This document shows, one piece after another, positions 1-64,000 of a stretch of 64,000 bases of DNA (the stretch's first letter is position 1; each line of letters begins with the position of its first letter). Origin of the DNA: Rhodohalobacter halophilus (GTDB lineage: Bacteria; Bacteroidota; Rhodothermia; Balneolales; Balneolaceae); the NCBI RefSeq assembly GCF_001715195.1, contig NZ_MDWE01000001.1, forward strand, positions 1-64,000, given 5' to 3'. The notes under the pieces were generated by a model that had not been told where the DNA came from, ran no database searches, and saw only the letters and a program-made list of their open reading frames with translations. The translations under genes and the position numbers were made by a program.

Positions 1-4
1 TTAT

Positions 5-2242
5 TCAAAACTCCCATCTCATCATTACGTTGAGATTTTGTCCCGGCATGGGGGCGTTCCGGTTTTCTACCCGGCTTAGGTGATCTCGGTATCTCTCATT
101 AAGTAAATTATCCAGGCGCAAGCTGAGCGTTAACCCTTGCCCAAAGCGATACCCTGTATCTGCTCCCAGCAGGATATATCCGTCCGTTGGCTCTTCATTT
201 GGAGCGGTTTTTTCCTGCTTGTTCACAACTCTGATACGCGGACCTGCATAAAACGAGCCATTATCGTACATCACCTCGGCACTGGTTCGAAATGGAGGAA
301 TAAAGGTGAGGTTTTCCCGGTTCCCGGAGCGTTCCCGGCCTCTCACATAGTCAAATCCCAGACCGGCAATCCAGTTGTTTGACAGCCGCACATCCGTGGT
401 AAATTCAAAACCGTACATCAACGCCTCTTTTGAGCGGTATTCAAACACCGGAAGCCCACTGGGTTGATGCGTATCTCCTGTCGGCGAAAAGTCTACAAAA
501 TGATCAATCCGGTTTGCAAACAGTGAAAGCTGCCCTGATATTCTGTTTGAGAGATACTCCACAAATGCATCCGTGCCCAGGCTGAACTCATTGTTCAGAG
601 AAGCGTTCCCGATATCAAACGAACCCGCCGCTGCATGAGGCGCAAACGAGTAGAGTTCTTCAATTGTTGGGGTTCGGTAGGCTCTCGCAAATTGCAACCC
701 GGCGGTCCAGCTTGATGATGGAGAATAATTCAGGCCCAATGCACCTGAGAAAATCAGATCTGAACGGTCTTCAAAATCATCAGCGTTGGTAAAAAGATCG
801 TTGGTCGTTACAAACGTCTCTTTAAACTCCAGACGGGTACCGGCTTTTAACGTCAAAGTTTGGGTAAGGCTCAGCTCTTCATAAAGGTATCCGGCAATAA
901 AATAGCCGTTGGCGTTGGGAGTGAGGGCTTCCTCTCCGCCCACTTCTATTTCAGAGTAGTTAAAACTGAGTCCAGCTGCTCCCTCCAGCTTTCCAACGGG
1001 ACGGTGCCTCAATACCAGCGAACTGCTCAATGATTGTTGTGCAAAGGAGATACCGATATCCTCTGTTGTCTCACTACCCATTCGCTCAATTTCAAACTCA
1101 TCGTGTTGATAATCGCTTAGGTGCAGACGAAACTCGGCATGGTCAAAAAACCGGTCCATCTTCAGGGTCGAAATGCTCTGAATATTTGTGCGATTCATTC
1201 GGATTTCAATCGATTCATTCGGATCCTCGATCGCCTCCGGCAATCCGTACGTATAATCCATGCCTGAAATGGACAGGCCGGTTTCAAAATCACCCGCTCG
1301 ATATCCGGCTCCACCGCCAAAGCTGATATTTTGTATAGCGGTATCCGGCAGCCTGCCATCCGGTGTTCTGAGGTCTCCTCCATCGCGGTAGATCAGGCGG
1401 CCTGTAACCGCAAAACGATCCGTACCATACTGAGACCTAAGAAGTCCGGCACCCATCTTATTCATCGTTGAGATGTGAGTAGCAATGGATGATGACGTTC
1501 CGCTTTCCCACTCTCTCGGCAAATCGTTGCTGAACATATTCACCACACCACCGATTGCGCTGGAACCGTAGAGTAAACTGGCCGGTCCACGTATTACTTC
1601 CACACGATCCATCGCCAGCGGATCAAGAGCCACGGCGTGATCGACCGCCGTCCCGGAGAGATCTCCCATCCGTTCACCGTTTTGCATAACCAAAACACGA
1701 TCCCCGTCAAATCCGCGTATGACCGGCCTCGCGGGAGCAGAGCCAAATGATCGTGTCGTTACTCCCGGGGTTCCGTCCAGAATCTCACCCAAACTTGGAG
1801 CCGCCTTCTGCTGAAGCTTTTCCGCATTAATTGATTGAGCTGGCTGATACTGGATGTTTCGGCCAATCGGTGAGCTGGTTACAATTACGTCATCAGACTG
1901 AATCGTCTCAATTTCCATCTCTATCAAAAGATGATTCTCCAAAGGAAAATCAACCTCAAGTGTTACGGTTTTAAAACCGACTGATGAAACAATCAGAGTA
2001 TAAACTCCTTCCTCAAGTTCCATGAATTCAAATTCACCATTTTCGTCTGTTGAAACTCCCAACCCTTGGTTCTCCAATACGACAGTTGCTCCCGGAATTG
2101 GCTCTAAAGCAGATCCTTCCACTATTTTCCCTTTTAATACAGAATCTGCCGGAGTCGCTATTGATCTTTCTATCACGGATAAAAAGATCAAGGTGACAAA
2201 AAATATCGTTGCTGAAACAGTAGAACTATTCTTGCCACTCAT
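5..2242 (-). CDS. TonB-dependent outer-membrane receptor
   Basis: A complete 745-residue receptor that should import a chelated metal or small ligand across the outer membrane using TonB energy. Residues 1-30 form a signal peptide. Residues about 32-110 are a carboxypeptidase-regulatory-like beta-sandwich (GKIVEG, STDENGEFEF). A plug domain follows at about 115-240 (VIRGFDGDRV, EVIRGPASLLYGSSAIGG) and then a 22-strand-type barrel ending in the aromatic Phe expected of outer-membrane proteins. The ATG start precedes a good signal peptide. It lies downstream of a MerC gene and a putative metalloregulator on the same strand, and an 18-bp-arm palindrome sits just before the start, so metal-controlled expression and a metal substrate (zinc-type ZnuD-like receptors have this plug style) are inferred. 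The substrate is not determinable from sequence alone. Confidence 0.92.
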   Translation of the reverse strand: MSGKNSSTVSATIFFVTLIFLSVIERSIATPADSVLKGKIVEGSALEPIPGATVVLENQGLGVSTDENGEFEFMELEEGVYTLIVSSVGFKTVTLEVDFPLENHLLIEMEIETIQSDDVIVTSSPIGRNIQYQPAQSINAEKLQQKAAPSLGEILDGTPGVTTRSFGSAPARPVIRGFDGDRVLVMQNGERMGDLSGTAVDHAVALDPLAMDRVEVIRGPASLLYGSSAIGGVVNMFSNDLPREWESGTSSSIATHISTMNKMGAGLLRSQYGTDRFAVTGRLIYRDGGDLRTPDGRLPDTAIQNISFGGGAGYRAGDFETGLSISGMDYTYGLPEAIEDPNESIEIRMNRTNIQSISTLKMDRFFDHAEFRLHLSDYQHDEFEIERMGSETTEDIGISFAQQSLSSSLVLRHRPVGKLEGAAGLSFNYSEIEVGGEEALTPNANGYFIAGYLYEELSLTQTLTLKAGTRLEFKETFVTTNDLFTNADDFEDRSDLIFSGALGLNYSPSSSWTAGLQFARAYRTPTIEELYSFAPHAAAGSFDIGNASLNNEFSLGTDAFVEYLSNRISGQLSLFANRIDHFVDFSPTGDTHQPSGLPVFEYRSKEALMYGFEFTTDVRLSNNWIAGLGFDYVRGRERSGNRENLTFIPPFRTSAEVMYDNGSFYAGPRIRVVNKQEKTAPNEEPTDGYILLGADTGYRFGQGLTLSLRLDNLLNERYRDHLSRVENRNAPMPGQNLNVMMRWEF

Positions 2243-2254
2243 AATTTTTAGATT

Positions 2255-2296
2255 AAATAATATTATTTTTAGTCTTGTCTAAAAATAATATTATTT
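2255..2296. promoter_or_regulatory. Perfect 18-bp-arm palindrome upstream of the TonB receptor
   Basis: The arm aaataatattatttttag (2255-2272) is matched exactly by its reverse complement at 2279-2296, with a 6-base spacer tcttgt. The centre reads TTTTTAG-N6-CTAAAAA, reminiscent of operators of DtxR/MntR-type metal repressors. It lies 13-54 bases upstream of the receptor start, where a repressor would block transcription. The regulator is an inference; a terminator is less likely because the arms are almost pure A/T. Confidence 0.6.
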
Positions 2297-2488
2297 ATAC
2301 GAAAGAACAACATGGAAAAGCGGGAACATCTCTATAGATATTAAAAAGGGTTGAGATGTCTACGTCTAAAACAACGGTGTAACAGACTAGTGATCCCTTG
2401 AAATTATGTGATCCAAGATATCGCTGCTCAACAGGGAGGCTGGCTTGTAAATTCTAAACTTCGATCAGACTATAACAATGAATACAGC

Positions 2489-2821
2489 TTACGATTGACT
2501 CTCCACACAGACCGAACACTCCACCCACTCCTCACTCGGAATTTCCCGAATGGCACGGGGACTGGTTCCTCTCTCAAAAACCGGTTTAAACAGAATCTCT
2601 CCCTCATGTTTTGAGGTACCGCAGGTGTGGCAATTTACATCATGATCAGCCTTTACAGGTGTGTACCCGCTGATTACCCATCCGTCGTGATTCTGGTGTG
2701 TGGCTAAACTTTCCAGTGCGGCACGTACTGTCTGAGACTTATTTCCGCCATAATATTTTTCGGCAAGTTTACTTAGCAGTTCAACGGTAGAATTATCAAG
2801 TGTGAAGTTGAGTCGTTTCAT
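2489..2821 (-). CDS. Ribbon-helix-helix protein with C-terminal zinc ribbon (putative metalloregulator)
   Basis: A 110-residue protein. Residues 1-42 fit a ribbon-helix-helix DNA-binding fold (MKRLNFTLDN strand, then two helices with NKSQTVRAALESL). The C-terminal half has two cysteine pairs, C64-x2-C67 and C102-x2-C105, plus H60 and H65, which would bind a metal. The gene starts 2 bases after the merC stop, so the two are co-transcribed, and the TonB receptor follows 246 bases downstream. RHH folds coupled to metal-binding tails are known in NikR, but this zinc-ribbon arrangement is different. I infer a metal-responsive autoregulator of the merC/receptor locus; the function is not proven by sequence. 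Confidence 0.7.
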   Translation of the reverse strand: MKRLNFTLDNSTVELLSKLAEKYYGGNKSQTVRAALESLATHQNHDGWVISGYTPVKADHDVNCHTCGTSKHEGEILFKPVFERGTSPRAIREIPSEEWVECSVCVESQS

Positions 2822-2823
2822 AA

Positions 2824-3261
2824 TCAGTCCTGATGAATGTGTTCTTCTGCTACCGGGTGATGTTTATGGGATGCTACTTTACACGTTCGGTGATGCTTGT
2901 AGTTTTTCCAATGGCCGGCAATCAGTATTGTACTCCCGATGATTGTTGAGGTCGTTTCAAACCAGTAGCCGATCCAGAAGTGCCCGGCCAGCCAGCCAAC
3001 CAGAATCAAAACAAACCCGACTCCAAGAAGCCTTACAATGTCACGGTCGTAGTGGCTTCTGCGTGCCGCATAAAATATTGTAGGGGCAATGAGCAAGATA
3101 AAAATAGGATGAGCCCAATCATGCAAAATCGGGGATAGTGAGGTTAGCGGTAGAACGGCAACAAGCACAGGTAAAAAAAGGCAATGAATTGCACAGATTA
3201 CAGAAACGCTAATGCCAAATCGGTCCCACAGAACCGAATTTGTGATACTTTTTTCAGACAA
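2824..3261 (-). CDS. MerC-domain inner-membrane protein
   Basis: A 145-residue membrane protein of the MerC family (metal uptake or binding in the inner membrane). It shows four hydrophobic segments at about 15-37, 45-65, 78-98 and 103-120. The first contains the metal-binding motif C23-AIH-C27. The C-terminal tail is rich in histidine (KHHRTC, SHKHHP, EEHIHQD), consistent with Zn2+ or similar ion binding. The reading frame has no upstream ATG, and the likely start is a TTG at 3259-3261, which implies weak translation. It is the first gene of a merC-RHH pair, with the TonB receptor downstream; together these suggest zinc or similar metal homeostasis rather than mercury resistance, because no merA, merP or merT is present. 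Confidence 0.85.
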   Translation of the reverse strand: MSEKSITNSVLWDRFGISVSVICAIHCLFLPVLVAVLPLTSLSPILHDWAHPIFILLIAPTIFYAARRSHYDRDIVRLLGVGFVLILVGWLAGHFWIGYWFETTSTIIGSTILIAGHWKNYKHHRTCKVASHKHHPVAEEHIHQD

Positions 3262-3287
3262 GGAGTGGAAATTTGGGTCTTGTTTTT

Positions 3288-3309
3288 AGTGTGTACTAAT
3301 ATACACACT
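3288..3309. promoter_or_regulatory. Palindromic operator candidate upstream of merC
   Basis: Perfect 8-base arms agtgtgta (3288-3295) and tacacact (3302-3309) with a 6-base spacer, 27-48 bases upstream of the merC start and in the 62-base gap after scpB. It is a plausible site for the downstream RHH regulator, which would make the operon self-regulated. This is an inference from position and symmetry only. Confidence 0.45.
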
Positions 3310-3323
3310 TTTATCACACTTTA

Positions 3324-4103
3324 TCAATTCCCACTTTTAGGGCTCCCTTCATCTGAATCATCGGGATTCTTTTCACCGGATAGTTCTTCAGATTCCTCAC
3401 CATTTTGTTCAGGATCTTCCCCTTCGTGTTCCCCAAATTTATCGAGAAACTCTTCCAGAATTTCATCGGCTTCATCGGTCTCGTCTATCTCCATTTGCCG
3501 TTCCATCAGCAGTCGACGATGCTCGGCCATGTCATCATCTTTCAGAATTTCATCTATTTCACGCGGTTTCGGCAGTTCTGTCACCGAGTTTATCCCAAAA
3601 TGCTTCAGAAAATAGTCGGTGGTTTTATAGAGCAGCGGTTTACCGGGAGAGTCTGCCCTGCCGGATACTTTTACAAGCATTTTTTCCAAAAGCTGACGCA
3701 GGATATACCCGGAGTCCACCCCGCGGATCTGGTCTACTTCGGGCTTGGTAATAGGCTGACGGTAAGCAACGATTGCCAGCGTTTCAATGGCCGATTGTGA
3801 GAGCTTACGATAGGCATTCTCATGCTGAAAAATACTGAGCCAGGGATGATAACGCGGCTGGGTGACGAATGTATACCCACCGCCTGTTTTTTCAATCCGA
3901 AAGCTCAAATCATTCTCTTCATACCGATTATTGAGTTGATCCACGATTCTCTGAATGACTGTTTCATCCGGCTCTATCTCCTCTTCACTTTCGTGAATGA
4001 TAGATGATAGCTTATCCCATGATATGGGATCAGGACTGGCAAAGATCAATGCCTCAACTACGGATGTGAGCCGGGTACCGTCAACAAATCGAAAATCTAA
4101 CAT
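3324..4103 (-). CDS. scpB: Segregation and condensation protein ScpB
   Basis: A 259-residue protein with the two winged-helix domains of ScpB. The conserved core is evident in KLSQSAIETLAIVAYRQP, ITKPEVDQIRGV and LLYKTTDYFLKHFG. ScpB pairs with ScpA and SMC to compact and segregate the chromosome. The last 60 residues are an acidic extension (EEFLDKFGEHEGEDPEQN and following) beyond the usual family length, which is common in this lineage and probably disordered. No scpA or smc lies in the window. It is preceded by the aspartoacylase-like gene with a 76-base gap and followed by merC, from which it is probably separate transcriptionally because of the palindrome between them. Confidence 0.93.
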   Translation of the reverse strand: MLDFRFVDGTRLTSVVEALIFASPDPISWDKLSSIIHESEEEIEPDETVIQRIVDQLNNRYEENDLSFRIEKTGGGYTFVTQPRYHPWLSIFQHENAYRKLSQSAIETLAIVAYRQPITKPEVDQIRGVDSGYILRQLLEKMLVKVSGRADSPGKPLLYKTTDYFLKHFGINSVTELPKPREIDEILKDDDMAEHRRLLMERQMEIDETDEADEILEEFLDKFGEHEGEDPEQNGEESEELSGEKNPDDSDEGSPKSGN

Positions 4104-4179
4104 TTCTCAGAAGTAAATTGATATGTGTGAATCGAGTGTGCAAAAGATAGTGCGAATCAGTTTAAGGCAAAAGTAAAGA

Positions 4180-5118
4180 TCAAACCTCTCTGACGATAAA
4201 AAAGCCATCATCTCCCTGGTCCTGGTAAAGCGGCATCAGCATGTAACCTTCGCAGGGTGAAAAGATTTGCCCCGACTCGTCATTCGCCAGCCACTCACCC
4301 TTTCTCACCCGCTGAAAGTTCTCGAACCCCGGACGCATGACAAACTGATCTTCCGGTTCAATAATGTGTTTGTACACAAGTTCAACCTTTTGTGGCAGAT
4401 GCATTGCCTCTTTCCGAATATGCTTGCGATACGCCCCAAAATCCTTGAGCAGGGCAGGCTGAATCAACCCAAATCGTTCACTCAGCAGAAGCAAAAACGC
4501 AACCATGTTCGTCAGCGTACGACTTTCGTGGTGCATCCCTCCCTCAAATGCCATGGCTGTGTGTCCCCGCTCGTGGAAATATCGAAGAGCCGTACCCTGC
4601 AGGGCATCATCAATCCCAAAAATCATTGGGGTTGATAACCCAACCAGTTTATCACTCCGTTCTCCACGCGGGGTAATGAGAAATAGCCCACCCGGGGCCG
4701 AAAATGAGTGCAGGTCCACAAAGATAACTTCACGTTCCGATTGCAGAATGTAGGGGTCGAGCTCTTTCAGTAGCTCTTTGATCTGTTGCCGTTCGCTGGT
4801 CAGCATCTTCCCTGTTGGGGTTCTTCGAATTTTATCAAGGATGCTTGGATACCAGATACGGTTCATATCCTCATCCAGATATCGCACCCGTTTTTGCAGT
4901 GCCGGCATATTGGCTGCAATCCCCAAAAATTCACCGGCGGTTAATCCGCCCGACTGCTCCAGCAACTCATTCACTTTTCGAACGGCGGCCACACCGTAAT
5001 TTTCATTTCCATGCATGCCGGCCAGTGCCACAATCACAGCACCGTCCCGATCCTTTTTGAAATGGGAAAGCAGCCGGTAATTCCGGTCTACTTTTTCTTT
5101 TTCAGCTGCCTGACTCAT
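4180..5118 (-). CDS. Succinylglutamate desuccinylase/aspartoacylase family zinc hydrolase
   Basis: A 312-residue M14-like zinc amidohydrolase of the AstE/AspA family. The metal ligands are visible as H36 and E39 (GMHGNEN) and H137 (VDLHSFSAPGG), and E192 in FEGGMHHES fits the catalytic glutamate. These enzymes remove acyl groups from N-acylated amino acids. Its ATG overlaps the stop of the preceding ligase/CBS gene by four bases (ATGA), so translation is coupled. The coupling suggests both act on one amino-acid-derived small molecule: the ligase makes an amide or peptide bond and this enzyme may cleave or recycle it. No arginine-catabolism (ast) genes are nearby, so a true succinylglutamate role is unlikely. 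Confidence 0.85.
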   Translation of the reverse strand: MSQAAEKEKVDRNYRLLSHFKKDRDGAVIVALAGMHGNENYGVAAVRKVNELLEQSGGLTAGEFLGIAANMPALQKRVRYLDEDMNRIWYPSILDKIRRTPTGKMLTSERQQIKELLKELDPYILQSEREVIFVDLHSFSAPGGLFLITPRGERSDKLVGLSTPMIFGIDDALQGTALRYFHERGHTAMAFEGGMHHESRTLTNMVAFLLLLSERFGLIQPALLKDFGAYRKHIRKEAMHLPQKVELVYKHIIEPEDQFVMRPGFENFQRVRKGEWLANDESGQIFSPCEGYMLMPLYQDQGDDGFFIVREV

Positions 5119-7043
5119 TCCTGCTCGTTTTTCCGTTTATCCAATACCCTGAGCAATCTTTTGGTGATTGTCATGTAATTCTGTTCCGTAATTACTCCTA
5201 CTAAACGGTTATTCTTCACTACCGGGAGGCAGCCAATCTGCTGTTCATCCATAATTTCGATCGCTTCCAGAATGGATGCCTCCGGGTGAATCGTAATCGG
5301 GTTTTTGATCATAATATCGTCTACCGAGGTACTTTCATCCGATTTCCCGTGGATCACATTGTTGTATTCGCGAAAAACCTTCCGCATGGTAATCAGCCCA
5401 ACCAGATGCTTGCTGTCGTCCTCAACCGGTACGTAACGAATTCGACGCCAGTCGATCAGGTTTGCCACAAGTTCCAGAATGTCATCTTTTTGAACAGTGA
5501 AAAGATCGGTCGTCATAAACTCCTCAACCAGCAGTGTATGAGGCTGCCAGTTCTCCATATCGTCCACTTTGGCAAGTCCCCATTTGTGAACCGGTTCACC
5601 CTTTTTCTGATTTTTCACCATGGCGTTGGTCACCGCTGTTAACGCCTGTTCACGAGATACCTTTTTCGAAAGCTCATTATACGACTTGACCATCCAGAAA
5701 CTTCCGGTCTGCCCCGAATCTGCCCGATCTTCAATTATATCGAGATAGCTGGAAATATCGCCGCTGTCTACGCCGGCCTTCTCCAGACCTTCACGGGCGA
5801 TAGGAAGCAACTCTTCATTGATCAGCTCCACGGCAGAATAGCGCTTATCGTTCATCCACCGGAATTTCGTATCCAGCCCCATCTTGGAGGCTGCAAAAAA
5901 GTTCATTCGAACATCATCAAAATCGAGTTTTGTGTGAATATTGGGATAGTGATCCCCCATTCCGTTCAGCAATCCGAGCCAGAATGCGGCATTGGCAATT
6001 TCGTCGGATACGGTTGGCCCGGAAGGAAATACCCGATTTTCAATTCGAAGGTGAGGTTTTCCGTCACTAATACCGTAACACGGACGATTCCACCGGTATA
6101 CGGTGCCATTATGAATTTGCAGAGCCCGAAGCTCCGGGATCTCACCCTTTTCCAGCATCTCCTCTACATTTTCATTTACATCGGAGCTCAAAATTACACG
6201 ATACCGCGCAATATCTTCGCGATAGATCTCCAGAATACTCTCCTTCACCCAGTCATTCCCAAAGGTTACCCTTGGGCTGGAATCGCGTAGATGATCTCCA
6301 ACCTGGCGTGTATCCACAGACTGATGAAATAGGGCAATCCGGGTTTCACTCCATAAACGCTTTCCAAACAGTAGCGGAGAGTTGACCGCCGCCGCCAAAA
6401 CCGGTCCGGCAATAGCCTGTGCCAGATTATACTTTTCTACAAACTCGTCGGGACTCACCTGAAGATGAACCTGAAAACCGGTATTTGAGGCCTCCAGAAG
6501 TGGCGTATCAAAACGCATCAGAAGTTCATCAGCTCCCTGAATTCTGAGGTCATACTCCTCACCTCGAAGTTTGTTGATCGCATCACAGAGTGCACGGTAG
6601 CGCGGCAAAGGAGTCAGGTTTTTGATATCAAGATCAGACTTACGAATGGTCGGCAAAACTCCGGCCAGGGCTATATCCCCTTTCATCTGCTGAATGGCAT
6701 TTCGAATCTTCTCAAGCTTTTCAAGAATTTCATCTTCGAGCTTGCTTAGACATTTCCCCTCAAACCGCTGCGGGGTCAGATTGGCTTCCAGGTTGAATCG
6801 GGCAAGCTCTGTAGTGAAACCATTCCCGTCCAGCTTATCCATCAGCTCCATGGCAATGGGCGACGGTTTTGCATGTTCATCAATCAGGCATACTTCCTGC
6901 TCTGCTCCTATCCGAATATTGTCGATTTCGAACCAACCTTCGTTCAGCATTTTTTCCATTGCACGAACGTCGCGCAGCAGATATTTAAGAAATTGCTGCG
7001 ACTGCTCTTTCGATTCCGGTAGTTGTACTCGTTCGTCGCCCAT
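5115..7043 (-). CDS. Glutamate-cysteine-ligase-like (GCS2) enzyme fused to a CBS-domain pair
   Basis: A 642-residue fusion protein. Residues about 20-480 match the GCS2 carboxylate-amine ligase fold (IGAEQEVCLID, ETRIALFHQSVDTRQ, RIENRVFPSGPTVSDE), which forms amide bonds between an amino-acid carboxylate and an amine using ATP. Residues about 515-635 are two CBS repeats (VEEFMTTDLFTV, VDDIMIKNPITIHPEASI), which usually sense adenine nucleotides or ionic strength. I take the ATG at 7041-7043; an in-frame TTG six bases upstream is the alternative. It is translationally coupled to the aspartoacylase-like gene. The fusion implies an amide-forming ligase controlled by energy charge or ionic conditions. 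The substrate is unknown; simple glutathione synthesis is not supported because no gshB is present. Confidence 0.85.
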   Translation of the reverse strand: MGDERVQLPESKEQSQQFLKYLLRDVRAMEKMLNEGWFEIDNIRIGAEQEVCLIDEHAKPSPIAMELMDKLDGNGFTTELARFNLEANLTPQRFEGKCLSKLEDEILEKLEKIRNAIQQMKGDIALAGVLPTIRKSDLDIKNLTPLPRYRALCDAINKLRGEEYDLRIQGADELLMRFDTPLLEASNTGFQVHLQVSPDEFVEKYNLAQAIAGPVLAAAVNSPLLFGKRLWSETRIALFHQSVDTRQVGDHLRDSSPRVTFGNDWVKESILEIYREDIARYRVILSSDVNENVEEMLEKGEIPELRALQIHNGTVYRWNRPCYGISDGKPHLRIENRVFPSGPTVSDEIANAAFWLGLLNGMGDHYPNIHTKLDFDDVRMNFFAASKMGLDTKFRWMNDKRYSAVELINEELLPIAREGLEKAGVDSGDISSYLDIIEDRADSGQTGSFWMVKSYNELSKKVSREQALTAVTNAMVKNQKKGEPVHKWGLAKVDDMENWQPHTLLVEEFMTTDLFTVQKDDILELVANLIDWRRIRYVPVEDDSKHLVGLITMRKVFREYNNVIHGKSDESTSVDDIMIKNPITIHPEASILEAIEIMDEQQIGCLPVVKNNRLVGVITEQNYMTITKRLLRVLDKRKNEQE

Positions 7044-7139
7044 AGACAATTATTTTAAGGTTGTTTCAATAATTGAATAAATGCGGCGTAAAGCAAGTCT
7101 ATTTTTTTGAAGGGGTGTTAATTATTACTTTGTCCTCTA

Positions 7140-9710
7140 CTAAACATTTCGAGATACTACGGAGCCATTTTGATCATTCACTTTGAATGAAATATTGTAC
7201 GATGTTCCATCTATTGTAGAGAGCTCAACATCTGCCTCCAATTGGCTGATAAATGTATCAATCAACGTATGGCCAAGTGATGAGGGGTCGCGGTTCTCCG
7301 AGTCAAACCCTACACCGTTATCCGAAATATTAAGAATTACCCGCTCATCTATTTGTTTTAAATTGATGTACACTTTCCCATTCTCTCTGCCTTTAAAGGC
7401 ATGTTTCAATGAGTTGATTAAAATTTCGTTGACCAGTAACCCAACCGGCATGGCCTGATTTATACCGATCGATACATCGTCCAAGTCCAGTTGAAGGTCA
7501 ATGTCTGTAGAGTACTCATCATCAAAAACATCGAAAATACTTTCAGTCTGTTTTAGGATATTCTCTTTCAGGGAGATATCGGAAAAGTTTTCAGACTGGT
7601 AGAGCTGTTCATGAATAAGCGCCATCGACTTGATCCGGTTGATGCTTGAGTTTAATATATCTGCAACTGCATCATCTTTGGCTGAATAAATTTGCAGTTG
7701 CAGTAAACCGGAGATGACCGCAAGGTTGTTTTTTACCCTATGGTGAATTTCTGATAAGAGTGCCTCCTTCTCCCGGAGTGACTCAATGACTTTTTGTTCT
7801 GCTATCTTCCGGTCGGATATGTCACGCCACACTACATACATCTGTTCACGCCCACTCTGTTCCGGCAACATCGTGATTACAACTTCAACATGTACAGGAG
7901 TCCCGTCTTTCTTTTTATGAACCCATTCAAATCGTTGAGATTCATTCTGCTCAGTCTTATTGAGAATCTCTTGCTGCCGCACTTCCGATAATGTTCCGTC
8001 CGGCTGTTTTTCCGGAGAGATATCAACCGGAGTCTTGCCTACGAGATCATGTTTCTTTTCATAGCCCAGAAATTTAATTGCTGCCCGGTTACAGTCTACA
8101 ATGGTATTCCCAAAAAAGACTAAACTGGGATCAGATGAACGCTCAAACAGATTCCGGTACTTTTTCTCAGACAGCTGCAGTGCCTTTTCGGCCTTCACTC
8201 TCTCGGAAATATCAATATGGGTACCCGAAAGACGGATCGGATTCCCCATTTCATCCCTCTCCACAATTTTGCCCCGATCATTAATCCACACCCAATGCCC
8301 CTTTTTGTGCTGCATTCGAATTCGGGTTTCGAAGTAGGGACTTTCATCATCCCGAAGTTCATTAATCAACCTCACCGTTGACTTTAAATCAGTGGGGTGC
8401 ATCAGATTTTTCCAGGTATCGATATGAAATTCAAGCTCTTTCAGATCATACCCGAGCATTTTTGCCCACCAATCGTTTATAATCAGCTCATCAGTCCGTA
8501 AATCCCAATCCCATGTCCCTGCTTTCATCGCCTCCAGCGCCAACTCAAGGCGTTCATGCGTTCGATTGATTTCTTGCCGGAAATTAACTTCTGAGGTGAT
8601 GTTTCTCGACACTCCAAGAATATCCGTTCTTCCACCATGCTCCAGCAGATTCAGACGGGTGTGATAATACGTTTTAGCCTCTTGATCCTTCTCAACACTC
8701 CATTCATAGCTTAAGGGCCGGCGAGTTTGCAGTACCTGCTTTACGGCATCCAGGTGAACTCTGCCCCTCTCCTCACCAAATATTTCAATCGCATCCTTAC
8801 CGATTAAAAAATCCGTATCAATCTCATCTGACCACGCCCCATAGAGGGCTGTGTGCCGTCCCTCAGAGTCTAATGTAAAGACGATGTCATCAAACGAATG
8901 GACCAGTTTTTCAAATTTTTCGACATTCCGGCGTAGCTGTGCCTCGCGCTCAACCTCTTCTGTCACATCCCGCACCGAGCCAATAATCCTGATGACCTCC
9001 CCTTCCCGGTTTTTAACCGCCCTGCTTTTGGTTCGAACCCACTTCTTATTTCCTTTCAGATCTATGAATTGAACGGTCAAATCGTAATCTCTGCCATCAT
9101 TCAAACATGCTCTAAACGCTTCCTAAACTCTCTTTTGTGCTTCAGGCGGGTAACACTTCAAACTCTCCTTATCATGCTCTTTAATATTCCGTTTTTCAAA
9201 ACCATGGATCCGATAAAGCTCTTCTGACCAGAAAAACTCACCTTCTGCAACATCATACTCCCATCCGCCCGTATTACTGAGCTGCTCAATGCTGTTTAAA
9301 ATCCTCTCGCGTCTTTCCGAACTCTGCAGACGTTCTTTATCTTCGGTTACATCCTGCTTAACGGCAATATAATTAACTACCTCATCCGCTTCATTCAATA
9401 CCGGCTTGATGGTAGCTTTCTCCCAGTAAAGTGAGCCATCCTTCTTTTTATTGAGCAGTTCACCTTTCCAGGTTTTTCCGGACTCTATTGTGCTCCATAA
9501 CTGTTTATAAAGTTCATCAGACTGATAACCGGATTTTAATATCCGAGGATTTTCACCCAGTAACTCATCCATAGAATATCCGGTCAGTTCGGTGAAAAAT
9601 TTATTCACATAGATAATCTTCCCATCTCTGTCTGTAATCACAATAGAGGCCGGAGTCTGTTCCAGTGCCGAACGGAACAGTGTAGAATTTAACTGTAAAT
9701 GAGATTTCAT
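7140..9710 (-). pseudogene. Multi-PAS sensor histidine kinase (HisKA_2 type) split by an in-frame amber stop
   Basis: One continuous reading frame of 856 codons is interrupted by a single TAG at 9123-9125. The upstream part (9123-9710, 195 residues) has a PAS/PAC unit (TPASIVITDRDGKIIYVN) and the first half of a second PAS. The downstream part (7140-9104 from its first ATG) resumes inside the same PAS (KGNKKWVRTKSRAVKNREGE), followed by three more PAS units, a HisKA_2 phosphoacceptor helix (EIHHRVKNNLAVISGLLQLQ) and an HATPase domain (NEILINSLKHAF, ISDNGVGFD). Residues either side of the stop, KRV and EAFRACLNDG, fit a PAS helix with no missing sequence, so a one-base change such as GAG to TAG is the simplest explanation. 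No transmembrane segments are seen, so the sensor would be cytoplasmic. No response regulator is adjacent. It could be a decayed gene, a suppressible codon or a sequence error. Confidence 0.85.
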
Positions 9711-9950
9711 TTGAGAACTTGGTTTCCCCTCTTCAAAGAGAGTGATCTTTTATAGTAACTCCCTCATCTCTATTAACCTAATAAAACATTGTTAATATTT
9801 TATAAACCAAACTTTCATTGCCTGCCTTTAGGCTCATTCACCTTACCCGTACACCTGTTGTTTGATTAACCCCACTTTTTAATTTGGAACATTTTCGCCT
9901 CTCAACGAATAAAATCCCAAACGTAAACCCCAACAAACGATTACTTGATT

Positions 9951-10772
9951 ATGCGACGTTTTAGCTACATAACCACACTTTTTGCAATAGCAGGATCCCT
10001 TCTGCTCATGTCGTGCAGCAACACTACCGGTTCGTTCGAAGATCAACCTCCACATTTACCGCCGGCAGAGTCGATGAATATGGATTTCTCCCTATTTGAG
10101 GATGAAAATTCTGATACCGGTAAAGAGAATCTGAGCATTAATAACGAATCGTACAGCCATTTTTTGAATGCCGCCGTTCGGGCAGCTGTTTTAAAAACTA
10201 TTGTTGATGTAAACCTGATCATTCCTAAATCGCTGTACATCGCTGCAGAAAATGCAGACCCTGAATTAAACGAAGACGGTGAATGGACCTGGACCTACTC
10301 ATCACAGGCAAGTGGTAACACTTTTAATGTTCGTCTGGTCGCTTCAGAATCAAACGGTGCAATATCATGGCAAATGTATCTGACCGGCTCAGCCATGGAG
10401 TTAGATAATATTCTTCTTTTTGACGGTGAGGTATCACCGGACGGAACCGAAGGTCGATGGACCTACTATGCCATCTTTTGTGATCATGCAGGAAGTGCCG
10501 TATCCCGGGTTGATTGGTCTGTTGATAATGAGGAGAACCTATCCCTAAGACTGGAAGTTCTATCCGATCGAAATGGTAATCTGGGAGACTACATCGAGTA
10601 CATTTTTGATGCACCTGTTAAAACAGCCACTTATTACAACGCCGGAGAAGATCAACTGACAGAAATTGAGTGGAACAGCGAAACCAAAGCCGGATTCCTG
10701 ATTGCACCCAATTACAATAACGGAGAACAGGCGTGCTGGGATAGTAATTTTCAGAATGTAGAGTGTGGTTAA
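9951..10772 (+). CDS. Hypothetical lipoprotein
   Basis: A 273-residue exported lipoprotein of no recognised family. The N-terminus has a basic start, a hydrophobic stretch and the lipobox LLMSC at about residue 22, so it would be acylated and membrane-anchored. The mature part is acidic and beta-rich, with repeated aromatic strands (GEWTWTYSS, EGRWTYYAI) and a C-terminal cysteine pair. I chose the ATG at 9951; a TTG six bases upstream is in frame but less likely. It stands alone between the kinase (divergent) and a repeat-rich gap. The alternating strand pattern suggests a ligand-binding beta-barrel or sandwich on the periplasmic side, which is only a guess. Confidence 0.75.
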   Translation: MRRFSYITTLFAIAGSLLLMSCSNTTGSFEDQPPHLPPAESMNMDFSLFEDENSDTGKENLSINNESYSHFLNAAVRAAVLKTIVDVNLIIPKSLYIAAENADPELNEDGEWTWTYSSQASGNTFNVRLVASESNGAISWQMYLTGSAMELDNILLFDGEVSPDGTEGRWTYYAIFCDHAGSAVSRVDWSVDNEENLSLRLEVLSDRNGNLGDYIEYIFDAPVKTATYYNAGEDQLTEIEWNSETKAGFLIAPNYNNGEQACWDSNFQNVECG

Positions 10773-10815
10773 GTTTCTAAAGCAAATATAGTTCTACTAA
10801 AACCGCCAGATTAAT

Positions 10816-10962
10816 TCCCCTCCTTATGAAGAGCCTGTCCCGAAAACTATCGGGAAGGGGTTCGAGGTGGTTGGGCCGGTATTTTCTTCTTCGGAAATAG
10901 ATGAAAATTTATTTTTTTCTTGTTTGAACCACCCCTTAATCCCCTCCTTGGAAAGGAGGGGA
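10816..10962. repeat. Nested inverted-repeat element
   Basis: The gap between the lipoprotein and the serine hydrolase holds nested palindromes: cccctcctt near 10817 is mirrored by aaggagggg near 10952, gaggtggtt near 10864 by aaccacccc near 10927, and an inner hairpin tcccga-aaacta-tcggga lies near 10838-10855. This is typical of dispersed intergenic palindromic elements in Bacteroidota-like genomes. It may terminate transcription from both convergent genes. Confidence 0.55.
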
Positions 10963-11059
10963 AATCTTCTTCAACAAAAGAAAATGTGATGTTGACGCTA
11001 TGAGATCAGAAATAGCTGACTCATATTGCTGCTTTACTTGAATACCGAGCAGCAATTTA

Positions 11060-12724
11060 TCAATCCTGCTTCTCAAACCTGAGATCATACACCCTTCCCG
11101 AACTGTAGATAAACTCCATGACTCCATTACTTCCCGGCACAAATCGGATCAGTCCCAATCCCCGGGCCGAGAAGGTGTTCTCATAAAGCGGTTCGAGTTC
11201 AAAGGTGTCGGCCGGTCTGCGATGCGCTATCAGTTGATCACCCCGCAGTTCAATTCTGATTTCTGTTTCTGCATCCGAACTCACATAAACACCTTCAAAA
11301 TTGGACCAGGACTCATCAAATTCTGGCGCAGGTTTTTCAGGATTCAGAATCTCCTCTTCAAATCCTTCCCGAATCACCTGAATGTGCAGATCTCCACTTC
11401 CCTGATCAACGAAGCGATATAAGGTGTCTGAATTTCCGACCCGAACTTCACTGCCGGAAATCGGATAAAGTGTTGTATTGCCGTTCAGTTTTAACTCTCC
11501 AGCTTCCCAGGTTATCTCCGTAGCCCGGTAGTTTCTCGGGTCGCTCCAGATTCCGGTCCACTCTTTAAGTTGTTCATCACTGCGGCGAACCGTTCCTTTT
11601 TCAGGTTGGGATTCATCACCGTCCGGTTCCTCAAGAAAAACATCCGAAACGGCACTGCCCAGGCTTCCCGGACTAGCACCCGTAACGTTACATAGCAGGG
11701 CAACCGCAAGGTCAGATTCCGGGTAGATGCTCAGATAAGCTCTGTACCCGCTGGTGGCTCCGGTGTGGGTAATCTGACGATATCCATGATCCTCATCCAC
11801 GCGAACACCTGAGGCGTAGGCAATGGTTCTTCCGCTTTCGAGCACTCCCTGTGTTACAAGTTCCTCATGAAAATCCTCACCAAAATAGTTTGATTGAATA
11901 GCAGACGTCCAGGTTAGTAAGTCACCAATTGTTGTCAGCAATCCCCCATTTCCGTGCACGTGTTCAATGGGGCGGTTGATGGTGTACTCCTCATCACCCG
12001 CACGGCCGCTATAGGCTGAACTTCTCCCTTTCACAATCCGGGTATAGTCGTCCCTCCACTGAGTAGACGTCATACCAAGCGGATCAAATATTTTACGATT
12101 GGAATAATCCGCAAACGATGTTCCTGTGATTCGTTCAATCGCAATCGCCATCAGGTTGTATCCGGTGTTGCTGTAGGAGTAGCGTTCACCCGGCGGAAAA
12201 TTGAGCCGAGTCTGCCGGCTCACAATATCCAGCACATGATCGTGGTTATGGGTTCGGTTAGAACGTCCCCAGCCGGAAATGGACGCCACACTCCCCCAGT
12301 CTCTCAGTCCCGATGTGTGGTTCAACAGATGACGCCAGGTTATGGTATCTCCGTAGTCGGGAAGTTCGGGGATGATATTCCGCACATCATCCTCCAGCGA
12401 AATCTCACCTTCAAGTGACAACAGAATCAACGAGGCAGCCACAAACTGTTTGGATACCGATCCCGCTTCAAAAATGGTAGAGGGTGTGTTGGGAACCGGG
12501 TTTTCCAGGTCCGCCATCCCGTAGGCTCTCATAACGAGTGGGCGTCCTTCCTGCGAGATTCCAACCGCGCAACCGGGTGTGGTTTCAGAATTCCAGTCAC
12601 TGAAAATGGAATCGAGCTGAGCAATAGAAGAACTGTCGGCAAAGGTTTGAGAAAACAGATCCGACGGAGCAAACAGTAAAAACAGACCGATCAGATTTAT
12701 TAGTAGAATTTTAATAGAGGCCAT
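11060..12724 (-). CDS. Serine hydrolase of the beta-lactamase/class C fold, exported
   Basis: A 554-residue exported serine hydrolase related to class C beta-lactamases, D-alanyl-D-alanine carboxypeptidases and esterases. A signal peptide covers about 1-26. The SxxK nucleophile motif is S89-V-S-K92, the YxN motif is Y184-S-N186 in SYSNTGYN, and an HTG box near residue 320 (THTGATSGYRAY) replaces KTG. After the catalytic domain (about 35-380) there is a lipocalin-like beta domain common in these proteins (LYRFVDQGSGDLHIQV, LRFEKQD end). It would act in the periplasm on peptides or esters; true beta-lactam hydrolysis cannot be claimed. It stands alone on the minus strand. Confidence 0.9.
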   Translation of the reverse strand: MASIKILLINLIGLFLLFAPSDLFSQTFADSSSIAQLDSIFSDWNSETTPGCAVGISQEGRPLVMRAYGMADLENPVPNTPSTIFEAGSVSKQFVAASLILLSLEGEISLEDDVRNIIPELPDYGDTITWRHLLNHTSGLRDWGSVASISGWGRSNRTHNHDHVLDIVSRQTRLNFPPGERYSYSNTGYNLMAIAIERITGTSFADYSNRKIFDPLGMTSTQWRDDYTRIVKGRSSAYSGRAGDEEYTINRPIEHVHGNGGLLTTIGDLLTWTSAIQSNYFGEDFHEELVTQGVLESGRTIAYASGVRVDEDHGYRQITHTGATSGYRAYLSIYPESDLAVALLCNVTGASPGSLGSAVSDVFLEEPDGDESQPEKGTVRRSDEQLKEWTGIWSDPRNYRATEITWEAGELKLNGNTTLYPISGSEVRVGNSDTLYRFVDQGSGDLHIQVIREGFEEEILNPEKPAPEFDESWSNFEGVYVSSDAETEIRIELRGDQLIAHRRPADTFELEPLYENTFSARGLGLIRFVPGSNGVMEFIYSSGRVYDLRFEKQD

Positions 12725-13029
12725 TGAATTGGAGTATAGATTGAAAGGTAACCGTTAATCGTAAACCAGCCTTAAATCTAACAAACCTTACTGATCAATC
12801 AAGGCCCTTTGCAACTTTTGACAGACTTTCGGTTCGATATAAAGTGGGAAATGAGATTTGAGATTTTTCTTTTGGGAACTAACGGTTCGCCAAATCCGGC
12901 ATCGAGATTCGAAACCTCGCTGCTTGCTTATAGTCATAAATCTACTGTAGAATTATCCCGAAAGCTTATGGGAGCGTTGATTTGCCTTGATATAATGCGA
13001 TTCCCCCGATTTCATAGTATCATTGAGCT
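12725..13029. other. Intergenic stretch without a supported gene
   Basis: About 305 bases between the serine hydrolase start and the fic remnant. It contains the promoter side of the hydrolase and a small hairpin-like sequence around 12956-12976 (tcccgaaag, cttatggga). A short open frame here on the plus strand has no recognisable protein features. I see no attC-like site in it. Confidence 0.5.
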
Positions 13030-13611
13030 ATGAAATACCACACCTAAATCTGAAGATGAGATTCTACCGAATAAGCTCGGATTAAAAATCCCGAGAAAAT
13101 CGCAGAAGAAGAATATCGTGGATTTTTGCGAGCTGAAATCAAGTTCGAATCGGAACTGGATAATATTAGCCATTTTAACTGGGAGCTTATTTCATCGATT
13201 CACAAAACAGCCTTTAATCATCTGTATGAGTTTGCAGGAGAGTTGCGGCAAATTAATTTGTCAAAAGGTGGATTCATGTTTCCCGCTGTAAAATTTCTCC
13301 CATCTGTTGTAGAGGAATTTGAAATAGAATTCCTAAATGCATTACCAGACTCATTTGAAGAGTATGAGCAACTAATCAATCATGTTGCACCACTCCATGC
13401 GGAACTTCTATTTATTCATCCATTCAGGGATGGAAATGGACGTACAGCATGGTTTTTTGTCGACCTGATTGCTTTAAAAAGTGGATTCGACCACTTTAAT
13501 TTTGAAAAGATTACCGAGGAAAGAATGCCGGAATATATTGAATCGGTTCAGGCTGCAGCAGATAAGAATTATGAACCAATGACCCGGCTTTTCAGGAGTT
13601 TGAAGAAGTAG
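13030..13611 (+). pseudogene. Fic/DOC-family AMPylase-like toxin with frameshifted N-terminus
   Basis: The intact part, from about 13105 onward, encodes a Fic domain with the core motif HPFRDGNGRTAWFF. Fic enzymes transfer AMP to target-protein hydroxyls; the motif histidine and the DGNGR loop are present, but the final arginine of HPFx(D/E)GNGRxxR is replaced by tryptophan, which should weaken catalysis. The N-terminus is broken. The ATG at 13030 opens MKYHT and then a stop. A +1-shifted frame continues with SEDEILPNKLGLK, and the main frame resumes with KNPEKIAEEEYRGF, which needs one extra A in the A-run at 13084-13088. Thus two small indels separate three readable pieces. A shorter protein from a TTG at 13126 is possible but would lack the first helices. 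It converges with an antitoxin-like gene, overlapping it by 20 bases. Confidence 0.72.
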
Positions 13612-13765
13612 AACTTTTTTGAAACTCCTGTACCACTTCACGTCGAATTTGTTCAGCTCTCTTCTTTGGGATATTCATCCCTTCAATTTGAAATGAAGCT
13701 CTTTGAGACATCATAGCTTCACGGGAAATGGTATCGATATTTTTCTTTTTGGAAGCTGATTTCAT
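13592..13765 (-). CDS. Small Fic-antitoxin-like (VbhA-type) protein
   Basis: A 57-residue basic, helical protein starting at the ATG 13763-13765. It contains RASFQIEGMNIPKK, which fits the inhibitory motif (S/T)xxxE(G/N) of class I Fic antitoxins such as VbhA; the glutamate of that helix blocks the ATP gamma-phosphate site of the toxin. It lies tail to tail with the Fic gene, overlapping its 3' end by 20 bases on the opposite strand, whereas known VbhA genes sit directly upstream on the same strand. The start lies 46 bases past the attC-like site at 13812. The assignment rests on one short motif plus the neighbour. Confidence 0.6.
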   Translation of the reverse strand: MKSASKKKNIDTISREAMMSQRASFQIEGMNIPKKRAEQIRREVVQEFQKSSTSSNS

Positions 13766-13811
13766 AAATACAATACACGAAAATTTGAGCTCAAACTGTA
13801 GAAGTTGATGA

Positions 13812-13903
13812 GCATTATAACGGTATGGTGTTTCTGCGGCGGGGCTAGATATTAACCATCGAGCTAGCAAATGCTTACCGATCGCACGAACCGCTGGTTA
13901 TGC
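13812..13903 (-). other. attC-like recombination site A (degenerate)
   Basis: 92 bases. The minus strand begins GCATAAC and ends near GTTATAATGC. Inner arms (AGCGGTTCGTGCG on the minus strand against TGCGG/TTTC pieces on the other side) pair only partly, with an extra G in the same place as in the other sites. The higA stop codon TAA lies within GCATAAC. This is the weakest of the seven sites. Confidence 0.5.
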
Positions 13904-14188
13904 CTGAACAGTTTTTAGGGATTTAATGTGTCTATTTGGACGATTTGATGACAGATCGTGCATAGACTGTAAATTCAGCCAAAATTCAGGAGAGGTATCG
14001 AACGCCTCGGATAGCAGCCAGGCTGTATCCGGAGAGACTCCTCTTTTACCTCTCACAATTTCATTAACCCGCTGGATCGGTATGTCCAGATGATCCGCCA
14101 ACTCCTTCTGAGTTAGTCCCATTGGCTCAAGATATTCTTTGAGCAGAATGGTTCCGGGATGTGTGGTTACTCTATTTTTTGGAATCAT
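13898..14188 (-). CDS. higA: HigA-type antitoxin (XRE family)
   Basis: A 96-residue HigA addiction-module antitoxin. The N-terminal THPGTILLKEYLEPMGLTQ is the family signature, followed by a helix-turn-helix (KELADHLDIPIQRVNEIVRG) and the conserved SPEFWLNLQ segment. It neutralises the HigB mRNA interferase and represses its own promoter. It lies 22 bases after higB on the same strand, in the toxin-first order usual for higBA. Its stop codon is embedded in attC-like site A, as expected for an integron gene cassette, where such modules stabilise arrays. Confidence 0.92.
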   Translation of the reverse strand: MIPKNRVTTHPGTILLKEYLEPMGLTQKELADHLDIPIQRVNEIVRGKRGVSPDTAWLLSEAFDTSPEFWLNLQSMHDLSSNRPNRHIKSLKTVQA

Positions 14189-14210
14189 GATGATTCACCC
14201 ATGTTATTCA

Positions 14211-14501
14211 TTAATGATAATCGACAATAGCAACGTCATAAGCATTGGAATCCTGCCAGCGGAATACGATTCTCCATTGGGCGTTGATACGAATGCTATG
14301 ATAACCCTTGTAATCAGCCCGCAATGCTTCTAGCCTGTTGCCGGGTGGAGATCTCAAATCGTCAAGAGAAGTAGCTGCATTCAGTATATCCAGTTTATAG
14401 GTGGCGGATTCAAGAATTTGGGTCGGGAGCTTCCTGACTTTGCTGCTTGAAATGCCATGAAACAAGTCTGACGTTGCTTTATCTTCGAATGTTTTGATCA
14501 T
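14211..14501 (-). CDS. higB: HigB-type toxin (RelE superfamily ribosome-dependent mRNA endonuclease)
   Basis: A 96-residue protein with the HigB/RelE fold: MIKTFEDKATSDLFHG, RKLPTQILESATYKLDIL, the SPPGNRLEAL box and the core strand HSIRINAQWRIVFRW. HigB cleaves mRNA on translating ribosomes. The family length and the catalytic-surface arginine and tryptophan are kept, so it appears functional. It starts 52 bases after attC-like site B and is followed by higA, forming a complete two-gene cassette bounded by sites B and A. Confidence 0.92.
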   Translation of the reverse strand: MIKTFEDKATSDLFHGISSSKVRKLPTQILESATYKLDILNAATSLDDLRSPPGNRLEALRADYKGYHSIRINAQWRIVFRWQDSNAYDVAIVDYH

Positions 14502-14553
14502 TCTTCAATTTAATGGATTAACGGTATCCATGCAACGAAATTGTTTAGTGAGG

Positions 14554-14685
14554 GCATAACGGTCTGCGGTTTAACCGGCTTGGCCTTATTGACAAGTAAT
14601 GTAACTAAAACTGGGAATTTTTATCAGCCAACAAATTTTGAACCGGCAAACAGCGGCCAAGTCCGCGTTGAAACCGTTGTTATGC
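14554..14685 (-). other. attC-like recombination site B
   Basis: 132 bases, bounded by gcataac (14554-14560) and gttatgc (14679-14685); the match extends to gggcataac/gttatgccc. Inner arms: cggtttaac on the left against cgttgaaaccg on the right, pairing with one unpaired base in the right (minus-strand 5') arm. The long centre includes AT-rich sequence. It precedes higBA in the transcription direction. Confidence 0.72.
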
Positions 14686-14719
14686 CCACAAGATAGACTG
14701 CTTATAATTTAATGGAAGA

Positions 14720-14766
14720 TCAATGCTCGTGTCCACCTTCTCCTTGTTTCATTTCGGCCAGCAGGA
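14720..14766 (-). pseudogene. Fragment duplicating the 3' end of the czcB-like gene
   Basis: About 47 bases nearly identical (roughly four differences) to the end of the adaptor gene at 17377-17423. It encodes LLAEMKQGEGGHEH and a stop, against LLAEMKKGEGGHEH in the intact gene. Nothing upstream in this frame resembles the rest of the adaptor, so it is a remnant. It lies just downstream of the P-type ATPase gene and 35 bases before attC-like site B, suggesting a past duplication or recombination at the edge of the metal island. Confidence 0.75.
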
Positions 14767-14815
14767 TAAGTACAACAGCGTGGTGTTTTAAGGTTGTTGA
14801 CCTTAGAAATTAAAA

Positions 14816-17272
14816 TCAGCTTTTATACCCCAACAACCTCAACGCATTAAACACAACCACCAGCGTAGACCCTTCGTGAGCCATCACGGCCGGGCCAATA
14901 CTCAATCCCAAAATTGTTGCGGGTATCAGGATCACAACCATGCCCAGGCTTATCCACAGGTTTTGTTTAATAATGGTTTTGGTTTTGCGGCTCAACCCAA
15001 TGGCAAAAGGAAGTACGGAAAGCTTGTCGGCCATCAATGCTACATCAGCAGTTTCGAGCGCTACATCCGAACCGGCAGCCCCCATCGCAATCCCTACGGT
15101 GCTGTTGGCCATGGCGGGAGCATCATTAACACCATCACCTACCATTGCAACTTCACCCTCGCTATTTCTAAGTTCTTTTATAGCTTCCACCTTGTCCTCC
15201 GGCAGCAGGTTCCCTTTGGGATCATCTATGCCTATAGTTTTGGCTACGGCATCGGCTACCCGCTGGTTATCGCCGGTTAGCATAATCAGGTGCGAAAGCC
15301 CGATAGTTCGTAATTGTTGAATGACCTTTTTGGCGTCTTCCCGCGGAGTATCCATCAGTCCGATGATTCCAAGGTAACGCTCATTGTAGCGTACCACCAT
15401 GGTTGTCTTTCCTTCCTCTTCAAGCTTTTTTACCTGGTCTTTTAATTCGTTGGGAATTTTTGTGCCTTCGGCTTCTTCAAAAAGCTTTAAATTTCCAATA
15501 AAAACCTGAGCACTATGTAGTATGGCTTTAACCCCCTTACCGGTAACAGATTCCAAATCTTCTGCTTCGGGAAGTTCCGTTCCATTCAATTTATCTTTTC
15601 CATCTCTGACTACCGCAACCGCAAGGGGATGATCACTAAGGCTTTCTATTGCTACGGCCGTAGAAAGCAGTTCCTTCTCATCGGAATCGTCAAAAGGAAT
15701 TACATCTGTTACCCTCGGTTTTCCCTCGGTCAGGGTTCCGGTTTTGTCAAAAGCCAGAGCTTTGAGGCCCCCCAGATTTTCCAGCGGGCGTCCTCCTTTG
15801 ATGAGCACTCCACCTCGCGCCGCACGCGCCACCCCGCTTAGTACCGCACTGGGTGTGGAAATGGCCAATGCGCAGGGACTGGCAGCTACCAGCACGGCCA
15901 TTGCCCGGTAAAAACTGTCTGCAAAAGGTTCATCAACGATCAGAAAGGCAAAGTGAAGTACGACCACCAATACCAGTACCGAAGGCACGAAATATTTTTC
16001 GAATTTATCGGTGAATTGCTGAGTGGGTGATTTTTGTGTTTCGGCTTCGTTCACCAGCGTTATCAATCGGGAGAGCGTTGAGTCTTTTGAAAGTTTGGTG
16101 ACTTTAACTTCCAGGCTACCGTTCCCATTGATAGTCCCGGCAAAGACCCGATGCTTGTCTTCAATCGAATCCGGTTTTTGTTCGATGGTGTCCATGTCGG
16201 CGAACTCCATTTTGTCTGCCGGTACGCTTTCGCCGGTAATGGGAGCTTGGTTTACGCTGCTTTCGCCGTTGATGATGACTCCGTCAGCGGGAATTTTGCT
16301 GTTTGGTTTAATGACAATCACATCACCGATATCGAGCTTTTCCACAGGAACTTCCTCGGTATCTCCGTCTGTTTTTCTCAACGCGGTTTTGGGAGCCAGG
16401 TCGGCAAGGCCCTTAATGGCATCGCGAGCGCGACCCATGGCATAATGTTCCAGTGAGTGACCGAGGCTGAACAGAAACAGCAGCAATGCACCTTCGGCCC
16501 ATTCACCAAGAATAGCAGCTCCAATAGCAGCCACAACCATCAGGAAGTCAATTTCAAAATTTCCTTCTTTTACTTCGGTAAACGATTCCTGCACCAGGTA
16601 AAAACCGCCAAAGAAATAGGCACCGATATATATAGCCAGGGAAGCCCATTCAGGAAATCCGTCCACAAACGAAAGTCCGAAGCCTACCCCAAGAAGTCCT
16701 CCAGATATCAGCGAAAAGATTAACTCCGTTTTCTCTCCAAATATACCGCCATGTTCGTGTTTGTGGTCATGATCATGAACTTCCGCTGTTTCTTCGTGTT
16801 CTTTCTCTTTTGAAGAAGGCGTTTTTTTAACGCTCTTTGAGCGAAACCCCATTTCATACAGTTTACCAAGCAACGCATCATCAAAGGTTGAATCGCGGTT
16901 GAACTCGATACGAATCCGGCCCGTCGCAGAGGCGTATGCATCCACAACACCGGGTAGTTTGTTCAGGCGTTGGGTGATAGAGCGTGCGTGGCGGGATTGA
17001 CGAATGCCGGATACTTCTATCATCAAGTGACCAAAAGTATCGTGAAGTTTGGCTCCAGTAGTTTGGGCTATTTCTTTGATGCGTTGAAGGGTAACCACGT
17101 TAGGATTGTAGTGGATGCAAAGAATGGTGTCTCCATCCTCATCCGATTTTACATGAGCGTAAGAGATACCGTTCCTGCTTTCAAGGGCGCCGATGAGACG
17201 TGGAACGCAGGGATCATCGCTATCGGGGATATCCGGCAGCAAAACCGGCAATTCAATGGTTAATTTTTTCAT
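14816..17272 (-). CDS. P1B-type heavy-metal-exporting ATPase (P1B-4-like)
   Basis: An 818-residue P-type ATPase that pumps metal ions out of the cytoplasm. Residues 1-140 hold two HMA-like ferredoxin folds lacking the CxxC metal motif, followed by a His/Glu linker (EVHDHDHKHEHGG). The core has TGES (ITGESVPADK), the phosphorylation loop AFDKTGTLTEGKPR, SDHPLAVAV and VGDGVNDAPAM. Substrate-selecting motifs are SPC in the sixth membrane helix (ASPCALAISTPSAV) and HEGST near the C-terminus, the pair that defines the P1B-4 subgroup (Co2+, also Zn2+, Cd2+ or Fe2+ in different members). Copper is therefore unlikely. It lies downstream of the czcB/czcA genes on the same strand, separated by a 104-base gap with palindromes. 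Confidence 0.92.
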   Translation of the reverse strand: MKKLTIELPVLLPDIPDSDDPCVPRLIGALESRNGISYAHVKSDEDGDTILCIHYNPNVVTLQRIKEIAQTTGAKLHDTFGHLMIEVSGIRQSRHARSITQRLNKLPGVVDAYASATGRIRIEFNRDSTFDDALLGKLYEMGFRSKSVKKTPSSKEKEHEETAEVHDHDHKHEHGGIFGEKTELIFSLISGGLLGVGFGLSFVDGFPEWASLAIYIGAYFFGGFYLVQESFTEVKEGNFEIDFLMVVAAIGAAILGEWAEGALLLFLFSLGHSLEHYAMGRARDAIKGLADLAPKTALRKTDGDTEEVPVEKLDIGDVIVIKPNSKIPADGVIINGESSVNQAPITGESVPADKMEFADMDTIEQKPDSIEDKHRVFAGTINGNGSLEVKVTKLSKDSTLSRLITLVNEAETQKSPTQQFTDKFEKYFVPSVLVLVVVLHFAFLIVDEPFADSFYRAMAVLVAASPCALAISTPSAVLSGVARAARGGVLIKGGRPLENLGGLKALAFDKTGTLTEGKPRVTDVIPFDDSDEKELLSTAVAIESLSDHPLAVAVVRDGKDKLNGTELPEAEDLESVTGKGVKAILHSAQVFIGNLKLFEEAEGTKIPNELKDQVKKLEEEGKTTMVVRYNERYLGIIGLMDTPREDAKKVIQQLRTIGLSHLIMLTGDNQRVADAVAKTIGIDDPKGNLLPEDKVEAIKELRNSEGEVAMVGDGVNDAPAMANSTVGIAMGAAGSDVALETADVALMADKLSVLPFAIGLSRKTKTIIKQNLWISLGMVVILIPATILGLSIGPAVMAHEGSTLVVVFNALRLLGYKS

Positions 17273-17304
17273 AATACCGTAAAATTTTGGGATAGTAGGG
17301 TAAA

Positions 17305-17370
17305 AAACCTGTCAGGTTTCAAGGTTTGTTCGCTGATAACGGATTGCCCAGGCAGCAACCTGACAGGTTT
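17305..17370. repeat. Paired palindromes between the ATPase and adaptor genes
   Basis: Two copies of a palindrome, aaacctgtcaggttt at 17305-17319 and aacctgacaggttt at 17357-17370, face each other and can form one larger hairpin. The same motif recurs at 36718-36750. It may act as a terminator or attenuator inside the metal operon. Confidence 0.6.
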
Positions 17371-17376
17371 CGTGGA

Positions 17377-18624
17377 TCAATGTTCGTGTCCGCCTTCTCC
17401 TTTCTTCATTTCGGCCAGCAGGTAATATGCGCCTTTGGTTACAAAGCGGATATCTTCCGGAAGGGGTTCAAAGAACCGGACTTCCGTGTACCCGCCATCG
17501 TTTATACCCGGGCGGACCATAATCACTTCAAATTCCATCTCTTCCTCTTCATGGGCGTGGCCATGATCCTCTTCTGTCTGATCGGGTGTATCTGCCTCAT
17601 GAAGAGCAAAAACCAGATATTCATCCCCATTGCGGACAACAGCATCTTCCGGAAGTACCATTGACTGAGTAGTCCCGGTTACGATTCGGCCTTCCACAAA
17701 CATGCCCGGTAAAAGGCCATCTTGTCGTTCTTCAATTTCGGCATGTACTCTTACCGCTCTTGGGTTATCCTCAAAAGCTTTGCCCACCGAGAATATTCGC
17801 GCCCGGTAAAATTGGTCATTGGGTTGATTAGTGTACTTGAATAGTACTTCCTGATCCACACGTACTCTATGAATATCCTTTTCATACACTAACAGATCGA
17901 TGTGAATATGCTCATTATCCACGATTTCAAAAAGGTCTATAGTGGGATCGGCATATTGACCAATGCTGGTTTCGATCACACGCACAAATCCTCCGATAGG
18001 GGCTTTCAATTGAATACTTTCCGCTATTTCAGCTTCTAATACTTTTTCTGGATCCAGATTCAGCATTCTTAACTTCGATTGCAGTGATTGCATATCTGCC
18101 AGTGCTGATTCATACTCGGAACGAGCAAGCTGAAGTTCTCTTTGAGAACCGATTTCATCATTTACAAGGCGTTCTTTTCTTCGAAAATCTGTTTCCAGGT
18201 ACCCGATTTGTCGAGCCGTTTTGCGGTATTCGGCTTGCATTTCAGAAAATAGGGGATTTACCAAATCAGCCAGCACATCACCTTCATTAACAGAGTCTCC
18301 CTCTCGCACGTAAATGTTCTTGACGATTCCACCCAAAACCGCACTTATTTTGGCCTGATTTTGGGGAGGTAGCTCAAGAAAACCGTTGGTTTTAATGGTC
18401 CCGCTTAGTGGTAATGATTCCAATGTACCGAATTCGATTCCGGCAGTTTCTATCTGAAGACCGGTCAGGTGCACGGATTCTTCTTCAGCGTGTTCATCTT
18501 CACCTCCTGCTTCAGATATCTCGTTAGATTTAGTTTCATTTCCATTGGCGTGATCATTCGAGCAGCTTGAAAATGTAAAGCCGAGGGTAAGTAAAAGTGC
18601 AAATAAATAAATTGTTAGTTTCAT
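17377..18624 (-). CDS. RND efflux periplasmic adaptor subunit (CzcB/CusB family), lipoprotein
   Basis: A 415-residue membrane-fusion protein that links the inner-membrane RND pump to the outer-membrane channel. It has a lipoprotein signal (FTFSSC at about residue 20), a His/Glu-rich N-terminal segment (EDEHAEEESVHL), the biotinyl-lipoyl half-motif (GGIVKNIYVREGDSVNEGD), a coiled-coil hairpin (about 130-200) and the beta-barrel domain (LLPGMFVEGRIV). The C-terminus is again His-rich (EEDHGHAHEEEEMEFE, EGGHEH), consistent with metal binding. The start lies 17 bases after the czcA-like stop, so the two are in one operon. A copy of its last codons survives at 14720. Confidence 0.9.
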   Translation of the reverse strand: MKLTIYLFALLLTLGFTFSSCSNDHANGNETKSNEISEAGGEDEHAEEESVHLTGLQIETAGIEFGTLESLPLSGTIKTNGFLELPPQNQAKISAVLGGIVKNIYVREGDSVNEGDVLADLVNPLFSEMQAEYRKTARQIGYLETDFRRKERLVNDEIGSQRELQLARSEYESALADMQSLQSKLRMLNLDPEKVLEAEIAESIQLKAPIGGFVRVIETSIGQYADPTIDLFEIVDNEHIHIDLLVYEKDIHRVRVDQEVLFKYTNQPNDQFYRARIFSVGKAFEDNPRAVRVHAEIEERQDGLLPGMFVEGRIVTGTTQSMVLPEDAVVRNGDEYLVFALHEADTPDQTEEDHGHAHEEEEMEFEVIMVRPGINDGGYTEVRFFEPLPEDIRFVTKGAYYLLAEMKKGEGGHEH

Positions 18625-18641
18625 AGTTTTATAATCTGATG

Positions 18642-21600
18642 TTAATGAGTTTCCTGGAAATAATTGAGTTCAATAATGGCCTCATTCAGGCTCAATACTA
18701 CTTTTTGATAGGTTTGTTCGATCCTCACAGCTTGATTTAAATACTGGGTAAACACGGTATAACTGATGCTTCCCTCTTCATACTGCCGTGTTGCGGATCG
18801 TTGGATCTCAGCCGCATCGTGCTCTCGCCTGATCTTATAAAGTTCATATTGACGCCACCATTTATCAAGGTTTTGCTGTGCCTCTTCATATCGGCTATCC
18901 AGATTTAGTTGAAGCGTCTGAAAATTGGCTTCGGCGATGCCTTCTTCAATGCGGCTTGCTTTAACTCGTTGGCGCTGGGGACCAAACCAAAGGGGAATTC
19001 GAATGCCGACTTCCCAGGCGTAAAATCCATCAGAACCATTTACTCGCTGCCGTTTATACCCTCCGTAAATATTTGGCCAGAACCGCGAACGTTCGATGGC
19101 GGTTTCTTTTTCTTTGACTTCCACTAAACTTTGCCCGGTTTCCAGTAATGGATGAGAGGCAGCTATCGAATCATCTTGAGCGCCTGTTATATTCAACGGC
19201 TCATAATGATCATCCGACGGAGATAATGGGAGATCTGTCATTATCAGGTTTTGAAGCCGTCGTTCAGCAATGGAAACATTAGCTTTTGCTTCCTCCAGTT
19301 TGGCCTGCACTTCGTCATATAATGACTGAGCACTAATCCGCTCCAACCGGTCAATGTCACCGGTTTCATATCGGATTTCTGCTGCCCGGGAAAAGTCGCG
19401 GTAGGTTTCGGCAAGCCGTTCCTGCACCTCCAGAATCGACAGGCTGTATCGCCATTGCTGCCATGCCAATCGAACCTCTTTTCGTAGTTCTGCGCGTGAT
19501 AATGAGAATCGATTACGGGCCAGATCTGTGCGTGCACGTCCGGCCTGTTGCTTTCGGACGGATATCAACGGAAATTCCAATTCTTGTTCAATCCCGAAAT
19601 TTTCAATGCCGCTATTGCCATTTCCTGCTTCTTCCTGAGACATGTACAGCCGGGTGGCAAAAGGTTCAAATGCAGTTCGCGAAAGGGCCGCTTCTCTGTC
19701 AATGGTCAATTCACTTGCTCGAAGCTCGGGATAACGCTCAAGAGCCATCTCCACAGCCTGTTCCTGATGAAGTGTAAGCGTAGAGTCGGCATTGGTTTTT
19801 TGTGCTAAAATAGGAGTAGCTGTACCAACAAAAAGCAAGACAATTGTAGTAGCAACTACGGGTTTAAAGTTCCAGCTCCACGAACGATTTTCTACCAAAC
19901 TGTATAATACAGGTAGCACAATCAGGGTAAGCAGTGTGGCCGTAATCAAACCGCCAATCACTACAGTAGCCAATGGACGCTGTACTTCGGCTCCGGCGGC
20001 TGCGGAAAGTGCCATTGGTAAAAATCCAAACAAGTCAGTAGCCGCTGTAAGCAGGACAGGCCTTAAACGCTGACGAGTACCCATCAGAATCTGTCGATTC
20101 ACATCAGAAATACCGGCTTTTTTTAGTTCATTGAAAAAACTGATGAGAATAATTCCGTTGAGTACGGCAATTCCAAAGAGCACGATAAATCCAACTCCCG
20201 CAGAGATACTAAAGGGCATACCCCGCAGCCATAAGGCAAATACCCCCCCAATGGTGGCTAGCGGAATGGCTGTAAAAACCAAAAGGGCCTGTTTTATCGA
20301 CTTCAGGGAGAAGTAGAGCAGGATAAAAATCAAGGCAAGTGATAGCGGTACTGCAAATAACAAGCGTGTCTGGGCACGTTGCAAATTTTCAAACTGTCCT
20401 CCGTAGGTAATGTTATATCCCGTCGGTAGATTCAATTCACGCTCCAGATTTTGCTGGATTTCTTGTACCAGCGATTGTACATCCTGGCTACCTGCATTCA
20501 CACCAATTACAATTCTACGACGCGTATTATCCCTGGAAATTTGTGCGGGGCCGTCTTCATAGCTGAATTCGACCATTTCTTGAAGCGGAATCTGATCTCC
20601 GTCATAAGCTATAGCGTAAAGATTTCGGATAGATTCAAGGTCACTTACATGAGGTTCGGCCAAACGAACCACAAGATCAAACCGTCGTTCTCCCTCATAA
20701 ATAACACCCGCCTTACCTCCCGCATAAGCGCTTTGAATCAGGTCATTAACCGTTTCAATGTCTACGCCGTATCGAGCCATCTGGTTGCGGTTATACTTCA
20801 CTTTTAGCTGTGGTAGCCCGGTGGTTTGCTCCAGATTGATATCTGATGCACCGGGTAGTTGGCTAATAATCGTACGAGCCTGTTCGCCAAGATCAGCAAG
20901 AATTTGTAGGTCTTCCCCATAAATTTTTACAGCGATATCTTCACGGATTCCTGTCATCAGTTCATTAAAACGCATTTCAATGGGTTGTGAAATAGCAATT
21001 TCAATTCCAGGTAGCTGAGTGAGAGTAACACGTATTTTATCCAGGAGTTCTTCTTTAGTGTCCGCACTTACCCATTCATCTTTGTCTTTTAAAATGACAA
21101 ACATATCCGACATCTCCAGTGACATTGGATCGGTAGGAATTTCTCCCGTTCCGGTTCTGGATACTACCTCAGTTATCTCCGGAAATTCATCCAATAGCAT
21201 TTGCTCCATTTTGGTATTGTTATCGATGACTCTACTCAGAGAGGTTCCGGGTTTTGTAATGGGGTGAATAGCTAAATCTCCTTCGTCAAGCTGGGGTATA
21301 AATTCTCCACCCATACGACTGTATATGAATAAGCTTGTGACCAAGAGTAATACAGCACTTCCGACAACCAAACCTTTATTGCGAAGTGCTGAAATTATTA
21401 AGGGACGATATATTCGGTAGGTCATAAAGTCCATAAGGTTCTGCGAAAACTTAAGTTCGCCCTGACCTCCGGGTTTAAGAAAAAGCGCCGATGCAGCGGG
21501 TACATAGGTAAGACAGAGCAGAATGGCTCCGATCATTGCAAAAGCGAAAGTTAAAGCCATGGGTTGAAACATTTTTCCTTCAACTCCGGTGAGTGTAAGA

Positions 21601-23000
21601 ATGGGTACAAATACGATTAAGATAATTAACTGACCAAAGAAGGCTGAACTCATCATTCGTCCGCCCGATTCTATGGCCAAATCATCGATACGTTTGGATA
21701 GGTTTCTCCCTTTCAATTTTTGGAGTTCCGGTTTTTGAGAGCTGATCAAATAAGCGGTAAACTCCACTATAATGACTGCACCATCAATAATAATTCCAAA
21801 GTCAATGGCCCCGAGGCTCATAAGGTTAGCGGTAATCCCAAATGTATTCATCATTCCAATAGCAAAAAGCATAGCCAAAGGGATCACTGAAGCTACAATC
21901 AGACCAGATCGAATATTTCCCAAGAGAAGTACGAGGAAAAAGATAACAATCAATGCTCCCAAGATGAGATTTTCTGAAACCGTAGAAGTGGTTTTATTAA
22001 TAAGTTTCGTTCGGTCAATAAACGGTTCTATGGACACTCCCTCAGGCAGAGACTGCTGAATTTCTGTAATGCGTTCTTTTACATTTTTAACAACCTGATC
22101 GGAATTCTGACCTTTCAGCATTAATACCTGTCCACCAACAGCTTCCCCTTCACCGTTCCGGGTCATAGCTCCATAGCGTACGGCATGACCAAACTGAACG
22201 TCTGCGATATCCCCAATCAAAACCGGAATCTTATTTTGGGTATCCACCACTATTTTTTTAAGATCATCGGTATTTTCGGCCAATCCCTCACCGCGAATGA
22301 AGATTGCTTCCGGGCCTTTTTCTACATAGCTGCCCCCAACATTGCGATTATTACGTTCCAGCGCCTCCATAACATCGGAGAACGTCAAGTTCATGCTCCG
22401 TAGTTTTTCCGGGTTTACGGCTACCTCGTACTGCTTTACTTTCCCTCCAGTACTGTTGATTTCCACTACACCGGGAACACCTGCAAGCTGGCGTTTGACA
22501 ATCCAGTCCTGGATCGTGCGAAGGTCTGTAATGTCGTATTCATCTTTAAGAGCATCATCTACCACAAGTGTATACTGGTAAATTTCTCCTAATCCGGTAG
22601 TTATAGGCATAAGTTCAGGCGAACCAAAGGCTTCGGGAATATTGGCTCTTGCCGCTTCCAGTTGTTCGCTGACTAACTGGCGAGGATTATAGGTACCCAT
22701 ATCATCTTCAAAGACAATTGTAACAACAGAAAGGCCCATTTTTGAAACGGAACGCATTTCTTTTACGCCAGGCAGATTTGCCATAGCAAGTTCTACAGGG
22801 TAGGTAACAAACTGCTCCACCTCCTGTGTGGCCAGGGTTGGGGTAGTGGTAACGACGCGTACCTGGTTATCGGTGATATCCGGTACGGCATCAATGGAAA
22901 GTTGGGTTAGAGACCATGCGCCCCAGCCTATCCAGGCCAGCATAAACAAACTGACAATCAATTTATTGCGCACGGAATAGCGGATGATATTCTCAATCAT
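18642..23000 (-). CDS. Heavy-metal RND pump fused to a TolC-like outer-membrane factor
   Basis: A 1452-residue fusion. Residues 1 to about 1040 are a CzcA/CusA-type proton-driven pump (VPDITDNQVRVVTTTP, two periplasmic loops, 12 membrane helices). The fourth-helix motif DFGIIIDGAVIIVEF carries the D-D-E charges of divalent-cation (CzcA-like) members rather than the CusA pattern, so Zn2+, Co2+ or Cd2+ is the likely cargo. From about 1060 a hydrophobic segment with a cleavage-like site (ATPILAQ) leads into a TolC-family outer-membrane factor (two long coiled-coil repeats, AEIRYETGDIDRLERISAQ, RQYEEGSISYTVF). Pump and exit duct in one chain are known in Bacteroidota; the junction may be processed. 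With czcB it would form a complete tripartite system. Confidence 0.92.
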   Translation of the reverse strand: MIENIIRYSVRNKLIVSLFMLAWIGWGAWSLTQLSIDAVPDITDNQVRVVTTTPTLATQEVEQFVTYPVELAMANLPGVKEMRSVSKMGLSVVTIVFEDDMGTYNPRQLVSEQLEAARANIPEAFGSPELMPITTGLGEIYQYTLVVDDALKDEYDITDLRTIQDWIVKRQLAGVPGVVEINSTGGKVKQYEVAVNPEKLRSMNLTFSDVMEALERNNRNVGGSYVEKGPEAIFIRGEGLAENTDDLKKIVVDTQNKIPVLIGDIADVQFGHAVRYGAMTRNGEGEAVGGQVLMLKGQNSDQVVKNVKERITEIQQSLPEGVSIEPFIDRTKLINKTTSTVSENLILGALIVIFFLVLLLGNIRSGLIVASVIPLAMLFAIGMMNTFGITANLMSLGAIDFGIIIDGAVIIVEFTAYLISSQKPELQKLKGRNLSKRIDDLAIESGGRMMSSAFFGQLIILIVFVPILTLTGVEGKMFQPMALTFAFAMIGAILLCLTYVPAASALFLKPGGQGELKFSQNLMDFMTYRIYRPLIISALRNKGLVVGSAVLLLVTSLFIYSRMGGEFIPQLDEGDLAIHPITKPGTSLSRVIDNNTKMEQMLLDEFPEITEVVSRTGTGEIPTDPMSLEMSDMFVILKDKDEWVSADTKEELLDKIRVTLTQLPGIEIAISQPIEMRFNELMTGIREDIAVKIYGEDLQILADLGEQARTIISQLPGASDINLEQTTGLPQLKVKYNRNQMARYGVDIETVNDLIQSAYAGGKAGVIYEGERRFDLVVRLAEPHVSDLESIRNLYAIAYDGDQIPLQEMVEFSYEDGPAQISRDNTRRRIVIGVNAGSQDVQSLVQEIQQNLERELNLPTGYNITYGGQFENLQRAQTRLLFAVPLSLALIFILLYFSLKSIKQALLVFTAIPLATIGGVFALWLRGMPFSISAGVGFIVLFGIAVLNGIILISFFNELKKAGISDVNRQILMGTRQRLRPVLLTAATDLFGFLPMALSAAAGAEVQRPLATVVIGGLITATLLTLIVLPVLYSLVENRSWSWNFKPVVATTIVLLFVGTATPILAQKTNADSTLTLHQEQAVEMALERYPELRASELTIDREAALSRTAFEPFATRLYMSQEEAGNGNSGIENFGIEQELEFPLISVRKQQAGRARTDLARNRFSLSRAELRKEVRLAWQQWRYSLSILEVQERLAETYRDFSRAAEIRYETGDIDRLERISAQSLYDEVQAKLEEAKANVSIAERRLQNLIMTDLPLSPSDDHYEPLNITGAQDDSIAASHPLLETGQSLVEVKEKETAIERSRFWPNIYGGYKRQRVNGSDGFYAWEVGIRIPLWFGPQRQRVKASRIEEGIAEANFQTLQLNLDSRYEEAQQNLDKWWRQYELYKIRREHDAAEIQRSATRQYEEGSISYTVFTQYLNQAVRIEQTYQKVVLSLNEAIIELNYFQETH

Positions 23001-23128
23001 ATCTATTCGTTTAAGGTTAAAAAATGTTGGGAGACGGATTAGAGACCGTATGATTCTCGGGGCTGTTCTATCCGGGATAAAAAATGAATGGGCAGTGTTT
23101 TATACTGCCTGAAAAGGAAAGGCGGGTA

Positions 23129-23569
23129 TCAAATAAGCAGGCGGGTAACGCGAAGTACTTTAAGCGAAGCCTTTGGAGGAGGTAAAAATCTTTCTAAAAG
23201 GGTAACTGAACCTCTTTCTGATTGGAAAGTTGTAGTAAAAAGAAGTTTAGGAATGGGAATATATTCTATTTGATGGTCAACTTCTTTTTTGGTCTTTACC
23301 CAAAAATCATCGTAGCAGCAGGAGCTGTGAAAAGAGTGATATTCATGTTCTTCGTCCTTCGTTAGGTGATTTGGGTCAAGATCTTTGTGATGATCCATGA
23401 CCAGTTCGTAACAACCTTCATCCGCATTGTAGATGAAGAATATCTGGTGTGATTCACCCATAGCGGCAACTTGCATGGGAACCGCTAAAACAAGTAGTGC
23501 CCATGAAAAGGAGAATGAGCCAAGTGCCAACTTAAGAATCGGGTTGATATGTGAACGAATGAATTTCAT
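23129..23569 (-). CDS. Small exported His/Cys protein upstream of the metal-efflux genes
   Basis: A 146-residue protein with an N-terminal hydrophobic signal segment (about 12-36). The mature part is rich in potential metal ligands: GCYELVMDHHKDLDPNH, EHEYHSFHSSCCYDDF, and it ends with a basic tail after RFLPPPK. Small secreted proteins with CC and PP motifs are often found next to metal-efflux operons in Bacteroidota, and this resembles that group, though without its classic HYC motif. It is the first gene of the minus-strand island, 128 bases before the pump. I infer a periplasmic metal-binding or sensing role; no enzymatic function is visible. Confidence 0.65.
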   Translation of the reverse strand: MKFIRSHINPILKLALGSFSFSWALLVLAVPMQVAAMGESHQIFFIYNADEGCYELVMDHHKDLDPNHLTKDEEHEYHSFHSSCCYDDFWVKTKKEVDHQIEYIPIPKLLFTTTFQSERGSVTLLERFLPPPKASLKVLRVTRLLI

Positions 23570-23621
23570 CAGGTGTGAAGATAAGGAAAAACTGTTAAAG
23601 TTAAATTGCGCGATTAAGTGG

Positions 23622-23709
23622 GCATAACGGCTCAGGGCTTAAGCGGCGAGGCAATCAACTTTAAATGAGGCAAAATCGTAAACTCGTCCGCTTGAAGCCC
23701 TTGTTAACC
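23622..23709 (-). other. attC-like recombination site C
   Basis: 88 bases, bounded by gcataac (23622) and gttaacc (ending 23709). The inner arms are GGGCTTAAGCGG and CCGCTTGAAGCCC: perfectly complementary except for one extra base, the classic unpaired base of attC sites. The stop codon of the PIN-like gene (23704-23706) lies inside the right core. This is the cleanest of the seven sites. Confidence 0.8.
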
Positions 23710-24051
23710 TTCTTTATCGCTGATTTCAACGACATTCTCACCGCTTTGAAGCAACTCTATAGCTTTACGTAAGGCAGATGATAAAATTTCTCTCATCCTG
23801 GCGTTAGAAGTGTTGCCACATGTAACCCAGATAAGCTTAGGCGGCGTACCCCTTTGTTCAATAAGCTGTATGAAATCGTCGTCTTTACTCATGACAATCA
23901 CATTTGCTTTCTTTGCCTCTTCAAAAATCTCAGGATCTGTTGCATCACGAAGACCAAGAGAACGAACCGACTCTGCTTCTATATCATCAAAGGTGCGGTT
24001 AATCCACGCTGCTATTGCTGGTGAGAGCTGTGCATCAATCCAAAGTTTCAT
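23704..24051 (-). CDS. DUF5615 PIN-like protein (toxin partner of DUF433)
   Basis: A 115-residue protein of the DUF5615 PIN-like family. The acidic residues expected of a PIN nuclease are present: D7 in MKLWIDAQLSP, RDATDPEIFEEA and SKDDDFIQLI. Such proteins pair with DUF433 antitoxin-like genes, and here the start overlaps the DUF433 stop by four bases (ATGA), which shows co-translation. The stop codon falls inside the core of attC-like site C, so gene pair and site form one cassette. RNase activity is inferred from fold membership only. Confidence 0.88.
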   Translation of the reverse strand: MKLWIDAQLSPAIAAWINRTFDDIEAESVRSLGLRDATDPEIFEEAKKANVIVMSKDDDFIQLIEQRGTPPKLIWVTCGNTSNARMREILSSALRKAIELLQSGENVVEISDKEG

Positions 24052-24272
24052 GCCGCAACGATCGGGTGATCAATTTTCCCACGGGCATACTTGATGGAAG
24101 CTTCAATATCTTCTTTTTCCAAATCAGACAATTCTTCCAAAATCTGCTCATGACTGAGACCGGCTGCAAGCAGATCCAATACGTCAACGACACGGATTCT
24201 CATGCCCCTTATGCATGGCCTTCCACCACATTGATCGGGATTGGTAGTAATGCGTTTTCTCCAGTCTTTCAT
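24048..24272 (-). CDS. DUF433 antitoxin-like protein
   Basis: A 74-residue DUF433 protein: RKRITTNPDQCGGRPCIRG is the family signature, followed by a helix-turn-helix-like part (IRVVDVLDLLAAGLSHEQIL, DLEKEDIEASIKYA). It would bind DNA and neutralise the PIN-like partner encoded immediately downstream with a four-base overlap. The gene begins 74 bases past attC-like site D, which gives room for a cassette-borne promoter. Confidence 0.9.
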   Translation of the reverse strand: MKDWRKRITTNPDQCGGRPCIRGMRIRVVDVLDLLAAGLSHEQILEELSDLEKEDIEASIKYARGKIDHPIVAA

Positions 24273-24345
24273 TTTGGTAAAATTTTGTTGAACTCTATTG
24301 AAATCTACTTAAAACACGGCAGATATCATAGATTGAGGAAAAGGA

Positions 24346-24472
24346 GGTTAACGACCTTGCGCATAAGCTGCACGCGAATGAACGTTGAATTAGCAACTAA
24401 CGAAAGACGAGACTCAAAACCAAGAGGGGCAAAGAATTGGCGATGCGTGTCCGCTTAATGCGCGGGTTAGGT
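24346..24472 (-). other. attC-like recombination site D
   Basis: 127 bases, bounded by ggttaac (24346) and gttaggt (ending 24472). Inner arms GCGCATAAGCTGCACGCG and TGCGTGTCCGCTTAATGCGC pair with two unpaired bases (T and A) on the minus-strand 5' side, as in the other sites. It lies 29 bases downstream of the GLUG lipoprotein stop. Confidence 0.72.
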
Positions 24473-24500
24473 TGCTGGCTAAACATTGATTTAAGCTATA

Positions 24501-26504
24501 CTACTCCCAGAATAGAGCTGGATAGTTTTCGGTGGTAACCCAAATTTCTGTCCAGTCGAACTCGGTCATATTATCTTCTGCTGAATTCCCAGTCATTTCA
24601 GAAGTTGTAAGACCTGTAGTGCCATCTGATACTCCTCTACCTATACCTTCATTTTGGTTAGAGTTTTCTTTATCCCAATAGCTTCCATTAATAGTAGAAC
24701 CATTAGTGCCAACTAGACCACCAATATCCGTGTTTCCTAAAACTTGACCTATAGAATAAGAATTTGAAATTGTTCCATCATCCATATTTATGCCTGCTAA
24801 ACCACCAACTTCTTCATCACCTTCAACCTTACCAAGAGCATAAGAGTTTTCAATTGATGAATTAAGGCCATTTTGGCCAACTAAACCACCAATTTTATTC
24901 TGCATGCCTATTACATTCCCGCTAGCAAAGGAGCTAATTATATCTCCTCTTTGATTCATTCCAACTAAACCACCAACCCTTTCTTTACCGTGTACACGCC
25001 CTGTTGCATACGAATTCTCAATGTTTCCATCATTCCATCCAGCTAATCCACCAACTGAATATCCACCACTTTCATGGTTTTCGCCTATGTTTTCAACATT
25101 TCCTTTTGCATATGAATCTATAATGGAACCTGTATTGCTGCCAATTAGACCACCTGTTCGTCCATATCTACCATCAGCTTTTACAGAAACATCAGCTGAA
25201 GAATTAAGAATTTCCCCACCAAATTGAGAACCAACTAAGCCACCAGTTTCTGTACCAGAACTGGAAACTGTACCACTGGCATGAGAATTTTCAATACTCC
25301 CTCTTGAATAACCAGCTAAAGCACCAACATTTCGATTATTACTGTGAATCGTGCCATTTAAGGAAATATTTGAAATTGAACTAAAATTTCTACCAACTAA
25401 ACCACCAACAAAACTGTCTCCCATAACATCAATATTAGTAATATTAATATTCTCAATATTACCATCTTCTGTATACCCAAATAAGCCTACGTTTTCTTGA
25501 TTAAGCCTATTTATATAAAGATTAGAAATATTAAAATCGTCACCGTCATAAGACCCAGTAAATTTAACGACTTCATCACCTATTGGGTTAAAACCTTTGC
25601 CGTCATTCCAATTTTCTGTTGCACTAGCATCAATATTATTGATTTGTACGAAATGATCATTTGTATATTCATTAATGGATTGCAACTGTTCAACAGTTGA
25701 AACCTGGAATGGATTTGCTTCTGACCCATTCCCCCCTGCAAATATAGAATGTGTAAATAATGCGTCAATATTAATCGTACTGTCAATTGAAACAGTTATA
25801 GGATTGTTGGTTGATGTAGTATCACCATCCCAAGATTCAAACTCCCAGTCTGATGAACTTGGCTCAGCCAATAATTCAACTTCAGTTCCATATTCATATT
25901 CTTCCTGATCTGGTGTAACAGCAACAGAACCTTCACCTGATACCTCAATTGAAAGGGGATAAGTAGCAACTTCAAATACCGCCGTTACTTCTTTTGGGTT
26001 ATCAATTGTTATTTGAGATGGATTTTCGGTTCCACTAAGATCTCCTTGCCACTCTACAAACTCATATCCTTCTTGTGGCTCTGCTGTTAATTCTACTACG
26101 GTTCCATGGTCATATTCTGTAGATTTCTGTTGAACAATTCTTTCATTTACAGATCCTTCTCCTTCTTTATTAATCGTTAGTTCATAGCTTTTTATTTCAA
26201 AATTTGCTGTAATATTATAATCCTGATCAACAGTTAGCGAGTGTGGATTGTCGGTAGATTCAATATCTCCTGACCATTCTGTAAAAACATATCCATCATT
26301 TGGATTGGCTTGTAGTTCAATTTCTTCTCCCTCTTCATAATCATCTTCAGCAGAGGGGGATATTGAACCTGCTTCAGATGGTGATATATCAACAGATACT
26401 GAATAAGTGGTAGTATCTTCATTATTGGGACCAGTTCCACTGTCGCTGCATGAAATGATTGATATGCTAAACAAAAGAATAAAGGCAAATAGTAGCTGTC
26501 TCAT
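24501..26504 (-). CDS. Surface lipoprotein with InlB-type repeats and GLUG repeats
   Basis: A 667-residue exported lipoprotein (lipobox SIISC near residue 19). Three InlB/Listeria-Bacteroides-like repeats of about 70 residues follow (ELQANPNDGYVFTEWSGD, ELTAEPQEGYEFVEWQGD, LLAEPSSSDWEFESWDGD). From about residue 330 there are at least eight GLUG-type repeats (VGGLVGRN, VGALAGYS, TGGLIGSN, VGGLAGWN, VGGLVGMN), which stack into a beta-solenoid typical of adhesins. It ends with a strand containing WTEIWVTTENYPALFW. It would sit on the cell surface and bind carbohydrate or cells. At 2 kb it is a long single-gene cassette between attC-like sites E and D, and it is visibly more AT-rich than the housekeeping genes. 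Confidence 0.88.
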   Translation of the reverse strand: MRQLLFAFILLFSISIISCSDSGTGPNNEDTTTYSVSVDISPSEAGSISPSAEDDYEEGEEIELQANPNDGYVFTEWSGDIESTDNPHSLTVDQDYNITANFEIKSYELTINKEGEGSVNERIVQQKSTEYDHGTVVELTAEPQEGYEFVEWQGDLSGTENPSQITIDNPKEVTAVFEVATYPLSIEVSGEGSVAVTPDQEEYEYGTEVELLAEPSSSDWEFESWDGDTTSTNNPITVSIDSTINIDALFTHSIFAGGNGSEANPFQVSTVEQLQSINEYTNDHFVQINNIDASATENWNDGKGFNPIGDEVVKFTGSYDGDDFNISNLYINRLNQENVGLFGYTEDGNIENINITNIDVMGDSFVGGLVGRNFSSISNISLNGTIHSNNRNVGALAGYSRGSIENSHASGTVSSSGTETGGLVGSQFGGEILNSSADVSVKADGRYGRTGGLIGSNTGSIIDSYAKGNVENIGENHESGGYSVGGLAGWNDGNIENSYATGRVHGKERVGGLVGMNQRGDIISSFASGNVIGMQNKIGGLVGQNGLNSSIENSYALGKVEGDEEVGGLAGINMDDGTISNSYSIGQVLGNTDIGGLVGTNGSTINGSYWDKENSNQNEGIGRGVSDGTTGLTTSEMTGNSAEDNMTEFDWTEIWVTTENYPALFWE

Positions 26505-26570
26505 CTAAATATTTTCTTTCTTGAAAATTTGCACCCGTTCAGAAGGTAAACCTTGTGTAGTAGTTAAGCA

Positions 26571-26660
26571 ACCTAACGGTTCTCGGTTTGTGCTGCCGGG
26601 CGACCAACACTTAAGTAGGATGAGAATCCTGAACCGGTCAGCACGAAACCGTTGTTATGC
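26571..26660 (-). other. attC-like recombination site E
   Basis: 90 bases, bounded by acctaac (26571) and gttatgc (ending 26660). Inner arms CGGTTTGTGCTGCC and GGTCAGCACGAAACCG pair perfectly except for two unpaired bases (C and A) on the minus-strand 5' side. Confidence 0.78.
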
Positions 26661-26685
26661 AATCTTTTAGGGGGTTTTGAGCAAG

Positions 26686-27390
26686 TTATTTAAACTCGAT
26701 CTTTTGAAGTTCCGATAAGAACTGTTCGTCTTCATTTCCAACTGCATTCTGAGGTTCAAAAGTCACCATCCAAACATATACATTGCCTTTGTATTCAAAA
26801 GCTACAGCATTCCAAGTTGCTTTTCTTGGAGTATCTGCATCTAGCTTTACGTAAGTTCCTGAAACATTCGCTATTTGAACTTCTCTTTCAATAAGAACAT
26901 TATGCCCGCGAGTAAATCCTCTCAATATTGTTGCTGTCGGGTTTTCAACTTCAGGTAAATTTTCATATACAATTGAAGCATAATTTAAATGTGAATTGTT
27001 GGGAGAATAAACATAATTCGCCATTATGATATCCCCTCCCATATTTTGTTTTGTTTCATTTGGAGTTCCTGGAAAAGGTAATATTACATCATAAACTTGG
27101 AATCCATCTTCAATAATATTGTACTCATTAAAGTCAGTAGCATTTATTGCAAATATGGAAGCAATTAGAAGTAATGGCAATTTACTTTTTAGTCCTTTAC
27201 TATTTTCATGAGTATTATCGCTTACATCTGAAGTTTGCTGTTTTTCATCCTCATCTTCTTTTGATTTTTTTGAAAACGCACTCAAAAAAATAAGAGCAGG
27301 AATCACCATCCAAGGTCCATCAAGCCCTATAGCAACCATTATAGGGACAAGAAGTAAACCTGTAATTAGTTTTGGGTAGTTTATATTCAT
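26686..27390 (-). CDS. Hypothetical membrane-anchored protein, last gene of a three-gene cassette
   Basis: A 234-residue protein starting at the ATG 27388-27390 (MNINYPKLITGLL). It has two or three hydrophobic segments in the first 110 residues (about 8-40 and 70-90), separated by a charged loop (KKSKEDEDEKQQTSDVSD), and a C-terminal beta-rich domain of about 140 residues with FEYKGNVYVWMVTFEP. I do not recognise the family; the C-terminal domain resembles small extracytoplasmic sensory or binding modules. It follows two other membrane-protein genes on the same strand and ends 26 bases before site E. Confidence 0.7.
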   Translation of the reverse strand: MNINYPKLITGLLLVPIMVAIGLDGPWMVIPALIFLSAFSKKSKEDEDEKQQTSDVSDNTHENSKGLKSKLPLLLIASIFAINATDFNEYNIIEDGFQVYDVILPFPGTPNETKQNMGGDIIMANYVYSPNNSHLNYASIVYENLPEVENPTATILRGFTRGHNVLIEREVQIANVSGTYVKLDADTPRKATWNAVAFEYKGNVYVWMVTFEPQNAVGNEDEQFLSELQKIEFK

Positions 27391-27415
27391 GATTTTTAGA
27401 TTTACAGGTGTTTGT

Positions 27416-27700
27416 TTAAGAAGCAAGGTTTCCAATAAGGTTCAAAAATCCTATAAGTAACCAAGCTACAAGAAATGTCCATTTAAAGGATGTTTTATCG
27501 AATGACCCTCCAAATATTTTGTAAACTCCCCCCACAATGAAGGATAGAATAGCAGGTATGGCTAATAAAGCAAGAAGGTATCCCAAAAGTGAAGCGATTG
27601 CCATATCGAATGTTGTTTGTTGAAAATGTTTAAGGTTCACAAAAAATGAGAAGGCCAAACTCAAAAGAATGATTACAATCCAAAATTTATTTGTTTTCAT
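27416..27700 (-). CDS. Hypothetical small membrane protein in the three-gene cassette
   Basis: A 94-residue protein with three hydrophobic helices (about 7-24, 33-57, 72-91: IVIILLSLAFSFFVNL, LGYLLALLAIPAILSFIVGG, FLVAWLLIGFLNLIGN). There are no catalytic motifs and no family is recognised. It lies between two other genes of unknown function with gaps of 21 and 25 bases, so the three are probably co-transcribed and co-inherited as a cassette. Confidence 0.65.
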   Translation of the reverse strand: MKTNKFWIVIILLSLAFSFFVNLKHFQQTTFDMAIASLLGYLLALLAIPAILSFIVGGVYKIFGGSFDKTSFKWTFLVAWLLIGFLNLIGNLAS

Positions 27701-27721
27701 AACTGAATTAATTGTTTTGAT

Positions 27722-28150
27722 TTACTGACAATCAGATGGATGGACTTCAACTGATCCAATTTCATTTCCATCAAGAGAAAAATAAGTGTACTTGAGAGTA
27801 TGATGAGATCTTAATTCTTTGATCTTATCATCATTGCAAACATTTGAAGAAATGTAATTTCGAGCCATTTCCATATAAAATTCTCTTGAAAACTCGTCAA
27901 ATGTAAAACCCTCAGTATTTAAATCGGTATGGTACCAAGTAAAAGTACCGAGAGTGCTATTATCACCAGTACTAAAAGAAACGCTGTCCTGACTTATTCC
28001 GTCAATAACCTTTGGTAATTCTAAGTTCAGGTTCTTTGCAACATCAAAGTTATTACGAATTGCGGCCTTTTCTCCCAACAGTCCACCCACATATCTCGAA
28101 AGCAAGATCAAAAGAATTACAATACCCCAAAATTTAATAGCGTTCTTCAT
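27722..28150 (-). CDS. Hypothetical protein with N-terminal membrane anchor, first gene of the three-gene cassette
   Basis: A 142-residue protein with one hydrophobic helix at about 5-22 (IKFWGIVILLILLSRYVGG) and a soluble C-terminal domain of about 110 residues with two cysteines (SSNVCNDD, HPSDCQ) that could form a disulphide. No family recognised. It opens the cassette, 41 bases past attC-like site F, a distance compatible with a promoter located in or near the site. Confidence 0.65.
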   Translation of the reverse strand: MKNAIKFWGIVILLILLSRYVGGLLGEKAAIRNNFDVAKNLNLELPKVIDGISQDSVSFSTGDNSTLGTFTWYHTDLNTEGFTFDEFSREFYMEMARNYISSNVCNDDKIKELRSHHTLKYTYFSLDGNEIGSVEVHPSDCQ

Positions 28151-28190
28151 TCCTCTTAATTAATGGAAAACTGCCAACGATTAAAAGTTG

Positions 28191-28282
28191 CATAACGACT
28201 TTGCGCGTAACCTGCGCCACCAAAGGACACAAAACTAAAACACTAATTCGAGTGGCGTCAGAGTTGACGCGCTTGTTATTTG
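28191..28282 (-). other. attC-like recombination site F
   Basis: 92 bases, bounded by gcataac (28191) and gttattt (ending 28282). Inner arms GCGCGTAACCTGCGCCAC and GTGGCGTCAGAGTTGACGCGC are complementary along their full length apart from three single unpaired bases (C, T, A), all on the minus-strand 5' side. Confidence 0.8.
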
Positions 28283-28336
28283 ACGAACTAACCAAAAGCA
28301 AAGAATAAGATTATGGAAAACTATAAAATAGCTGAA

Positions 28337-28474
28337 ATGCTAAAAGATAAAATTTATAATGTTGAAGAAAGCAGAAAATCAGAAAACCCGAATGACAGAA
28401 TAAGCACAGTTCATTTATCGCCAGAAGTATTTTTGAAAATGGCTTATCTGTTTGTAGGCATTCACGGCAAATAA
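28337..28474 (+). CDS. Small ORF of 45 codons inside a short cassette, antisense to the array
   Basis: A 45-residue hydrophilic ORF beginning MLKDKIYNVEE and ending LFVGIHGK, on the plus strand, unlike the other cassette genes. Its stop codon lies in the left core of attC-like site G. One base earlier in the upstream A-run, GGAAACT, would join it to an in-frame ATG at 28314 and add about eight residues (MENYKIAE), so the gene may be frameshifted or the run mis-sequenced. No family recognised; composition looks coding, but a chance ORF is possible. Confidence 0.35.
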   Translation: MLKDKIYNVEESRKSENPNDRISTVHLSPEVFLKMAYLFVGIHGK

Positions 28475-28559
28475 CGATTTGGCAAATAAGCGGCGCGGCT
28501 AAGTAATTGAATGTAAGCAACTAAAAGCAAACGCGTCCGCTTAATTTGCTTTGTTATAT
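28469..28559 (-). other. attC-like recombination site G
   Basis: 91 bases, bounded by aaataac (28469) and gttatat (ending 28559). Inner arms GCAAATAAGCGGCGCG and CGCGTCCGCTTAATTTGC pair perfectly except for two unpaired bases (T and A) on the minus-strand 5' side. This is the rightmost site found; the genes to its right would be the first cassette. Confidence 0.78.
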
Positions 28560-28582
28560 GGCGATTTATTTCAGTCTATGTT

Positions 28583-28598
28583 AATACTATATAGTATT
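28583..28598. promoter_or_regulatory. Perfect 16-bp palindrome
   Basis: The sequence aatactatatagtatt equals its own reverse complement. It lies downstream of the lipoprotein gene at 28657, between that gene and attC-like site G. It could be a protein-binding site or a chance AT palindrome. Confidence 0.3.
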
Positions 28599-28656
28599 GA
28601 TCCCATTTTAAGTTTGAGAGGTGAAAATGTACGATTACAAAAACAGAAACACCCAA

Positions 28657-29307
28657 TTAGTTAACAGGTAAGAGCATTCCTTCTTTGTCCGTTACAAATA
28701 CAGAAGTATAGTCACCATCTTCCTGAAATTTAGCTTTCAGGGTGTCCCTTCGAATAGAAAAGCGAACATAATTGACCTCTCCTTGGCGCCTTGCTAACAT
28801 TATACCTGGCAGTCCAATTTCTGAAGGTAATTTAGTAATAGGTTCAAGTCTTCTTTCTCGATCGATACGAAAATGCCGATGATTAATTAATACATCATAA
28901 CAATCTCCACCTTTTTCACAGCCACTCAATTGAAGATATAGGTTGTTTTGATCATCGAAACCAACAAAGTGTCCCGAAAATGATTCCCATGTTGCATCAT
29001 TCGCTGATAATTCTGCTAACAGCCGGGACACTCGGTCTTTCGCATGCACTTCGTATACTTTTACTTCCTGACTTAAAATTCGGGGTACTCCTCCGTTAGG
29101 AAAAGTGTTTAAAAATCCAGTTGGACTGCGAAATACCTTAGACTCCACCAGCACATATGCTGTGTAAGTGTCTCCCGATCTAACAACCTGATCAATCACC
29201 ACTCGACGTTCCTCGGGGCTGTAGGTACAGGCCGAGATACCAAAGTAGATCACTGTTAAGAGGATTACCCGGACCAACCCTTGTTTAGTTTGATATTCAA
29301 TTATCAT
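28657..29307 (-). CDS. Hypothetical lipoprotein, probable cassette gene
   Basis: A 216-residue protein with a signal segment and lipobox GISAC at about residue 26, followed by a beta-rich mature domain containing a cysteine pair (SGCEKGGDC). No family recognised. Its start overlaps the stop of the upstream small membrane gene by four bases (ATGA), so the two are co-translated. Attc-like site G lies about 100 bases downstream, consistent with this pair being the right-most cassette, although no boundary site is seen on its other side. Confidence 0.7.
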   Translation of the reverse strand: MIIEYQTKQGLVRVILLTVIYFGISACTYSPEERRVVIDQVVRSGDTYTAYVLVESKVFRSPTGFLNTFPNGGVPRILSQEVKVYEVHAKDRVSRLLAELSANDATWESFSGHFVGFDDQNNLYLQLSGCEKGGDCYDVLINHRHFRIDRERRLEPITKLPSEIGLPGIMLARRQGEVNYVRFSIRRDTLKAKFQEDGDYTSVFVTDKEGMLLPVN

Positions 29308-29561
29308 TTAAGAGCCTCCAAAAGTACGCGAAGGTTTAAAATTCCAGTGTTTATTGAATTAGAATTAGGCCATATAACATCTATTTCCCGGCATATTTTA
29401 GATAGTGCCTTTGTCCGATAATAATCCAATAATACTATCAAAGCAAATAAACACAAGGTTTTGTCCGAATAATATTTATCGGCAAGATCAGAATGTCCGA
29501 ATAAAACGCCGATAAAAATCAATGTAGTGTAGATAAAAGATTTCAACCCATAGAAAGGCAA
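29304..29561 (-). CDS. Hypothetical small membrane protein coupled to the lipoprotein
   Basis: An 85-residue protein with hydrophobic segments at about 7-22 (FIYTTLIFIGVLFGHS) and 36-48 (LCLFALIVLLDYY) and a soluble C-terminal helix. It overlaps the lipoprotein start by four bases. No family or motif recognised. Its small size and AT-rich codons match the neighbouring cassette genes and contrast with priA next door. Confidence 0.55.
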   Translation of the reverse strand: MPFYGLKSFIYTTLIFIGVLFGHSDLADKYYSDKTLCLFALIVLLDYYRTKALSKICREIDVIWPNSNSINTGILNLRVLLEALK

Positions 29562-29628
29562 GCGATATGGATTATTAAGGTTAATCTTACATAAACGTTA
29601 CGACAGGTTGAAAGAGTAACAGCTCCCC

Positions 29629-29688
29629 AATCTCACCTCTCAAGTCTCAAATCGCATATCTCAAATCTCACATCTAAAATCTCATCTC
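29629..29688. repeat. Degenerate tandem repeat of tctcaaatctca units
   Basis: A pyrimidine-rich run of about 60 bases made of imperfect 8-12-base units (aatctcacctctc, aagtctcaaatc, tctcaaatctcac, atctaaaatctca). It lies in the short gap between the priA stop and the cassette region. Similar units occur in the gap near 12850 on the other strand. Such tracts vary in copy number between strains. Confidence 0.55.
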
Positions 29689-29693
29689 TGCCT

Positions 29694-32120
29694 CTACTCC
29701 ACCGCATCCACATCCACATTAATGCGAACCGCGCCGGCCCCTTTCGGCTTGATGGTATCGTACTTTTTGAAGATGGTATCCAGTAGCTTCTCAATCGCCG
29801 CAGCATTGTACTTTCGGTCCAGTTTGATGTTGGCTTCCCACCGATGCTGGCCGTTCATCCACTCAATCACCGAAGGGGATGGGCCCATCACCGGATTTTC
29901 ACCGACCACCATTCTCATGGCATCACAAAATTTATCGGCTACCTGTTGAACTTTACTCCATGAGGGGCTCTTAAACTGAAAAACAATCATCCGCGAATAG
30001 GGTGGAAACATCAGCATCTCACGCTGATGGAGCTCATGGCGGGCAAACGTCCTAAAGTCGTGCGTTCTAGCATATCGAATGGCCGGATGCTCCGGTTTCC
30101 AGGTCTGAACATACACCACTCCCGGTTTTTCCGCACGGCCGGCACGGCCTGCCACCTGGCTCAGCAACTGATACATCCGTTCGCCTGCCCGGAAGGATGG
30201 GAACGCCAGCTCGGTATCGGCATTGATGACACCAACAACCGTTACATTTGGGAAATCGAGGCCTTTCGCCACAATCTGCGTCCCGATCAGAATATCCGCC
30301 TCACCCGATAGAAACTGATCATAAATCTTCTGATGGCCGTCTCTGCCTGACGTGGTATCCATGTCCATCCGTAGCAGCCGGGCCTGAGGAAACAGCTCCT
30401 GAACCTGCTCTTCGACCTGCTGGGTTCCGCTTCCTTTGGTTTTCAAATTGGTGGAACCGCACATCTCACAGCGGCTGTCGGCACGGCGGGAATAGCCGCT
30501 GTAATGATCCAATAAAATATTCTTTCTCTTGTGATAGGTCAGGCTGGTTGAACTCTCCGGGCTTTCGGGGATATGCCCGCAATCTTCGCACTGCATAAAT
30601 GAGGCAAATCCGCGCCGGTTGTAAAGAAATATCACCTGCTCTTTTCGGTCAAGTGCTTTTTGAGTCTCTTCATACAGCTCCACGGTCAGAGGTCCGCGCA
30701 TGGCCGACTTATACTCTTTCATATTTAAAATGATCACTTCCGGCATGGTGCCGGTGGGGCGCATCGGAAGATGAAGCAGTGTGTGTTTCTCCTCTTTCAC
30801 GGCCTGAACCGAAACCATTCCCGGTGTGGCCGATCCCAGAATGGTTACCGCTCCTTCCATATGAGCCCGCATGATGGCCACATCCCGGGCGTGATAGCGC
30901 GGCGCCGGATCGTGCTGTTTGTAGGAGTTGTCGTGCTCCTCGTCCACCACAATCAGCCCAAGATTTTCGACCGGTGCAAAAACCGCCGAGCGGGGACCGA
31001 TGGCAATTCGTTTCTCACCCGATTTCAAACTCTGCCACGCCTCATACTTCTCCCGCTCATTCAAACGGCTGTGGAGAACCGCAATCTGATCTCCGAATAT
31101 CTGGTAAAATCGTTTCACGGTTTGAGGAGTGAGCGCAATTTCCGGAACCAACACCAGTCCGCCCCGCCCCTGCTCCAGTGTGTGCTTCAGCGCGTGGATA
31201 TAGACTTCCGTTTTGCCCGATCCGGTTACGCCAAATAGTAAAAAGCTCTTGAACTCTTTCGAGTCGAGCGCGTCACGGATCTGATCAAACGCATCCTCCT
31301 GTTCTCCCATCAGCCGGTTCAGCTTATCAGGCTCAAATTCACCTTTATAAATCTCCTCACCCTTCACCGGCAGATCCACCGATTCAATCCACCCCTCCTT
31401 TTCGATTCGGTTGAGGGAGTAATTTGTAAACAGCTCATCCATCTCCTTCAGATCGATGTTTGGAATCGGCAGATCCAGAGTCGTTAACTTCTCAAAAGCT
31501 TGAACCCATTTGGTCTCTCGTTCTTTCTCGGACAATTCTTCCAAAATAGAGTTTGGCTCAATTCCATCTTTGATCTGCCAATGCTTCACTTTCCTGAAAT
31601 CCACTTTCTGCCGGGGTTCTTCCCAAATGGAGATCCAGCCGTGTTGCAGGGCTTTTTTAAAAAATGTTTTACCCTTGCCGTCCCGCCACCGCTTTTCGGC
31701 ATCTTTCAGGGTGATGGATTTCTCCTCTATCTCCTTTAATATCGCGAGTTCTTCCTCCGTAATTTCACCTTTAAATCCTTTTTTGACCCTGAGTCTTTTT
31801 TCGGATGAAAAGTTGAGCCCAACCGGAAGCGCGGCCTGAATCGCCTCACCCCAACTACAGTAATAAAACTTGTGAATCCACCCGGTAAGTTTGAGCATCG
31901 TCTCGTTCATGATCGGCTCCGAATCCAGAATCCGCTCGATCGGTCGCGTTTCAAACTCCGGTTTTTGATCGTGCACCCGAACCACCATACCGATGGCAAA
32001 TTCATTTCGGAGTGGTACCCAAACCCTCATTCCCGGCTTGATGGAGTCATCCCGGGTTTGGTAGGTAAAAACCTGCCGTACGGCGGTAGGAAAAGCTATG
32101 TCTGCAAACTGTTTTTTCAT
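29694..32120 (-). CDS. priA: Primosomal protein N' (replication-restart helicase PriA)
   Basis: An 808-residue helicase from the ATG at 32118-32120 (an in-frame GTG nine bases earlier is possible). It reloads the replisome at stalled forks. The N-terminal 3'-DNA-binding domain, Walker A GVTGSGKTEVY, Walker B VVDEEHDNSYKQ and the helicase motifs (TILGSATPG, LIGTQIVAKGLDFPNVTVVG, QVAGRAGRAEKPG) are intact. The zinc region is unusual: the first and last cysteine pairs (CEDC, CEMC, about 512-556) are kept, but the four ligands of the second zinc site are Ser, Ser, Asp and Ser (SPES, DHYS) at exactly the usual spacing. So one zinc site is lost, the other kept. It is preceded by a repeat-rich gap. 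Confidence 0.96.
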   Translation of the reverse strand: MKKQFADIAFPTAVRQVFTYQTRDDSIKPGMRVWVPLRNEFAIGMVVRVHDQKPEFETRPIERILDSEPIMNETMLKLTGWIHKFYYCSWGEAIQAALPVGLNFSSEKRLRVKKGFKGEITEEELAILKEIEEKSITLKDAEKRWRDGKGKTFFKKALQHGWISIWEEPRQKVDFRKVKHWQIKDGIEPNSILEELSEKERETKWVQAFEKLTTLDLPIPNIDLKEMDELFTNYSLNRIEKEGWIESVDLPVKGEEIYKGEFEPDKLNRLMGEQEDAFDQIRDALDSKEFKSFLLFGVTGSGKTEVYIHALKHTLEQGRGGLVLVPEIALTPQTVKRFYQIFGDQIAVLHSRLNEREKYEAWQSLKSGEKRIAIGPRSAVFAPVENLGLIVVDEEHDNSYKQHDPAPRYHARDVAIMRAHMEGAVTILGSATPGMVSVQAVKEEKHTLLHLPMRPTGTMPEVIILNMKEYKSAMRGPLTVELYEETQKALDRKEQVIFLYNRRGFASFMQCEDCGHIPESPESSTSLTYHKRKNILLDHYSGYSRRADSRCEMCGSTNLKTKGSGTQQVEEQVQELFPQARLLRMDMDTTSGRDGHQKIYDQFLSGEADILIGTQIVAKGLDFPNVTVVGVINADTELAFPSFRAGERMYQLLSQVAGRAGRAEKPGVVYVQTWKPEHPAIRYARTHDFRTFARHELHQREMLMFPPYSRMIVFQFKSPSWSKVQQVADKFCDAMRMVVGENPVMGPSPSVIEWMNGQHRWEANIKLDRKYNAAAIEKLLDTIFKKYDTIKPKGAGAVRINVDVDAVE

Positions 32121-32579
32121 CCGGTTCACAAACTATTGATTTCAGCTGTAAAGATTGAGAGAAATTTACAATCATGATGCACCTGCCGCTGCATGGGGCA
32201 TCTGTCAAATATCAGGGCGGTCTAATCTGCACTACGTACATCATATAGTAGTACCTATCTGACCGCGGGTAGCGGTCTGATGGGGAATTGGACTTTCTTG
32301 TTTGTACTTCACCTCCCAAATGAGCCGGACATGCACTTCTGCCGCAATTCATACCCGCTCCGGATGGAGCGGCAAATTTGTACAAAACCTCCGATATAAC
32401 CATCCACAGCGCGCCGGAGGTGCGCTACCCTGTCTTCCGTTCTAACTGATTCGTAAAACGTACTGCTCTATCCGGAGCAGAATAAGCGCTCGACATCTGT
32501 GTACTTCACCTAACCGCTCAGAGGAAACGGAAGGAAGAGATACAATCCTTTGATGCACTAAATTCTGATCTACATCAGA
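32121..32579. repeat. Intergenic region with dispersed hairpin repeats
   Basis: This 459-base gap carries at least four hairpins: ctgaccgc/gcggtc pairs near 32258-32280, ccgctcc-ggat-ggagcgg at 32355-32372, the sequence gcgccggaggtgcgctac near 32412-32429, and ctgctc-tatccg-gagcag at 32463-32480. The same pieces recur in the same order at 40676-40752 and 55322-55393, so this is a dispersed repeat family; here it is mostly in the opposite orientation. No gene is supported. Confidence 0.7.
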
Positions 32580-33632
32580 TCAATTATCCTGAGGCAAACG
32601 GTAGCTCCGGTCCAGACTTCTCAGAACCGATCTGTTTTGATCTAAAAACTCTCGAATTGATCTCGTAGAGATGGCTTGTGTGAGTCCATAGTCGAGACTG
32701 GCAATCTCTTTTGCCATGATCGAGCCATCATAAAATTGATAGCTAAGATCAGGATCCAGCTGCTGCTCATCAGGAACAAGATAAAATTCGCGGGTGGCAA
32801 TGCCTGCATTTGACATTCCAACCCAGTCGAACGTTTTAAAATTATCCTTTGATGCTACAATAATTCCACCGCTGATTCCGCGATTGTAGAGTGCATCGGT
32901 CAGAAAATCGGCACGATCATTACGGTTTGCCTGCGTCACAATTCCGCGGGTTACCGTTTCAAATCCCTTCGGATATCCCATCACATAAATAACACTGCCC
33001 GATCGTAGATTTTCTGAATACCCCATTGGCACCTTGAGCGGATTCAGATCCTCCCCGATCTGTTCGAAGTCTCTCAGATTAATTTGAATGAGAGCCAGAT
33101 CGCGAATTCTATCTTCCTGAACCAGCGAATATGGAGCCAGTGTCCGGTCTGTTAGAGCCATGTTTACATGATTTTGCTTTACGGCGATGGTTCTTACATA
33201 GGTATTTTCGGGAATTCCCGGTCCGGCTTTAAAACTGAATACCCTCTCCGGAAATTCAACGGTGTGGGCACATGTCAAAAGCATGGCTCGATCGGCTGTT
33301 TTTCCCATCACAATGGCGCTGCCTGCAGAGCTCTCCTCAACAGTCGTTTGATCCATAGCAAATTCTGCAGGATTGATGGTATCAGCTTCGGCTGAGGTCA
33401 TATTTATGCCATCCTCAATCAAATATACCCTGTATCGAGCTGTAGATGTAATTCGAATAATCGATTGCTGAATACTCTCGATTTGATCAGACACATCTGC
33501 TATCGGGTAACCGGATGTGTAGAACGGATCGGTTTCAGGTAAATCATCGACGGTAACTTCATAGGTTTGGGTGCAACCGGCACCCAAACCTATAAACAGA
33601 GCAATAAGCAACCACCACACAGATCTCTTCAT
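32580..33632 (-). CDS. Trypsin-like serine protease domain lipoprotein
   Basis: A 350-residue lipoprotein starting at the ATG 33630-33632, with lipobox LGAGC at about residue 20. The body has a chymotrypsin/HtrA-like fold: His in LLTCAHTVEF, Asp in DLALIQINLRD and Ser in NRGISGGIIVAS. The oxyanion loop GISGG replaces the usual GNSGG, but the catalytic serine remains. No PDZ domain follows; a C-terminal helical part (SIREFLDQNRSVLRSLDRS) ends the protein. It would act in the periplasm, perhaps in protein quality control. It stands alone after a large repeat region. Confidence 0.82.
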   Translation of the reverse strand: MKRSVWWLLIALFIGLGAGCTQTYEVTVDDLPETDPFYTSGYPIADVSDQIESIQQSIIRITSTARYRVYLIEDGINMTSAEADTINPAEFAMDQTTVEESSAGSAIVMGKTADRAMLLTCAHTVEFPERVFSFKAGPGIPENTYVRTIAVKQNHVNMALTDRTLAPYSLVQEDRIRDLALIQINLRDFEQIGEDLNPLKVPMGYSENLRSGSVIYVMGYPKGFETVTRGIVTQANRNDRADFLTDALYNRGISGGIIVASKDNFKTFDWVGMSNAGIATREFYLVPDEQQLDPDLSYQFYDGSIMAKEIASLDYGLTQAISTRSIREFLDQNRSVLRSLDRSYRLPQDN

Positions 33633-33844
33633 AAAATTAAGGGTTGAGTGAACATTCATTGTTTTGTCTACGTCGTAAATGATTAAATGTTTTTGCACGT
33701 GCAATATCAAAACAATAATTGAACCGCCGGAATTTCAATATCGGTTAAATTTGACCTTCATATGAATTGCTTATACAAGATTCACATTGCTTTCTTATTA
33801 TGGGTTGAAGTAAAAAAATTATCGATTAAAGAGATCCACATTCT

Positions 33845-36703
33845 ATGCGATTCAACTACATATCCCTTTTCATAATTATTACCGGACTGTTTTTAAGCTC
33901 TTGTACTACACCGGAACCTGCCGTTGAAATTACAACTGAGGTTAAAATTGATGGAGCCTCAGCTCACTGGGTCTCCTCCGATCTGTTGATTTGGGATCCG
34001 GTCATCAAGGACGCCGCACGATACGAAATTCTCTTTAGTGAGGATGCGGACATTACCCTGCGAACTTTCGACATTCCTTCAGGCGAATCAATCTCCATTC
34101 GGCCTGATGGAATGCTTACGGCTTACCTTGCTGACAAATTTCGACACATTTCTGATCGACCGGTTTTTAGCGTAGATGCCGACCACCAAACCGTCCGGGA
34201 TGCTCTGAAGGGACAAATCATAGCGGTGGCTTTCGACTCGAATGGCATTCCGGTTTCCGCAACGCGTGTTCAAACTCATGGAGTTCTTGACGACCTTTAC
34301 ACCTACGACGAACAACTCGGCCCCATTTATTCCGGTGATGATCTCTCACTTAAACTCTGGGCTCCGACCGCTCAAAATGTTACTCTTTCTATTTTTGATA
34401 AAGAGAAAAACATCATAACCGAAATAGATCCTACACAGGCTCAACCCGAAAATGGCGTCTGGGAATTTGAAAACCTGATTGAATGGGACAGATATTTCTA
34501 CCGCTTTAATGTTACCGTCTTTCACCCGGAGAATAACCAAATCAACACCTTTGAAGTGACCGACCCCTATTCGGTCAGTCTGTCCACCGATAGCCGATAC
34601 AGCCAGTTTGTGAATCTGACAGATGATGATATCAAACCTAACGGATGGGACGAGCTAAAGAAAGAACTCCCTTTTCCTACCGACATCACACTATACGAAG
34701 CTCATATGCGTGATTTCAGCATTGCTGATCAATCCGTTCCGCAAGATCACCGCGGAACTTACATGGCATTCACACATAATGGTGAAAACGGACGGAATCT
34801 GTCTGACGCAATGGCTCATTTGAAAAGATTGAGTGATTCGGGTTTGACCCATCTTCACCTGCTTCCCATTAACGATATCGCATCCATCAAAGAGGATAAA
34901 AGTGATCGTGTTGATCTGAACGATCCATTTACCCGAATTTGTGAAGTGATCGGTACAAATGAGCAATTGACCCGGGATTGTGAAAAATATGGTAATACTC
35001 CAATTCGGGAGGTTTTTGAAGATTTAGCCGCAGATGATCCAACCACACTCGAAATTCAGAGAATTTACCGAAGCCCGGAACACAGTAATAAGTTAGCTGA
35101 CTACGACGCATTCAACTGGGGATACGATCCGTTTCACTTTAACGTACCGGAAGGCAGTTACTCCACAAATCCGGAGGGTGTTCAGCGTATTCTGGAAACC
35201 CGAAACATGGTGCAGGCTCTTGATGAAATCGATCTGAACATCGTGGTGGATGTGGTGTATAACCACACGCACGCCACAGGATCCTCCCGCTTTTCCGTTC
35301 TTGATAAGGTGGTACCCGATTACTACCACAGGCTAAATCCGGATTCCGGGGATGTTGAAATGTCCACCTGCTGCCCGAACACCGCGGCAGAGTTTAATAT
35401 GATGGAGAATCTGATCATCGACTCTGTACTGCTTTGGGCAAAGGAGTACAAAATCGACTCTTTCCGCTTTGACCTGATGGGACACCATCCCCGATACGTG
35501 ATGGAACGCCTGACCGAAGAACTGGCTAAACTCACGCTTGAGGAAGACGGCGTGGATGGGGAGAATATCTACATCTATGGCGAGGGATGGAATTTCGGTG
35601 AAGTGGCCGACAATCGCATTTTTGACCAAGCTACTCAATTTATGATGGGCGGAACCGGAATCGGGAATTTCAACGACCGCAGCCGGGATGGTATCCGGGG
35701 CGGCAACTACACCAACAATCGCCGTGAACAGGGATTTACCAACGGGCGATATCTCTTCCCAAATGAAGATGCCGGAGATGCTGATAAGGAGCTCGCCGTT
35801 CTTCTGGATCATGCAGACCGCATTCGTGTTGGCATGACCGGAAATCTTGCCAAATATCCATATATCAACAGAAACGGAGAAAATGTGACCGGCGGCAATG
35901 AAATGATCGGTTATGCGGAACTGCCTCAGGAGTCGGTCAACTACATCGACAAGCACGACAACGAAACACTTTGGGATAATACGCAATCCAAATTGCCACA
36001 CGATCTGGAAATGAGCCAACGAATCCGGGTTCATCTGCTCAGCCAGGCGATGATCAATTTCGGACAGGGAGTTCCATTCCATCAGATGGGTACAGACATC
36101 CTTAGATCAAAATCGATGGACCGGAACAGTTACGATTCCGGCGACTGGTATAATGCTATTGATTTCACCCTGGAAACAAACAACTGGGGAATTGGCCTTC
36201 CTCCCGGCTGGGACAACTCTGACCTTTGGGATGGCCAGCGGGAGTTTCTCTCCAATCCGAATATTGAGATTCAAAAAGAGCACATGGAGCTGGCTCATCA
36301 GCTATTCCGTGAGCAGCTGGAGGTCCGGTACAGCTCTCCGCTATTTAGATTGCAATCCGGTGAAGAAATAAACACACGGGTTGCCTTTCACAACACGGGC
36401 CCCGATCAGAAACCCGGCATCATTGCCATGAGTTATTCCGATGGGGTTTGTACCGGTAATGATCTCGATCCAAATCTGGACGGAATTCTCATCATCTTTA
36501 ACAGCAGTTTGGATGAGCAATCGATTGAGCTAAACCTCTCCGGAATATCACTTCATCCGGTTCTGGAATCCGGCTCAGATGAAGTTGTAAAAGAGAGCCG
36601 GGTTGAAAATGGGTCATTCACTGTTCCAGGTCTTACCGCTGCTGTTTTTGTGAAAGAGCAAAATGGCGGGCAGGGAGAATTTGTGTGTAACCCGGCAGAA
36701 TAG
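33845..36703 (+). CDS. pulA: Pullulanase-type alpha-1,6-glucosidase, lipoprotein
   Basis: A 952-residue exported debranching enzyme of family GH13 that cleaves alpha-1,6 bonds of pullulan and branched glucans. It has a lipobox (LFLSSC at about 20), an N-terminal pullulanase domain, a CBM48-like domain (LSLKLWAPTAQNVTLSIFD) and the catalytic barrel. Catalytic features are VVYNHTHATG, the nucleophile Asp in DSFRFDLMGHH near residue 540, the acid Glu in YGEGWNFGEV and the HDNETLWDN box. A C-terminal beta domain ends the chain. It sits alone, with a hairpin after it. The family is clear; exact substrate is inferred. Confidence 0.93.
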   Translation: MRFNYISLFIIITGLFLSSCTTPEPAVEITTEVKIDGASAHWVSSDLLIWDPVIKDAARYEILFSEDADITLRTFDIPSGESISIRPDGMLTAYLADKFRHISDRPVFSVDADHQTVRDALKGQIIAVAFDSNGIPVSATRVQTHGVLDDLYTYDEQLGPIYSGDDLSLKLWAPTAQNVTLSIFDKEKNIITEIDPTQAQPENGVWEFENLIEWDRYFYRFNVTVFHPENNQINTFEVTDPYSVSLSTDSRYSQFVNLTDDDIKPNGWDELKKELPFPTDITLYEAHMRDFSIADQSVPQDHRGTYMAFTHNGENGRNLSDAMAHLKRLSDSGLTHLHLLPINDIASIKEDKSDRVDLNDPFTRICEVIGTNEQLTRDCEKYGNTPIREVFEDLAADDPTTLEIQRIYRSPEHSNKLADYDAFNWGYDPFHFNVPEGSYSTNPEGVQRILETRNMVQALDEIDLNIVVDVVYNHTHATGSSRFSVLDKVVPDYYHRLNPDSGDVEMSTCCPNTAAEFNMMENLIIDSVLLWAKEYKIDSFRFDLMGHHPRYVMERLTEELAKLTLEEDGVDGENIYIYGEGWNFGEVADNRIFDQATQFMMGGTGIGNFNDRSRDGIRGGNYTNNRREQGFTNGRYLFPNEDAGDADKELAVLLDHADRIRVGMTGNLAKYPYINRNGENVTGGNEMIGYAELPQESVNYIDKHDNETLWDNTQSKLPHDLEMSQRIRVHLLSQAMINFGQGVPFHQMGTDILRSKSMDRNSYDSGDWYNAIDFTLETNNWGIGLPPGWDNSDLWDGQREFLSNPNIEIQKEHMELAHQLFREQLEVRYSSPLFRLQSGEEINTRVAFHNTGPDQKPGIIAMSYSDGVCTGNDLDPNLDGILIIFNSSLDEQSIELNLSGISLHPVLESGSDEVVKESRVENGSFTVPGLTAAVFVKEQNGGQGEFVCNPAE

Positions 36704-36717
36704 CTGGTATTCAGTCC

Positions 36718-36750
36718 AGACCTGTCAGGTTTCCAAAACCTGACAGGTCT
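36718..36750 (+). terminator. Perfect 15-bp-stem hairpin after the pullulanase
   Basis: agacctgtcaggttt at 36718-36732 is followed by a 3-base loop (cca) and its exact reverse complement at 36736-36750, then a weak T tract. It lies 15 bases past the pullulanase stop and shares its motif with the palindromes at 17305-17370, so it is both a likely terminator and a dispersed repeat. Confidence 0.65.
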
Positions 36751-36835
36751 TTAGGTTGAAATATTTCCTCTGCGAAAATCAGCGCTACAATCTGCCCGGA
36801 ATGTTCGGGGCGAGAAAAAAATTCATACCTAAAAA

Positions 36836-36886
36836 TCCTGACGCTTACAGGTACCGATAGCAATCGGCACGCTGTCAGGTCTTTTT
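36836..36886 (+). repeat. Second nested hairpin in the pullulanase-pfpI gap
   Basis: Outer arms cctgac/gtcagg and inner arms ccgat-agca-atcgg form a nested hairpin followed by a T run (ctttttc). The rest of the 36704-37011 gap holds only a pieces of the accgaagaagctacggtc type related to the repeats at 40605 and 32258. No gene is supported here. Confidence 0.45.
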
Positions 36887-37011
36887 CATCAATACTACCC
36901 ACTGACCGAAGAAGCTACGGTCTGACAGGGGATGAGTTATAGAACGATCTCATTTTCAAACAGGTTTTTATAGTTGAACGTATCAACTAAAAATCAAAAA
37001 CAAGGAGAACT

Positions 37012-37596
37012 ATGGGAGCAAAAAAAATATTGATGATCGTCGGGGATTACGGCGAAGACCTGGAGATTATGGTGCCATTTCAGGCACTGCAAATGGTTGG
37101 CCACACGGTTCACGCCGTTTGCCCGAATAAAAAGAAAGGAGAAACCTGCCCAACTGCCGTTCACGATTTTGTGGGCGATCAAACCTATAAAGAATTAACC
37201 GGACACAATTTCACCCTCAACTACTCATTTGATGACGTAAAAGTTGAAAAGTATGACGCCTTGGTTCTGCCCGGCGGGCGTGGACCCGAATATTTGAGAC
37301 TCGACAACAACGTGATTGAAATGGTCCGTCATTTTGTGGAGGAAGACAAACCGATTGCGGCCATCTGTCACGGATTGCAAATACTGGCGGCTGTAGGTGG
37401 AATTGAGGGTAGAACGCTGACTGCCTACCCGGCTTGCGGACCCGAGATGAAGCTGGCCGGTGCGAATTACAAAGATGTGGAACCTACTGAAGCCGTTCGG
37501 GATGGAAATCTGGTGACTTCACCTGCCTGGCCAGGACATCAAAAATGGCTTGCAGAATTCCTGGATGTTCTGGGAACGAAAATATCACACAATTAA
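37012..37596 (+). CDS. DJ-1/PfpI family protein
   Basis: A 194-residue single-domain DJ-1/PfpI superfamily protein. The nucleophile elbow AICHGLQILAA has the Cys, and the acidic residue near the N-terminus (DYGEDLEIMVPF) is conserved. Members act as glyoxalase/deglycase-like or protease-like enzymes under stress; this group with the extended KKKGETCPTAVHDF loop is not specified further. A strong ribosome-binding site (aaggag) precedes the ATG by six bases. It is monocistronic, ended by a strong terminator, in the cytoplasm. Confidence 0.9.
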   Translation: MGAKKILMIVGDYGEDLEIMVPFQALQMVGHTVHAVCPNKKKGETCPTAVHDFVGDQTYKELTGHNFTLNYSFDDVKVEKYDALVLPGGRGPEYLRLDNNVIEMVRHFVEEDKPIAAICHGLQILAAVGGIEGRTLTAYPACGPEMKLAGANYKDVEPTEAVRDGNLVTSPAWPGHQKWLAEFLDVLGTKISHN

Positions 37597-37608
37597 TAAT
37601 CAATACTC

Positions 37609-37646
37609 CTCGTGGCACGTTTCCAAGCGGTGCCACGAGTGTTTTT
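37609..37646 (+). terminator. Rho-independent terminator after pfpI
   Basis: Perfect 10-base arms ctcgtggcac (37609-37618) and gtgccacgag (37630-37639), followed by tgttttt. It lies 13 bases past the pfpI stop codon. Confidence 0.88.
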
Positions 37647-37670
37647 AAACCACTCCAACTCCACACAGGA

Positions 37671-37737
37671 GGCTCCGATGGAGCCGGTTAACTACTCAGT
37701 CCGGTTGGCTAAACTAAGGCAACTCCTGACGGAGTTG
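37671..37737. repeat. Twin hairpins of the ctcc/ggag family
   Basis: ggctcc-gat-ggagcc at 37671-37685 and caactcc-tgac-ggagttg at 37720-37737. They resemble the hairpins in the dispersed repeats at 32355, 40733 and 55374, and lie between the pfpI terminator and the asd stop. Confidence 0.5.
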
Positions 37738-37781
37738 AATAGTGATTGTGGTCAATAAATAAATTGAACTCTTAATTCAAT

Positions 37782-38843
37782 TTATTTCACTTTCAAAAAG
37801 CCTTTCTGCACTAGAAGTTCAGCATTTAAAATCGCTCCGCCGGCAGCACCCCGAACCGTATTGTGAGCCATCGCAATATAGCTCACATCCATCACATGAG
37901 CCTGGCGTATTCTACCTACAGCCGTCTGCATCCCGCCGTCGCTATCCGCATGAATTCTGGGCTGTGGATGTCGGGGATCATCATGAACCTTAAGCGGAAA
38001 TTTGGGTGCCGACGGAAGATTCAGATCGTGAATCGGACTTTTCCAGTTCTCCATCATCTCCCGTACTTTTGTCAATCCTGCTTTTTGTTTCAGGCTCACA
38101 GTCACAGACAAAAGATGACCGTTAATAACCGGAACGCGGGTCGCTGTTGCCTGAACCGGAAAGTCTGCATATCGAACTGCCCCATTGTGCAGTTTTCCCA
38201 AAAGCTTGAGTGGCTCCTGGCGAATCTTAGACTCTTCCCCGCCAATGAACGGAATTACATTTCCCATGATATCCAGGCTTGGAACTCCCGGATATCCGGC
38301 ACCGGAAATTGCCTGCATGGACGTCACTACTACGGATTCAATTCCAAAAGCGTCGTGCAGCGGCTTTAGTGATGTGGTAAGAGGCACAGCTACACAGTTT
38401 GGGTTGGTTACAATCCAGCCTGAACCGTCATCGGTAAATCTCTGCTCATTAATCAACTCGATATGATCCGGATTGACTTCCGGAATTAACAGTGGAACGG
38501 AGGGATCTGTTCTGTAATTTTTGGCATTGCTAATCACCGGAATGCCGGCTTTAGCAAAATCTGCCTCAATATCTGTGGCCACGGACGAATCGAGCCCGGA
38601 AAAGACAAAATCGACCTCCTGAAACTTTTCTGATCTACACTCCAGAACTGTAATATTTTTAACTCGTTCCGGCATTGGAGTATTTTCAATCCAATTTGAG
38701 GCCTCTTTATACTGCTTTCCTGCAGAACGGGTTGAAGCACCTAAGGCCGTAATGGTAAACCAAGGGTGTTGATCAAGTAATCGAATAAACTTCTGACCTA
38801 CGGCGCCGGTTGCGCCTAATATTCCTACTTTAAATGAATTCAT
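37782..38843 (-). CDS. asd: Aspartate-semialdehyde dehydrogenase
   Basis: A 353-residue enzyme that reduces aspartyl phosphate to aspartate semialdehyde with NADPH, the entry to lysine, threonine and methionine synthesis. Starting from the ATG at 38841-38843, it has the NADP loop GILGATGAVGQ, FSGLDSSVATDIEADFA, the nucleophile Cys in NPNCVAVPLTT and the HNTVRGAAGGAILNAELL end. These features match the archaeal/fungal-type subgroup. Upstream in-frame codons exist but add an implausible extension. It is convergent with pfpI and divergent from glyS. Confidence 0.95.
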   Translation of the reverse strand: MNSFKVGILGATGAVGQKFIRLLDQHPWFTITALGASTRSAGKQYKEASNWIENTPMPERVKNITVLECRSEKFQEVDFVFSGLDSSVATDIEADFAKAGIPVISNAKNYRTDPSVPLLIPEVNPDHIELINEQRFTDDGSGWIVTNPNCVAVPLTTSLKPLHDAFGIESVVVTSMQAISGAGYPGVPSLDIMGNVIPFIGGEESKIRQEPLKLLGKLHNGAVRYADFPVQATATRVPVINGHLLSVTVSLKQKAGLTKVREMMENWKSPIHDLNLPSAPKFPLKVHDDPRHPQPRIHADSDGGMQTAVGRIRQAHVMDVSYIAMAHNTVRGAAGGAILNAELLVQKGFLKVK

Positions 38844-39038
38844 GTCTGTTTTTACACTATCAATTTTCAGAAGTTCCTGAATTAGCTTCACTTAAACAAA
38901 GTAAAATTGAACAGTTAAACGATCTGAAATAGAATTACACACCAATTATCGAATAGAGCGTCTCTCACTCCAAATGCAAAGGGACTCAAAAATAAGAAAT
39001 CCTGAATACAATCGATTCACGAAGGGCAAGATTTTTCA

Positions 39039-39046
39039 TATCTTTG
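39039..39046 (+). promoter_or_regulatory. Candidate -7 promoter element of glyS
   Basis: tatctttg matches TAnnTTTG, the -7 element of Bacteroidota-type sigma factors, 59 bases upstream of the glyS start. No clear TTG -33 element is seen, so this is tentative. Confidence 0.3.
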
Positions 39047-39104
39047 ATACTTCGATCTGAACCAGAATTTCAAATTGAATTAACAGACTAACCATCAGAA
39101 TTTT

Positions 39105-40562
39105 ATGCCTGAAAAGAATTTAGATTCACTGGACAAAATTGTATCCCTGTCGAAAGCAAGAGGGTTTATATTTCAATCATCTGATATTTACGGCGGCCTC
39201 GCCGCGGTTTACGATTACGGGCCGCTGGGTGTTGAATTGAAACGAAATATTCAGGAAAACTGGTGGAAGTCAATGACCCAGCATCATGATAATATCGTGG
39301 GTGTGGATGCGGCCATTTTCATGCACCCGAAAGTGTGGGAGGCCAGCGGTCATGTGGAGGGATTCAACGATCCGATGATCGATGATAAGCAGTCGAAAAA
39401 AAGGTATCGGGCCGATATGCTGATCGAGCAGCACATCCACAAACTTCGGGAGAAAGGGAAAGATGACAAGGCTGATGAACTCCAGGAGCAGCTCGACACT
39501 ACCGGAACCCGTAAAGGTTTGTGCGAAGACCTTTACGATATCATCATGCAGGAAGAGATTAAAGCTCCCGATTCCGGTGCCTTTGACTGGACCGAAGTAC
39601 GTCAGTTCAACCTGATGTTTAAAACCCATTATGGAGCCACTTCTTCAGGCGATGAGGATGCAATTTACCTCCGTCCTGAAACGGCCCAGGGTATTTTTGT
39701 GAACTATAAAAATGTTCTCGACACCGCACGGGTTCAGATTCCATTCGGAATTGCGCAGGTCGGAAAAGCTTTCCGGAACGAAGTGGTTGCCCGGCAGTTT
39801 GTGTTTCGTATGCGCGAATTTGAGCAGATGGAGATGCAATATTTTGTAGAACCCGGAACAGATGAAGAGAATTATGATAAATGGCTCAGCAATCGAATTG
39901 AGTGGCACAAGAGCTTGGGAATTCGTGAGGAGAATCTGAGAACCGCTCCGCATCCGGAGGATAAACTTGCGCACTATGCACGTGCAGCGGCCGATATTCA
40001 GTTTAAATTCCCCATTGGCTGGCAGGAAGTTGAGGGCATCCACAACCGAACCGATTTTGACCTCTCCCGCCACCAGGAGTACTCCGGTAAAAAGATGGAG
40101 TATTACGATCAGAAACAGCAGAAGCGCTACACACCTTATGTGATCGAAACGTCCATCGGGCTGGACCGCTGCACGCTGATGGTGCTTTGTGACGCCTACC
40201 GCGAAGAAGAAGTGGATGGCGACACACGAACCGTCCTGAAACTACATCCAAAACTGGCTCCAACCAAAGTCGGAATCTTCCCGCTCATCAAAAAGCCTGA
40301 ACTGCAGGAGCTGGCCAAAAAGATTGAGCACGAACTGCGGGACGAGTTTACCGTGCTGTATGACGAATCTGGATCGATCGGTAAGCGTTACCGCCGTCAG
40401 GATGAAGCCGGAACACCATTCTGTGTGACCGTCGATTTTGATGGACTGGAAGACAACACCGTAACCATCCGCTACCGCGACAACATGGAACAGGAACGGG
40501 TTTCCGTTGATAAACTGGCCGATGTTATTCACGACGGAATGAAGAGCTGGAAGCCTGAGTAA
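39105..40562 (+). CDS. glyS: Glycyl-tRNA synthetase, class II dimeric type
   Basis: A 485-residue cytoplasmic enzyme that charges tRNA-Gly. Class II motifs are clear: FIFQSSDIYGGLAAVYDYGP at the N-terminus, motif 2 GKAFRNEVVARQFVFRMREF, and motif 3 YVIETSIGLDRC. The C-terminal anticodon-binding domain follows (KLAPTKVGIFPLI, SIGKRYRRQDEAGTPFCVTV). It is the single-chain alpha2 form, not the bacterial alpha-beta form, as in Bacteroidota and eukaryotes. It is monocistronic, with a terminator after the stop and a candidate promoter upstream. Confidence 0.96.
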   Translation: MPEKNLDSLDKIVSLSKARGFIFQSSDIYGGLAAVYDYGPLGVELKRNIQENWWKSMTQHHDNIVGVDAAIFMHPKVWEASGHVEGFNDPMIDDKQSKKRYRADMLIEQHIHKLREKGKDDKADELQEQLDTTGTRKGLCEDLYDIIMQEEIKAPDSGAFDWTEVRQFNLMFKTHYGATSSGDEDAIYLRPETAQGIFVNYKNVLDTARVQIPFGIAQVGKAFRNEVVARQFVFRMREFEQMEMQYFVEPGTDEENYDKWLSNRIEWHKSLGIREENLRTAPHPEDKLAHYARAAADIQFKFPIGWQEVEGIHNRTDFDLSRHQEYSGKKMEYYDQKQQKRYTPYVIETSIGLDRCTLMVLCDAYREEEVDGDTRTVLKLHPKLAPTKVGIFPLIKKPELQELAKKIEHELRDEFTVLYDESGSIGKRYRRQDEAGTPFCVTVDFDGLEDNTVTIRYRDNMEQERVSVDKLADVIHDGMKSWKPE

Positions 40563-40595
40563 TCATTTTACCGCGGAGGCGCTGAGATTCACACG

Positions 40596-40631
40596 CCGTC
40601 AGACCGCTTCCCGCGGTCAGACGGTTTTTTT
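40596..40631 (+). terminator. Rho-independent terminator after glyS
   Basis: ccgtcagaccgc-ttccc-gcggtcagacgg (40596-40624) forms a 12-base stem with one mismatch, followed by seven T residues. The same gaccgc/gcggtc motif recurs at 32258 and 40776, so the terminator is built from a dispersed repeat. Confidence 0.85.
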
Positions 40632-40675
40632 AGTCAGTCTGAATATGTAATGCCACTGCTAAGTAGAATCTAAGA

Positions 40676-40795
40676 GAGTAGCGCACCTCCGGCGCCCAGG
40701 TATTTATTAGCCGGTATGTTTTTTACAGACATACCGCTCCGTCCGGAGCGGTTTTAAGTCTTGCCGTCTGACCGCAGGAAGCGGTCTGACGGTGA
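40676..40795. repeat. Dispersed hairpin repeat copy (best example)
   Basis: gtagcgcacctccggcgc (40676-40694) is followed by ggtatg...cataccg and then accgctcc-gtcc-ggagcggt (40733-40752), tttt, and ctgaccgcaggaagcggtc near 40776-40795. The first element is the exact reverse complement of the sequence near 32412. It lies between glyS and the convergent hydrolase. Confidence 0.75.
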
Positions 40796-40832
40796 TATGC
40801 TTTTCCGCGTTCACAGCGTCATTGAGGTGAAT

Positions 40833-42209
40833 TCAAATCGAATTAAGCCATTCGATAATAGCTTCTGCAAAACCGGGAGCAAACTCTTTTTCGAGCATCC
40901 CGTACTCGCTGGGCAGGCCGCTATTGGCTCGTTGAAACAGATGGTTGGCCGATTCAATTTCCACGATTTGCATCATAAGTTCAGCCTCATCCCGTAACTC
41001 TTCCGCTTTTTCACGATTTGGGCCAAAAATCACTTGCGTATCTTTCTCTCCAAAAAGCACCAGAAGAGGAATGTTCAACTCTCGAACATCCTGTGCCGGA
41101 TCATATTCTATAAATGATTTAAACCAATCCGTTTTTGCGGCGGAGAGCTGTCGATTAATCTGGCTTCGAATGAACGAGTTCATATCTCCCAGGGCTTCAC
41201 GCTGTTGTTCAGGCAGTTCATTGATTTGTGATTCGAGCCTGTCATATAGATCCTGCTCTATCTCGTCCCAGTTATCCGCATTCCGGATCACATCATAAAT
41301 TCTCTCCTGAAACTCCAGATTTTGTTCTACGATATCATCAGCAATACCCTGTGCCTCAGAAATGGTCCTGATCTGGCTGTTAATAATTTCATCACCCCGC
41401 AAAAATGGTGCACCCATGAATATGATACCATCCACCTCTTTCCGTACTGCAGATATTACAGATACCAAGCCACCCTGGCTGTGGCCGAGCAGAATCGTAT
41501 GTGTAACCTGATCAGCATATTCATTTTCCAGGTGAGCCAAAACATCCAATAAATCATCTGAAAGGTCATTCAGTGTAGCATCTTGTTCTCCTGTTGATCT
41601 GCCCACACCCCGGTCATCATACCGAAAAGAGGAAAACCCGTTTTGATAAAGCAGGTTGGCCATCTCTCCAAAAACTTTAAAACCGGCCACAGTTTCATCC
41701 CGATCCTGAGCTCCTGAACCTGTCAGCAAGACGATAAGCGGAGCAGGCTTCTCTGCCAGTCGTAAAGTTCCGCTAATCTCCCCTGCCCGGGTCTCAATTA
41801 ACAGCTCTTCTCCACCCTGCCCTGAACGTTGATCTGCAGACTCACCATCATTTTTACGAATTGAAAACGGATAAGTCATATTCATCTGATGAAAGGTGCC
41901 TGAGATTGTCATACGTTCAGAGTCCAATTCCCCTCTGAATACAGCGGCACCGGTTCCCGTTTGAAACTGAAAAACCAGGGAATCCCCCTCAATCCGGGTA
42001 AACTCAACAGGCAGGTTAAACGCCATCTGTTGTGGAATATCAACGGTTCCATCCAGATCATTGTCATGGTAGCTGAATGTAAATTCAGTAATCAGGTTCT
42101 GTCCGGTAATCTCTATTGATCCGGCCCAGTTACCTGCAACAGATTCAAGATTCTGACCTGTAACCGTTTGAGCGAAAAGTATAATGGAGGCAATGAGTAG
42201 ATTTTTCAT
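40833..42209 (-). CDS. Exported alpha/beta hydrolase
   Basis: A 458-residue protein starting at the ATG 42207-42209 (MKNLLIASIILFAQTVTGQ), which gives a good signal peptide; the longer frame would have none. Residues about 20-140 form a beta-rich N-terminal domain (GNWAGSIEI, TFSYHDNDLDG), and the rest is an alpha/beta hydrolase fold: GSGAQDRDETVAG, the nucleophile elbow GHSQGGLVS, the acidic residue in GEKDTQV and His in ESANHLFQ. It probably hydrolyses esters or peptides in the periplasm. It stands alone, convergent with glyS. Confidence 0.85.
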   Translation of the reverse strand: MKNLLIASIILFAQTVTGQNLESVAGNWAGSIEITGQNLITEFTFSYHDNDLDGTVDIPQQMAFNLPVEFTRIEGDSLVFQFQTGTGAAVFRGELDSERMTISGTFHQMNMTYPFSIRKNDGESADQRSGQGGEELLIETRAGEISGTLRLAEKPAPLIVLLTGSGAQDRDETVAGFKVFGEMANLLYQNGFSSFRYDDRGVGRSTGEQDATLNDLSDDLLDVLAHLENEYADQVTHTILLGHSQGGLVSVISAVRKEVDGIIFMGAPFLRGDEIINSQIRTISEAQGIADDIVEQNLEFQERIYDVIRNADNWDEIEQDLYDRLESQINELPEQQREALGDMNSFIRSQINRQLSAAKTDWFKSFIEYDPAQDVRELNIPLLVLFGEKDTQVIFGPNREKAEELRDEAELMMQIVEIESANHLFQRANSGLPSEYGMLEKEFAPGFAEAIIEWLNSI

Positions 42210-42246
42210 GCCCGAAATGTAATAAAAACAGATGTACCTTTGTAAC

Positions 42247-42275
42247 AAAAAAACCCCGCTTATTTGCGGGGTTTT
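42247..42275 (-). terminator. Rho-independent terminator after sodC
   Basis: On the minus strand, aaaccccgc-aaataa-gcggggttt is followed by a run of T. It lies between the sodC stop and the hydrolase start. Confidence 0.88.
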
Positions 42276-42304
42276 AAAGATTTTCAATATTGATCAGTCT
42301 AAAA

Positions 42305-42865
42305 TCAAATGTCCATATTTGCAACACCGATTACTCCACACGAGAGTCGCCCGCCGGCATCGCCGGTTGGCTGTGATACCAAATCATCCTCACCTGCATG
42401 AATGATCACTCCGCGGCCAAGAATTGAGGTCATACCGGAGAGCTGTAGCTGTGGATCTACAAACTCTGCAGTGGCATTGCCGTCCGCATCAGATTGCAGA
42501 TTCCCAAGATCGCCTACGTGCCTCATATCATCATCAGGTCCGCCATGTTCTGCTTCTTCAGGATTGAAATGTCCACCGGCAGATGTACCGTCAGATGCCC
42601 GGCAATCGCCATACTCATGAATATGAAATCCATGCATCGAATCCGCATCAAGTCCGGAAATATTCGCTTCAACACGAACACCCTGTTCTGTTTGAGTAAA
42701 CAGTACAGTTCCTTCAACACTGTTGCCATCGGTAGCATGCATTACTGCAACTGCCTGATCAATCGTCTGTGTTTGATATTCCATTTCGGTCTGCTCATGC
42801 TCAACTTCTGTGCAGGATGCAAAAAACATCATTGCAGTAAAAATTATAGCTGTGTACTTAATCAT
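42305..42865 (-). CDS. sodC: Cu/Zn superoxide dismutase, lipoprotein
   Basis: A 186-residue enzyme that converts superoxide to oxygen and peroxide in the periplasm. It has a lipobox (MMFFASC at about residue 17) and the family pattern: GFHIHEYGDC (copper ligands and first disulphide Cys), GGHFNPEEAEHGGPDDD, HVGDLGNL (zinc site), VIIHAGEDDL and GGRLSCGVIG (second Cys). All active-site histidines are present. It is a short single gene, ended by a strong terminator. Confidence 0.95.
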   Translation of the reverse strand: MIKYTAIIFTAMMFFASCTEVEHEQTEMEYQTQTIDQAVAVMHATDGNSVEGTVLFTQTEQGVRVEANISGLDADSMHGFHIHEYGDCRASDGTSAGGHFNPEEAEHGGPDDDMRHVGDLGNLQSDADGNATAEFVDPQLQLSGMTSILGRGVIIHAGEDDLVSQPTGDAGGRLSCGVIGVANMDI

Positions 42866-42978
42866 AATATGTGAGATAGTTTTGGTTGATTTTTCGATTC
42901 GATTGTAGAACTCTTTGAAAACCCGTCCAACCAGAACAGAAGGTTTTCAAAAACTCTAATCAAAGAAAGTAACAAACT

Positions 42979-43734
42979 TTAAAGATAAATGGATGACCAC
43001 TCTGCTATGATGCTGCCGGCATACCGGCTGTAGGTTTCATCCAGGAGCAGATGGTCTGCCTCATGCAGAGATATAAAACTCTTCGGATGTTTGGCAGTTT
43101 TATAAATATGTGCAGCATTATCCAGTCCAACCGTATCATCCAGCGGAGAGTGCATCACCATCAATGCACGATCCAGGTTTCTGATATACTCATCCATTTT
43201 CGACGCTTCAAGGTCATCCAGAAACTGTTTTTTGATTCGAAACGGTCGTCCTGCAAGATTAACAATTGCGGCGCCCTCTTTTTCAATTTCCTCTTTTTTC
43301 GATTCAAAATGCTTGGCAACATGCTCCGGGCTCGAGGGCGCGCCGATGGTAGCTACAGCCTTTACAGAGTCTATTTTATGAGCAGCCTGAATAACTGCCG
43401 CACCTCCCAGTGAGTGCCCAATCAGAATTGACGGCGCCCCCATTTCTTTTTTCATATACTCTGATGCTGCAACCAAGTCATCAACATTGGAACTGAAATT
43501 GGTATCTTCAAAACTGCCTTCACTGTCTCCCAGGCCTGTAAAATCAAACCTGAATACAGCCACACCTTTCTCGTTCAGAGCTTTTGCAATATTACCTACG
43601 GCTTTTAAATTTTTTGAACAGGTAAAACAGTGAGCAAACAGTGCACAAGCTTTGTGATCCCCGTCCGGCATATCCACTTTTGCGGACAACATTTCCCCGA
43701 GTGCTCCTTTAAATTCAATCTTGTTTGATGGCAT
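42979..43734 (-). CDS. Cytoplasmic alpha/beta hydrolase
   Basis: A 251-residue alpha/beta hydrolase without a signal peptide: FAHCFTCSKNLKA, RFDFTGLGDSEGSFEDTNFS, elbow GHSLGGAAVIQAA, acid residue in SPLDDTV and His in HEADHLL. In many Bacteroidota and proteobacteria this hydrolase is fused to an OsmC peroxide-reductase domain; here the gene ends after the hydrolase and no OsmC gene is adjacent. A lipase-like or thioesterase role in stress is inferred. It is monocistronic. Confidence 0.87.
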   Translation of the reverse strand: MPSNKIEFKGALGEMLSAKVDMPDGDHKACALFAHCFTCSKNLKAVGNIAKALNEKGVAVFRFDFTGLGDSEGSFEDTNFSSNVDDLVAASEYMKKEMGAPSILIGHSLGGAAVIQAAHKIDSVKAVATIGAPSSPEHVAKHFESKKEEIEKEGAAIVNLAGRPFRIKKQFLDDLEASKMDEYIRNLDRALMVMHSPLDDTVGLDNAAHIYKTAKHPKSFISLHEADHLLLDETYSRYAGSIIAEWSSIYL

Positions 43735-43906
43735 AATTTCTTAATTCGTTGTTGCTTAGTTTCTTAATCTAATGATAATCCGATGATATCCGTTCGGATA
43801 AAATTTCTGCGGAAACCTCATTATTATCATCATTTTACATTCGTGTTGGATATTTTCATTAAATAAATATATTCCAACTTAACATAAACCAATAAAACCG
43901 TTCTAC

Positions 43907-46384
43907 ATGATTCAATTCATACAAAAGCTCTCTCTTTTGATGCTTGCTGTGGTTTTGGTTGCCGGCTGTGCCAGCACCGATAACGTACAGGATTCTCAGG
44001 CACCGAGCGAGAGACCTTCACGAACCGCACCTTCATCTGACAACGGCCCCAAGCCTTTCTCTGAGGTCATCAAAGACAGCTTTGATAAAGATGAGGGTTT
44101 ATTCAACGTTTATAAAGACAACTCTACATACTATTACGAAATTCCGGATGAAATGCTTGGCCGGGAGATGCTGATGGTATCCCGTATTGCCCGAACGGCA
44201 GACGGTATTGCCTACGGCGGAATGAAAAACAATACCCAGGTTCTACGCTGGGAGAAGCGTGATAACAAGATCCTGCTTCGCCGTGTATCTTTCAGCAATA
44301 CCGCAAGTGATACACTCCCCGTTTACGAAGCGGTTCGAAATTCAAACTTTGAACCAATTCTGGCATCATTTGATATCGCAGCGATCAATGAGGATTCCAC
44401 TGGGTCTGTTATTGATGTAACCAGTCTTTTTACAACCGATGTGCCCGCTTTAGGTCTGCAACAAAGTTACAGATCTCGATTTCAGGTACGCAGAGTTGAT
44501 GGAAACCGAACATTCATAGAAAGTATCCGCAGTTTCCCTGAAAATGTGGAAGCGCGTCATCTTCTGACATATGATGCTCAGAATCCTCCATCCAACTCAG
44601 ACGCAAACACAATTTCGCTTGAGATAAATCATAGCATGCACCTGCTCCCTGAAGAGCCCATGCAGCGCCGTGAGCCTGATGCACGTGTAGGATATTTTAC
44701 AGCCAGCCAGACCGATTACGGCTCAGAAGAGCACCGTGCCAAACCGGTCAGCCATGTAACCCGGTGGAAACTGGTACCAAAAGATAAAGAAGCCTACATG
44801 AGAGGAGAGCTGGTTGAACCTGAAGAACCAATCATTTTCTACATCGACCCGGCAACTCCGGAAGAGTGGAGAGAGTGGCTGATTCAGGGTGTGGACGACT
44901 GGCAGGTTGCGTTTGAAGAAGCCGGGTTTAAAAATGCGATCTATGGCAAAATGGCACCAACCGATGACCCGGACTTTAGCCTGGAAGATGCACGCTATCC
45001 AACCATCCGCTACTTTGCATCACCGATTCAGAATGCATTCGGACCGCACGTTCATGATCCGCGATCGGGTCAAATTATGACCTCTGCTATTGGGTGGTAT
45101 CACAATGTGATGCGCCTGCTCAGAAACTGGTACTTTATCCAGACAGCGGCTGCCAACCCGGAAGCACGTGCTACTCAGTTTGATGATGACGTAATGGGTG
45201 AGCTGATTCGATTTGTATCTGCTCACGAGGTAGGACACACACTTGGTCTTCCTCATAACTTTGGTTCCAGCTACGCCGTACCCGTCGATTCACTCCGGTC
45301 TCCAACATATACCGACAATCACGGTACCGCTCCATCCATCATGGATTATGCCCGATTCAATTATATCGCGCAGCCGGGCGACGGAGTCACAAACTTCTTC
45401 CCGCGAGTTGGCGAATATGATAAATGGGCTGTAAAATGGGGTTATACATGGTTTGGAGATACTCCACTCGAAGAGCAGAAAGAGATTCTTCACGAGTGGA
45501 CGAAAGAACGTGCTGACGATCCGGTTTACTTCTATGGGCGTCAGACCAGCTCTAAAATTGACCCAAGATCTCAAAATGAAGATCTGGGCGACAACAGCAT
45601 GAAGGCAAGCACCTACGGCATTGCTAACCTTCAGGTAATTACTGAAAACCTGATCGACTGGATTGGCCGGGACGGAGAAGATTTTTCGGAACTGGATGAA
45701 CTCTATGGTCAAATTCTGGGTCAGTGGAGCCGATATATGGGCCACGTTACGCAAAATGTTGGCGGTGTTTACGAAACCGATAAAACCTTCGATCAGGAAG
45801 GCGGTGTGTATGAACCAACGCCTAAAGAGCTCCAGAAAGAAGCGATGGACTTCCTCAGAACGCATGCATTTGCTGATCCATCCTGGGTACTGAATCAGGA
45901 TATCCTGAGCCGTGTAAACCAGGCCGATTTTGTAGATAACTTCCGCGGCCGGCAGGTTTCTGTTCTGAACAACCTGATCGATCCCCAGCGAATAGCACGA
46001 TTAATCGAGTATGAAAACCGTCTTGGCGGAGATGTTTACTCACCATACGAATTCATGGACGACGTTCGCGGTACCATCTGGACCGAACTCGACAGAAATC
46101 GTACAATTTCCGTTTACAGACGAAATCTTCAGCGTGCTTATATCGAGCGAATGGAGTATTTGATGACGGAAGAGCTTCCAAATGTACCGGCTGCATTTCG
46201 TGCATTTGCTGGTTTCACATCCATTAACGTGAGTCAGTCAGATATTCGCCCGATGGTTCGTGAACAGCTTGAAATTTTGCAGCGCGACATCAACAATACG
46301 GTAAACCGTGTGAGCGACCGTGCTACAAAACTTCACCTCGCTGACGCAGAGCGACGAATCGACAACATTCTGAACCCGAACTAA
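43907..46384 (+). CDS. Zinc metalloprotease of the DUF5117/DUF5118/DUF4953 family, lipoprotein
   Basis: An 825-residue exported protease. Lipobox VAGC at about residue 20, then low-complexity linker and two N-terminal domains (DUF5118, DUF5117). The catalytic domain (about 360-580) has the zinc motif HEVGHTLGLPHNFGSS near residue 438, a metzincin-like extended HExxHxxGxxH form, and a Met-turn SIMDYARFNY. It should digest proteins in the periplasm or on the surface. It is monocistronic, with an excellent terminator after the stop. Confidence 0.93.
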   Translation: MIQFIQKLSLLMLAVVLVAGCASTDNVQDSQAPSERPSRTAPSSDNGPKPFSEVIKDSFDKDEGLFNVYKDNSTYYYEIPDEMLGREMLMVSRIARTADGIAYGGMKNNTQVLRWEKRDNKILLRRVSFSNTASDTLPVYEAVRNSNFEPILASFDIAAINEDSTGSVIDVTSLFTTDVPALGLQQSYRSRFQVRRVDGNRTFIESIRSFPENVEARHLLTYDAQNPPSNSDANTISLEINHSMHLLPEEPMQRREPDARVGYFTASQTDYGSEEHRAKPVSHVTRWKLVPKDKEAYMRGELVEPEEPIIFYIDPATPEEWREWLIQGVDDWQVAFEEAGFKNAIYGKMAPTDDPDFSLEDARYPTIRYFASPIQNAFGPHVHDPRSGQIMTSAIGWYHNVMRLLRNWYFIQTAAANPEARATQFDDDVMGELIRFVSAHEVGHTLGLPHNFGSSYAVPVDSLRSPTYTDNHGTAPSIMDYARFNYIAQPGDGVTNFFPRVGEYDKWAVKWGYTWFGDTPLEEQKEILHEWTKERADDPVYFYGRQTSSKIDPRSQNEDLGDNSMKASTYGIANLQVITENLIDWIGRDGEDFSELDELYGQILGQWSRYMGHVTQNVGGVYETDKTFDQEGGVYEPTPKELQKEAMDFLRTHAFADPSWVLNQDILSRVNQADFVDNFRGRQVSVLNNLIDPQRIARLIEYENRLGGDVYSPYEFMDDVRGTIWTELDRNRTISVYRRNLQRAYIERMEYLMTEELPNVPAAFRAFAGFTSINVSQSDIRPMVREQLEILQRDINNTVNRVSDRATKLHLADAERRIDNILNPN

Positions 46385-46413
46385 TCCGGATCAGAACAGT
46401 TTAAAGTATACAG

Positions 46414-46447
46414 CCCCGAATTGGCATCAGCCGGTTCGGGGTTTTTT
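46414..46447 (+). terminator. Rho-independent terminator after the metalloprotease
   Basis: ccccgaattggc-atca-gccggttcgggg forms a 12-base stem (two G-T pairs) followed by tttttt. Confidence 0.9.
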
Positions 46448-46601
46448 ATTGTTCAGAGCATATCTAGTACTTACAACCTCGTGAGGCATTATAAATAAAA
46501 TACAATCAATTGCATACACTCACATCTTTATGCTATTTATTATTGAACTCATTCCATTTTAATTATAGGGGTACCAATTCTTTACAAACTAAATCACTTT
46601 T

Positions 46602-47267
46602 ATGATGGACATAATCTACAAAATCACCATCGCTACTGTTCTAATATCAACTTTCACAATATCGAATGGACTGGCTCAGGAACCTGAACAATCCTCTCCA
46701 TTTCATGAGGGTGCAAAAGCACTTCAGTTTCAAATTTCCGAGAACTTTAATCTCGAATCATTTTCCGGAACACTCTTTGCTTACAAGCGTTATCTATCGG
46801 AAGACAGAGCTAACAAGATTGGTTTAAGTTTAAACTCTCAATATATAACCAGTGATTTTCCCGACAATGAAAACGACCGTGAGGATTCACTCACAGATTT
46901 AAATCTGGGAGTGGAGTACACCCGGATGCACTATACAAATCCAGACTCAGAGATTAAGTTTTACTATGGATATGGTCCCGGAATCAATTTTGGATACGAC
47001 AGAACGGTTATTGACGAAACCAATTCAAAATTAACCAATCAGTCCACTTTATATGGTATTTCGGGAATTGGTTATGCCGGGGTGGAGTTGTTTTTTCACT
47101 CTTCAATGAGTTTACATGCCGAATATCAAAGTTAAGTTCGGTTAAGCCACAGGCGTATCAAACAGACGAATGAGCAGAATACAACAGAAAATACTTCGAG
47201 AACCAACACCACAATATTCAGTTTAGGGGGAGATGGAGTGAAATTTGGTTTGTCTGTATACTTTTAG
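46602..47267 (+). pseudogene. Outer-membrane beta-barrel protein interrupted by an in-frame TAA
   Basis: A signal peptide (about 1-25) is followed by strand-like segments (LQFQISENFNLESFSGTLFA, NLGVEYTRMHYT, EIKFYYGYGPGINFGYD). The frame stops at TAA 47133-47135 after EYQS, but the same frame stays open for 43 more codons and ends FSLGGDGVKFGLSVYF and a stop at 47265-47267. That terminal aromatic strand is a normal outer-membrane barrel end, so the stop probably arose by a one-base change in an ancestral 221-codon gene. The truncated product would lack the closing strand. Function unknown; no neighbour hints. Confidence 0.75.
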
Positions 47268-47327
47268 ATTGAAAGGTTATTTGAAGCTCAAACCACTTTT
47301 TGTTTTTCGCAAATTATCGCAGAGTTA

Positions 47328-47379
47328 AACGCAGAAATACGCAGATTTTCTGCGAGACTCAGCGAAGTATTTCTGCGTT
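47328..47379. repeat. Cruciform-forming inverted repeat
   Basis: aacgcagaaatac at 47328-47340 has an exact reverse complement, gtatttctgcgtt, at 47367-47379, with an inner cgcag/ctgcg hairpin between them. Such ctgcgtt/aacgcag repeats are common intergenic elements in this lineage. It sits between the broken barrel gene and the next lipoprotein. Confidence 0.6.
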
Positions 47380-47464
47380 GATCAGCGAGAATGAACACAG
47401 ATTTCATTTTGAGCCTTATATTTTTTAGTTGTGGAAGATATCCACCTTAATCGTTGAGTATTTA

Positions 47465-48001
47465 ATGAATTCTCAAAAGATCACAATACACCTGATGGTG
47501 TTCACAGTCCTTCTCTCCTTTCTTTTTATGATGAGTTGTGATGAATCCATTCAACAGGTAGACCATCCCGTGCTTCCCCGTCACAGTTTACACATTGATG
47601 GAGACGTTCAGCTTCATGCAGAAATCCAGTGGGACGAATCAAGCCAATCATTGGAAACCAATATTCGGGCTGAAAATATCTCTGCGGATACAACGGAGAT
47701 TGAAACCGGACCCTGCGCGTTTCAGATTCTGGCGTATTCTTCAGCCGATACCGGGAAATTGCTGATCTGGCACAGTCAAATGCCTGAGGATTTTGTTTGT
47801 TTTGATGAGCTGTTGGTGTATCAAATCCCGCCTGATGAAACTCTTTCCCTTGACAGACAGCAGTACATCAGCGGAGATAGATGGAAGCGGCCCATTCCAA
47901 AAGGTGAATGGGAGTTTGAGCTTCGTGCAAAATCGGAGAACGACGAGGTGATACGAATACCCGCAAACCGGTTGACGATCAAAGATCTTCTCGCTCTTTG
48001 A
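47465..48001 (+). CDS. Hypothetical lipoprotein, possibly BsuPI-like
   Basis: A 178-residue protein from the ATG at 47465, with lipobox FMMSC near residue 25. The mature part is beta-rich with an Ig-like pattern (LKI-type strands LHAEIQWDESSQSLETNIR, GEWEFELRAKSENDE, PIPKGEWEF). This resembles BsuPI-type (intracellular protease inhibitor-like) beta-sandwich domains, but similarity is weak. Its 3' end overlaps the convergent M56 gene by 23 bases. Function unknown. Confidence 0.65.
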   Translation: MNSQKITIHLMVFTVLLSFLFMMSCDESIQQVDHPVLPRHSLHIDGDVQLHAEIQWDESSQSLETNIRAENISADTTEIETGPCAFQILAYSSADTGKLLIWHSQMPEDFVCFDELLVYQIPPDETLSLDRQQYISGDRWKRPIPKGEWEFELRAKSENDEVIRIPANRLTIKDLLAL

Positions 48002-49496
48002 TCGTCTCAATCAAATCCCCATCTTCGTAGCTCTTCTGCTCAATAATAGCACCATCCTCATCATAAACGGTGGTCAGGCCATGCCTTTCTCCGCCAGGAA
48101 CCATCATCTGGAACTCCCAGGCCAACTGCCCATTAGGGTGCCATGCTTTAGTGGTTATTAACGAATCCGTATCAATTTTTTCCATATTCAGTACCAGACT
48201 ATCGGTATGCTGGTCGCTGTAATACGAAGAGACTGTATTACCGTCTTCATCCAGGGAAGGAATAACTACGGATCTGTATTGATAAGCTCCGGTGCTGTCA
48301 TACCTGGGAAACTCAGACCGCGTTACTTTTCCATCAACGATGGTTTCTGCGTAGATGACTGAATCTGTATCGACACTATACGTATTTCGTTCTCTGGAAT
48401 AAGGCTCTCCATCAGGACCGATCAATATACCGGTGCGCTCATCAAGTGGATGATATAAACCAGTAGGTCCCTCGGATTCCAATTCAACATCGTAATAGGT
48501 TGTGGGTGGCAAGGAGTCCCAGATCTCCTGCATGCTGATGGTTTGAGGGTAACTTTCTGATTGCGCTGAAAAAAAGATGATCAAGGCTACAGATACCGGA
48601 AGAATGAAAAGCCAAATAGCACCAACTTTTATCTTAGAAATGCTTTTGCCCATCATTTTGATCCGTTTTTTGGTCAGGGAGAAATTTATGTTACTGGTGG
48701 TCTTCAACGAGGAATTCCCAGAACTCACGCGGATCAGTAATTCCTGATAATCGCTTATGGCTGAGCCGCTGCGGACCACCGCTTCATCGGCCATGAACTC
48801 GTGGTTGAGCTGGATCGCATGTTTGTACAGATACATCAGTGGGTTGAACCAAAAGATGACTTTCAGGAATTCGATCAGTAGCACATCAAATGAATGGAAC
48901 TGGCGAACATGAGTGAATTCGTGATCCAGAATCTCAGGTTCAATGTTCCCCAACTCGAACTGTTTCTTTTCCAGGAAAATGTAATCAAGAAATGATTGTG
49001 GAGTGATCGGTTCATCCAATAAAACCAGTGTGGCATGATCTGTCTTTTTATGGGTTCCGGCTTTAACTTTATTTCTAATTTCGATCAACCCGGTCACAAA
49101 TCGGATCAAAAGTAAAAGAGTGATGGCTCCATACATCAATAGCAAAACATCTAAGGTACTTATCGACCAGCTTGGCTCTTCGGTAACAACCGGGGTGCTT
49201 TCAGCTTTGGGTAAAGCTTCCTGTGTTTGTTGAGGTACGATCAACGGTTCAACAGATCTGCTTACCGCTTCAGCCGGTGCGTTGACAACGCGTTCCATCT
49301 GCTGCATATTTACACCGACGATGGATGTTTCCGGGCTCAGGTCAAAAGAGATCAACGGAGCCGTAAGTCCAAATACCAATGCGAACAACAAAAAGAACCG
49401 GTTGAAGCGGTGCATCTTTTCATTTTCAAGAAACAGCTTATAAACCCCGTAAAGTAATCCAAGCAGTAAGATTGATTTAACTAAATAGATAATCAT
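47979..49496 (-). CDS. M56-family (BlaR1-like) membrane protease with YwqK-like C-terminus
   Basis: A 505-residue membrane protein. The N-terminal four-helix part is followed by the gluzincin motif HEFTHVRQFHSFD and the conserved NHEFMADEAVV, as in BlaR1/MecR1, which cleave the BlaI repressor. The C-terminal half outside the membrane is not a penicillin-binding domain but a stretch with repeated YxxxG/N-type units (HPNGQLAWEFQM, HGLTTVYDEDGAIIEQKSYEDGD), like YwqK/MORN proteins. So it senses something other than a beta-lactam. It is the third gene after blaI and a paralogue on the same strand. Confidence 0.85.
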   Translation of the reverse strand: MIIYLVKSILLLGLLYGVYKLFLENEKMHRFNRFFLLFALVFGLTAPLISFDLSPETSIVGVNMQQMERVVNAPAEAVSRSVEPLIVPQQTQEALPKAESTPVVTEEPSWSISTLDVLLLMYGAITLLLLIRFVTGLIEIRNKVKAGTHKKTDHATLVLLDEPITPQSFLDYIFLEKKQFELGNIEPEILDHEFTHVRQFHSFDVLLIEFLKVIFWFNPLMYLYKHAIQLNHEFMADEAVVRSGSAISDYQELLIRVSSGNSSLKTTSNINFSLTKKRIKMMGKSISKIKVGAIWLFILPVSVALIIFFSAQSESYPQTISMQEIWDSLPPTTYYDVELESEGPTGLYHPLDERTGILIGPDGEPYSRERNTYSVDTDSVIYAETIVDGKVTRSEFPRYDSTGAYQYRSVVIPSLDEDGNTVSSYYSDQHTDSLVLNMEKIDTDSLITTKAWHPNGQLAWEFQMMVPGGERHGLTTVYDEDGAIIEQKSYEDGDLIETIKEREDL

Positions 49497-49550
49497 GACC
49501 TCTTACTCTTAATTTTTTACCAAAATGAATAAATCAGTTTTTAGATACCA

Positions 49551-51359
49551 TTAATTTTTCTCCGGAGGTACAATCGATAGCTTCATTGGATAGGTCTCCC
49601 GGATAGTCTCTCTATCGGAACTGTTCTCTTCCAGATTTGAAAATGACGTGCCAAACTGAGCTTGTGCAGCCTCATTTCTTAGTTCACCGTATGCCGCCCT
49701 GATTTCATCCAATAGTTCATTGTACTGATCATATGGTGTATAGGGATCTGTCTTAATTCCTATTACCGCCTGGGATGGAGTTGAGGCACTTGTTTCCACA
49801 AACTTTTTAATATTCTGTCTCACGTCATTCAGTTCAGCCGGCTCTTCGTTCATCAAGAGCATTCCCTGACGGTTCATCAAAATCTGCATCAGGTCTCCTT
49901 CTTTCACAGGGGCAGGTGGTGCAGGAGGAGCTGGAGGTAATGTAAGATCCCCGCTGATTTCCAGATTCCCGCTGATATCCAAACGCTTTTCAGGTGATGG
50001 TACCAGCGGTGGCGGCGGAGGTGAATTCGGATCATCAGTTTCTAAAGACTGAATTGCCTCATAGAGCTCCAAAACTTCGTTATATTTTTGAATCAGCTCT
50101 TCTGCATTTGACGGATCCGCCTCAATCTCCATATACCGATTGGCTGCTTCCAAAAATTCGTTGGTAACTCTTTCCAATTCATTGCTTCCCTCAACTCCGG
50201 TTGTCGAGTAGTTTATCCTCAATGCTTCGTATTTGCGAAGGACGGTTTGCACGTCTGTAACCGTTCCAAAAGCAGCGTCCGGATCAACTTTCATCCGAAC
50301 CAAGTCGGGGCTTTCGGGCAGATCTGACAAATAGCTCTCCAGCTCAGTTAACGTCATTTGATTGCCGTTTACCAGCAATCCTTCATCATTTAAGATTTCA
50401 ATACTGACCTCATCTACGACTTCAACTTCATCAGAAGCCTCGGTGGTTGTGGAATCGCAACCCGGCAGCAGGGTGATGGCTGCAAGCAGCGGCATGAGTG
50501 CCAGGACTTTCAATACGGATCGGAAGGCAGATTTTGATTGTGTCATCATTTGGAGTCGTTTTTTGGTGAGGGAGTAGTTCAGCGTACTCGTCAGACTATG
50601 GGCCGGACGAATCAGCATCGTTTTTAGCAAAATATTTTGATACGCTTTCACGCTTTTCCCATGTGAAAGGACGGCCTCATCTGCCAGAAACTCGTGATTT
50701 AGCAGAATGGCTTTTTTATAGAGATAGAGCAGCGGGTTAAACCAGAAGAGAATCTTCAAAGACTCAATCAATAACACATCCAATGTATGTTTCTGCTTTG
50801 CGTGGGTCATCTCATGAATAATCACCTCTTCCGGAATCTCTCCATTCAGATAGCTCTTTTTATTCAAGAAAATTTGATTAAAAAAAGTGTAAGGAACGTC
50901 ATTCTCATTCAGAAGAATAATTTCACAACCATGCAGCAGTCTTTTCTCATTCCGATCGGCTTTTAGCTGAATTCTGTCAATGATTCGAATCAGACGAATA
51001 AACAGCCCTGCAGAAACAATCAGATAAACCAGTAATACGGTCATCCAATAAGAATAGGCTTGCGGGCCGGGCACTTCTTCATTTGCCGCCAAAGATTCTG
51101 CATCAGCATTCACCCAATCACCGTCAAGCATTACGAAACTACCGGATTCCTGAACTGTTGTTTGACTAAAGAAATTCAATTGATCAGTTGGCAGATCAAT
51201 TAATCCAATCGGTATCAGAGGAATTGTAAAGGAAAAAAGCAGACTGAAGATCAGAAATCCCCGGTTCACCTTGTGCATCCTCTCTTTTTCCAAAAACAGA
51301 TGATAAAAAAGCAGGAGCACTCCCAGACTTATCATTGAATAGATCAGGTAAATAATCAT
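49551..51359 (-). CDS. M56-family (BlaR1-like) membrane protease
   Basis: A 602-residue paralogue of the next gene. It has membrane helices at about 5-20, 35-50, 105-125 and near 290-305, the metalloprotease motif HEMTHAKQKHTLD and the NHEFLADEAVL segment. A TM anchor (LALMPLLAAITLLPGC) leads to a long acidic periplasmic C-terminus with proline-rich runs (PPAPPAPPAPV), of no known fold. It would sense an extracytoplasmic cue and degrade the BlaI-type repressor. Its start overlaps the blaI stop by four bases (ATGA). Confidence 0.87.
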   Translation of the reverse strand: MIIYLIYSMISLGVLLLFYHLFLEKERMHKVNRGFLIFSLLFSFTIPLIPIGLIDLPTDQLNFFSQTTVQESGSFVMLDGDWVNADAESLAANEEVPGPQAYSYWMTVLLVYLIVSAGLFIRLIRIIDRIQLKADRNEKRLLHGCEIILLNENDVPYTFFNQIFLNKKSYLNGEIPEEVIIHEMTHAKQKHTLDVLLIESLKILFWFNPLLYLYKKAILLNHEFLADEAVLSHGKSVKAYQNILLKTMLIRPAHSLTSTLNYSLTKKRLQMMTQSKSAFRSVLKVLALMPLLAAITLLPGCDSTTTEASDEVEVVDEVSIEILNDEGLLVNGNQMTLTELESYLSDLPESPDLVRMKVDPDAAFGTVTDVQTVLRKYEALRINYSTTGVEGSNELERVTNEFLEAANRYMEIEADPSNAEELIQKYNEVLELYEAIQSLETDDPNSPPPPPLVPSPEKRLDISGNLEISGDLTLPPAPPAPPAPVKEGDLMQILMNRQGMLLMNEEPAELNDVRQNIKKFVETSASTPSQAVIGIKTDPYTPYDQYNELLDEIRAAYGELRNEAAQAQFGTSFSNLEENSSDRETIRETYPMKLSIVPPEKN

Positions 51360-51727
51360 TTTTTCCTCCTCTCCAGTTCTTGCTCAACAATATCCTGCAG
51401 CTCTTTAAGCTGATCCTCCGTCAGGTCAGTTTCCCGAGTAAAAAAGGAAGCAAATGTGGAAGGCGAATCGTCAAAGTATTTTCTGATCAGTCCTTTTAAA
51501 TGGCGCGAAAAGTAGTCCGATTTATTTACCGTGGGATAGTATTGTCGTGATCGCCCCATCTGCTCATAATCGATGTAGCCTTTGTCTTTCATCCTTTTTA
51601 ATAGGGTGGCTACTGTAGTGTTTGCAGGTTTCGGCTCAGGATACATCTCCAGCAGTTCATTCATAAACGCCTTTTTGCGTTTCCAGATGTACTGCATCAG
51701 TTGTTCTTCAGATTTTGATAGTTTCAT
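51356..51727 (-). CDS. BlaI/MecI-family transcriptional repressor
   Basis: A 123-residue repressor with an N-terminal winged helix (SKSEEQLMQYIWKRKKAF, NTTVATLLKRMKDKGYIDYE) and a C-terminal dimerisation helix. BlaI proteins bind TACAnnTGTA boxes and are inactivated by an M56 protease. It is translationally coupled to such a protease, and two boxes of the expected form lie immediately upstream of the start, so autoregulation of the three-gene operon is well supported. No beta-lactamase is adjacent, so the regulated trait is probably envelope stress rather than drug resistance. Confidence 0.92.
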   Translation of the reverse strand: MKLSKSEEQLMQYIWKRKKAFMNELLEMYPEPKPANTTVATLLKRMKDKGYIDYEQMGRSRQYYPTVNKSDYFSRHLKGLIRKYFDDSPSTFASFFTRETDLTEDQLKELQDIVEQELERRKK

Positions 51728-51730
51728 AAC

Positions 51731-51764
51731 TCTACATTGTTAGAACTGTTTCTACAAGTGTAGA
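51731..51764 (-). promoter_or_regulatory. Tandem BlaI operators
   Basis: tctacaagtgtaga at 51751-51764 is a perfect palindrome containing TACAAGTGTA, and tctacattgttaga at 51731-51744 is a near copy. Centres are 20 bases apart, two helical turns, directly upstream of the blaI start. Confidence 0.82.
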
Positions 51765-51803
51765 ATATAAATTCCGTAAAAGCAACTGAAAATTATTTCG
51801 CAC

Positions 51804-51832
51804 AAAAAAACCCGACTCTGCAAAGAGTCGGG
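51804..51832 (-). terminator. Rho-independent terminator after the fasciclin gene
   Basis: On the minus strand cccgactct-ttgc-agagtcggg is followed by a run of seven T. It lies 30 bases past the fasciclin stop. Confidence 0.9.
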
Positions 51833-51861
51833 CTCGGTCAATCAAAATAAAAGGATAGTGA

Positions 51862-52365
51862 TTAATAGCCTGAATTGTCTTCCGGTGGGAGAATTACTGC
51901 GTCAATCACATGAACCACGCCATTTGATGCTTCTATATCAGCTGAAGCAATATTGGCGTCATTTACTTTTGCTCCGTAATCACTCAAAGAGATGGTTACT
52001 TCTGAACCCTCCACAGTTTCGGCCATCATGCCGTCACTCAAATCGCCGGACATCACTTCTGCAGGAATCACATGGTAGGTAAGAATTTCAACGAGTTGAT
52101 CGCGGTTTTCCGGCATCAATAGACTTTCTAACGTTCCATCCGGGAGTGCATCAAACGCTTCGTTTGTTGGGGCAAATACTGTAAATGGTCCGTCACCTTT
52201 CAGTACATCCACCAATCCGGCTGCTTCGATCGCAGCGACCAGTGTGGAAAGATTATCTGTATCCTGAGCAAGGCTCACAATATCGTGATGATCGTGATCT
52301 GAGGTTGAAATAGTATACGGTGCCATGGCCATAAAGCAAACTGCCAGAGCAAGCATACTCGTCAT
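51862..52365 (-). CDS. Fasciclin-domain protein, exported
   Basis: A 167-residue protein with an N-terminal hydrophobic segment and one FAS1 domain: LSTLVAAIEAAGLVDVLKG, GPFTVFAPTNEAFDALP, LTYHVIPAEVMSGDLS and SNGVVHVIDAVILPP. FAS1 proteins mediate adhesion and matrix contact. The signal peptide is short and lacks a basic start. Directly upstream and in frame there is ATG AAA TGA TTT AAA ATG; if TGA were TGG, the protein would begin MKWFKMTSM, a normal signal peptide. So a nonsense change may have forced the start at the internal ATG. Confidence 0.85.
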   Translation of the reverse strand: MTSMLALAVCFMAMAPYTISTSDHDHHDIVSLAQDTDNLSTLVAAIEAAGLVDVLKGDGPFTVFAPTNEAFDALPDGTLESLLMPENRDQLVEILTYHVIPAEVMSGDLSDGMMAETVEGSEVTISLSDYGAKVNDANIASADIEASNGVVHVIDAVILPPEDNSGY

Positions 52366-52672
52366 TTTAAATCATTTCATAACTGTTTCTTTTATTTGGG
52401 GTTAAGGATCTGATTTAAATTCGTTTTGTATCAGATTGCACACATAACCCCCTTTCATAAATTGAGCGTTCCCAAGCAGAATCAAACAATTTTTGGGAGG
52501 TTCAGGCTAAACAGTTGACGCATAAGTAGGTAGTTGATTACGCCAATTTTTTAACAAAGATTAGATTTGAACGGGTTTTCTGCTTCTGTAATTCATAAAC
52601 GACTCTTTTGTAAGATTTTTGCCGACCGAATCAATTTTTTATGGGAACGAATTCGCAATGTCAAGATCGTTG
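52366..52672. other. Gap between the fasciclin and pcm genes
   Basis: About 307 bases with no supported gene. It contains a possible stem formed by ggggttaaggatctgat near 52398 and atcagattgcacacataacccc near 52431, with bulges, which may be part of the fasciclin leader. Confidence 0.35.
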
Positions 52673-53332
52673 CTAATCCCAGCCTTTCTCTCCAATAAGC
52701 GGTACAAATTTAAAATGATTCAGTCTCTCTTCTTTAAACTCATCCTCACCGGTACGGGTAATCCGGATCATCACCTGGCTTTTCTGATCTCCGACCGGAA
52801 CCACCAAACGTCCGCCAATTTTTAGTTGGTGCATCAAATCTTCGGGAACCACAGGAGCACCGGCGGTCACCACTATGCCATCATACGGTGCATATGCACT
52901 CCAGCCGAGGGTTCCGTCACCCAGCTTCAAATGAGGCCGATAACCCAATTCCTGCAAGATCTCTTTGGCACTTCGGTAAAGCTTATCGTGCCGTTCCACA
53001 CTATATACATCAGCTCCCAGTTCGCATAGTACAGCAGACTGATACCCCGACCCGGTACCAATCTCAAGAATTTTATCTCCCTCTTGCACTTCCAGCAGCT
53101 CTGTCTGAGCTGCAACTGTGTAGGGTTGCGAGATCGTTTGCCCGTTCCCAATCGGAAGAGCGGAATCCTCATACGCCCTGTTCTCAAAAGCGGTGTCAAC
53201 AAAAAGATGGCGAGGGATGGAGTGAATTGCCTGCAATACCTGCTGATTCTTAATCCCCTTCTCCTCAATGGTTTTAACCAATGCAGCACGTCTTCTGCTA
53301 AATCGCTTTTTGGATCTGTTGCCTTTTGTCAA
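52673..53332 (-). CDS. pcm: Protein-L-isoaspartate O-methyltransferase
   Basis: A 219-residue repair enzyme that methylates isoaspartyl residues in aged proteins using S-adenosylmethionine. Signatures: IPRHLFVDTAFENRAYEDSA, TISQPYTVA, the SAM loop LEIGTGSGYQSAVL, VERHDKLY and VVPVGDQ. Length is normal. There is no ATG near the N-terminus; a TTG at 53330-53332 is the best start, suggesting low translation. It is monocistronic and divergent from the NhaC gene. Confidence 0.93.
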   Translation of the reverse strand: MTKGNRSKKRFSRRRAALVKTIEEKGIKNQQVLQAIHSIPRHLFVDTAFENRAYEDSALPIGNGQTISQPYTVAAQTELLEVQEGDKILEIGTGSGYQSAVLCELGADVYSVERHDKLYRSAKEILQELGYRPHLKLGDGTLGWSAYAPYDGIVVTAGAPVVPEDLMHQLKIGGRLVVPVGDQKSQVMIRITRTGEDEFKEERLNHFKFVPLIGEKGWD

Positions 53333-53555
53333 TGATTTATTTCAATTTTGTACCCGATTAAGGCGCTACTATTGCATCGCCAATGTCTTCTAAACATATC
53401 AAAATTCGGAATGACTATCGACCGGTGATCGGCCAATACCGCAAAAGAGTCAGATATTCACTAAAAAATGTAACTGAACTCTTTTTGGGGATTGTATTTA
53501 ATGACAATCCTTCTATTTTCAGAGCAGAAAAAATGTTTACCCATAACGCTCAGTG

Positions 53556-55289
53556 ATGAAAAAATTTGGCTTTTTAATCGGCTTTATCCTCCTCTCCACC
53601 TTGTTGTTCGGTTGGTTCGATGTACACGCAATGATGCAGGCAGAACCAACCGAAAATGGATATTACGGAACATGGATCAGTTTAATCCCACCCATCGTGG
53701 CAATCGGGCTGGCCTTGATTACCCGCGAAGTGGTATTATCACTCTTTGCGGGGATATGGATCGGCGCCCTCTTTCTTGTCAGTCTCAACCCGTTTGCCGG
53801 AACGGCCGAATCACTCGACCTTTTAGTTAATGCCCTGGTAGACGCGGATCACATTGCCATTATCGTTTTCAGTTTACTTCTCGGCGGAATGGTTGGGGTA
53901 ATGTCTCGCGGTGGAGGTACTCAGGGTGCCGTTGATGTTCTTGGAAAATTTGCCACCAGCCGGAAAAAAGGCCAGCTTCTCTCCTGGGCATCCGCACTGT
54001 TTATCTTTTTTGATGATTACGCCAACACGCTGATTCGGGGAAATGCACTGAGACCCATGACCGACCGGCTTAAAATCTCCCGAGAGAAACTGGCCTATAT
54101 TGTTGACTCCACCGCTGCACCCTTGGCAGTAAGTGCTGTGATAACCACATGGATTGGTTTTAAAATCACACAGATTCAAAACTCACTGTCCGGTATTGCT
54201 GACCAGACAGCTGACCCGGAGTTATCTGCTCAACTGATGGCCGGTGCTGAAAACGCTTTTACGATCTTTCTTCACTCCGTTCCCTACCTGTTCTATCCTA
54301 TTCTTGCCCTCGCCTTTGTGCTGATGACGATTATTATGAGAAGAGAATTCGGCCCGATGTACGATGCTGAAAAAAGAGCCGCATCAGGTGGCGGTGTGAT
54401 TCGTCCGGGCTCTATGCCGGCAACCGATACCAGTCTTTCGAGCCTTCAGCCCAAAGAAGACAAACCCAAGCGGTGGTACAATGCGGGGCTTCCGGTAATC
54501 TCTGTAATTTTAGTAGCCCTCTACGGACTTTACTCCACAGGCAGCGCCGGTCTTGCGCCGAGCGAAGGCGGACTGACAAACATTATCGGAAATGCCGATC
54601 CGTTTGCAGCCCTGCTTTGGGCCTCATTTACCGGGTGTGCTGTAGCGATAGGATTGGTTGTATTTCAAAAAATTCTGACACTCAACCAGGCACTCGAGTC
54701 TTGGGTTGGCGGTATGCAATCAATGTTAATGGCCGTCATCATTCTGATATTAGCCTGGGGACTTGGAGGTGTTACGCAGGAGATCGGAACCGGAACTTAT
54801 CTTGCCGGACTTCTGGAAGACTCACTGCCGCTGGCACTTTTACCCGGTCTTGTCTTTTTTATAGCTGCCGTTACCGCATTCTCAACCGGAACATCATGGG
54901 GAACCATGGCTATTCTTTTCCCGGTCGTTGTGCCATTGGCTGTTGCAATGGGCGCCGGAGTTGGGTTCGCAGGTGGCGAACACTACGGAATTCTGCTTGG
55001 ATCAGTCAGTTCTGTGATGGCAGGTGCTGTATTTGGTGATCACTGTTCCCCAATTTCAGACACCACGGTTCTCAGTTCGATGTCTTCTGCCTGTGATCTG
55101 ATTGACCACGTAAGAACTCAGCTACCCTATGCGCTGGTTGTGGCTTTTGTAGCCCTCATTGTCGGTGAACTACCGGCGGCATTCGACTGGATTCATCCGT
55201 TTTGGGGACTGCTGGCAGGATTGGTTATCCTCTACTTCATTCTGAAGTTTTTTGGGAAAGATCCAGAGGCCGCAGCCCCACAAGCGTAG
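53556..55289 (+). CDS. Na+/H+ antiporter, NhaC family
   Basis: A 577-residue membrane protein with about 12 hydrophobic helices and an N-terminal signal-like segment, a large loop at about 260-300, and the conserved cores FIFFDDYANTLIRGNALRPM and GVFGDHCSPISDTTVLSS-type segment (AVFGDHCSPISDTTVL). It exchanges Na+ for H+ and supports salt and pH tolerance. I chose the ATG at 53556 over a GTG three bases earlier. It stands alone, followed by a repeat region. Confidence 0.93.
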   Translation: MKKFGFLIGFILLSTLLFGWFDVHAMMQAEPTENGYYGTWISLIPPIVAIGLALITREVVLSLFAGIWIGALFLVSLNPFAGTAESLDLLVNALVDADHIAIIVFSLLLGGMVGVMSRGGGTQGAVDVLGKFATSRKKGQLLSWASALFIFFDDYANTLIRGNALRPMTDRLKISREKLAYIVDSTAAPLAVSAVITTWIGFKITQIQNSLSGIADQTADPELSAQLMAGAENAFTIFLHSVPYLFYPILALAFVLMTIIMRREFGPMYDAEKRAASGGGVIRPGSMPATDTSLSSLQPKEDKPKRWYNAGLPVISVILVALYGLYSTGSAGLAPSEGGLTNIIGNADPFAALLWASFTGCAVAIGLVVFQKILTLNQALESWVGGMQSMLMAVIILILAWGLGGVTQEIGTGTYLAGLLEDSLPLALLPGLVFFIAAVTAFSTGTSWGTMAILFPVVVPLAVAMGAGVGFAGGEHYGILLGSVSSVMAGAVFGDHCSPISDTTVLSSMSSACDLIDHVRTQLPYALVVAFVALIVGELPAAFDWIHPFWGLLAGLVILYFILKFFGKDPEAAAPQA

Positions 55290-55305
55290 CAGTTAGTTAA
55301 TGTAT

Positions 55306-55400
55306 AGGAGGCTCTTTTTGAGCCGCACCTACGGCGCTAACTTGGTATACGGGGTTCCTGCTGTTACAAGTATACTGCTCCATCCGGAGCAGTTTTAGTT
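55306..55400. repeat. Dispersed hairpin repeat copy
   Basis: gccgcacctacggcgc (near 55322) is followed by a spacer and actgctcc-atcc-ggagcagt (55374-55393) and tttt. The order matches the copies at 40676 and, reversed, at 32412. The rest of the 55290-55534 gap carries further short cggagc/ggagcg pieces but no gene. Confidence 0.7.
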
Positions 55401-55534
55401 TCGTTCAAAAATTTGACGAATTACGCTAGATTAGCTCGACCCATCGGGACGAAACATGGGTAGAATAAGATCTGATCTCAAATTTCTGAAAAAGCTCCGC
55501 AGGAGCGACACCTACTCACACTGTTTGAAAACCG

Positions 55535-55606
55535 AGCCGGAGATCGGATTTGAACCGACGACCTATTCTTTACGAGAGAATTGCTCTACCCCTGAGCTAC
55601 TCCGGC
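55535..55606 (-). tRNA. tRNA-Thr, anticodon CGU
   Basis: 72 bases on the minus strand fold into a full cloverleaf: acceptor GCCGGAG/CTCCGGC, D arm GCTC/GAGC, anticodon stem ATTCT/AGAAT with loop CTCGTAA (anticodon CGT in DNA), T arm GTCGG/CCGAT with TTCGAAT. Discriminator base T. No CCA is encoded. Confidence 0.93.
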
Positions 55607-55745
55607 ATAAAAAAGTGATGTAAATATAAAGAGATTTCTAAATGCAGATCAATATGAGCAATAAATTACGGTAAAGTCACACTCCTTAATCAACCATCAA
55701 TCCTGAAATTTATTACCTTTTTCATCTATCGAATAGAATAGAAAT

Positions 55746-55818
55746 GACTCCGTAGTTCAACAGGATAGAACGAAAGCCTCCTAAGCTTTAAATCTGGGTT
55801 CGAGTCCCGGCGGGGTCA
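55746..55818 (+). tRNA. tRNA-Arg, anticodon CCU
   Basis: 73 bases: acceptor GACTCCG/CGGGGTC, D arm GTTC/GAAC, anticodon stem AAAGC/GCTTT with loop CTCCTAA (anticodon CCT in DNA), T arm CTGGG/CCCGG with TTCGAGT, discriminator A. It reads AGG codons. It faces away from the tRNA-Thr gene. Confidence 0.93.
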
Positions 55819-55961
55819 CTTAGAGTTTTTCCGCACCCATAATTTTGATTAAACCACTATCGCCAACATACTTCAGATTCAGGGACGAGAAGCCTGTCCC
55901 GATGTAGTTAATCGGTAAGTACCGGCAATGATACTCGATCTTTTCCTACTTCTATAAAGAA

Positions 55962-56876
55962 TTAAGTTTTCTCTTTCTTACCCCAACCGAATGGTTTTCC
56001 TGCCAGTTTAAGCGGTGCAGTTCCGATATATTTCACAACAAGTTTGGTTCCATCTAACACGATTCCACCGAGCAGCCTGGCCGCCTCTGCCGTTGCCGAA
56101 TTCCGAATTGACTGACGGCGTTTTTTAACAAGCGTGCCGCAATATTGTTGAGCAACCTTGCCTACTCTCAATGTTAAGAATGCGTTCGAACTCCCGGCCA
56201 ATACCGAGCTGACTACCATCTGTGTTCCCGGTACCAGGGAAAATGCAGCCCCTACACCCTGACTCATCGACGACTCCACAATTTCATAATACTCCGCCTC
56301 ATCTATACTGCTGGCGATAAAGGCTGTCACCATCACATTGGTGTAGAGATAACCTAAATCCTTTATGGTAGGCCGCTGGGCATAGATGTGGGCAATATCC
56401 CAAATCAAACGGACTTGAAGACCCAGTATAAAAAGCGCATCAAGTGCGCCGTTTTGTGAGATGGCAGTTGTGATAAAAGCTCGTTTAGCTGTGCGTTTGA
56501 TTGACTTGTCAGACTCTTGATTTAATTGATGGATCGCCTGTTGAACATGATCCACGCCCTCAATCTGATCCAATTTCACAATGGGGTTCTGCCTCAGCCG
56601 AATGGTCAGTTTTTCTATGTAGCGATCAAATTCAGGTCCCTCATCGGAGTCGGGAGGAATCAACCTGCCGGGAAGTTTGATGTAAAGCCAAACCGGGGCC
56701 AATACCGCTACAGTGGCAATCAGCAAAAATACTACAAGTGAAACCTGTCCCAGCACCGGGTGAAGGTCTCCCAAATAGTTTGCAAACTGAATAATCTGGT
56801 TGATTATAACAATCAGTATCAATGTAGAAAAGGCAAACGCCGTGATGGTTAAAACTCGTCGGATCTCTCTTTTCAT
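55962..56876 (-). CDS. DUF697-family membrane protein
   Basis: A 304-residue protein with two N-terminal membrane helices (about 8-28 and 40-62), a cytoplasmic helical part (RLRQNPIVKLDQIEG) and a C-terminal DUF697-like domain with hydrophobic helices (SQNGALDALFILGLQVRLIWDIAHIYAQRP, GAAFSLVPGTQMVVSSVLAG). Related E. coli proteins (YcjF) are inner-membrane proteins of unknown biochemical role. It stands alone. No enzymatic motif is seen. Confidence 0.82.
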   Translation of the reverse strand: MKREIRRVLTITAFAFSTLILIVIINQIIQFANYLGDLHPVLGQVSLVVFLLIATVAVLAPVWLYIKLPGRLIPPDSDEGPEFDRYIEKLTIRLRQNPIVKLDQIEGVDHVQQAIHQLNQESDKSIKRTAKRAFITTAISQNGALDALFILGLQVRLIWDIAHIYAQRPTIKDLGYLYTNVMVTAFIASSIDEAEYYEIVESSMSQGVGAAFSLVPGTQMVVSSVLAGSSNAFLTLRVGKVAQQYCGTLVKKRRQSIRNSATAEAARLLGGIVLDGTKLVVKYIGTAPLKLAGKPFGWGKKEKT

Positions 56877-57026
56877 ATCACTCTTCAGTATAATGTGGAT
56901 TTACGCATTTAATCACTTCAAGATAAAGTATACTTATTGTTAAATCTTTCATTACTTCAAATTGGAAAATATTTCTGATTCATCAGCCGTTCCTGTCTTA
57001 ACCTATCTACTACAACCGTGGGTGTA

Positions 57027-57497
57027 ATGAAGTGTCTAATCTTTATTTCGATCACTTTTATGCTGTATTCCATCACAGCACAATCCATCAACGCCCAATC
57101 AGACATTCTTAAACCGGGATCAACTGTTCGGGTGAGCTCGTTACTGACTGATGAAGGCCCCATTATTGGGACAATTGAAGAATTAACTGAATTTGATATA
57201 GCCGTTAATTACCGAAATCGAATCATTTATATTCCATATCATACTATTGAACAACTTGAAGTTCATACGGGAATCAGGAGAAGAACCGGTCGCGGTGCAT
57301 TAATCGGTTTGGGAAGCGGAGCTGTACTCGGCGGACTGATTGGAGCGATAACATACACAGAGTGTGTATCAGAGGGTTGGTTTGATTGTATGTTCACGTA
57401 TGATAGCAGAGCTGAATCTGCCGGTTTAAATGCCTTACTTTTGGGTGCAGTTGGTGGGTTGACAGGGGCCATTATCGGAGCAACGAAAAAAAACTGA
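57027..57497 (+). CDS. Hypothetical exported protein with glycine-zipper segment
   Basis: A 156-residue protein from the ATG at 57027 with a signal peptide (to about AQS-27). The mature part has a short beta barrel-like domain (VRVSSLLTDEGPIIGTIEE, RNRIIYIPYHTIEQLEV) followed by Gly-rich helices (ALIGLGSGAVLGGLIGAITY, LLGAVGGLTGAIIGAT) of the glycine-zipper kind that insert in or lie on membranes, with a cysteine pair (TECVSEGWFDC) between. Similar proteins occur in Bacteroidota without known function. Confidence 0.75.
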   Translation: MKCLIFISITFMLYSITAQSINAQSDILKPGSTVRVSSLLTDEGPIIGTIEELTEFDIAVNYRNRIIYIPYHTIEQLEVHTGIRRRTGRGALIGLGSGAVLGGLIGAITYTECVSEGWFDCMFTYDSRAESAGLNALLLGAVGGLTGAIIGATKKN

Positions 57498-57644
57498 ACA
57501 TTGGCTTTTTATCTCGAATCCGCGTTATTTATCTTCCGGGAGTAGCTTCAGCTCCTTCCTATCCGATCAAAAGAATCCCTATCCATATATTACCGTAAGG
57601 CTCAAATTTTGATAAAACAACTATACCATCACTTTTGCTGATTA

Positions 57645-57863
57645 TCAATCATCCTCAATACGCTGCCTGTAAAACCAATATACATAACCGCAGTTGTCAC
57701 ATATCTTATTTAGAGCATCACGGTTCAGCCAGTCGAAACTGAAAAAGCTGGCACCCCGTGTATTCATCAGCGTACGGCGCGTCCAGAATTGATCGTGATC
57801 GCAAACCGGACAGGTTATCTTCTTTCCATCTACTGTAAATTCTTTCACTTCTTTTTTGGGCAT
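57645..57863 (-). CDS. Small zinc-ribbon protein
   Basis: A 72-residue protein with two zinc knuckles, CPVC at about 18-21 and CDNC at about 55-58, typical of a small nucleic-acid-binding zinc-ribbon family. The remaining residues (DGKKITCPVCDHDQFWTRR, FDWLNRDALNK) match this group in length. The role is unknown; binding RNA or DNA is inferred. It stands alone. Confidence 0.78.
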   Translation of the reverse strand: MPKKEVKEFTVDGKKITCPVCDHDQFWTRRTLMNTRGASFFSFDWLNRDALNKICDNCGYVYWFYRQRIEDD

Positions 57864-57949
57864 AATATCATTTTTTGATGGCTGTTGATCTGGTTTTCAA
57901 TGTATGTTAATTAAAGAAATTGTTTGGTTGAATTCACATCAAAGGGGGG

Positions 57950-58110
57950 CTTTTCTAGTAAGAGAACGCAGAGAGATCTCTTTATTCTAACCCCGTGCAT
58001 TTCAATAGGAGATCTCTCCACTCTCTCACTCCGTTCGTTCGGTTAAGATGACAGCAGCCAATCGTAAGAAAGTGGTGAGCAAAGCGAATGCATCGAGAGA
58101 TCTTTGTCTA
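57950..58110. repeat. Direct and inverted gagatctct repeats
   Basis: agagatctcttt, ggagatctctcc and gagagatcttt occur within about 140 bases downstream of the cryptochrome gene, with a tcactccgttcgttcggtt piece between. This matches a common dispersed intergenic element of this lineage; no gene is seen. Confidence 0.5.
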
Positions 58111-58111
58111 C

Positions 58112-59548
58112 TCAGTCTCGTTTTTTAACCTCCTCATAGCTCTTCTCAAGATCAATCATAGGTTTTGGAGAGTCCTTACCCAAAATGCACTCATTCAGCT
58201 TTTGCTGATCTTCACTCATCTTCCACGGCTCGTGCACAAACTCATCCGGCACATATTTCAGCTCCGGCAGCCAGTGACGCACATACTCTCCGTCGGAGTC
58301 ATATTTTTGTGCCTGCCCAACAATGTTGAAGTAACGGTTCCGGGGATCGTGTCCCACGGTTGAATTATACGCCCAGTTTCCCCAGTTGCTGCATACATCG
58401 TAGTCGAGCAGCAGTGATTCAAACCATGCGGCGCCCCAGCGCCAGTCAAAGTTGAGATTTTGTGCAAGGAAGCTGGCTACATTTTGCCTTCCCCGATTGC
58501 TCATGTATCCGGTCCGTTTCAACTCACGCATATTTGCATCTATAAACGGGATTCCCGTTTCTCCTTCCTTCCACTTCTCAAACCTGGTTTGATCTGTTCG
58601 TTTTTCCAGGTTTTTCTCCTGAATGCCACCCAGCTTAAAAATTTTATCGCCGTGCTTGCGGGCTGAGTATCGAAAGTAGTCGCGCCAGATCAATTCAAAC
58701 TTCATCCAATATGTAGATACATTTTTATGAACCTCGTTCTCATACTTCTCAATCTGATTGTGAATAGATCTTGCAGAAATACAGCCATGAGCCAGCCAGG
58801 GAGAAAACTTAGACGAGAAATCAGCACCCAGCAGACCATTTCGCTTAAATTTATAGTTTCTGAGCTCATCACTTTTAAAGAAGTAGTGATTCAACCTTTC
58901 CCACGCCTCATCCTCTCCGCCTTTAAATTTTAGCACGGCTCGACCATCCGGTTCAACGCTCTGAAGGCCCAGATCATCTAAAGCGGGCAACTCACCCGGA
59001 TCGTCTATTTCGATAAACTCTATATTCTCAGGAACCGGCAGAGGTTTCCGAACTTCACCTTTTTTCTCCACTTTCTTTCGAAACTGCGTAAAAACATCCG
59101 GAATCTTGACAGGAGCAAAAGGCAGATCATCGGGTTGATACATCTCATGTCCCCAAAATTTTCTTATACGTATATCTACGTAGTTTTCAATACGTTTTTC
59201 TACCTGCTTTTCCTCAGATGTAACCTCAGCATGGTAGTAGAGCTGATCGATATGATAGGTTTCTATCAGTCGGGGAATTACATCTTCTGGCTTACCCATC
59301 TGAACAACCAAATTTCCACCGGCTTTTTTCAGGCTCTCCCGCAAACTGATCAGGGATTCAATCAAAAATTGTGACCTGAATGAGCCCGTTTTGGGCCAAC
59401 CGTGCTCCGTTTTTACATAGTGCCTTGGATCAAAACAGTACAATGCGACTATCTTTCCCTCTTCTGCTCCTCTAAAGAGCGGTTCGTGGTCTTTAATTCT
59501 TATATCGTTTCGATACCAGATCAGTGTATTCATTTGCTCATTCTGCAT
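58112..59548 (-). CDS. DASH-type cryptochrome/photolyase
   Basis: A 478-residue flavoprotein. The photolyase domain (LIWYRNDIRIKDHEPL, GSFRSQFLIESLISLRE) and FAD-binding domain (WLAHGCISARSI, MKFELIWRDYFRY, TGIPFIDANMRELKRTGYMSNRGRQN) are complete, and the DASH signature RNRYFNIVGQAQKYDSDGEYVRHWLPEL is present. It repairs pyrimidine dimers, mainly in single-stranded DNA, using light. Length matches DASH proteins, and the C-terminus lacks the plant extension. It stands alone. Confidence 0.93.
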   Translation of the reverse strand: MQNEQMNTLIWYRNDIRIKDHEPLFRGAEEGKIVALYCFDPRHYVKTEHGWPKTGSFRSQFLIESLISLRESLKKAGGNLVVQMGKPEDVIPRLIETYHIDQLYYHAEVTSEEKQVEKRIENYVDIRIRKFWGHEMYQPDDLPFAPVKIPDVFTQFRKKVEKKGEVRKPLPVPENIEFIEIDDPGELPALDDLGLQSVEPDGRAVLKFKGGEDEAWERLNHYFFKSDELRNYKFKRNGLLGADFSSKFSPWLAHGCISARSIHNQIEKYENEVHKNVSTYWMKFELIWRDYFRYSARKHGDKIFKLGGIQEKNLEKRTDQTRFEKWKEGETGIPFIDANMRELKRTGYMSNRGRQNVASFLAQNLNFDWRWGAAWFESLLLDYDVCSNWGNWAYNSTVGHDPRNRYFNIVGQAQKYDSDGEYVRHWLPELKYVPDEFVHEPWKMSEDQQKLNECILGKDSPKPMIDLEKSYEEVKKRD

Positions 59549-59653
59549 TTAATTAATCTTCACAGGCAACATGGAAACGCTTTGAAAGCATTCCTTTTTT
59601 ATTGGAATGATTCCGGCTCTATTCCCCTTATATGTTTCTGAAGCCGTAAATCA

Positions 59654-60910
59654 ATGCTAACTAAACAGTTAACAATGAGAGAATTACATACAGCAATTAC
59701 TTCCTTACTAATCGGCATTATTTTTACACTCTTTTCGGGTGTATTGTTCATTGCCGAAGCACAATCTGACGACGAGTCATCGCTCCATGTCGGTGGCGCG
59801 CTGCGTTATAACTTGCTTCTTCAAAGTTACGAGAGCGATATCGATGCAAACAGTTCTCAGTTCACATGGGACACTTGGAGAATTAATGTTCTATATGATA
59901 ACCCCGGAGGAATCGGGCTGAATTTCGAATATCGGTTCTACCCTACGTTTGGTACTCATTTCATTAAACAGGGATGGCTTGATTACTCTATTTCCGAAAA
60001 TACAGAGGTACAATTAGGTGTTACGCAGGTTCCGTTTGGTAACATTCAGTACAACTCCAATAACTGGTGGTTTAGCCTCCCTTATTATGTGGGTCTTGAA
60101 GATGATCATGATATGGGAATAAAATTCACCCATACCACAAATAACATGCAGTGGGATTTTGCCTATTTCTTCTCGGCTGATCCTGAAGGCCCGGTTGGCG
60201 GTGACGGAAACTTTGGCGTTGGCGGGTCCGGCCGTTACTCTTATGACGTAATTCCTGGCGACGATGCCTCCCTCACTGAGAGAAACCAATTTAATGTTCG
60301 CGGCGCCTATCAGTTCGATAGCGGAGAGTTTGGGGCGTCTGTTCAGTATGGACAGCTCTACAATTCCGTCCGTGACGAGATGGACAGTCAATACGCATTT
60401 GCCATTCATGCAGATTACAACGTTGGGAACATCAATATCAAACCGCAATTCCTGTACTACGGCATGGATGTAGCGGATGATTCGGGAACAGATCTTAGCA
60501 CCGTTTATATGGGAGCCTATGGAATTCCATACGAGGTCTCCACTGAAGCCTGGATTGCGACTCTTGGACTCTCCTACTCATACGATGTTGACTGGGGACC
60601 GGTAACCAACATTAACTTTTATAATGATTTCAGCTATATGCAGAATACAATTGGTGAGGGAACCACAACTCTCGCATCCGGTGATCAGCTAACGCTGGAT
60701 GACAATTTTCAGCACACCATTCAAAATATTACAGGCTTCATGGTTACTGCTGGCCCAGTCTTCACCTATTTTGATATTGCGCAAGGTGTTAATCAACCCT
60801 GGCTTACCGACAACTTTGGAGTTGGTGTTGGGCCCGGTCACGAAGACCTTGGACTCGGTGACTCAGAGTATAACATTCGATTCAACATCAACATCGGGTA
60901 CTACTTCTAA
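59654..60910 (+). CDS. Outer-membrane porin-like barrel protein
   Basis: A 418-residue protein with a signal peptide (about 10-35, cleaved near AEAQS) and alternating beta strands throughout (GLNFEYRFYPTF, FGASVQYGQLYNSV, NIRFNINIGYYF with a terminal aromatic Phe). It resembles Bacteroidota phosphate-selective porin-like proteins. An ATG at 59675 is an alternative start. It precedes the BCCT transporter gene with a 151-base hairpin-containing gap, so it may let the BCCT substrate, such as betaine or choline, cross the outer membrane; this is inferred from position. Confidence 0.85.
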   Translation: MLTKQLTMRELHTAITSLLIGIIFTLFSGVLFIAEAQSDDESSLHVGGALRYNLLLQSYESDIDANSSQFTWDTWRINVLYDNPGGIGLNFEYRFYPTFGTHFIKQGWLDYSISENTEVQLGVTQVPFGNIQYNSNNWWFSLPYYVGLEDDHDMGIKFTHTTNNMQWDFAYFFSADPEGPVGGDGNFGVGGSGRYSYDVIPGDDASLTERNQFNVRGAYQFDSGEFGASVQYGQLYNSVRDEMDSQYAFAIHADYNVGNINIKPQFLYYGMDVADDSGTDLSTVYMGAYGIPYEVSTEAWIATLGLSYSYDVDWGPVTNINFYNDFSYMQNTIGEGTTTLASGDQLTLDDNFQHTIQNITGFMVTAGPVFTYFDIAQGVNQPWLTDNFGVGVGPGHEDLGLGDSEYNIRFNINIGYYF

Positions 60911-60959
60911 TTTGGTAACAGATCAAATCTATCTTGGCGATTGAATTGTCAATGCAAAC

Positions 60960-60999
60960 TGCACTACCAATTACCCTTTGCGGGTGATTTGGCGGTGCA
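60960..60999 (+). promoter_or_regulatory. Hairpin between porin and BCCT genes
   Basis: tgcactaccaattaccc (60960-60976) can pair with gggtgatttggcggtgca (60982-60999) through a 5-base loop, using several G-T pairs. There is no T run, so it may be a weak terminator or an RNA element that balances porin and transporter expression. Confidence 0.45.
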
Positions 61000-61061
61000 T
61001 ACCAAATTTACCATTTTAGAGTCGCCAAGCTCATTAACCTTAACTTAAAGGTAATAAACGT

Positions 61062-62684
61062 ATGGCTTTACGAGGACAAGACGACAAACCGGAGTCTCAA
61101 AAAACCGGTATTAACCGATACTTTGACATTCACAAGCCGGTTTTCTGGCCGTCGGTCATTTTAATTACACTTTTGATCGTCGGAACGTTAGTTACCGGGG
61201 AAGCTGCAGAGGAGGTGTTCAGTACAATTCAATCCAGTATAACAGATTGGGCAAGCTGGCTCTTTGTAGCTGCCGTTAATATTTTCATCGGTTTTGCACT
61301 CTACTTTGCGTTCAGCAAGTATGGAGGAATCCGGCTTGGAGGAGAGGATGCCGAGCCCGACTTCAGCACGATGGCCTGGTTTGCCATGCTCTTTAGCGCC
61401 GGTATGGGAATCGGCTTGATGTTCTTTGCCGTGGCTGAACCGATGTGGCACCTGCTCTATCCGCCTCACGCCGAAGCCGGTACAATAGCTGCCACCCGCG
61501 ATGCAATGGGTGTTACCTTTCTCCACTGGGGTTTACATGCATGGGGCGTCTATGCAATTGTAGCCCTGGCACTTGCATTTTTTGCCTTTAACCGCGACCT
61601 GCCCCTCTCCTTCCGATCAGTATTCTACCCAATTTTGGGAGATCGAATTGATGGATGGATCGGTGATGTTATCGATATACTTGCCGTTCTTGCAACGCTC
61701 TTCGGGCTTGCAACTTCGCTCGGCCTGGGGGCTTCTCAAGCCGGTGCCGGTATCGAGTATGTTTTTGGGCTCGAGAACACAACCAACCTTCAGGTAATGA
61801 TCATTATCGGTGTAACGGCAGTCGCAGTGGTTTCTGTTGTACTCGGAATTGATAAAGGGGTAAAAGTGCTGAGTGAATTCAACATTCGTGTTGCTGCACT
61901 TTTTCTGCTTTTCATCCTGGTTGTGGGGCCAACCCTCTATATTTTAGGATCATTCGTACAGAATATCGGCCACTATGCACAGAACTTCCCATCCTATGCA
62001 TTCTGGACCCAGTCTTACGAAGAGGGTGAGTTTATGTCTACCTGGACTGTTTTCTACTGGGCCTGGTGGATTTCATGGTCGCCTTATGTAGGTATGTTTA
62101 TTGCCCGAATTTCACGGGGACGAACGGTTAAACAGTTCGTTTTGGGAGTTCTAATTGTCCCCACTCTCATTACCTTCTTATGGATGAGTGGATTTGGCGG
62201 GAGCGCACTCTATCTCGAAACCAACGGAATTGCAGAAATTGCAGCCGCGGTAGAGGCAGATCAAACCACCTCACTATTCATCCTGCTGGATCAGTTTCCA
62301 TGGGCTATTATCACATCGTTCCTGGCAATTATTCTGGTTCTGAGTTTCTTCGTTACATCTTCTGACTCCGGCTCACTGGTTATTGACGGACTTACAAGTG
62401 GCGGTAAACTGGATGCACCGGTTGGACAGCGAATTTTCTGGGCATCCACCGAGGGGCTTGTAGCCGCGGTACTCCTGATTGGCGGAGGTCTGACTGCACT
62501 TCAGGCGGGAGCCATTAGTACAGGATTGCCATTTGTTATAGTTCTGCTGGTAATGTGTTACAGTCTGCAACGGGGTCTGCACAAAGAACATCAGGATATG
62601 ATGCGTCAGGACAGAGACAAAGAGCGTCAGTCCTACAGAGACCTTGTCATGAATGCTATTAAAAAACAAAGAAAATCGGAGTGA
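61062..62684 (+). CDS. BCCT-family betaine/carnitine/choline transporter
   Basis: A 540-residue membrane transporter with 12 helices and the BCCT signatures GMGIGLMFFAVAEPMWH and WTVFYWAWWISWSPYVGMFI (the aromatic Trp box) plus SSDSGSLVIDGLTSGG. It takes up compatible solutes such as glycine betaine with Na+, protecting against salt stress. C-terminal tail is basic and hydrophilic (HQDMMRQDRDKERQSYRD), as in osmosensing members. Co-transcribed with the UspA gene 7 bases downstream. Confidence 0.93.
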   Translation: MALRGQDDKPESQKTGINRYFDIHKPVFWPSVILITLLIVGTLVTGEAAEEVFSTIQSSITDWASWLFVAAVNIFIGFALYFAFSKYGGIRLGGEDAEPDFSTMAWFAMLFSAGMGIGLMFFAVAEPMWHLLYPPHAEAGTIAATRDAMGVTFLHWGLHAWGVYAIVALALAFFAFNRDLPLSFRSVFYPILGDRIDGWIGDVIDILAVLATLFGLATSLGLGASQAGAGIEYVFGLENTTNLQVMIIIGVTAVAVVSVVLGIDKGVKVLSEFNIRVAALFLLFILVVGPTLYILGSFVQNIGHYAQNFPSYAFWTQSYEEGEFMSTWTVFYWAWWISWSPYVGMFIARISRGRTVKQFVLGVLIVPTLITFLWMSGFGGSALYLETNGIAEIAAAVEADQTTSLFILLDQFPWAIITSFLAIILVLSFFVTSSDSGSLVIDGLTSGGKLDAPVGQRIFWASTEGLVAAVLLIGGGLTALQAGAISTGLPFVIVLLVMCYSLQRGLHKEHQDMMRQDRDKERQSYRDLVMNAIKKQRKSE

Positions 62685-62691
62685 GGAAATT

Positions 62692-63597
62692 ATGAAAGAT
62701 TCAAAACACTGGTTAGCGTGCCTCGATCTGTCCAACATGGACGAAATCCTGATCGGGTACTCTGCATTTTTAACATCGGTAGTGAAACCCAAAACCATCA
62801 CATTTTTCCATACGGTTGAATCGGGACCAACAGCACTCGAAATTGTTGAACAGTTCCCGGAAATTGAGACCGAAGAGGAGTTTCTCGATCTGATTCGCGG
62901 CGAACTCAAGGAAAAAGTTGAGGGCCATTTTGATGATGACTCCATCGAAATAAGAATTGTCATCAAACAGGGAAAACCCACCGATCAAATCATTGATCTG
63001 GCCAACTCCTTAGAACCCGACCTTATTTTGATGGGGAAAAAGATCGGTTATGCAGGAGAGGGAGTGGTTCCGCGTCGAATTCTCAAATATGTCTCCTCAT
63101 CAATTCTATTTGTTCCGGAGAACAGCCGTTATAACCTTGAAAAGGTATTGGTCCCGGTTGATTTTTCTGAACAGTCAGCAAAGTCCGTACAAACGGCAAA
63201 AGCTCTGGTGAACGATGAAAATGTAACAGCACAGCATATCTATCGATATCGGGCTCAGTTCTTTCCGTACACTCTCTCCGATGAAGAGAAGCGTGAGGTT
63301 GACTCGAAGATTGAGAAGAAGATGCAGAAGTTTATAAATGAGAACGGTATTTCTGATAAGGTGAATTTTGTTCTCACTCTGCATAAAAAGGGAAAAGTAG
63401 CTGATGAAGTCTACAACCAGGTTGTGAAGGATCAGGTCGATTTTATAATCGTATCGTCCAAATCAAAGAAACTGAGCAGTATTGTCGGTCACGATTTTAC
63501 CGATAAGATGGTCGACTATGCTTTCGGTGTTCCGCTTCTGGTTCAGAAAAACAAGGAGAAGCACCGCAAGTTTCTGAAATCCCTTTTCGGAGATTAA
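62692..63597 (+). CDS. Tandem universal stress protein (UspA family)
   Basis: A 301-residue protein from the ATG at 62692, preceded by gaggaa at a good spacing; it starts 7 bases after the BCCT stop. Two UspA folds are present. The first (about 1-140) lacks the nucleotide loop, and the second (about 145-285) keeps LVPVDFSEQSAKSVQTAKAL but its G-rich ATP loop is reduced to SSIVGHDFTD. Linked to an osmolyte transporter, it may gate or tune it under stress, as proposed for UspA proteins next to transporters. A terminator follows. Confidence 0.9.
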   Translation: MKDSKHWLACLDLSNMDEILIGYSAFLTSVVKPKTITFFHTVESGPTALEIVEQFPEIETEEEFLDLIRGELKEKVEGHFDDDSIEIRIVIKQGKPTDQIIDLANSLEPDLILMGKKIGYAGEGVVPRRILKYVSSSILFVPENSRYNLEKVLVPVDFSEQSAKSVQTAKALVNDENVTAQHIYRYRAQFFPYTLSDEEKREVDSKIEKKMQKFINENGISDKVNFVLTLHKKGKVADEVYNQVVKDQVDFIIVSSKSKKLSSIVGHDFTDKMVDYAFGVPLLVQKNKEKHRKFLKSLFGD

Positions 63598-63618
63598 TCT
63601 GAAAATATAACCCAACAA

Positions 63619-63650
63619 AAAAGCCTGGAATCAACTCCGGGCTTTTCTAT
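63619..63650 (+). terminator. Rho-independent terminator after uspA
   Basis: aaaagcctgga (63619-63629) pairs with tccgggctttt (63636-63646) with one G-T pair, followed by a short T-rich tail. Confidence 0.8.
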
Positions 63651-63682
63651 TTAAAACCGATGTTTAAACACTTTTTGCAGTT

Positions 63683-64000
63683 CTAATCGTGTTTGTAGAC
63701 CACACCCTCCTTCATCACAAAACGGACATTTTCGAGTGTAGAAATGTCCCGAAGCGGATTCCCGTCTACGGCAATTATGTCGGCTAATTTACCTGCTTCT
63801 ACCGACCCTATCTGATCTTCCAAACCTAATACAGCTGAAGCGGTCTGAGTTGCACTCAGTAGTGCCTCGGCTTCAGGCATCCCCACTTCTACCATGTAGC
63901 CAAACTCTTGGGCATTATCGCCGTGGTGGAACACACCGGCATCAGTACCAAATGCAATTTTCACTCCATACCGATACGCTTCTGCAAAAGTGTTCTGAAT
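63683..64000 (-). CDS. Amidohydrolase-family protein, C-terminal part
   Basis: The last 105 codons of a gene that continues beyond the window edge; the reading frame stays open to base 64000. It contains VKIAFGTDAGVFHHGDNAQE (the metal-binding Asp of the amidohydrolase fold) and the closing part GLEDQIGSVEAGKLADIIAV, GNPLRDISTLENVRFVM. This matches imidazolonepropionase-like hydrolases, often periplasmic in this lineage. A GTG at 63962 is an internal codon rather than the start. Confidence 0.85.
   Translation of the reverse strand: MQNTFAEAYRYGVKIAFGTDAGVFHHGDNAQEFGYMVEVGMPEAEALLSATQTASAVLGLEDQIGSVEAGKLADIIAVDGNPLRDISTLENVRFVMKEGVVYKHD

Follow-up and report, generated by a model that had tools for sequence, protein, structure and literature searches.

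Arrays of attC sites without an integrase gene are often read as decay or as dead relics, so an array that has an attI head and may be served by a distant integrase matters. Such an array lies beside priA in Rhodohalobacter halophilus (genome G000), within positions 1 to 64,000 of contig NZ_MDWE01000001.1 (contig C1). This whole stretch of 64,000 nucleotides is called the window here. The question raised by the locus is whether an array without an integrase gene beside it is a remnant or a part of a system that may still exchange cassettes. The array has kept its entry site, attI, while it is without an integrase gene of its own. In the favoured reading, to which we give a probability of roughly 0.7, it would be a satellite integron at priA that consists of attI and seven cassettes, has lost its intI, and is served by the distant integrase encoded on contig C52.

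The attC sites and their cassettes

The original prediction, made from the letters of the window alone, had described seven attC-like sites that flank minus-strand gene packages. These sites are real and lie where it had placed them (Table 1). All seven were recovered on the minus strand with high scores (39 to 80 bits, E 3.2e-18 to 1.6e-7) by the covariance model R1, whose training set consisted of 21 attC from other contigs and genomes and held none of the window sites. With filters off, the best match of R1 in the window that was not an attC had an E of 2. In the family alignment of 93 attC (92 distinct), 92.9% of cells were paired and two-sided changes occurred in 300 cells, compared to 99 in shuffles and 17-84 with the partners slid, both counts being biased towards pairing by an alignment that was fitted to the structure and model. 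A hand-made attC detector was rejected as stand-alone evidence, as it scored five of the seven sites at 25.6-32.1, missed two, and gave up to 28.4 on shuffled DNA. Its output was used just for choosing the training sites of R1.

The aligned sites have arms with unpaired extra bases and are oriented as the cassette genes, which share the minus strand with them. The exception is cassette 2 (~279 bp), with no gene on that strand and, by eye, just one short ORF on the opposite strand. The predicted contents of the packages, namely toxin-antitoxin pairs and a lipoprotein-like gene, with priA as the flank, were all found as described. The DUF433 / DUF5615 pair of cassette 5 is presumably one of toxin and antitoxin. 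Cassette 6 is made up of a 146-aa ORF, an RND pump fused to an outer-membrane efflux protein, a membrane-fusion protein, and a P-type ATPase. A relative of this operon occurs in G022:C14 with 82-87% DNA identity and with no attC found within 18 kb, and for this reason the metal-efflux operon was probably captured and taken into cassette form. Such arrays had been called seldom described, which does not hold within the genus: attC were present in 27 of its 28 genomes, and the R. halophilus genome carries 30 at E 0.01 or better.

Table 1. Parts of the priA array of R. halophilus from head to tail, followed by the chromosomal flanks
Part	Position (strand)	Model score	Pfam
attI, array head (GTTAT core 29374-29378)	29374..29520 (-)	R2 116 bits	
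Cassette 1 gene, 216 aa	28657..29307 (-)		no match
attC of cassette 1	28469..28559 (-)	R1 79.9 bits, E 3.2e-18	
attC of cassette 2	28190..28281 (-)	R1 50.0 bits, E 2.3e-10	
Cassette 3 genes, 142 + 94 + 249 aa	26686..28150 (-)		no match for the 142- and 249-aa proteins
attC of cassette 3	26571..26660 (-)	R1 69.2 bits, E 2.1e-15	
Cassette 4 gene, 667 aa, InlB-type and GLUG repeats, lipoprotein-like	24501..26504 (-)		PF18998, PF07581
attC of cassette 4	24346..24472 (-)	R1 39.1 bits, E 1.6e-7	
Cassette 5, DUF433 / DUF5615 pair	23704..24272 (-)		PF04255, PF18480
attC of cassette 5	23622..23709 (-)	R1 73.6 bits, E 1.5e-16	
Cassette 6, about 9.07 kb, metal-efflux operon	14816..23569 (-)		PF00873, PF02321, PF16576, PF00122
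attC of cassette 6	14554..14685 (-)	R1 51.9 bits, E 7.2e-11	
Cassette 7, HigB-like toxin and HTH antitoxin (HigBA-like pair)	13898..14501 (-)		PF05015, PF01381
attC of cassette 7, last of the array	13815..13903 (-)	R1 46.5 bits, E 1.8e-9	
priA, chromosomal flank at the attI side	29694..32129 (-)		PF17764, PF18074
Beta-lactamase-family protein, far-side chromosomal flank	11060..12724 (-)		PF00144

The integrase of the genome

None of the 9 PF00589 and 13 TIGR02249 matches of the genome fell on contig C1. The 5 kb beside the window attI contained no intI homologue, and no intI remnant was seen beside attI in the window. The predicted absence of a tyrosine integrase thus stands for contig C1 and fails for the genome, where a search for intI elsewhere, as had been proposed, led to a full IntI at C52:4763-5704 (431.8 bits against a cut-off of 265). 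The nearest solved relative of this protein is Vibrio IntI4 (2a3v, E 7e-82). The C52 integron has five attC on its own side, with the array running to the contig end. By identity, the relatives of IntI are those of LKNA01000146.1 (T5-Br10_B2g13) with 97% and JAAAOB010000133.1 (GSL.Bin13) with 83%, followed by Balneolaceae CSSed165cm_266 and Fodinibius salsisoli with 68 and 58%, respectively. A match on C27 was rejected as a second intI, as it reached 92 bits, which is under the cut-off, and covered half of the model. It adjoins ORFs that resemble an IS91-type transposase.

The attI head of the array

An attI lies between the array and priA; it was absent from the original prediction, as was the gene of cassette 1. 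Positions 29363-29520 of the window match the sequence immediately upstream of the C52 intI in the same genome with 95.6% identity, and the attI of priA and the intI-linked attI of C52 are 98.6% identical. The R. halophilus genome holds three attI copies: at priA on C1, after nrdJ on C8 with no intI, and next to intI on C52. Over 130 bp left of the GTTAT core they are 96-98% identical, against 61-68% over 80 bp right of the core and 50-59% past the left edge, where the global alignment used gives similar values for unrelated sequence. A likeness that ends at the core is the pattern of attI sites with different first cassettes, and the gene at 28657-29307 therefore belongs to cassette 1. A conserved AT-rich block is contained in attI. 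A sigma-70 promoter seen there by eye was dropped, as the promoter scan of attI gave none on the cassette strand. The naming of the array as a CALIN, a cluster of attC sites lacking an integrase, was borne out by definition, with an attC array and no local integrase. It is not a headless one, since its attI is nearly identical to that of the C52 integrase.

Distribution of attI copies without intI

The model R2 represents this attI type and was built from the sequence of 22 copies. It gave 47 matches in 18 of the 28 genomes of the genus, while intI above the cut-off occurred in 15 of the 28. Outside the genus, R2 matched in 8 more genomes of the same family, three of them (G077, G083, and G100) with short and weak matches; outside the family, no match was found among 128 genomes of the order. 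The tally of attI, intI, and attC covers 40 attI copies at the examined loci, with 7 of the 47 matches left out, and 104 of 109 attC rows, the five excluded rows being weak (E 0.004 to 0.04). Full intI stood 52-128 bp from 5 of the 40 copies and a 59-residue fragment beside 1 (G005:C9). The remaining copies (34 of 40), here called solo attI, had no intI within 5 kb, and the left flank measured at least 2 kb in 31 of these 34. Two genomes, G012 and G005, carry arrays and attI with no full intI. Many of the relatives are draft genomes, several contigs end at attI, that of G002 among them, and G009 is 9% contaminated.

Solo attI stand at the head of arrays in most cases. Among the 25 with at least 1 kb downstream, 21 are followed by a same-strand attC, 20 of them within 3 kb, and an even spread of the 30 attC of R. 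halophilus predicts 0.014 same-strand attC per 3 kb. The other four (L079, L124, the second L074 copy, and L133) had no attC downstream. Opposite-strand attC were found within 8 kb downstream in none of the 40 attI rows. Three attI copies also have one upstream attC, and two of these lie on contig L064, which bears several attI. Common left neighbours of solo attI, with presumed gene names, are an OsmC-like gene (G004, G008, and G023), a TonB-type gene pair (G008, G014, and G025), a Dabb-type gene (G012 and G016), and a GNAT-type gene (G024 and G027).

The priA and nrdJ loci in other species

The position of attI at priA is common to three species (G000, G009, and G023), and the cassettes behind it differ. 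In G009, the array is flanked on either side by the same genes as in the window, in unchanged order. There, priA and attI are followed by one attC and, by eye, toxin-antitoxin-like genes where the window has seven cassettes and a Fic unit, and the beta-lactamase-family gene has the same place behind the array. In G023, priA and attI are followed by a different first cassette and then the contig end. The gene content between attI and the flanking gene hence differs among relatives, where an identical gene order would have spoken against the original prediction. The distance from gene end to attI also varies between species.

The priA proteins are 91-92% identical, and the 3' ends of priA in G000 and G023 have a DNA identity of 81.9%. 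A copy of cassette 7 with 91% identity lies inside the intI-bearing array of G023:C6, with an attC on either side, one at E 1.4e-8 and the other weak (E 0.003). A copy of cassette 5 with 86% identity follows directly behind a different solo attI, that of the OsmC locus in G023:C2. The priA ends are less alike than these cassettes, and cassettes therefore move across species boundaries, between arrays that bear intI and those headed by a solo attI.

Of 16 priA-side loci examined, some on short contigs, 4 had attI (G000, G009, and G023, as well as G002 with another type) and 3 had attC. On the nrdJ side, attC occurred in 3 of 15 loci (G000:C8, G003, and G009:C222). R2 found no attI on 14 nrdJ-side loci because it knows one attI type; comparison with the own type of each genome gave an attI in G003 and, more weakly, in G009:C222. 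Most relatives are without attI or attC at both loci, which counts against the favoured reading. In more distant relatives the neighbour genes of priA differ, so that no comparison with an empty site was available at priA.

Matching of attI to the resident integrase

A first attI tree was built from 35 of the 40 rows, with weak or partial ones omitted. The second tree (n=45) holds 34 of these 35, without the contig-end duplicate G009:C82, and 11 of 12 added copies, without the short L234 match. Mapping the genome label on the attI tree (38 copies, 14 genomes) took 18 changes, compared to at least 27 in 500 shuffles with a mean of 30.6, and the three R. halophilus copies formed a supported group (96/93). 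The locus label also carries signal, with 6 changes against a shuffled mean of 8.5 and 6 of 500 shuffles as low. In the AU test, p for one clade per locus was 0.026 at priA and 0.001 at Dabb, both rejected, and 0.086 at TonB and 0.34 at OsmC, neither rejected. Identity of the window attI reaches 98.6% with the intI-linked copy of its own genome, against 86.1 and 76.3% with the copies at the same position in relatives.

The same pattern is seen in two genomes whose integrases are of other types. In G003, the nrdJ-side attI is 81-85% identical to the own intI-linked attI, and in G002 the priA-side attI is 97.9-99.4% identical to the own one. In G009:C222, the sequence behind nrdJ has a weak likeness to the attI of the second intI of this contaminated bin, with a local score of 73 and a shuffled maximum of 44. 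Exceptions, among the loci compared, are the solo attI of G004, G008, G023, and G027, which are of the R. halophilus type and differ from the attI type of the intI found there. G003:C7 carries an attI of the R. halophilus type besides the own-type copy of G003. In sequence, attI copies cluster with others of their own genome, with exceptions in some genomes.

The priA locus of G002 keeps scraps of intI, namely part of the N-terminal region and, as judged by eye, the C-terminus. This scar resembles the intI region of G009 (68.5%, score 79) and, by score, that of G000 (71) more than the resident one (60.3%, score 49). The attI beside it is 99.4% like the resident intI-linked attI, with the contig ending 10 bp behind attI. 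Such an abrupt change from scar to attI is what gene conversion of attI would leave.

Origin of solo attI

An intI 5' profile was run on 44 left flanks, with L070, which has no flank, and the second L074 copy excluded from the 34 solo copies. Four flanks matched at E 7e-6 or better and four more weakly (E 0.03-0.7), while none of 200 control pieces matched at E 1. The clear remnants are those of G095:C213, G002 at priA, G095:C101, and G009:C249, the last with a flank of just 136 bp, so that a full intI may be present there. With these remnants in the left flanks, some solo attI probably arose from complete integrons that lost their intI. For the window locus, we infer the same loss from the relatives.

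Competing explanations

In the favoured reading, an ancestral intI at the priA locus was most likely lost, and attI and seven cassettes stayed. The C52 integrase would recognise the attI of priA, that of nrdJ, and its own, and would insert and remove cassettes at all three in trans; cassettes may be expressed from attI. The attI copies of one genome would be kept alike, probably by gene conversion, and would in this way stay matched to the resident integrase. The data suggest that one distant integrase of the same genome serves several attI stations. As a counterpoint, the cassettes at priA could have changed via homologous recombination, or before intI was lost. A wider reading is tentative, and we put it at slightly below even odds: Balneolaceae of salt and soda lakes would have a distributed integron, in which a single integrase acts on multiple arrays with attI heads at fixed chromosomal loci such as priA and nrdJ, the attI being held in step by gene conversion and in G002 even switched in type in place.

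An ordinary decayed integron, with intI deleted, attI as a leftover, and a priA array that changes by decay or homologous recombination alone, is unlikely. It would explain the intI scraps beside attI in G005:C9 (the fragment), G002 at priA, G095:C213, and G095:C101, as well as the arrays and attI of G012 and G005. However, close relatives have the same intI-less priA attI with different cassettes behind it, the window attI resembles the resident intI-linked attI more than those at its own position elsewhere, and the attI and intI scar of G002 have different histories. Independent insertion of complete integrons of the recent local type at favoured loci, each soon losing intI, would fit attI types at priA and nrdJ that vary by species and can match the resident type, and also the species-dependent distance from gene end to attI. 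It appears improbable, as it requires several insertions at the same loci with quick loss of intI every time, and as the scar of G002 is closer to the intI regions of G009 and G000 than to the resident one. The idea that attI moved alone was an early one, taken from sharp left edges, and was demoted to a minor rival once intI remnants appeared. An attI with its upstream block would then have moved as a small mobile element, gathering cassettes at new sites. Many copies do have a sharp left edge near the same motif, with unrelated flanks, and most left flanks are without an intI remnant, but remnants adjoin several copies, no empty site could be compared, and we know of no process that moves attI alone, which makes this the least credible of the explanations.

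Comparison with known systems

If the favoured reading applies to many genomes, integrase-less arrays with unrecognised attI would be working stations of one system, and one genome could hold several first-position cassettes simultaneously. The attI sites of integrons other than class 1 can be delimited by comparison of copies within a genome, and the matched copies provide a natural series of attI/IntI pairs for the study of joint change in site and enzyme. In the open-access literature, with subscription papers and preprints outside the scope, no description of attI-headed arrays served by a distant intI was found among the texts consulted.

IntegronFinder defines a CALIN as at least two attC with no nearby intI, with counts of 2961 CALIN compared to 2760 complete integrons (PMC9024848). 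According to the same source, attI of integrons other than class 1 have been little described and escape detection, so that attI heads of CALINs would go unseen. The window array agrees with this definition in its seven attC and in the lack of an integrase on C1, but differs in its head, an attI related to the one that accompanies the resident integrase. The CALINs of Xanthomonas lie at conserved loci away from the ilvD integron and are reported to be mobilisable in trans by a functional IntI (PMC12444791). They resemble the window array in occupying fixed secondary loci, but in the available sections of that article neither an attI at these loci nor a match between attI and the resident integrase is mentioned. 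Class 1 and 2 integrons contain Delta-attI gene cassettes, in which attI pieces that IntI1 recombines lie away from intI (PMC12901181). As that source presents them, these pieces are mostly short attI ends on cassettes within arrays, unlike the chromosomal heads of separate arrays described here. Gene conversion has been proposed for Vibrio (PMC1382264), for cassette sites in the part of that article available, whereas it is applied here to attI. With a complete sedentary chromosomal integron the window array shares an attI head, an attC array, and cassettes mostly in one direction, but its intI sits on another contig. The array is a variant of a CALIN, integrase-less and with a maintained attI.

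Integrases and attI sites

Arrays were also found in two near-complete genomes of the comparison, with 20 attC sites and two attI matches in G012 and 18 attC sites and two attI matches in G005. A full integron integrase gene (intI) was found in neither of these two genomes, and an intI fragment was retained in G005. In the genome of the window, an intI-like recombinase gene on contig C27 is truncated and is directly followed by an ORF that resembles an IS91-type transposase.

Short motifs were repeated upstream of the core in several of the intI-linked attI types of the genus, each type with its own motif, e.g., TTATTCGGACA or TTATTTAACC. These motifs are perhaps binding sites that change along with the integrase. 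Three attI copies in the same direction occurred within at most 8 kb of one contig in G021 (C304, locus L064), with one attC between the first and second copies and one behind the last.

Cassette content of the window array

The Fic-domain gene was placed after the last attC of the array and had no attC of its own. A small ORF facing it on the opposite strand may be its antitoxin. The 5' start region of the Fic-domain gene was seemingly split across reading frames. Cassette 2, the second from attI, carried no gene on the cassette strand and only a short ORF on the opposite strand.

Coordinates of features in the window and on contig C27
Feature	Location	Description
Fic-domain gene	window 12980-13870	PF02661
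Metal-efflux cassette	window 14560-23627	~9 kb; entire metal-efflux operon in a single cassette
RND pump and outer-membrane efflux protein domain, fused	window 18642-23000	one 1452-aa ORF; PF00873 plus PF02321
Cassette 2	window 28196-28474	279 bp
intI-like recombinase	L018 8322-9352 (G000:C27)	ends after ~half of the family model

For the copy of the metal-efflux operon in the compared genome G022, no attC was found in the 18 kb fetched. The metal-efflux cassette of the window is far above the usual cassette length.
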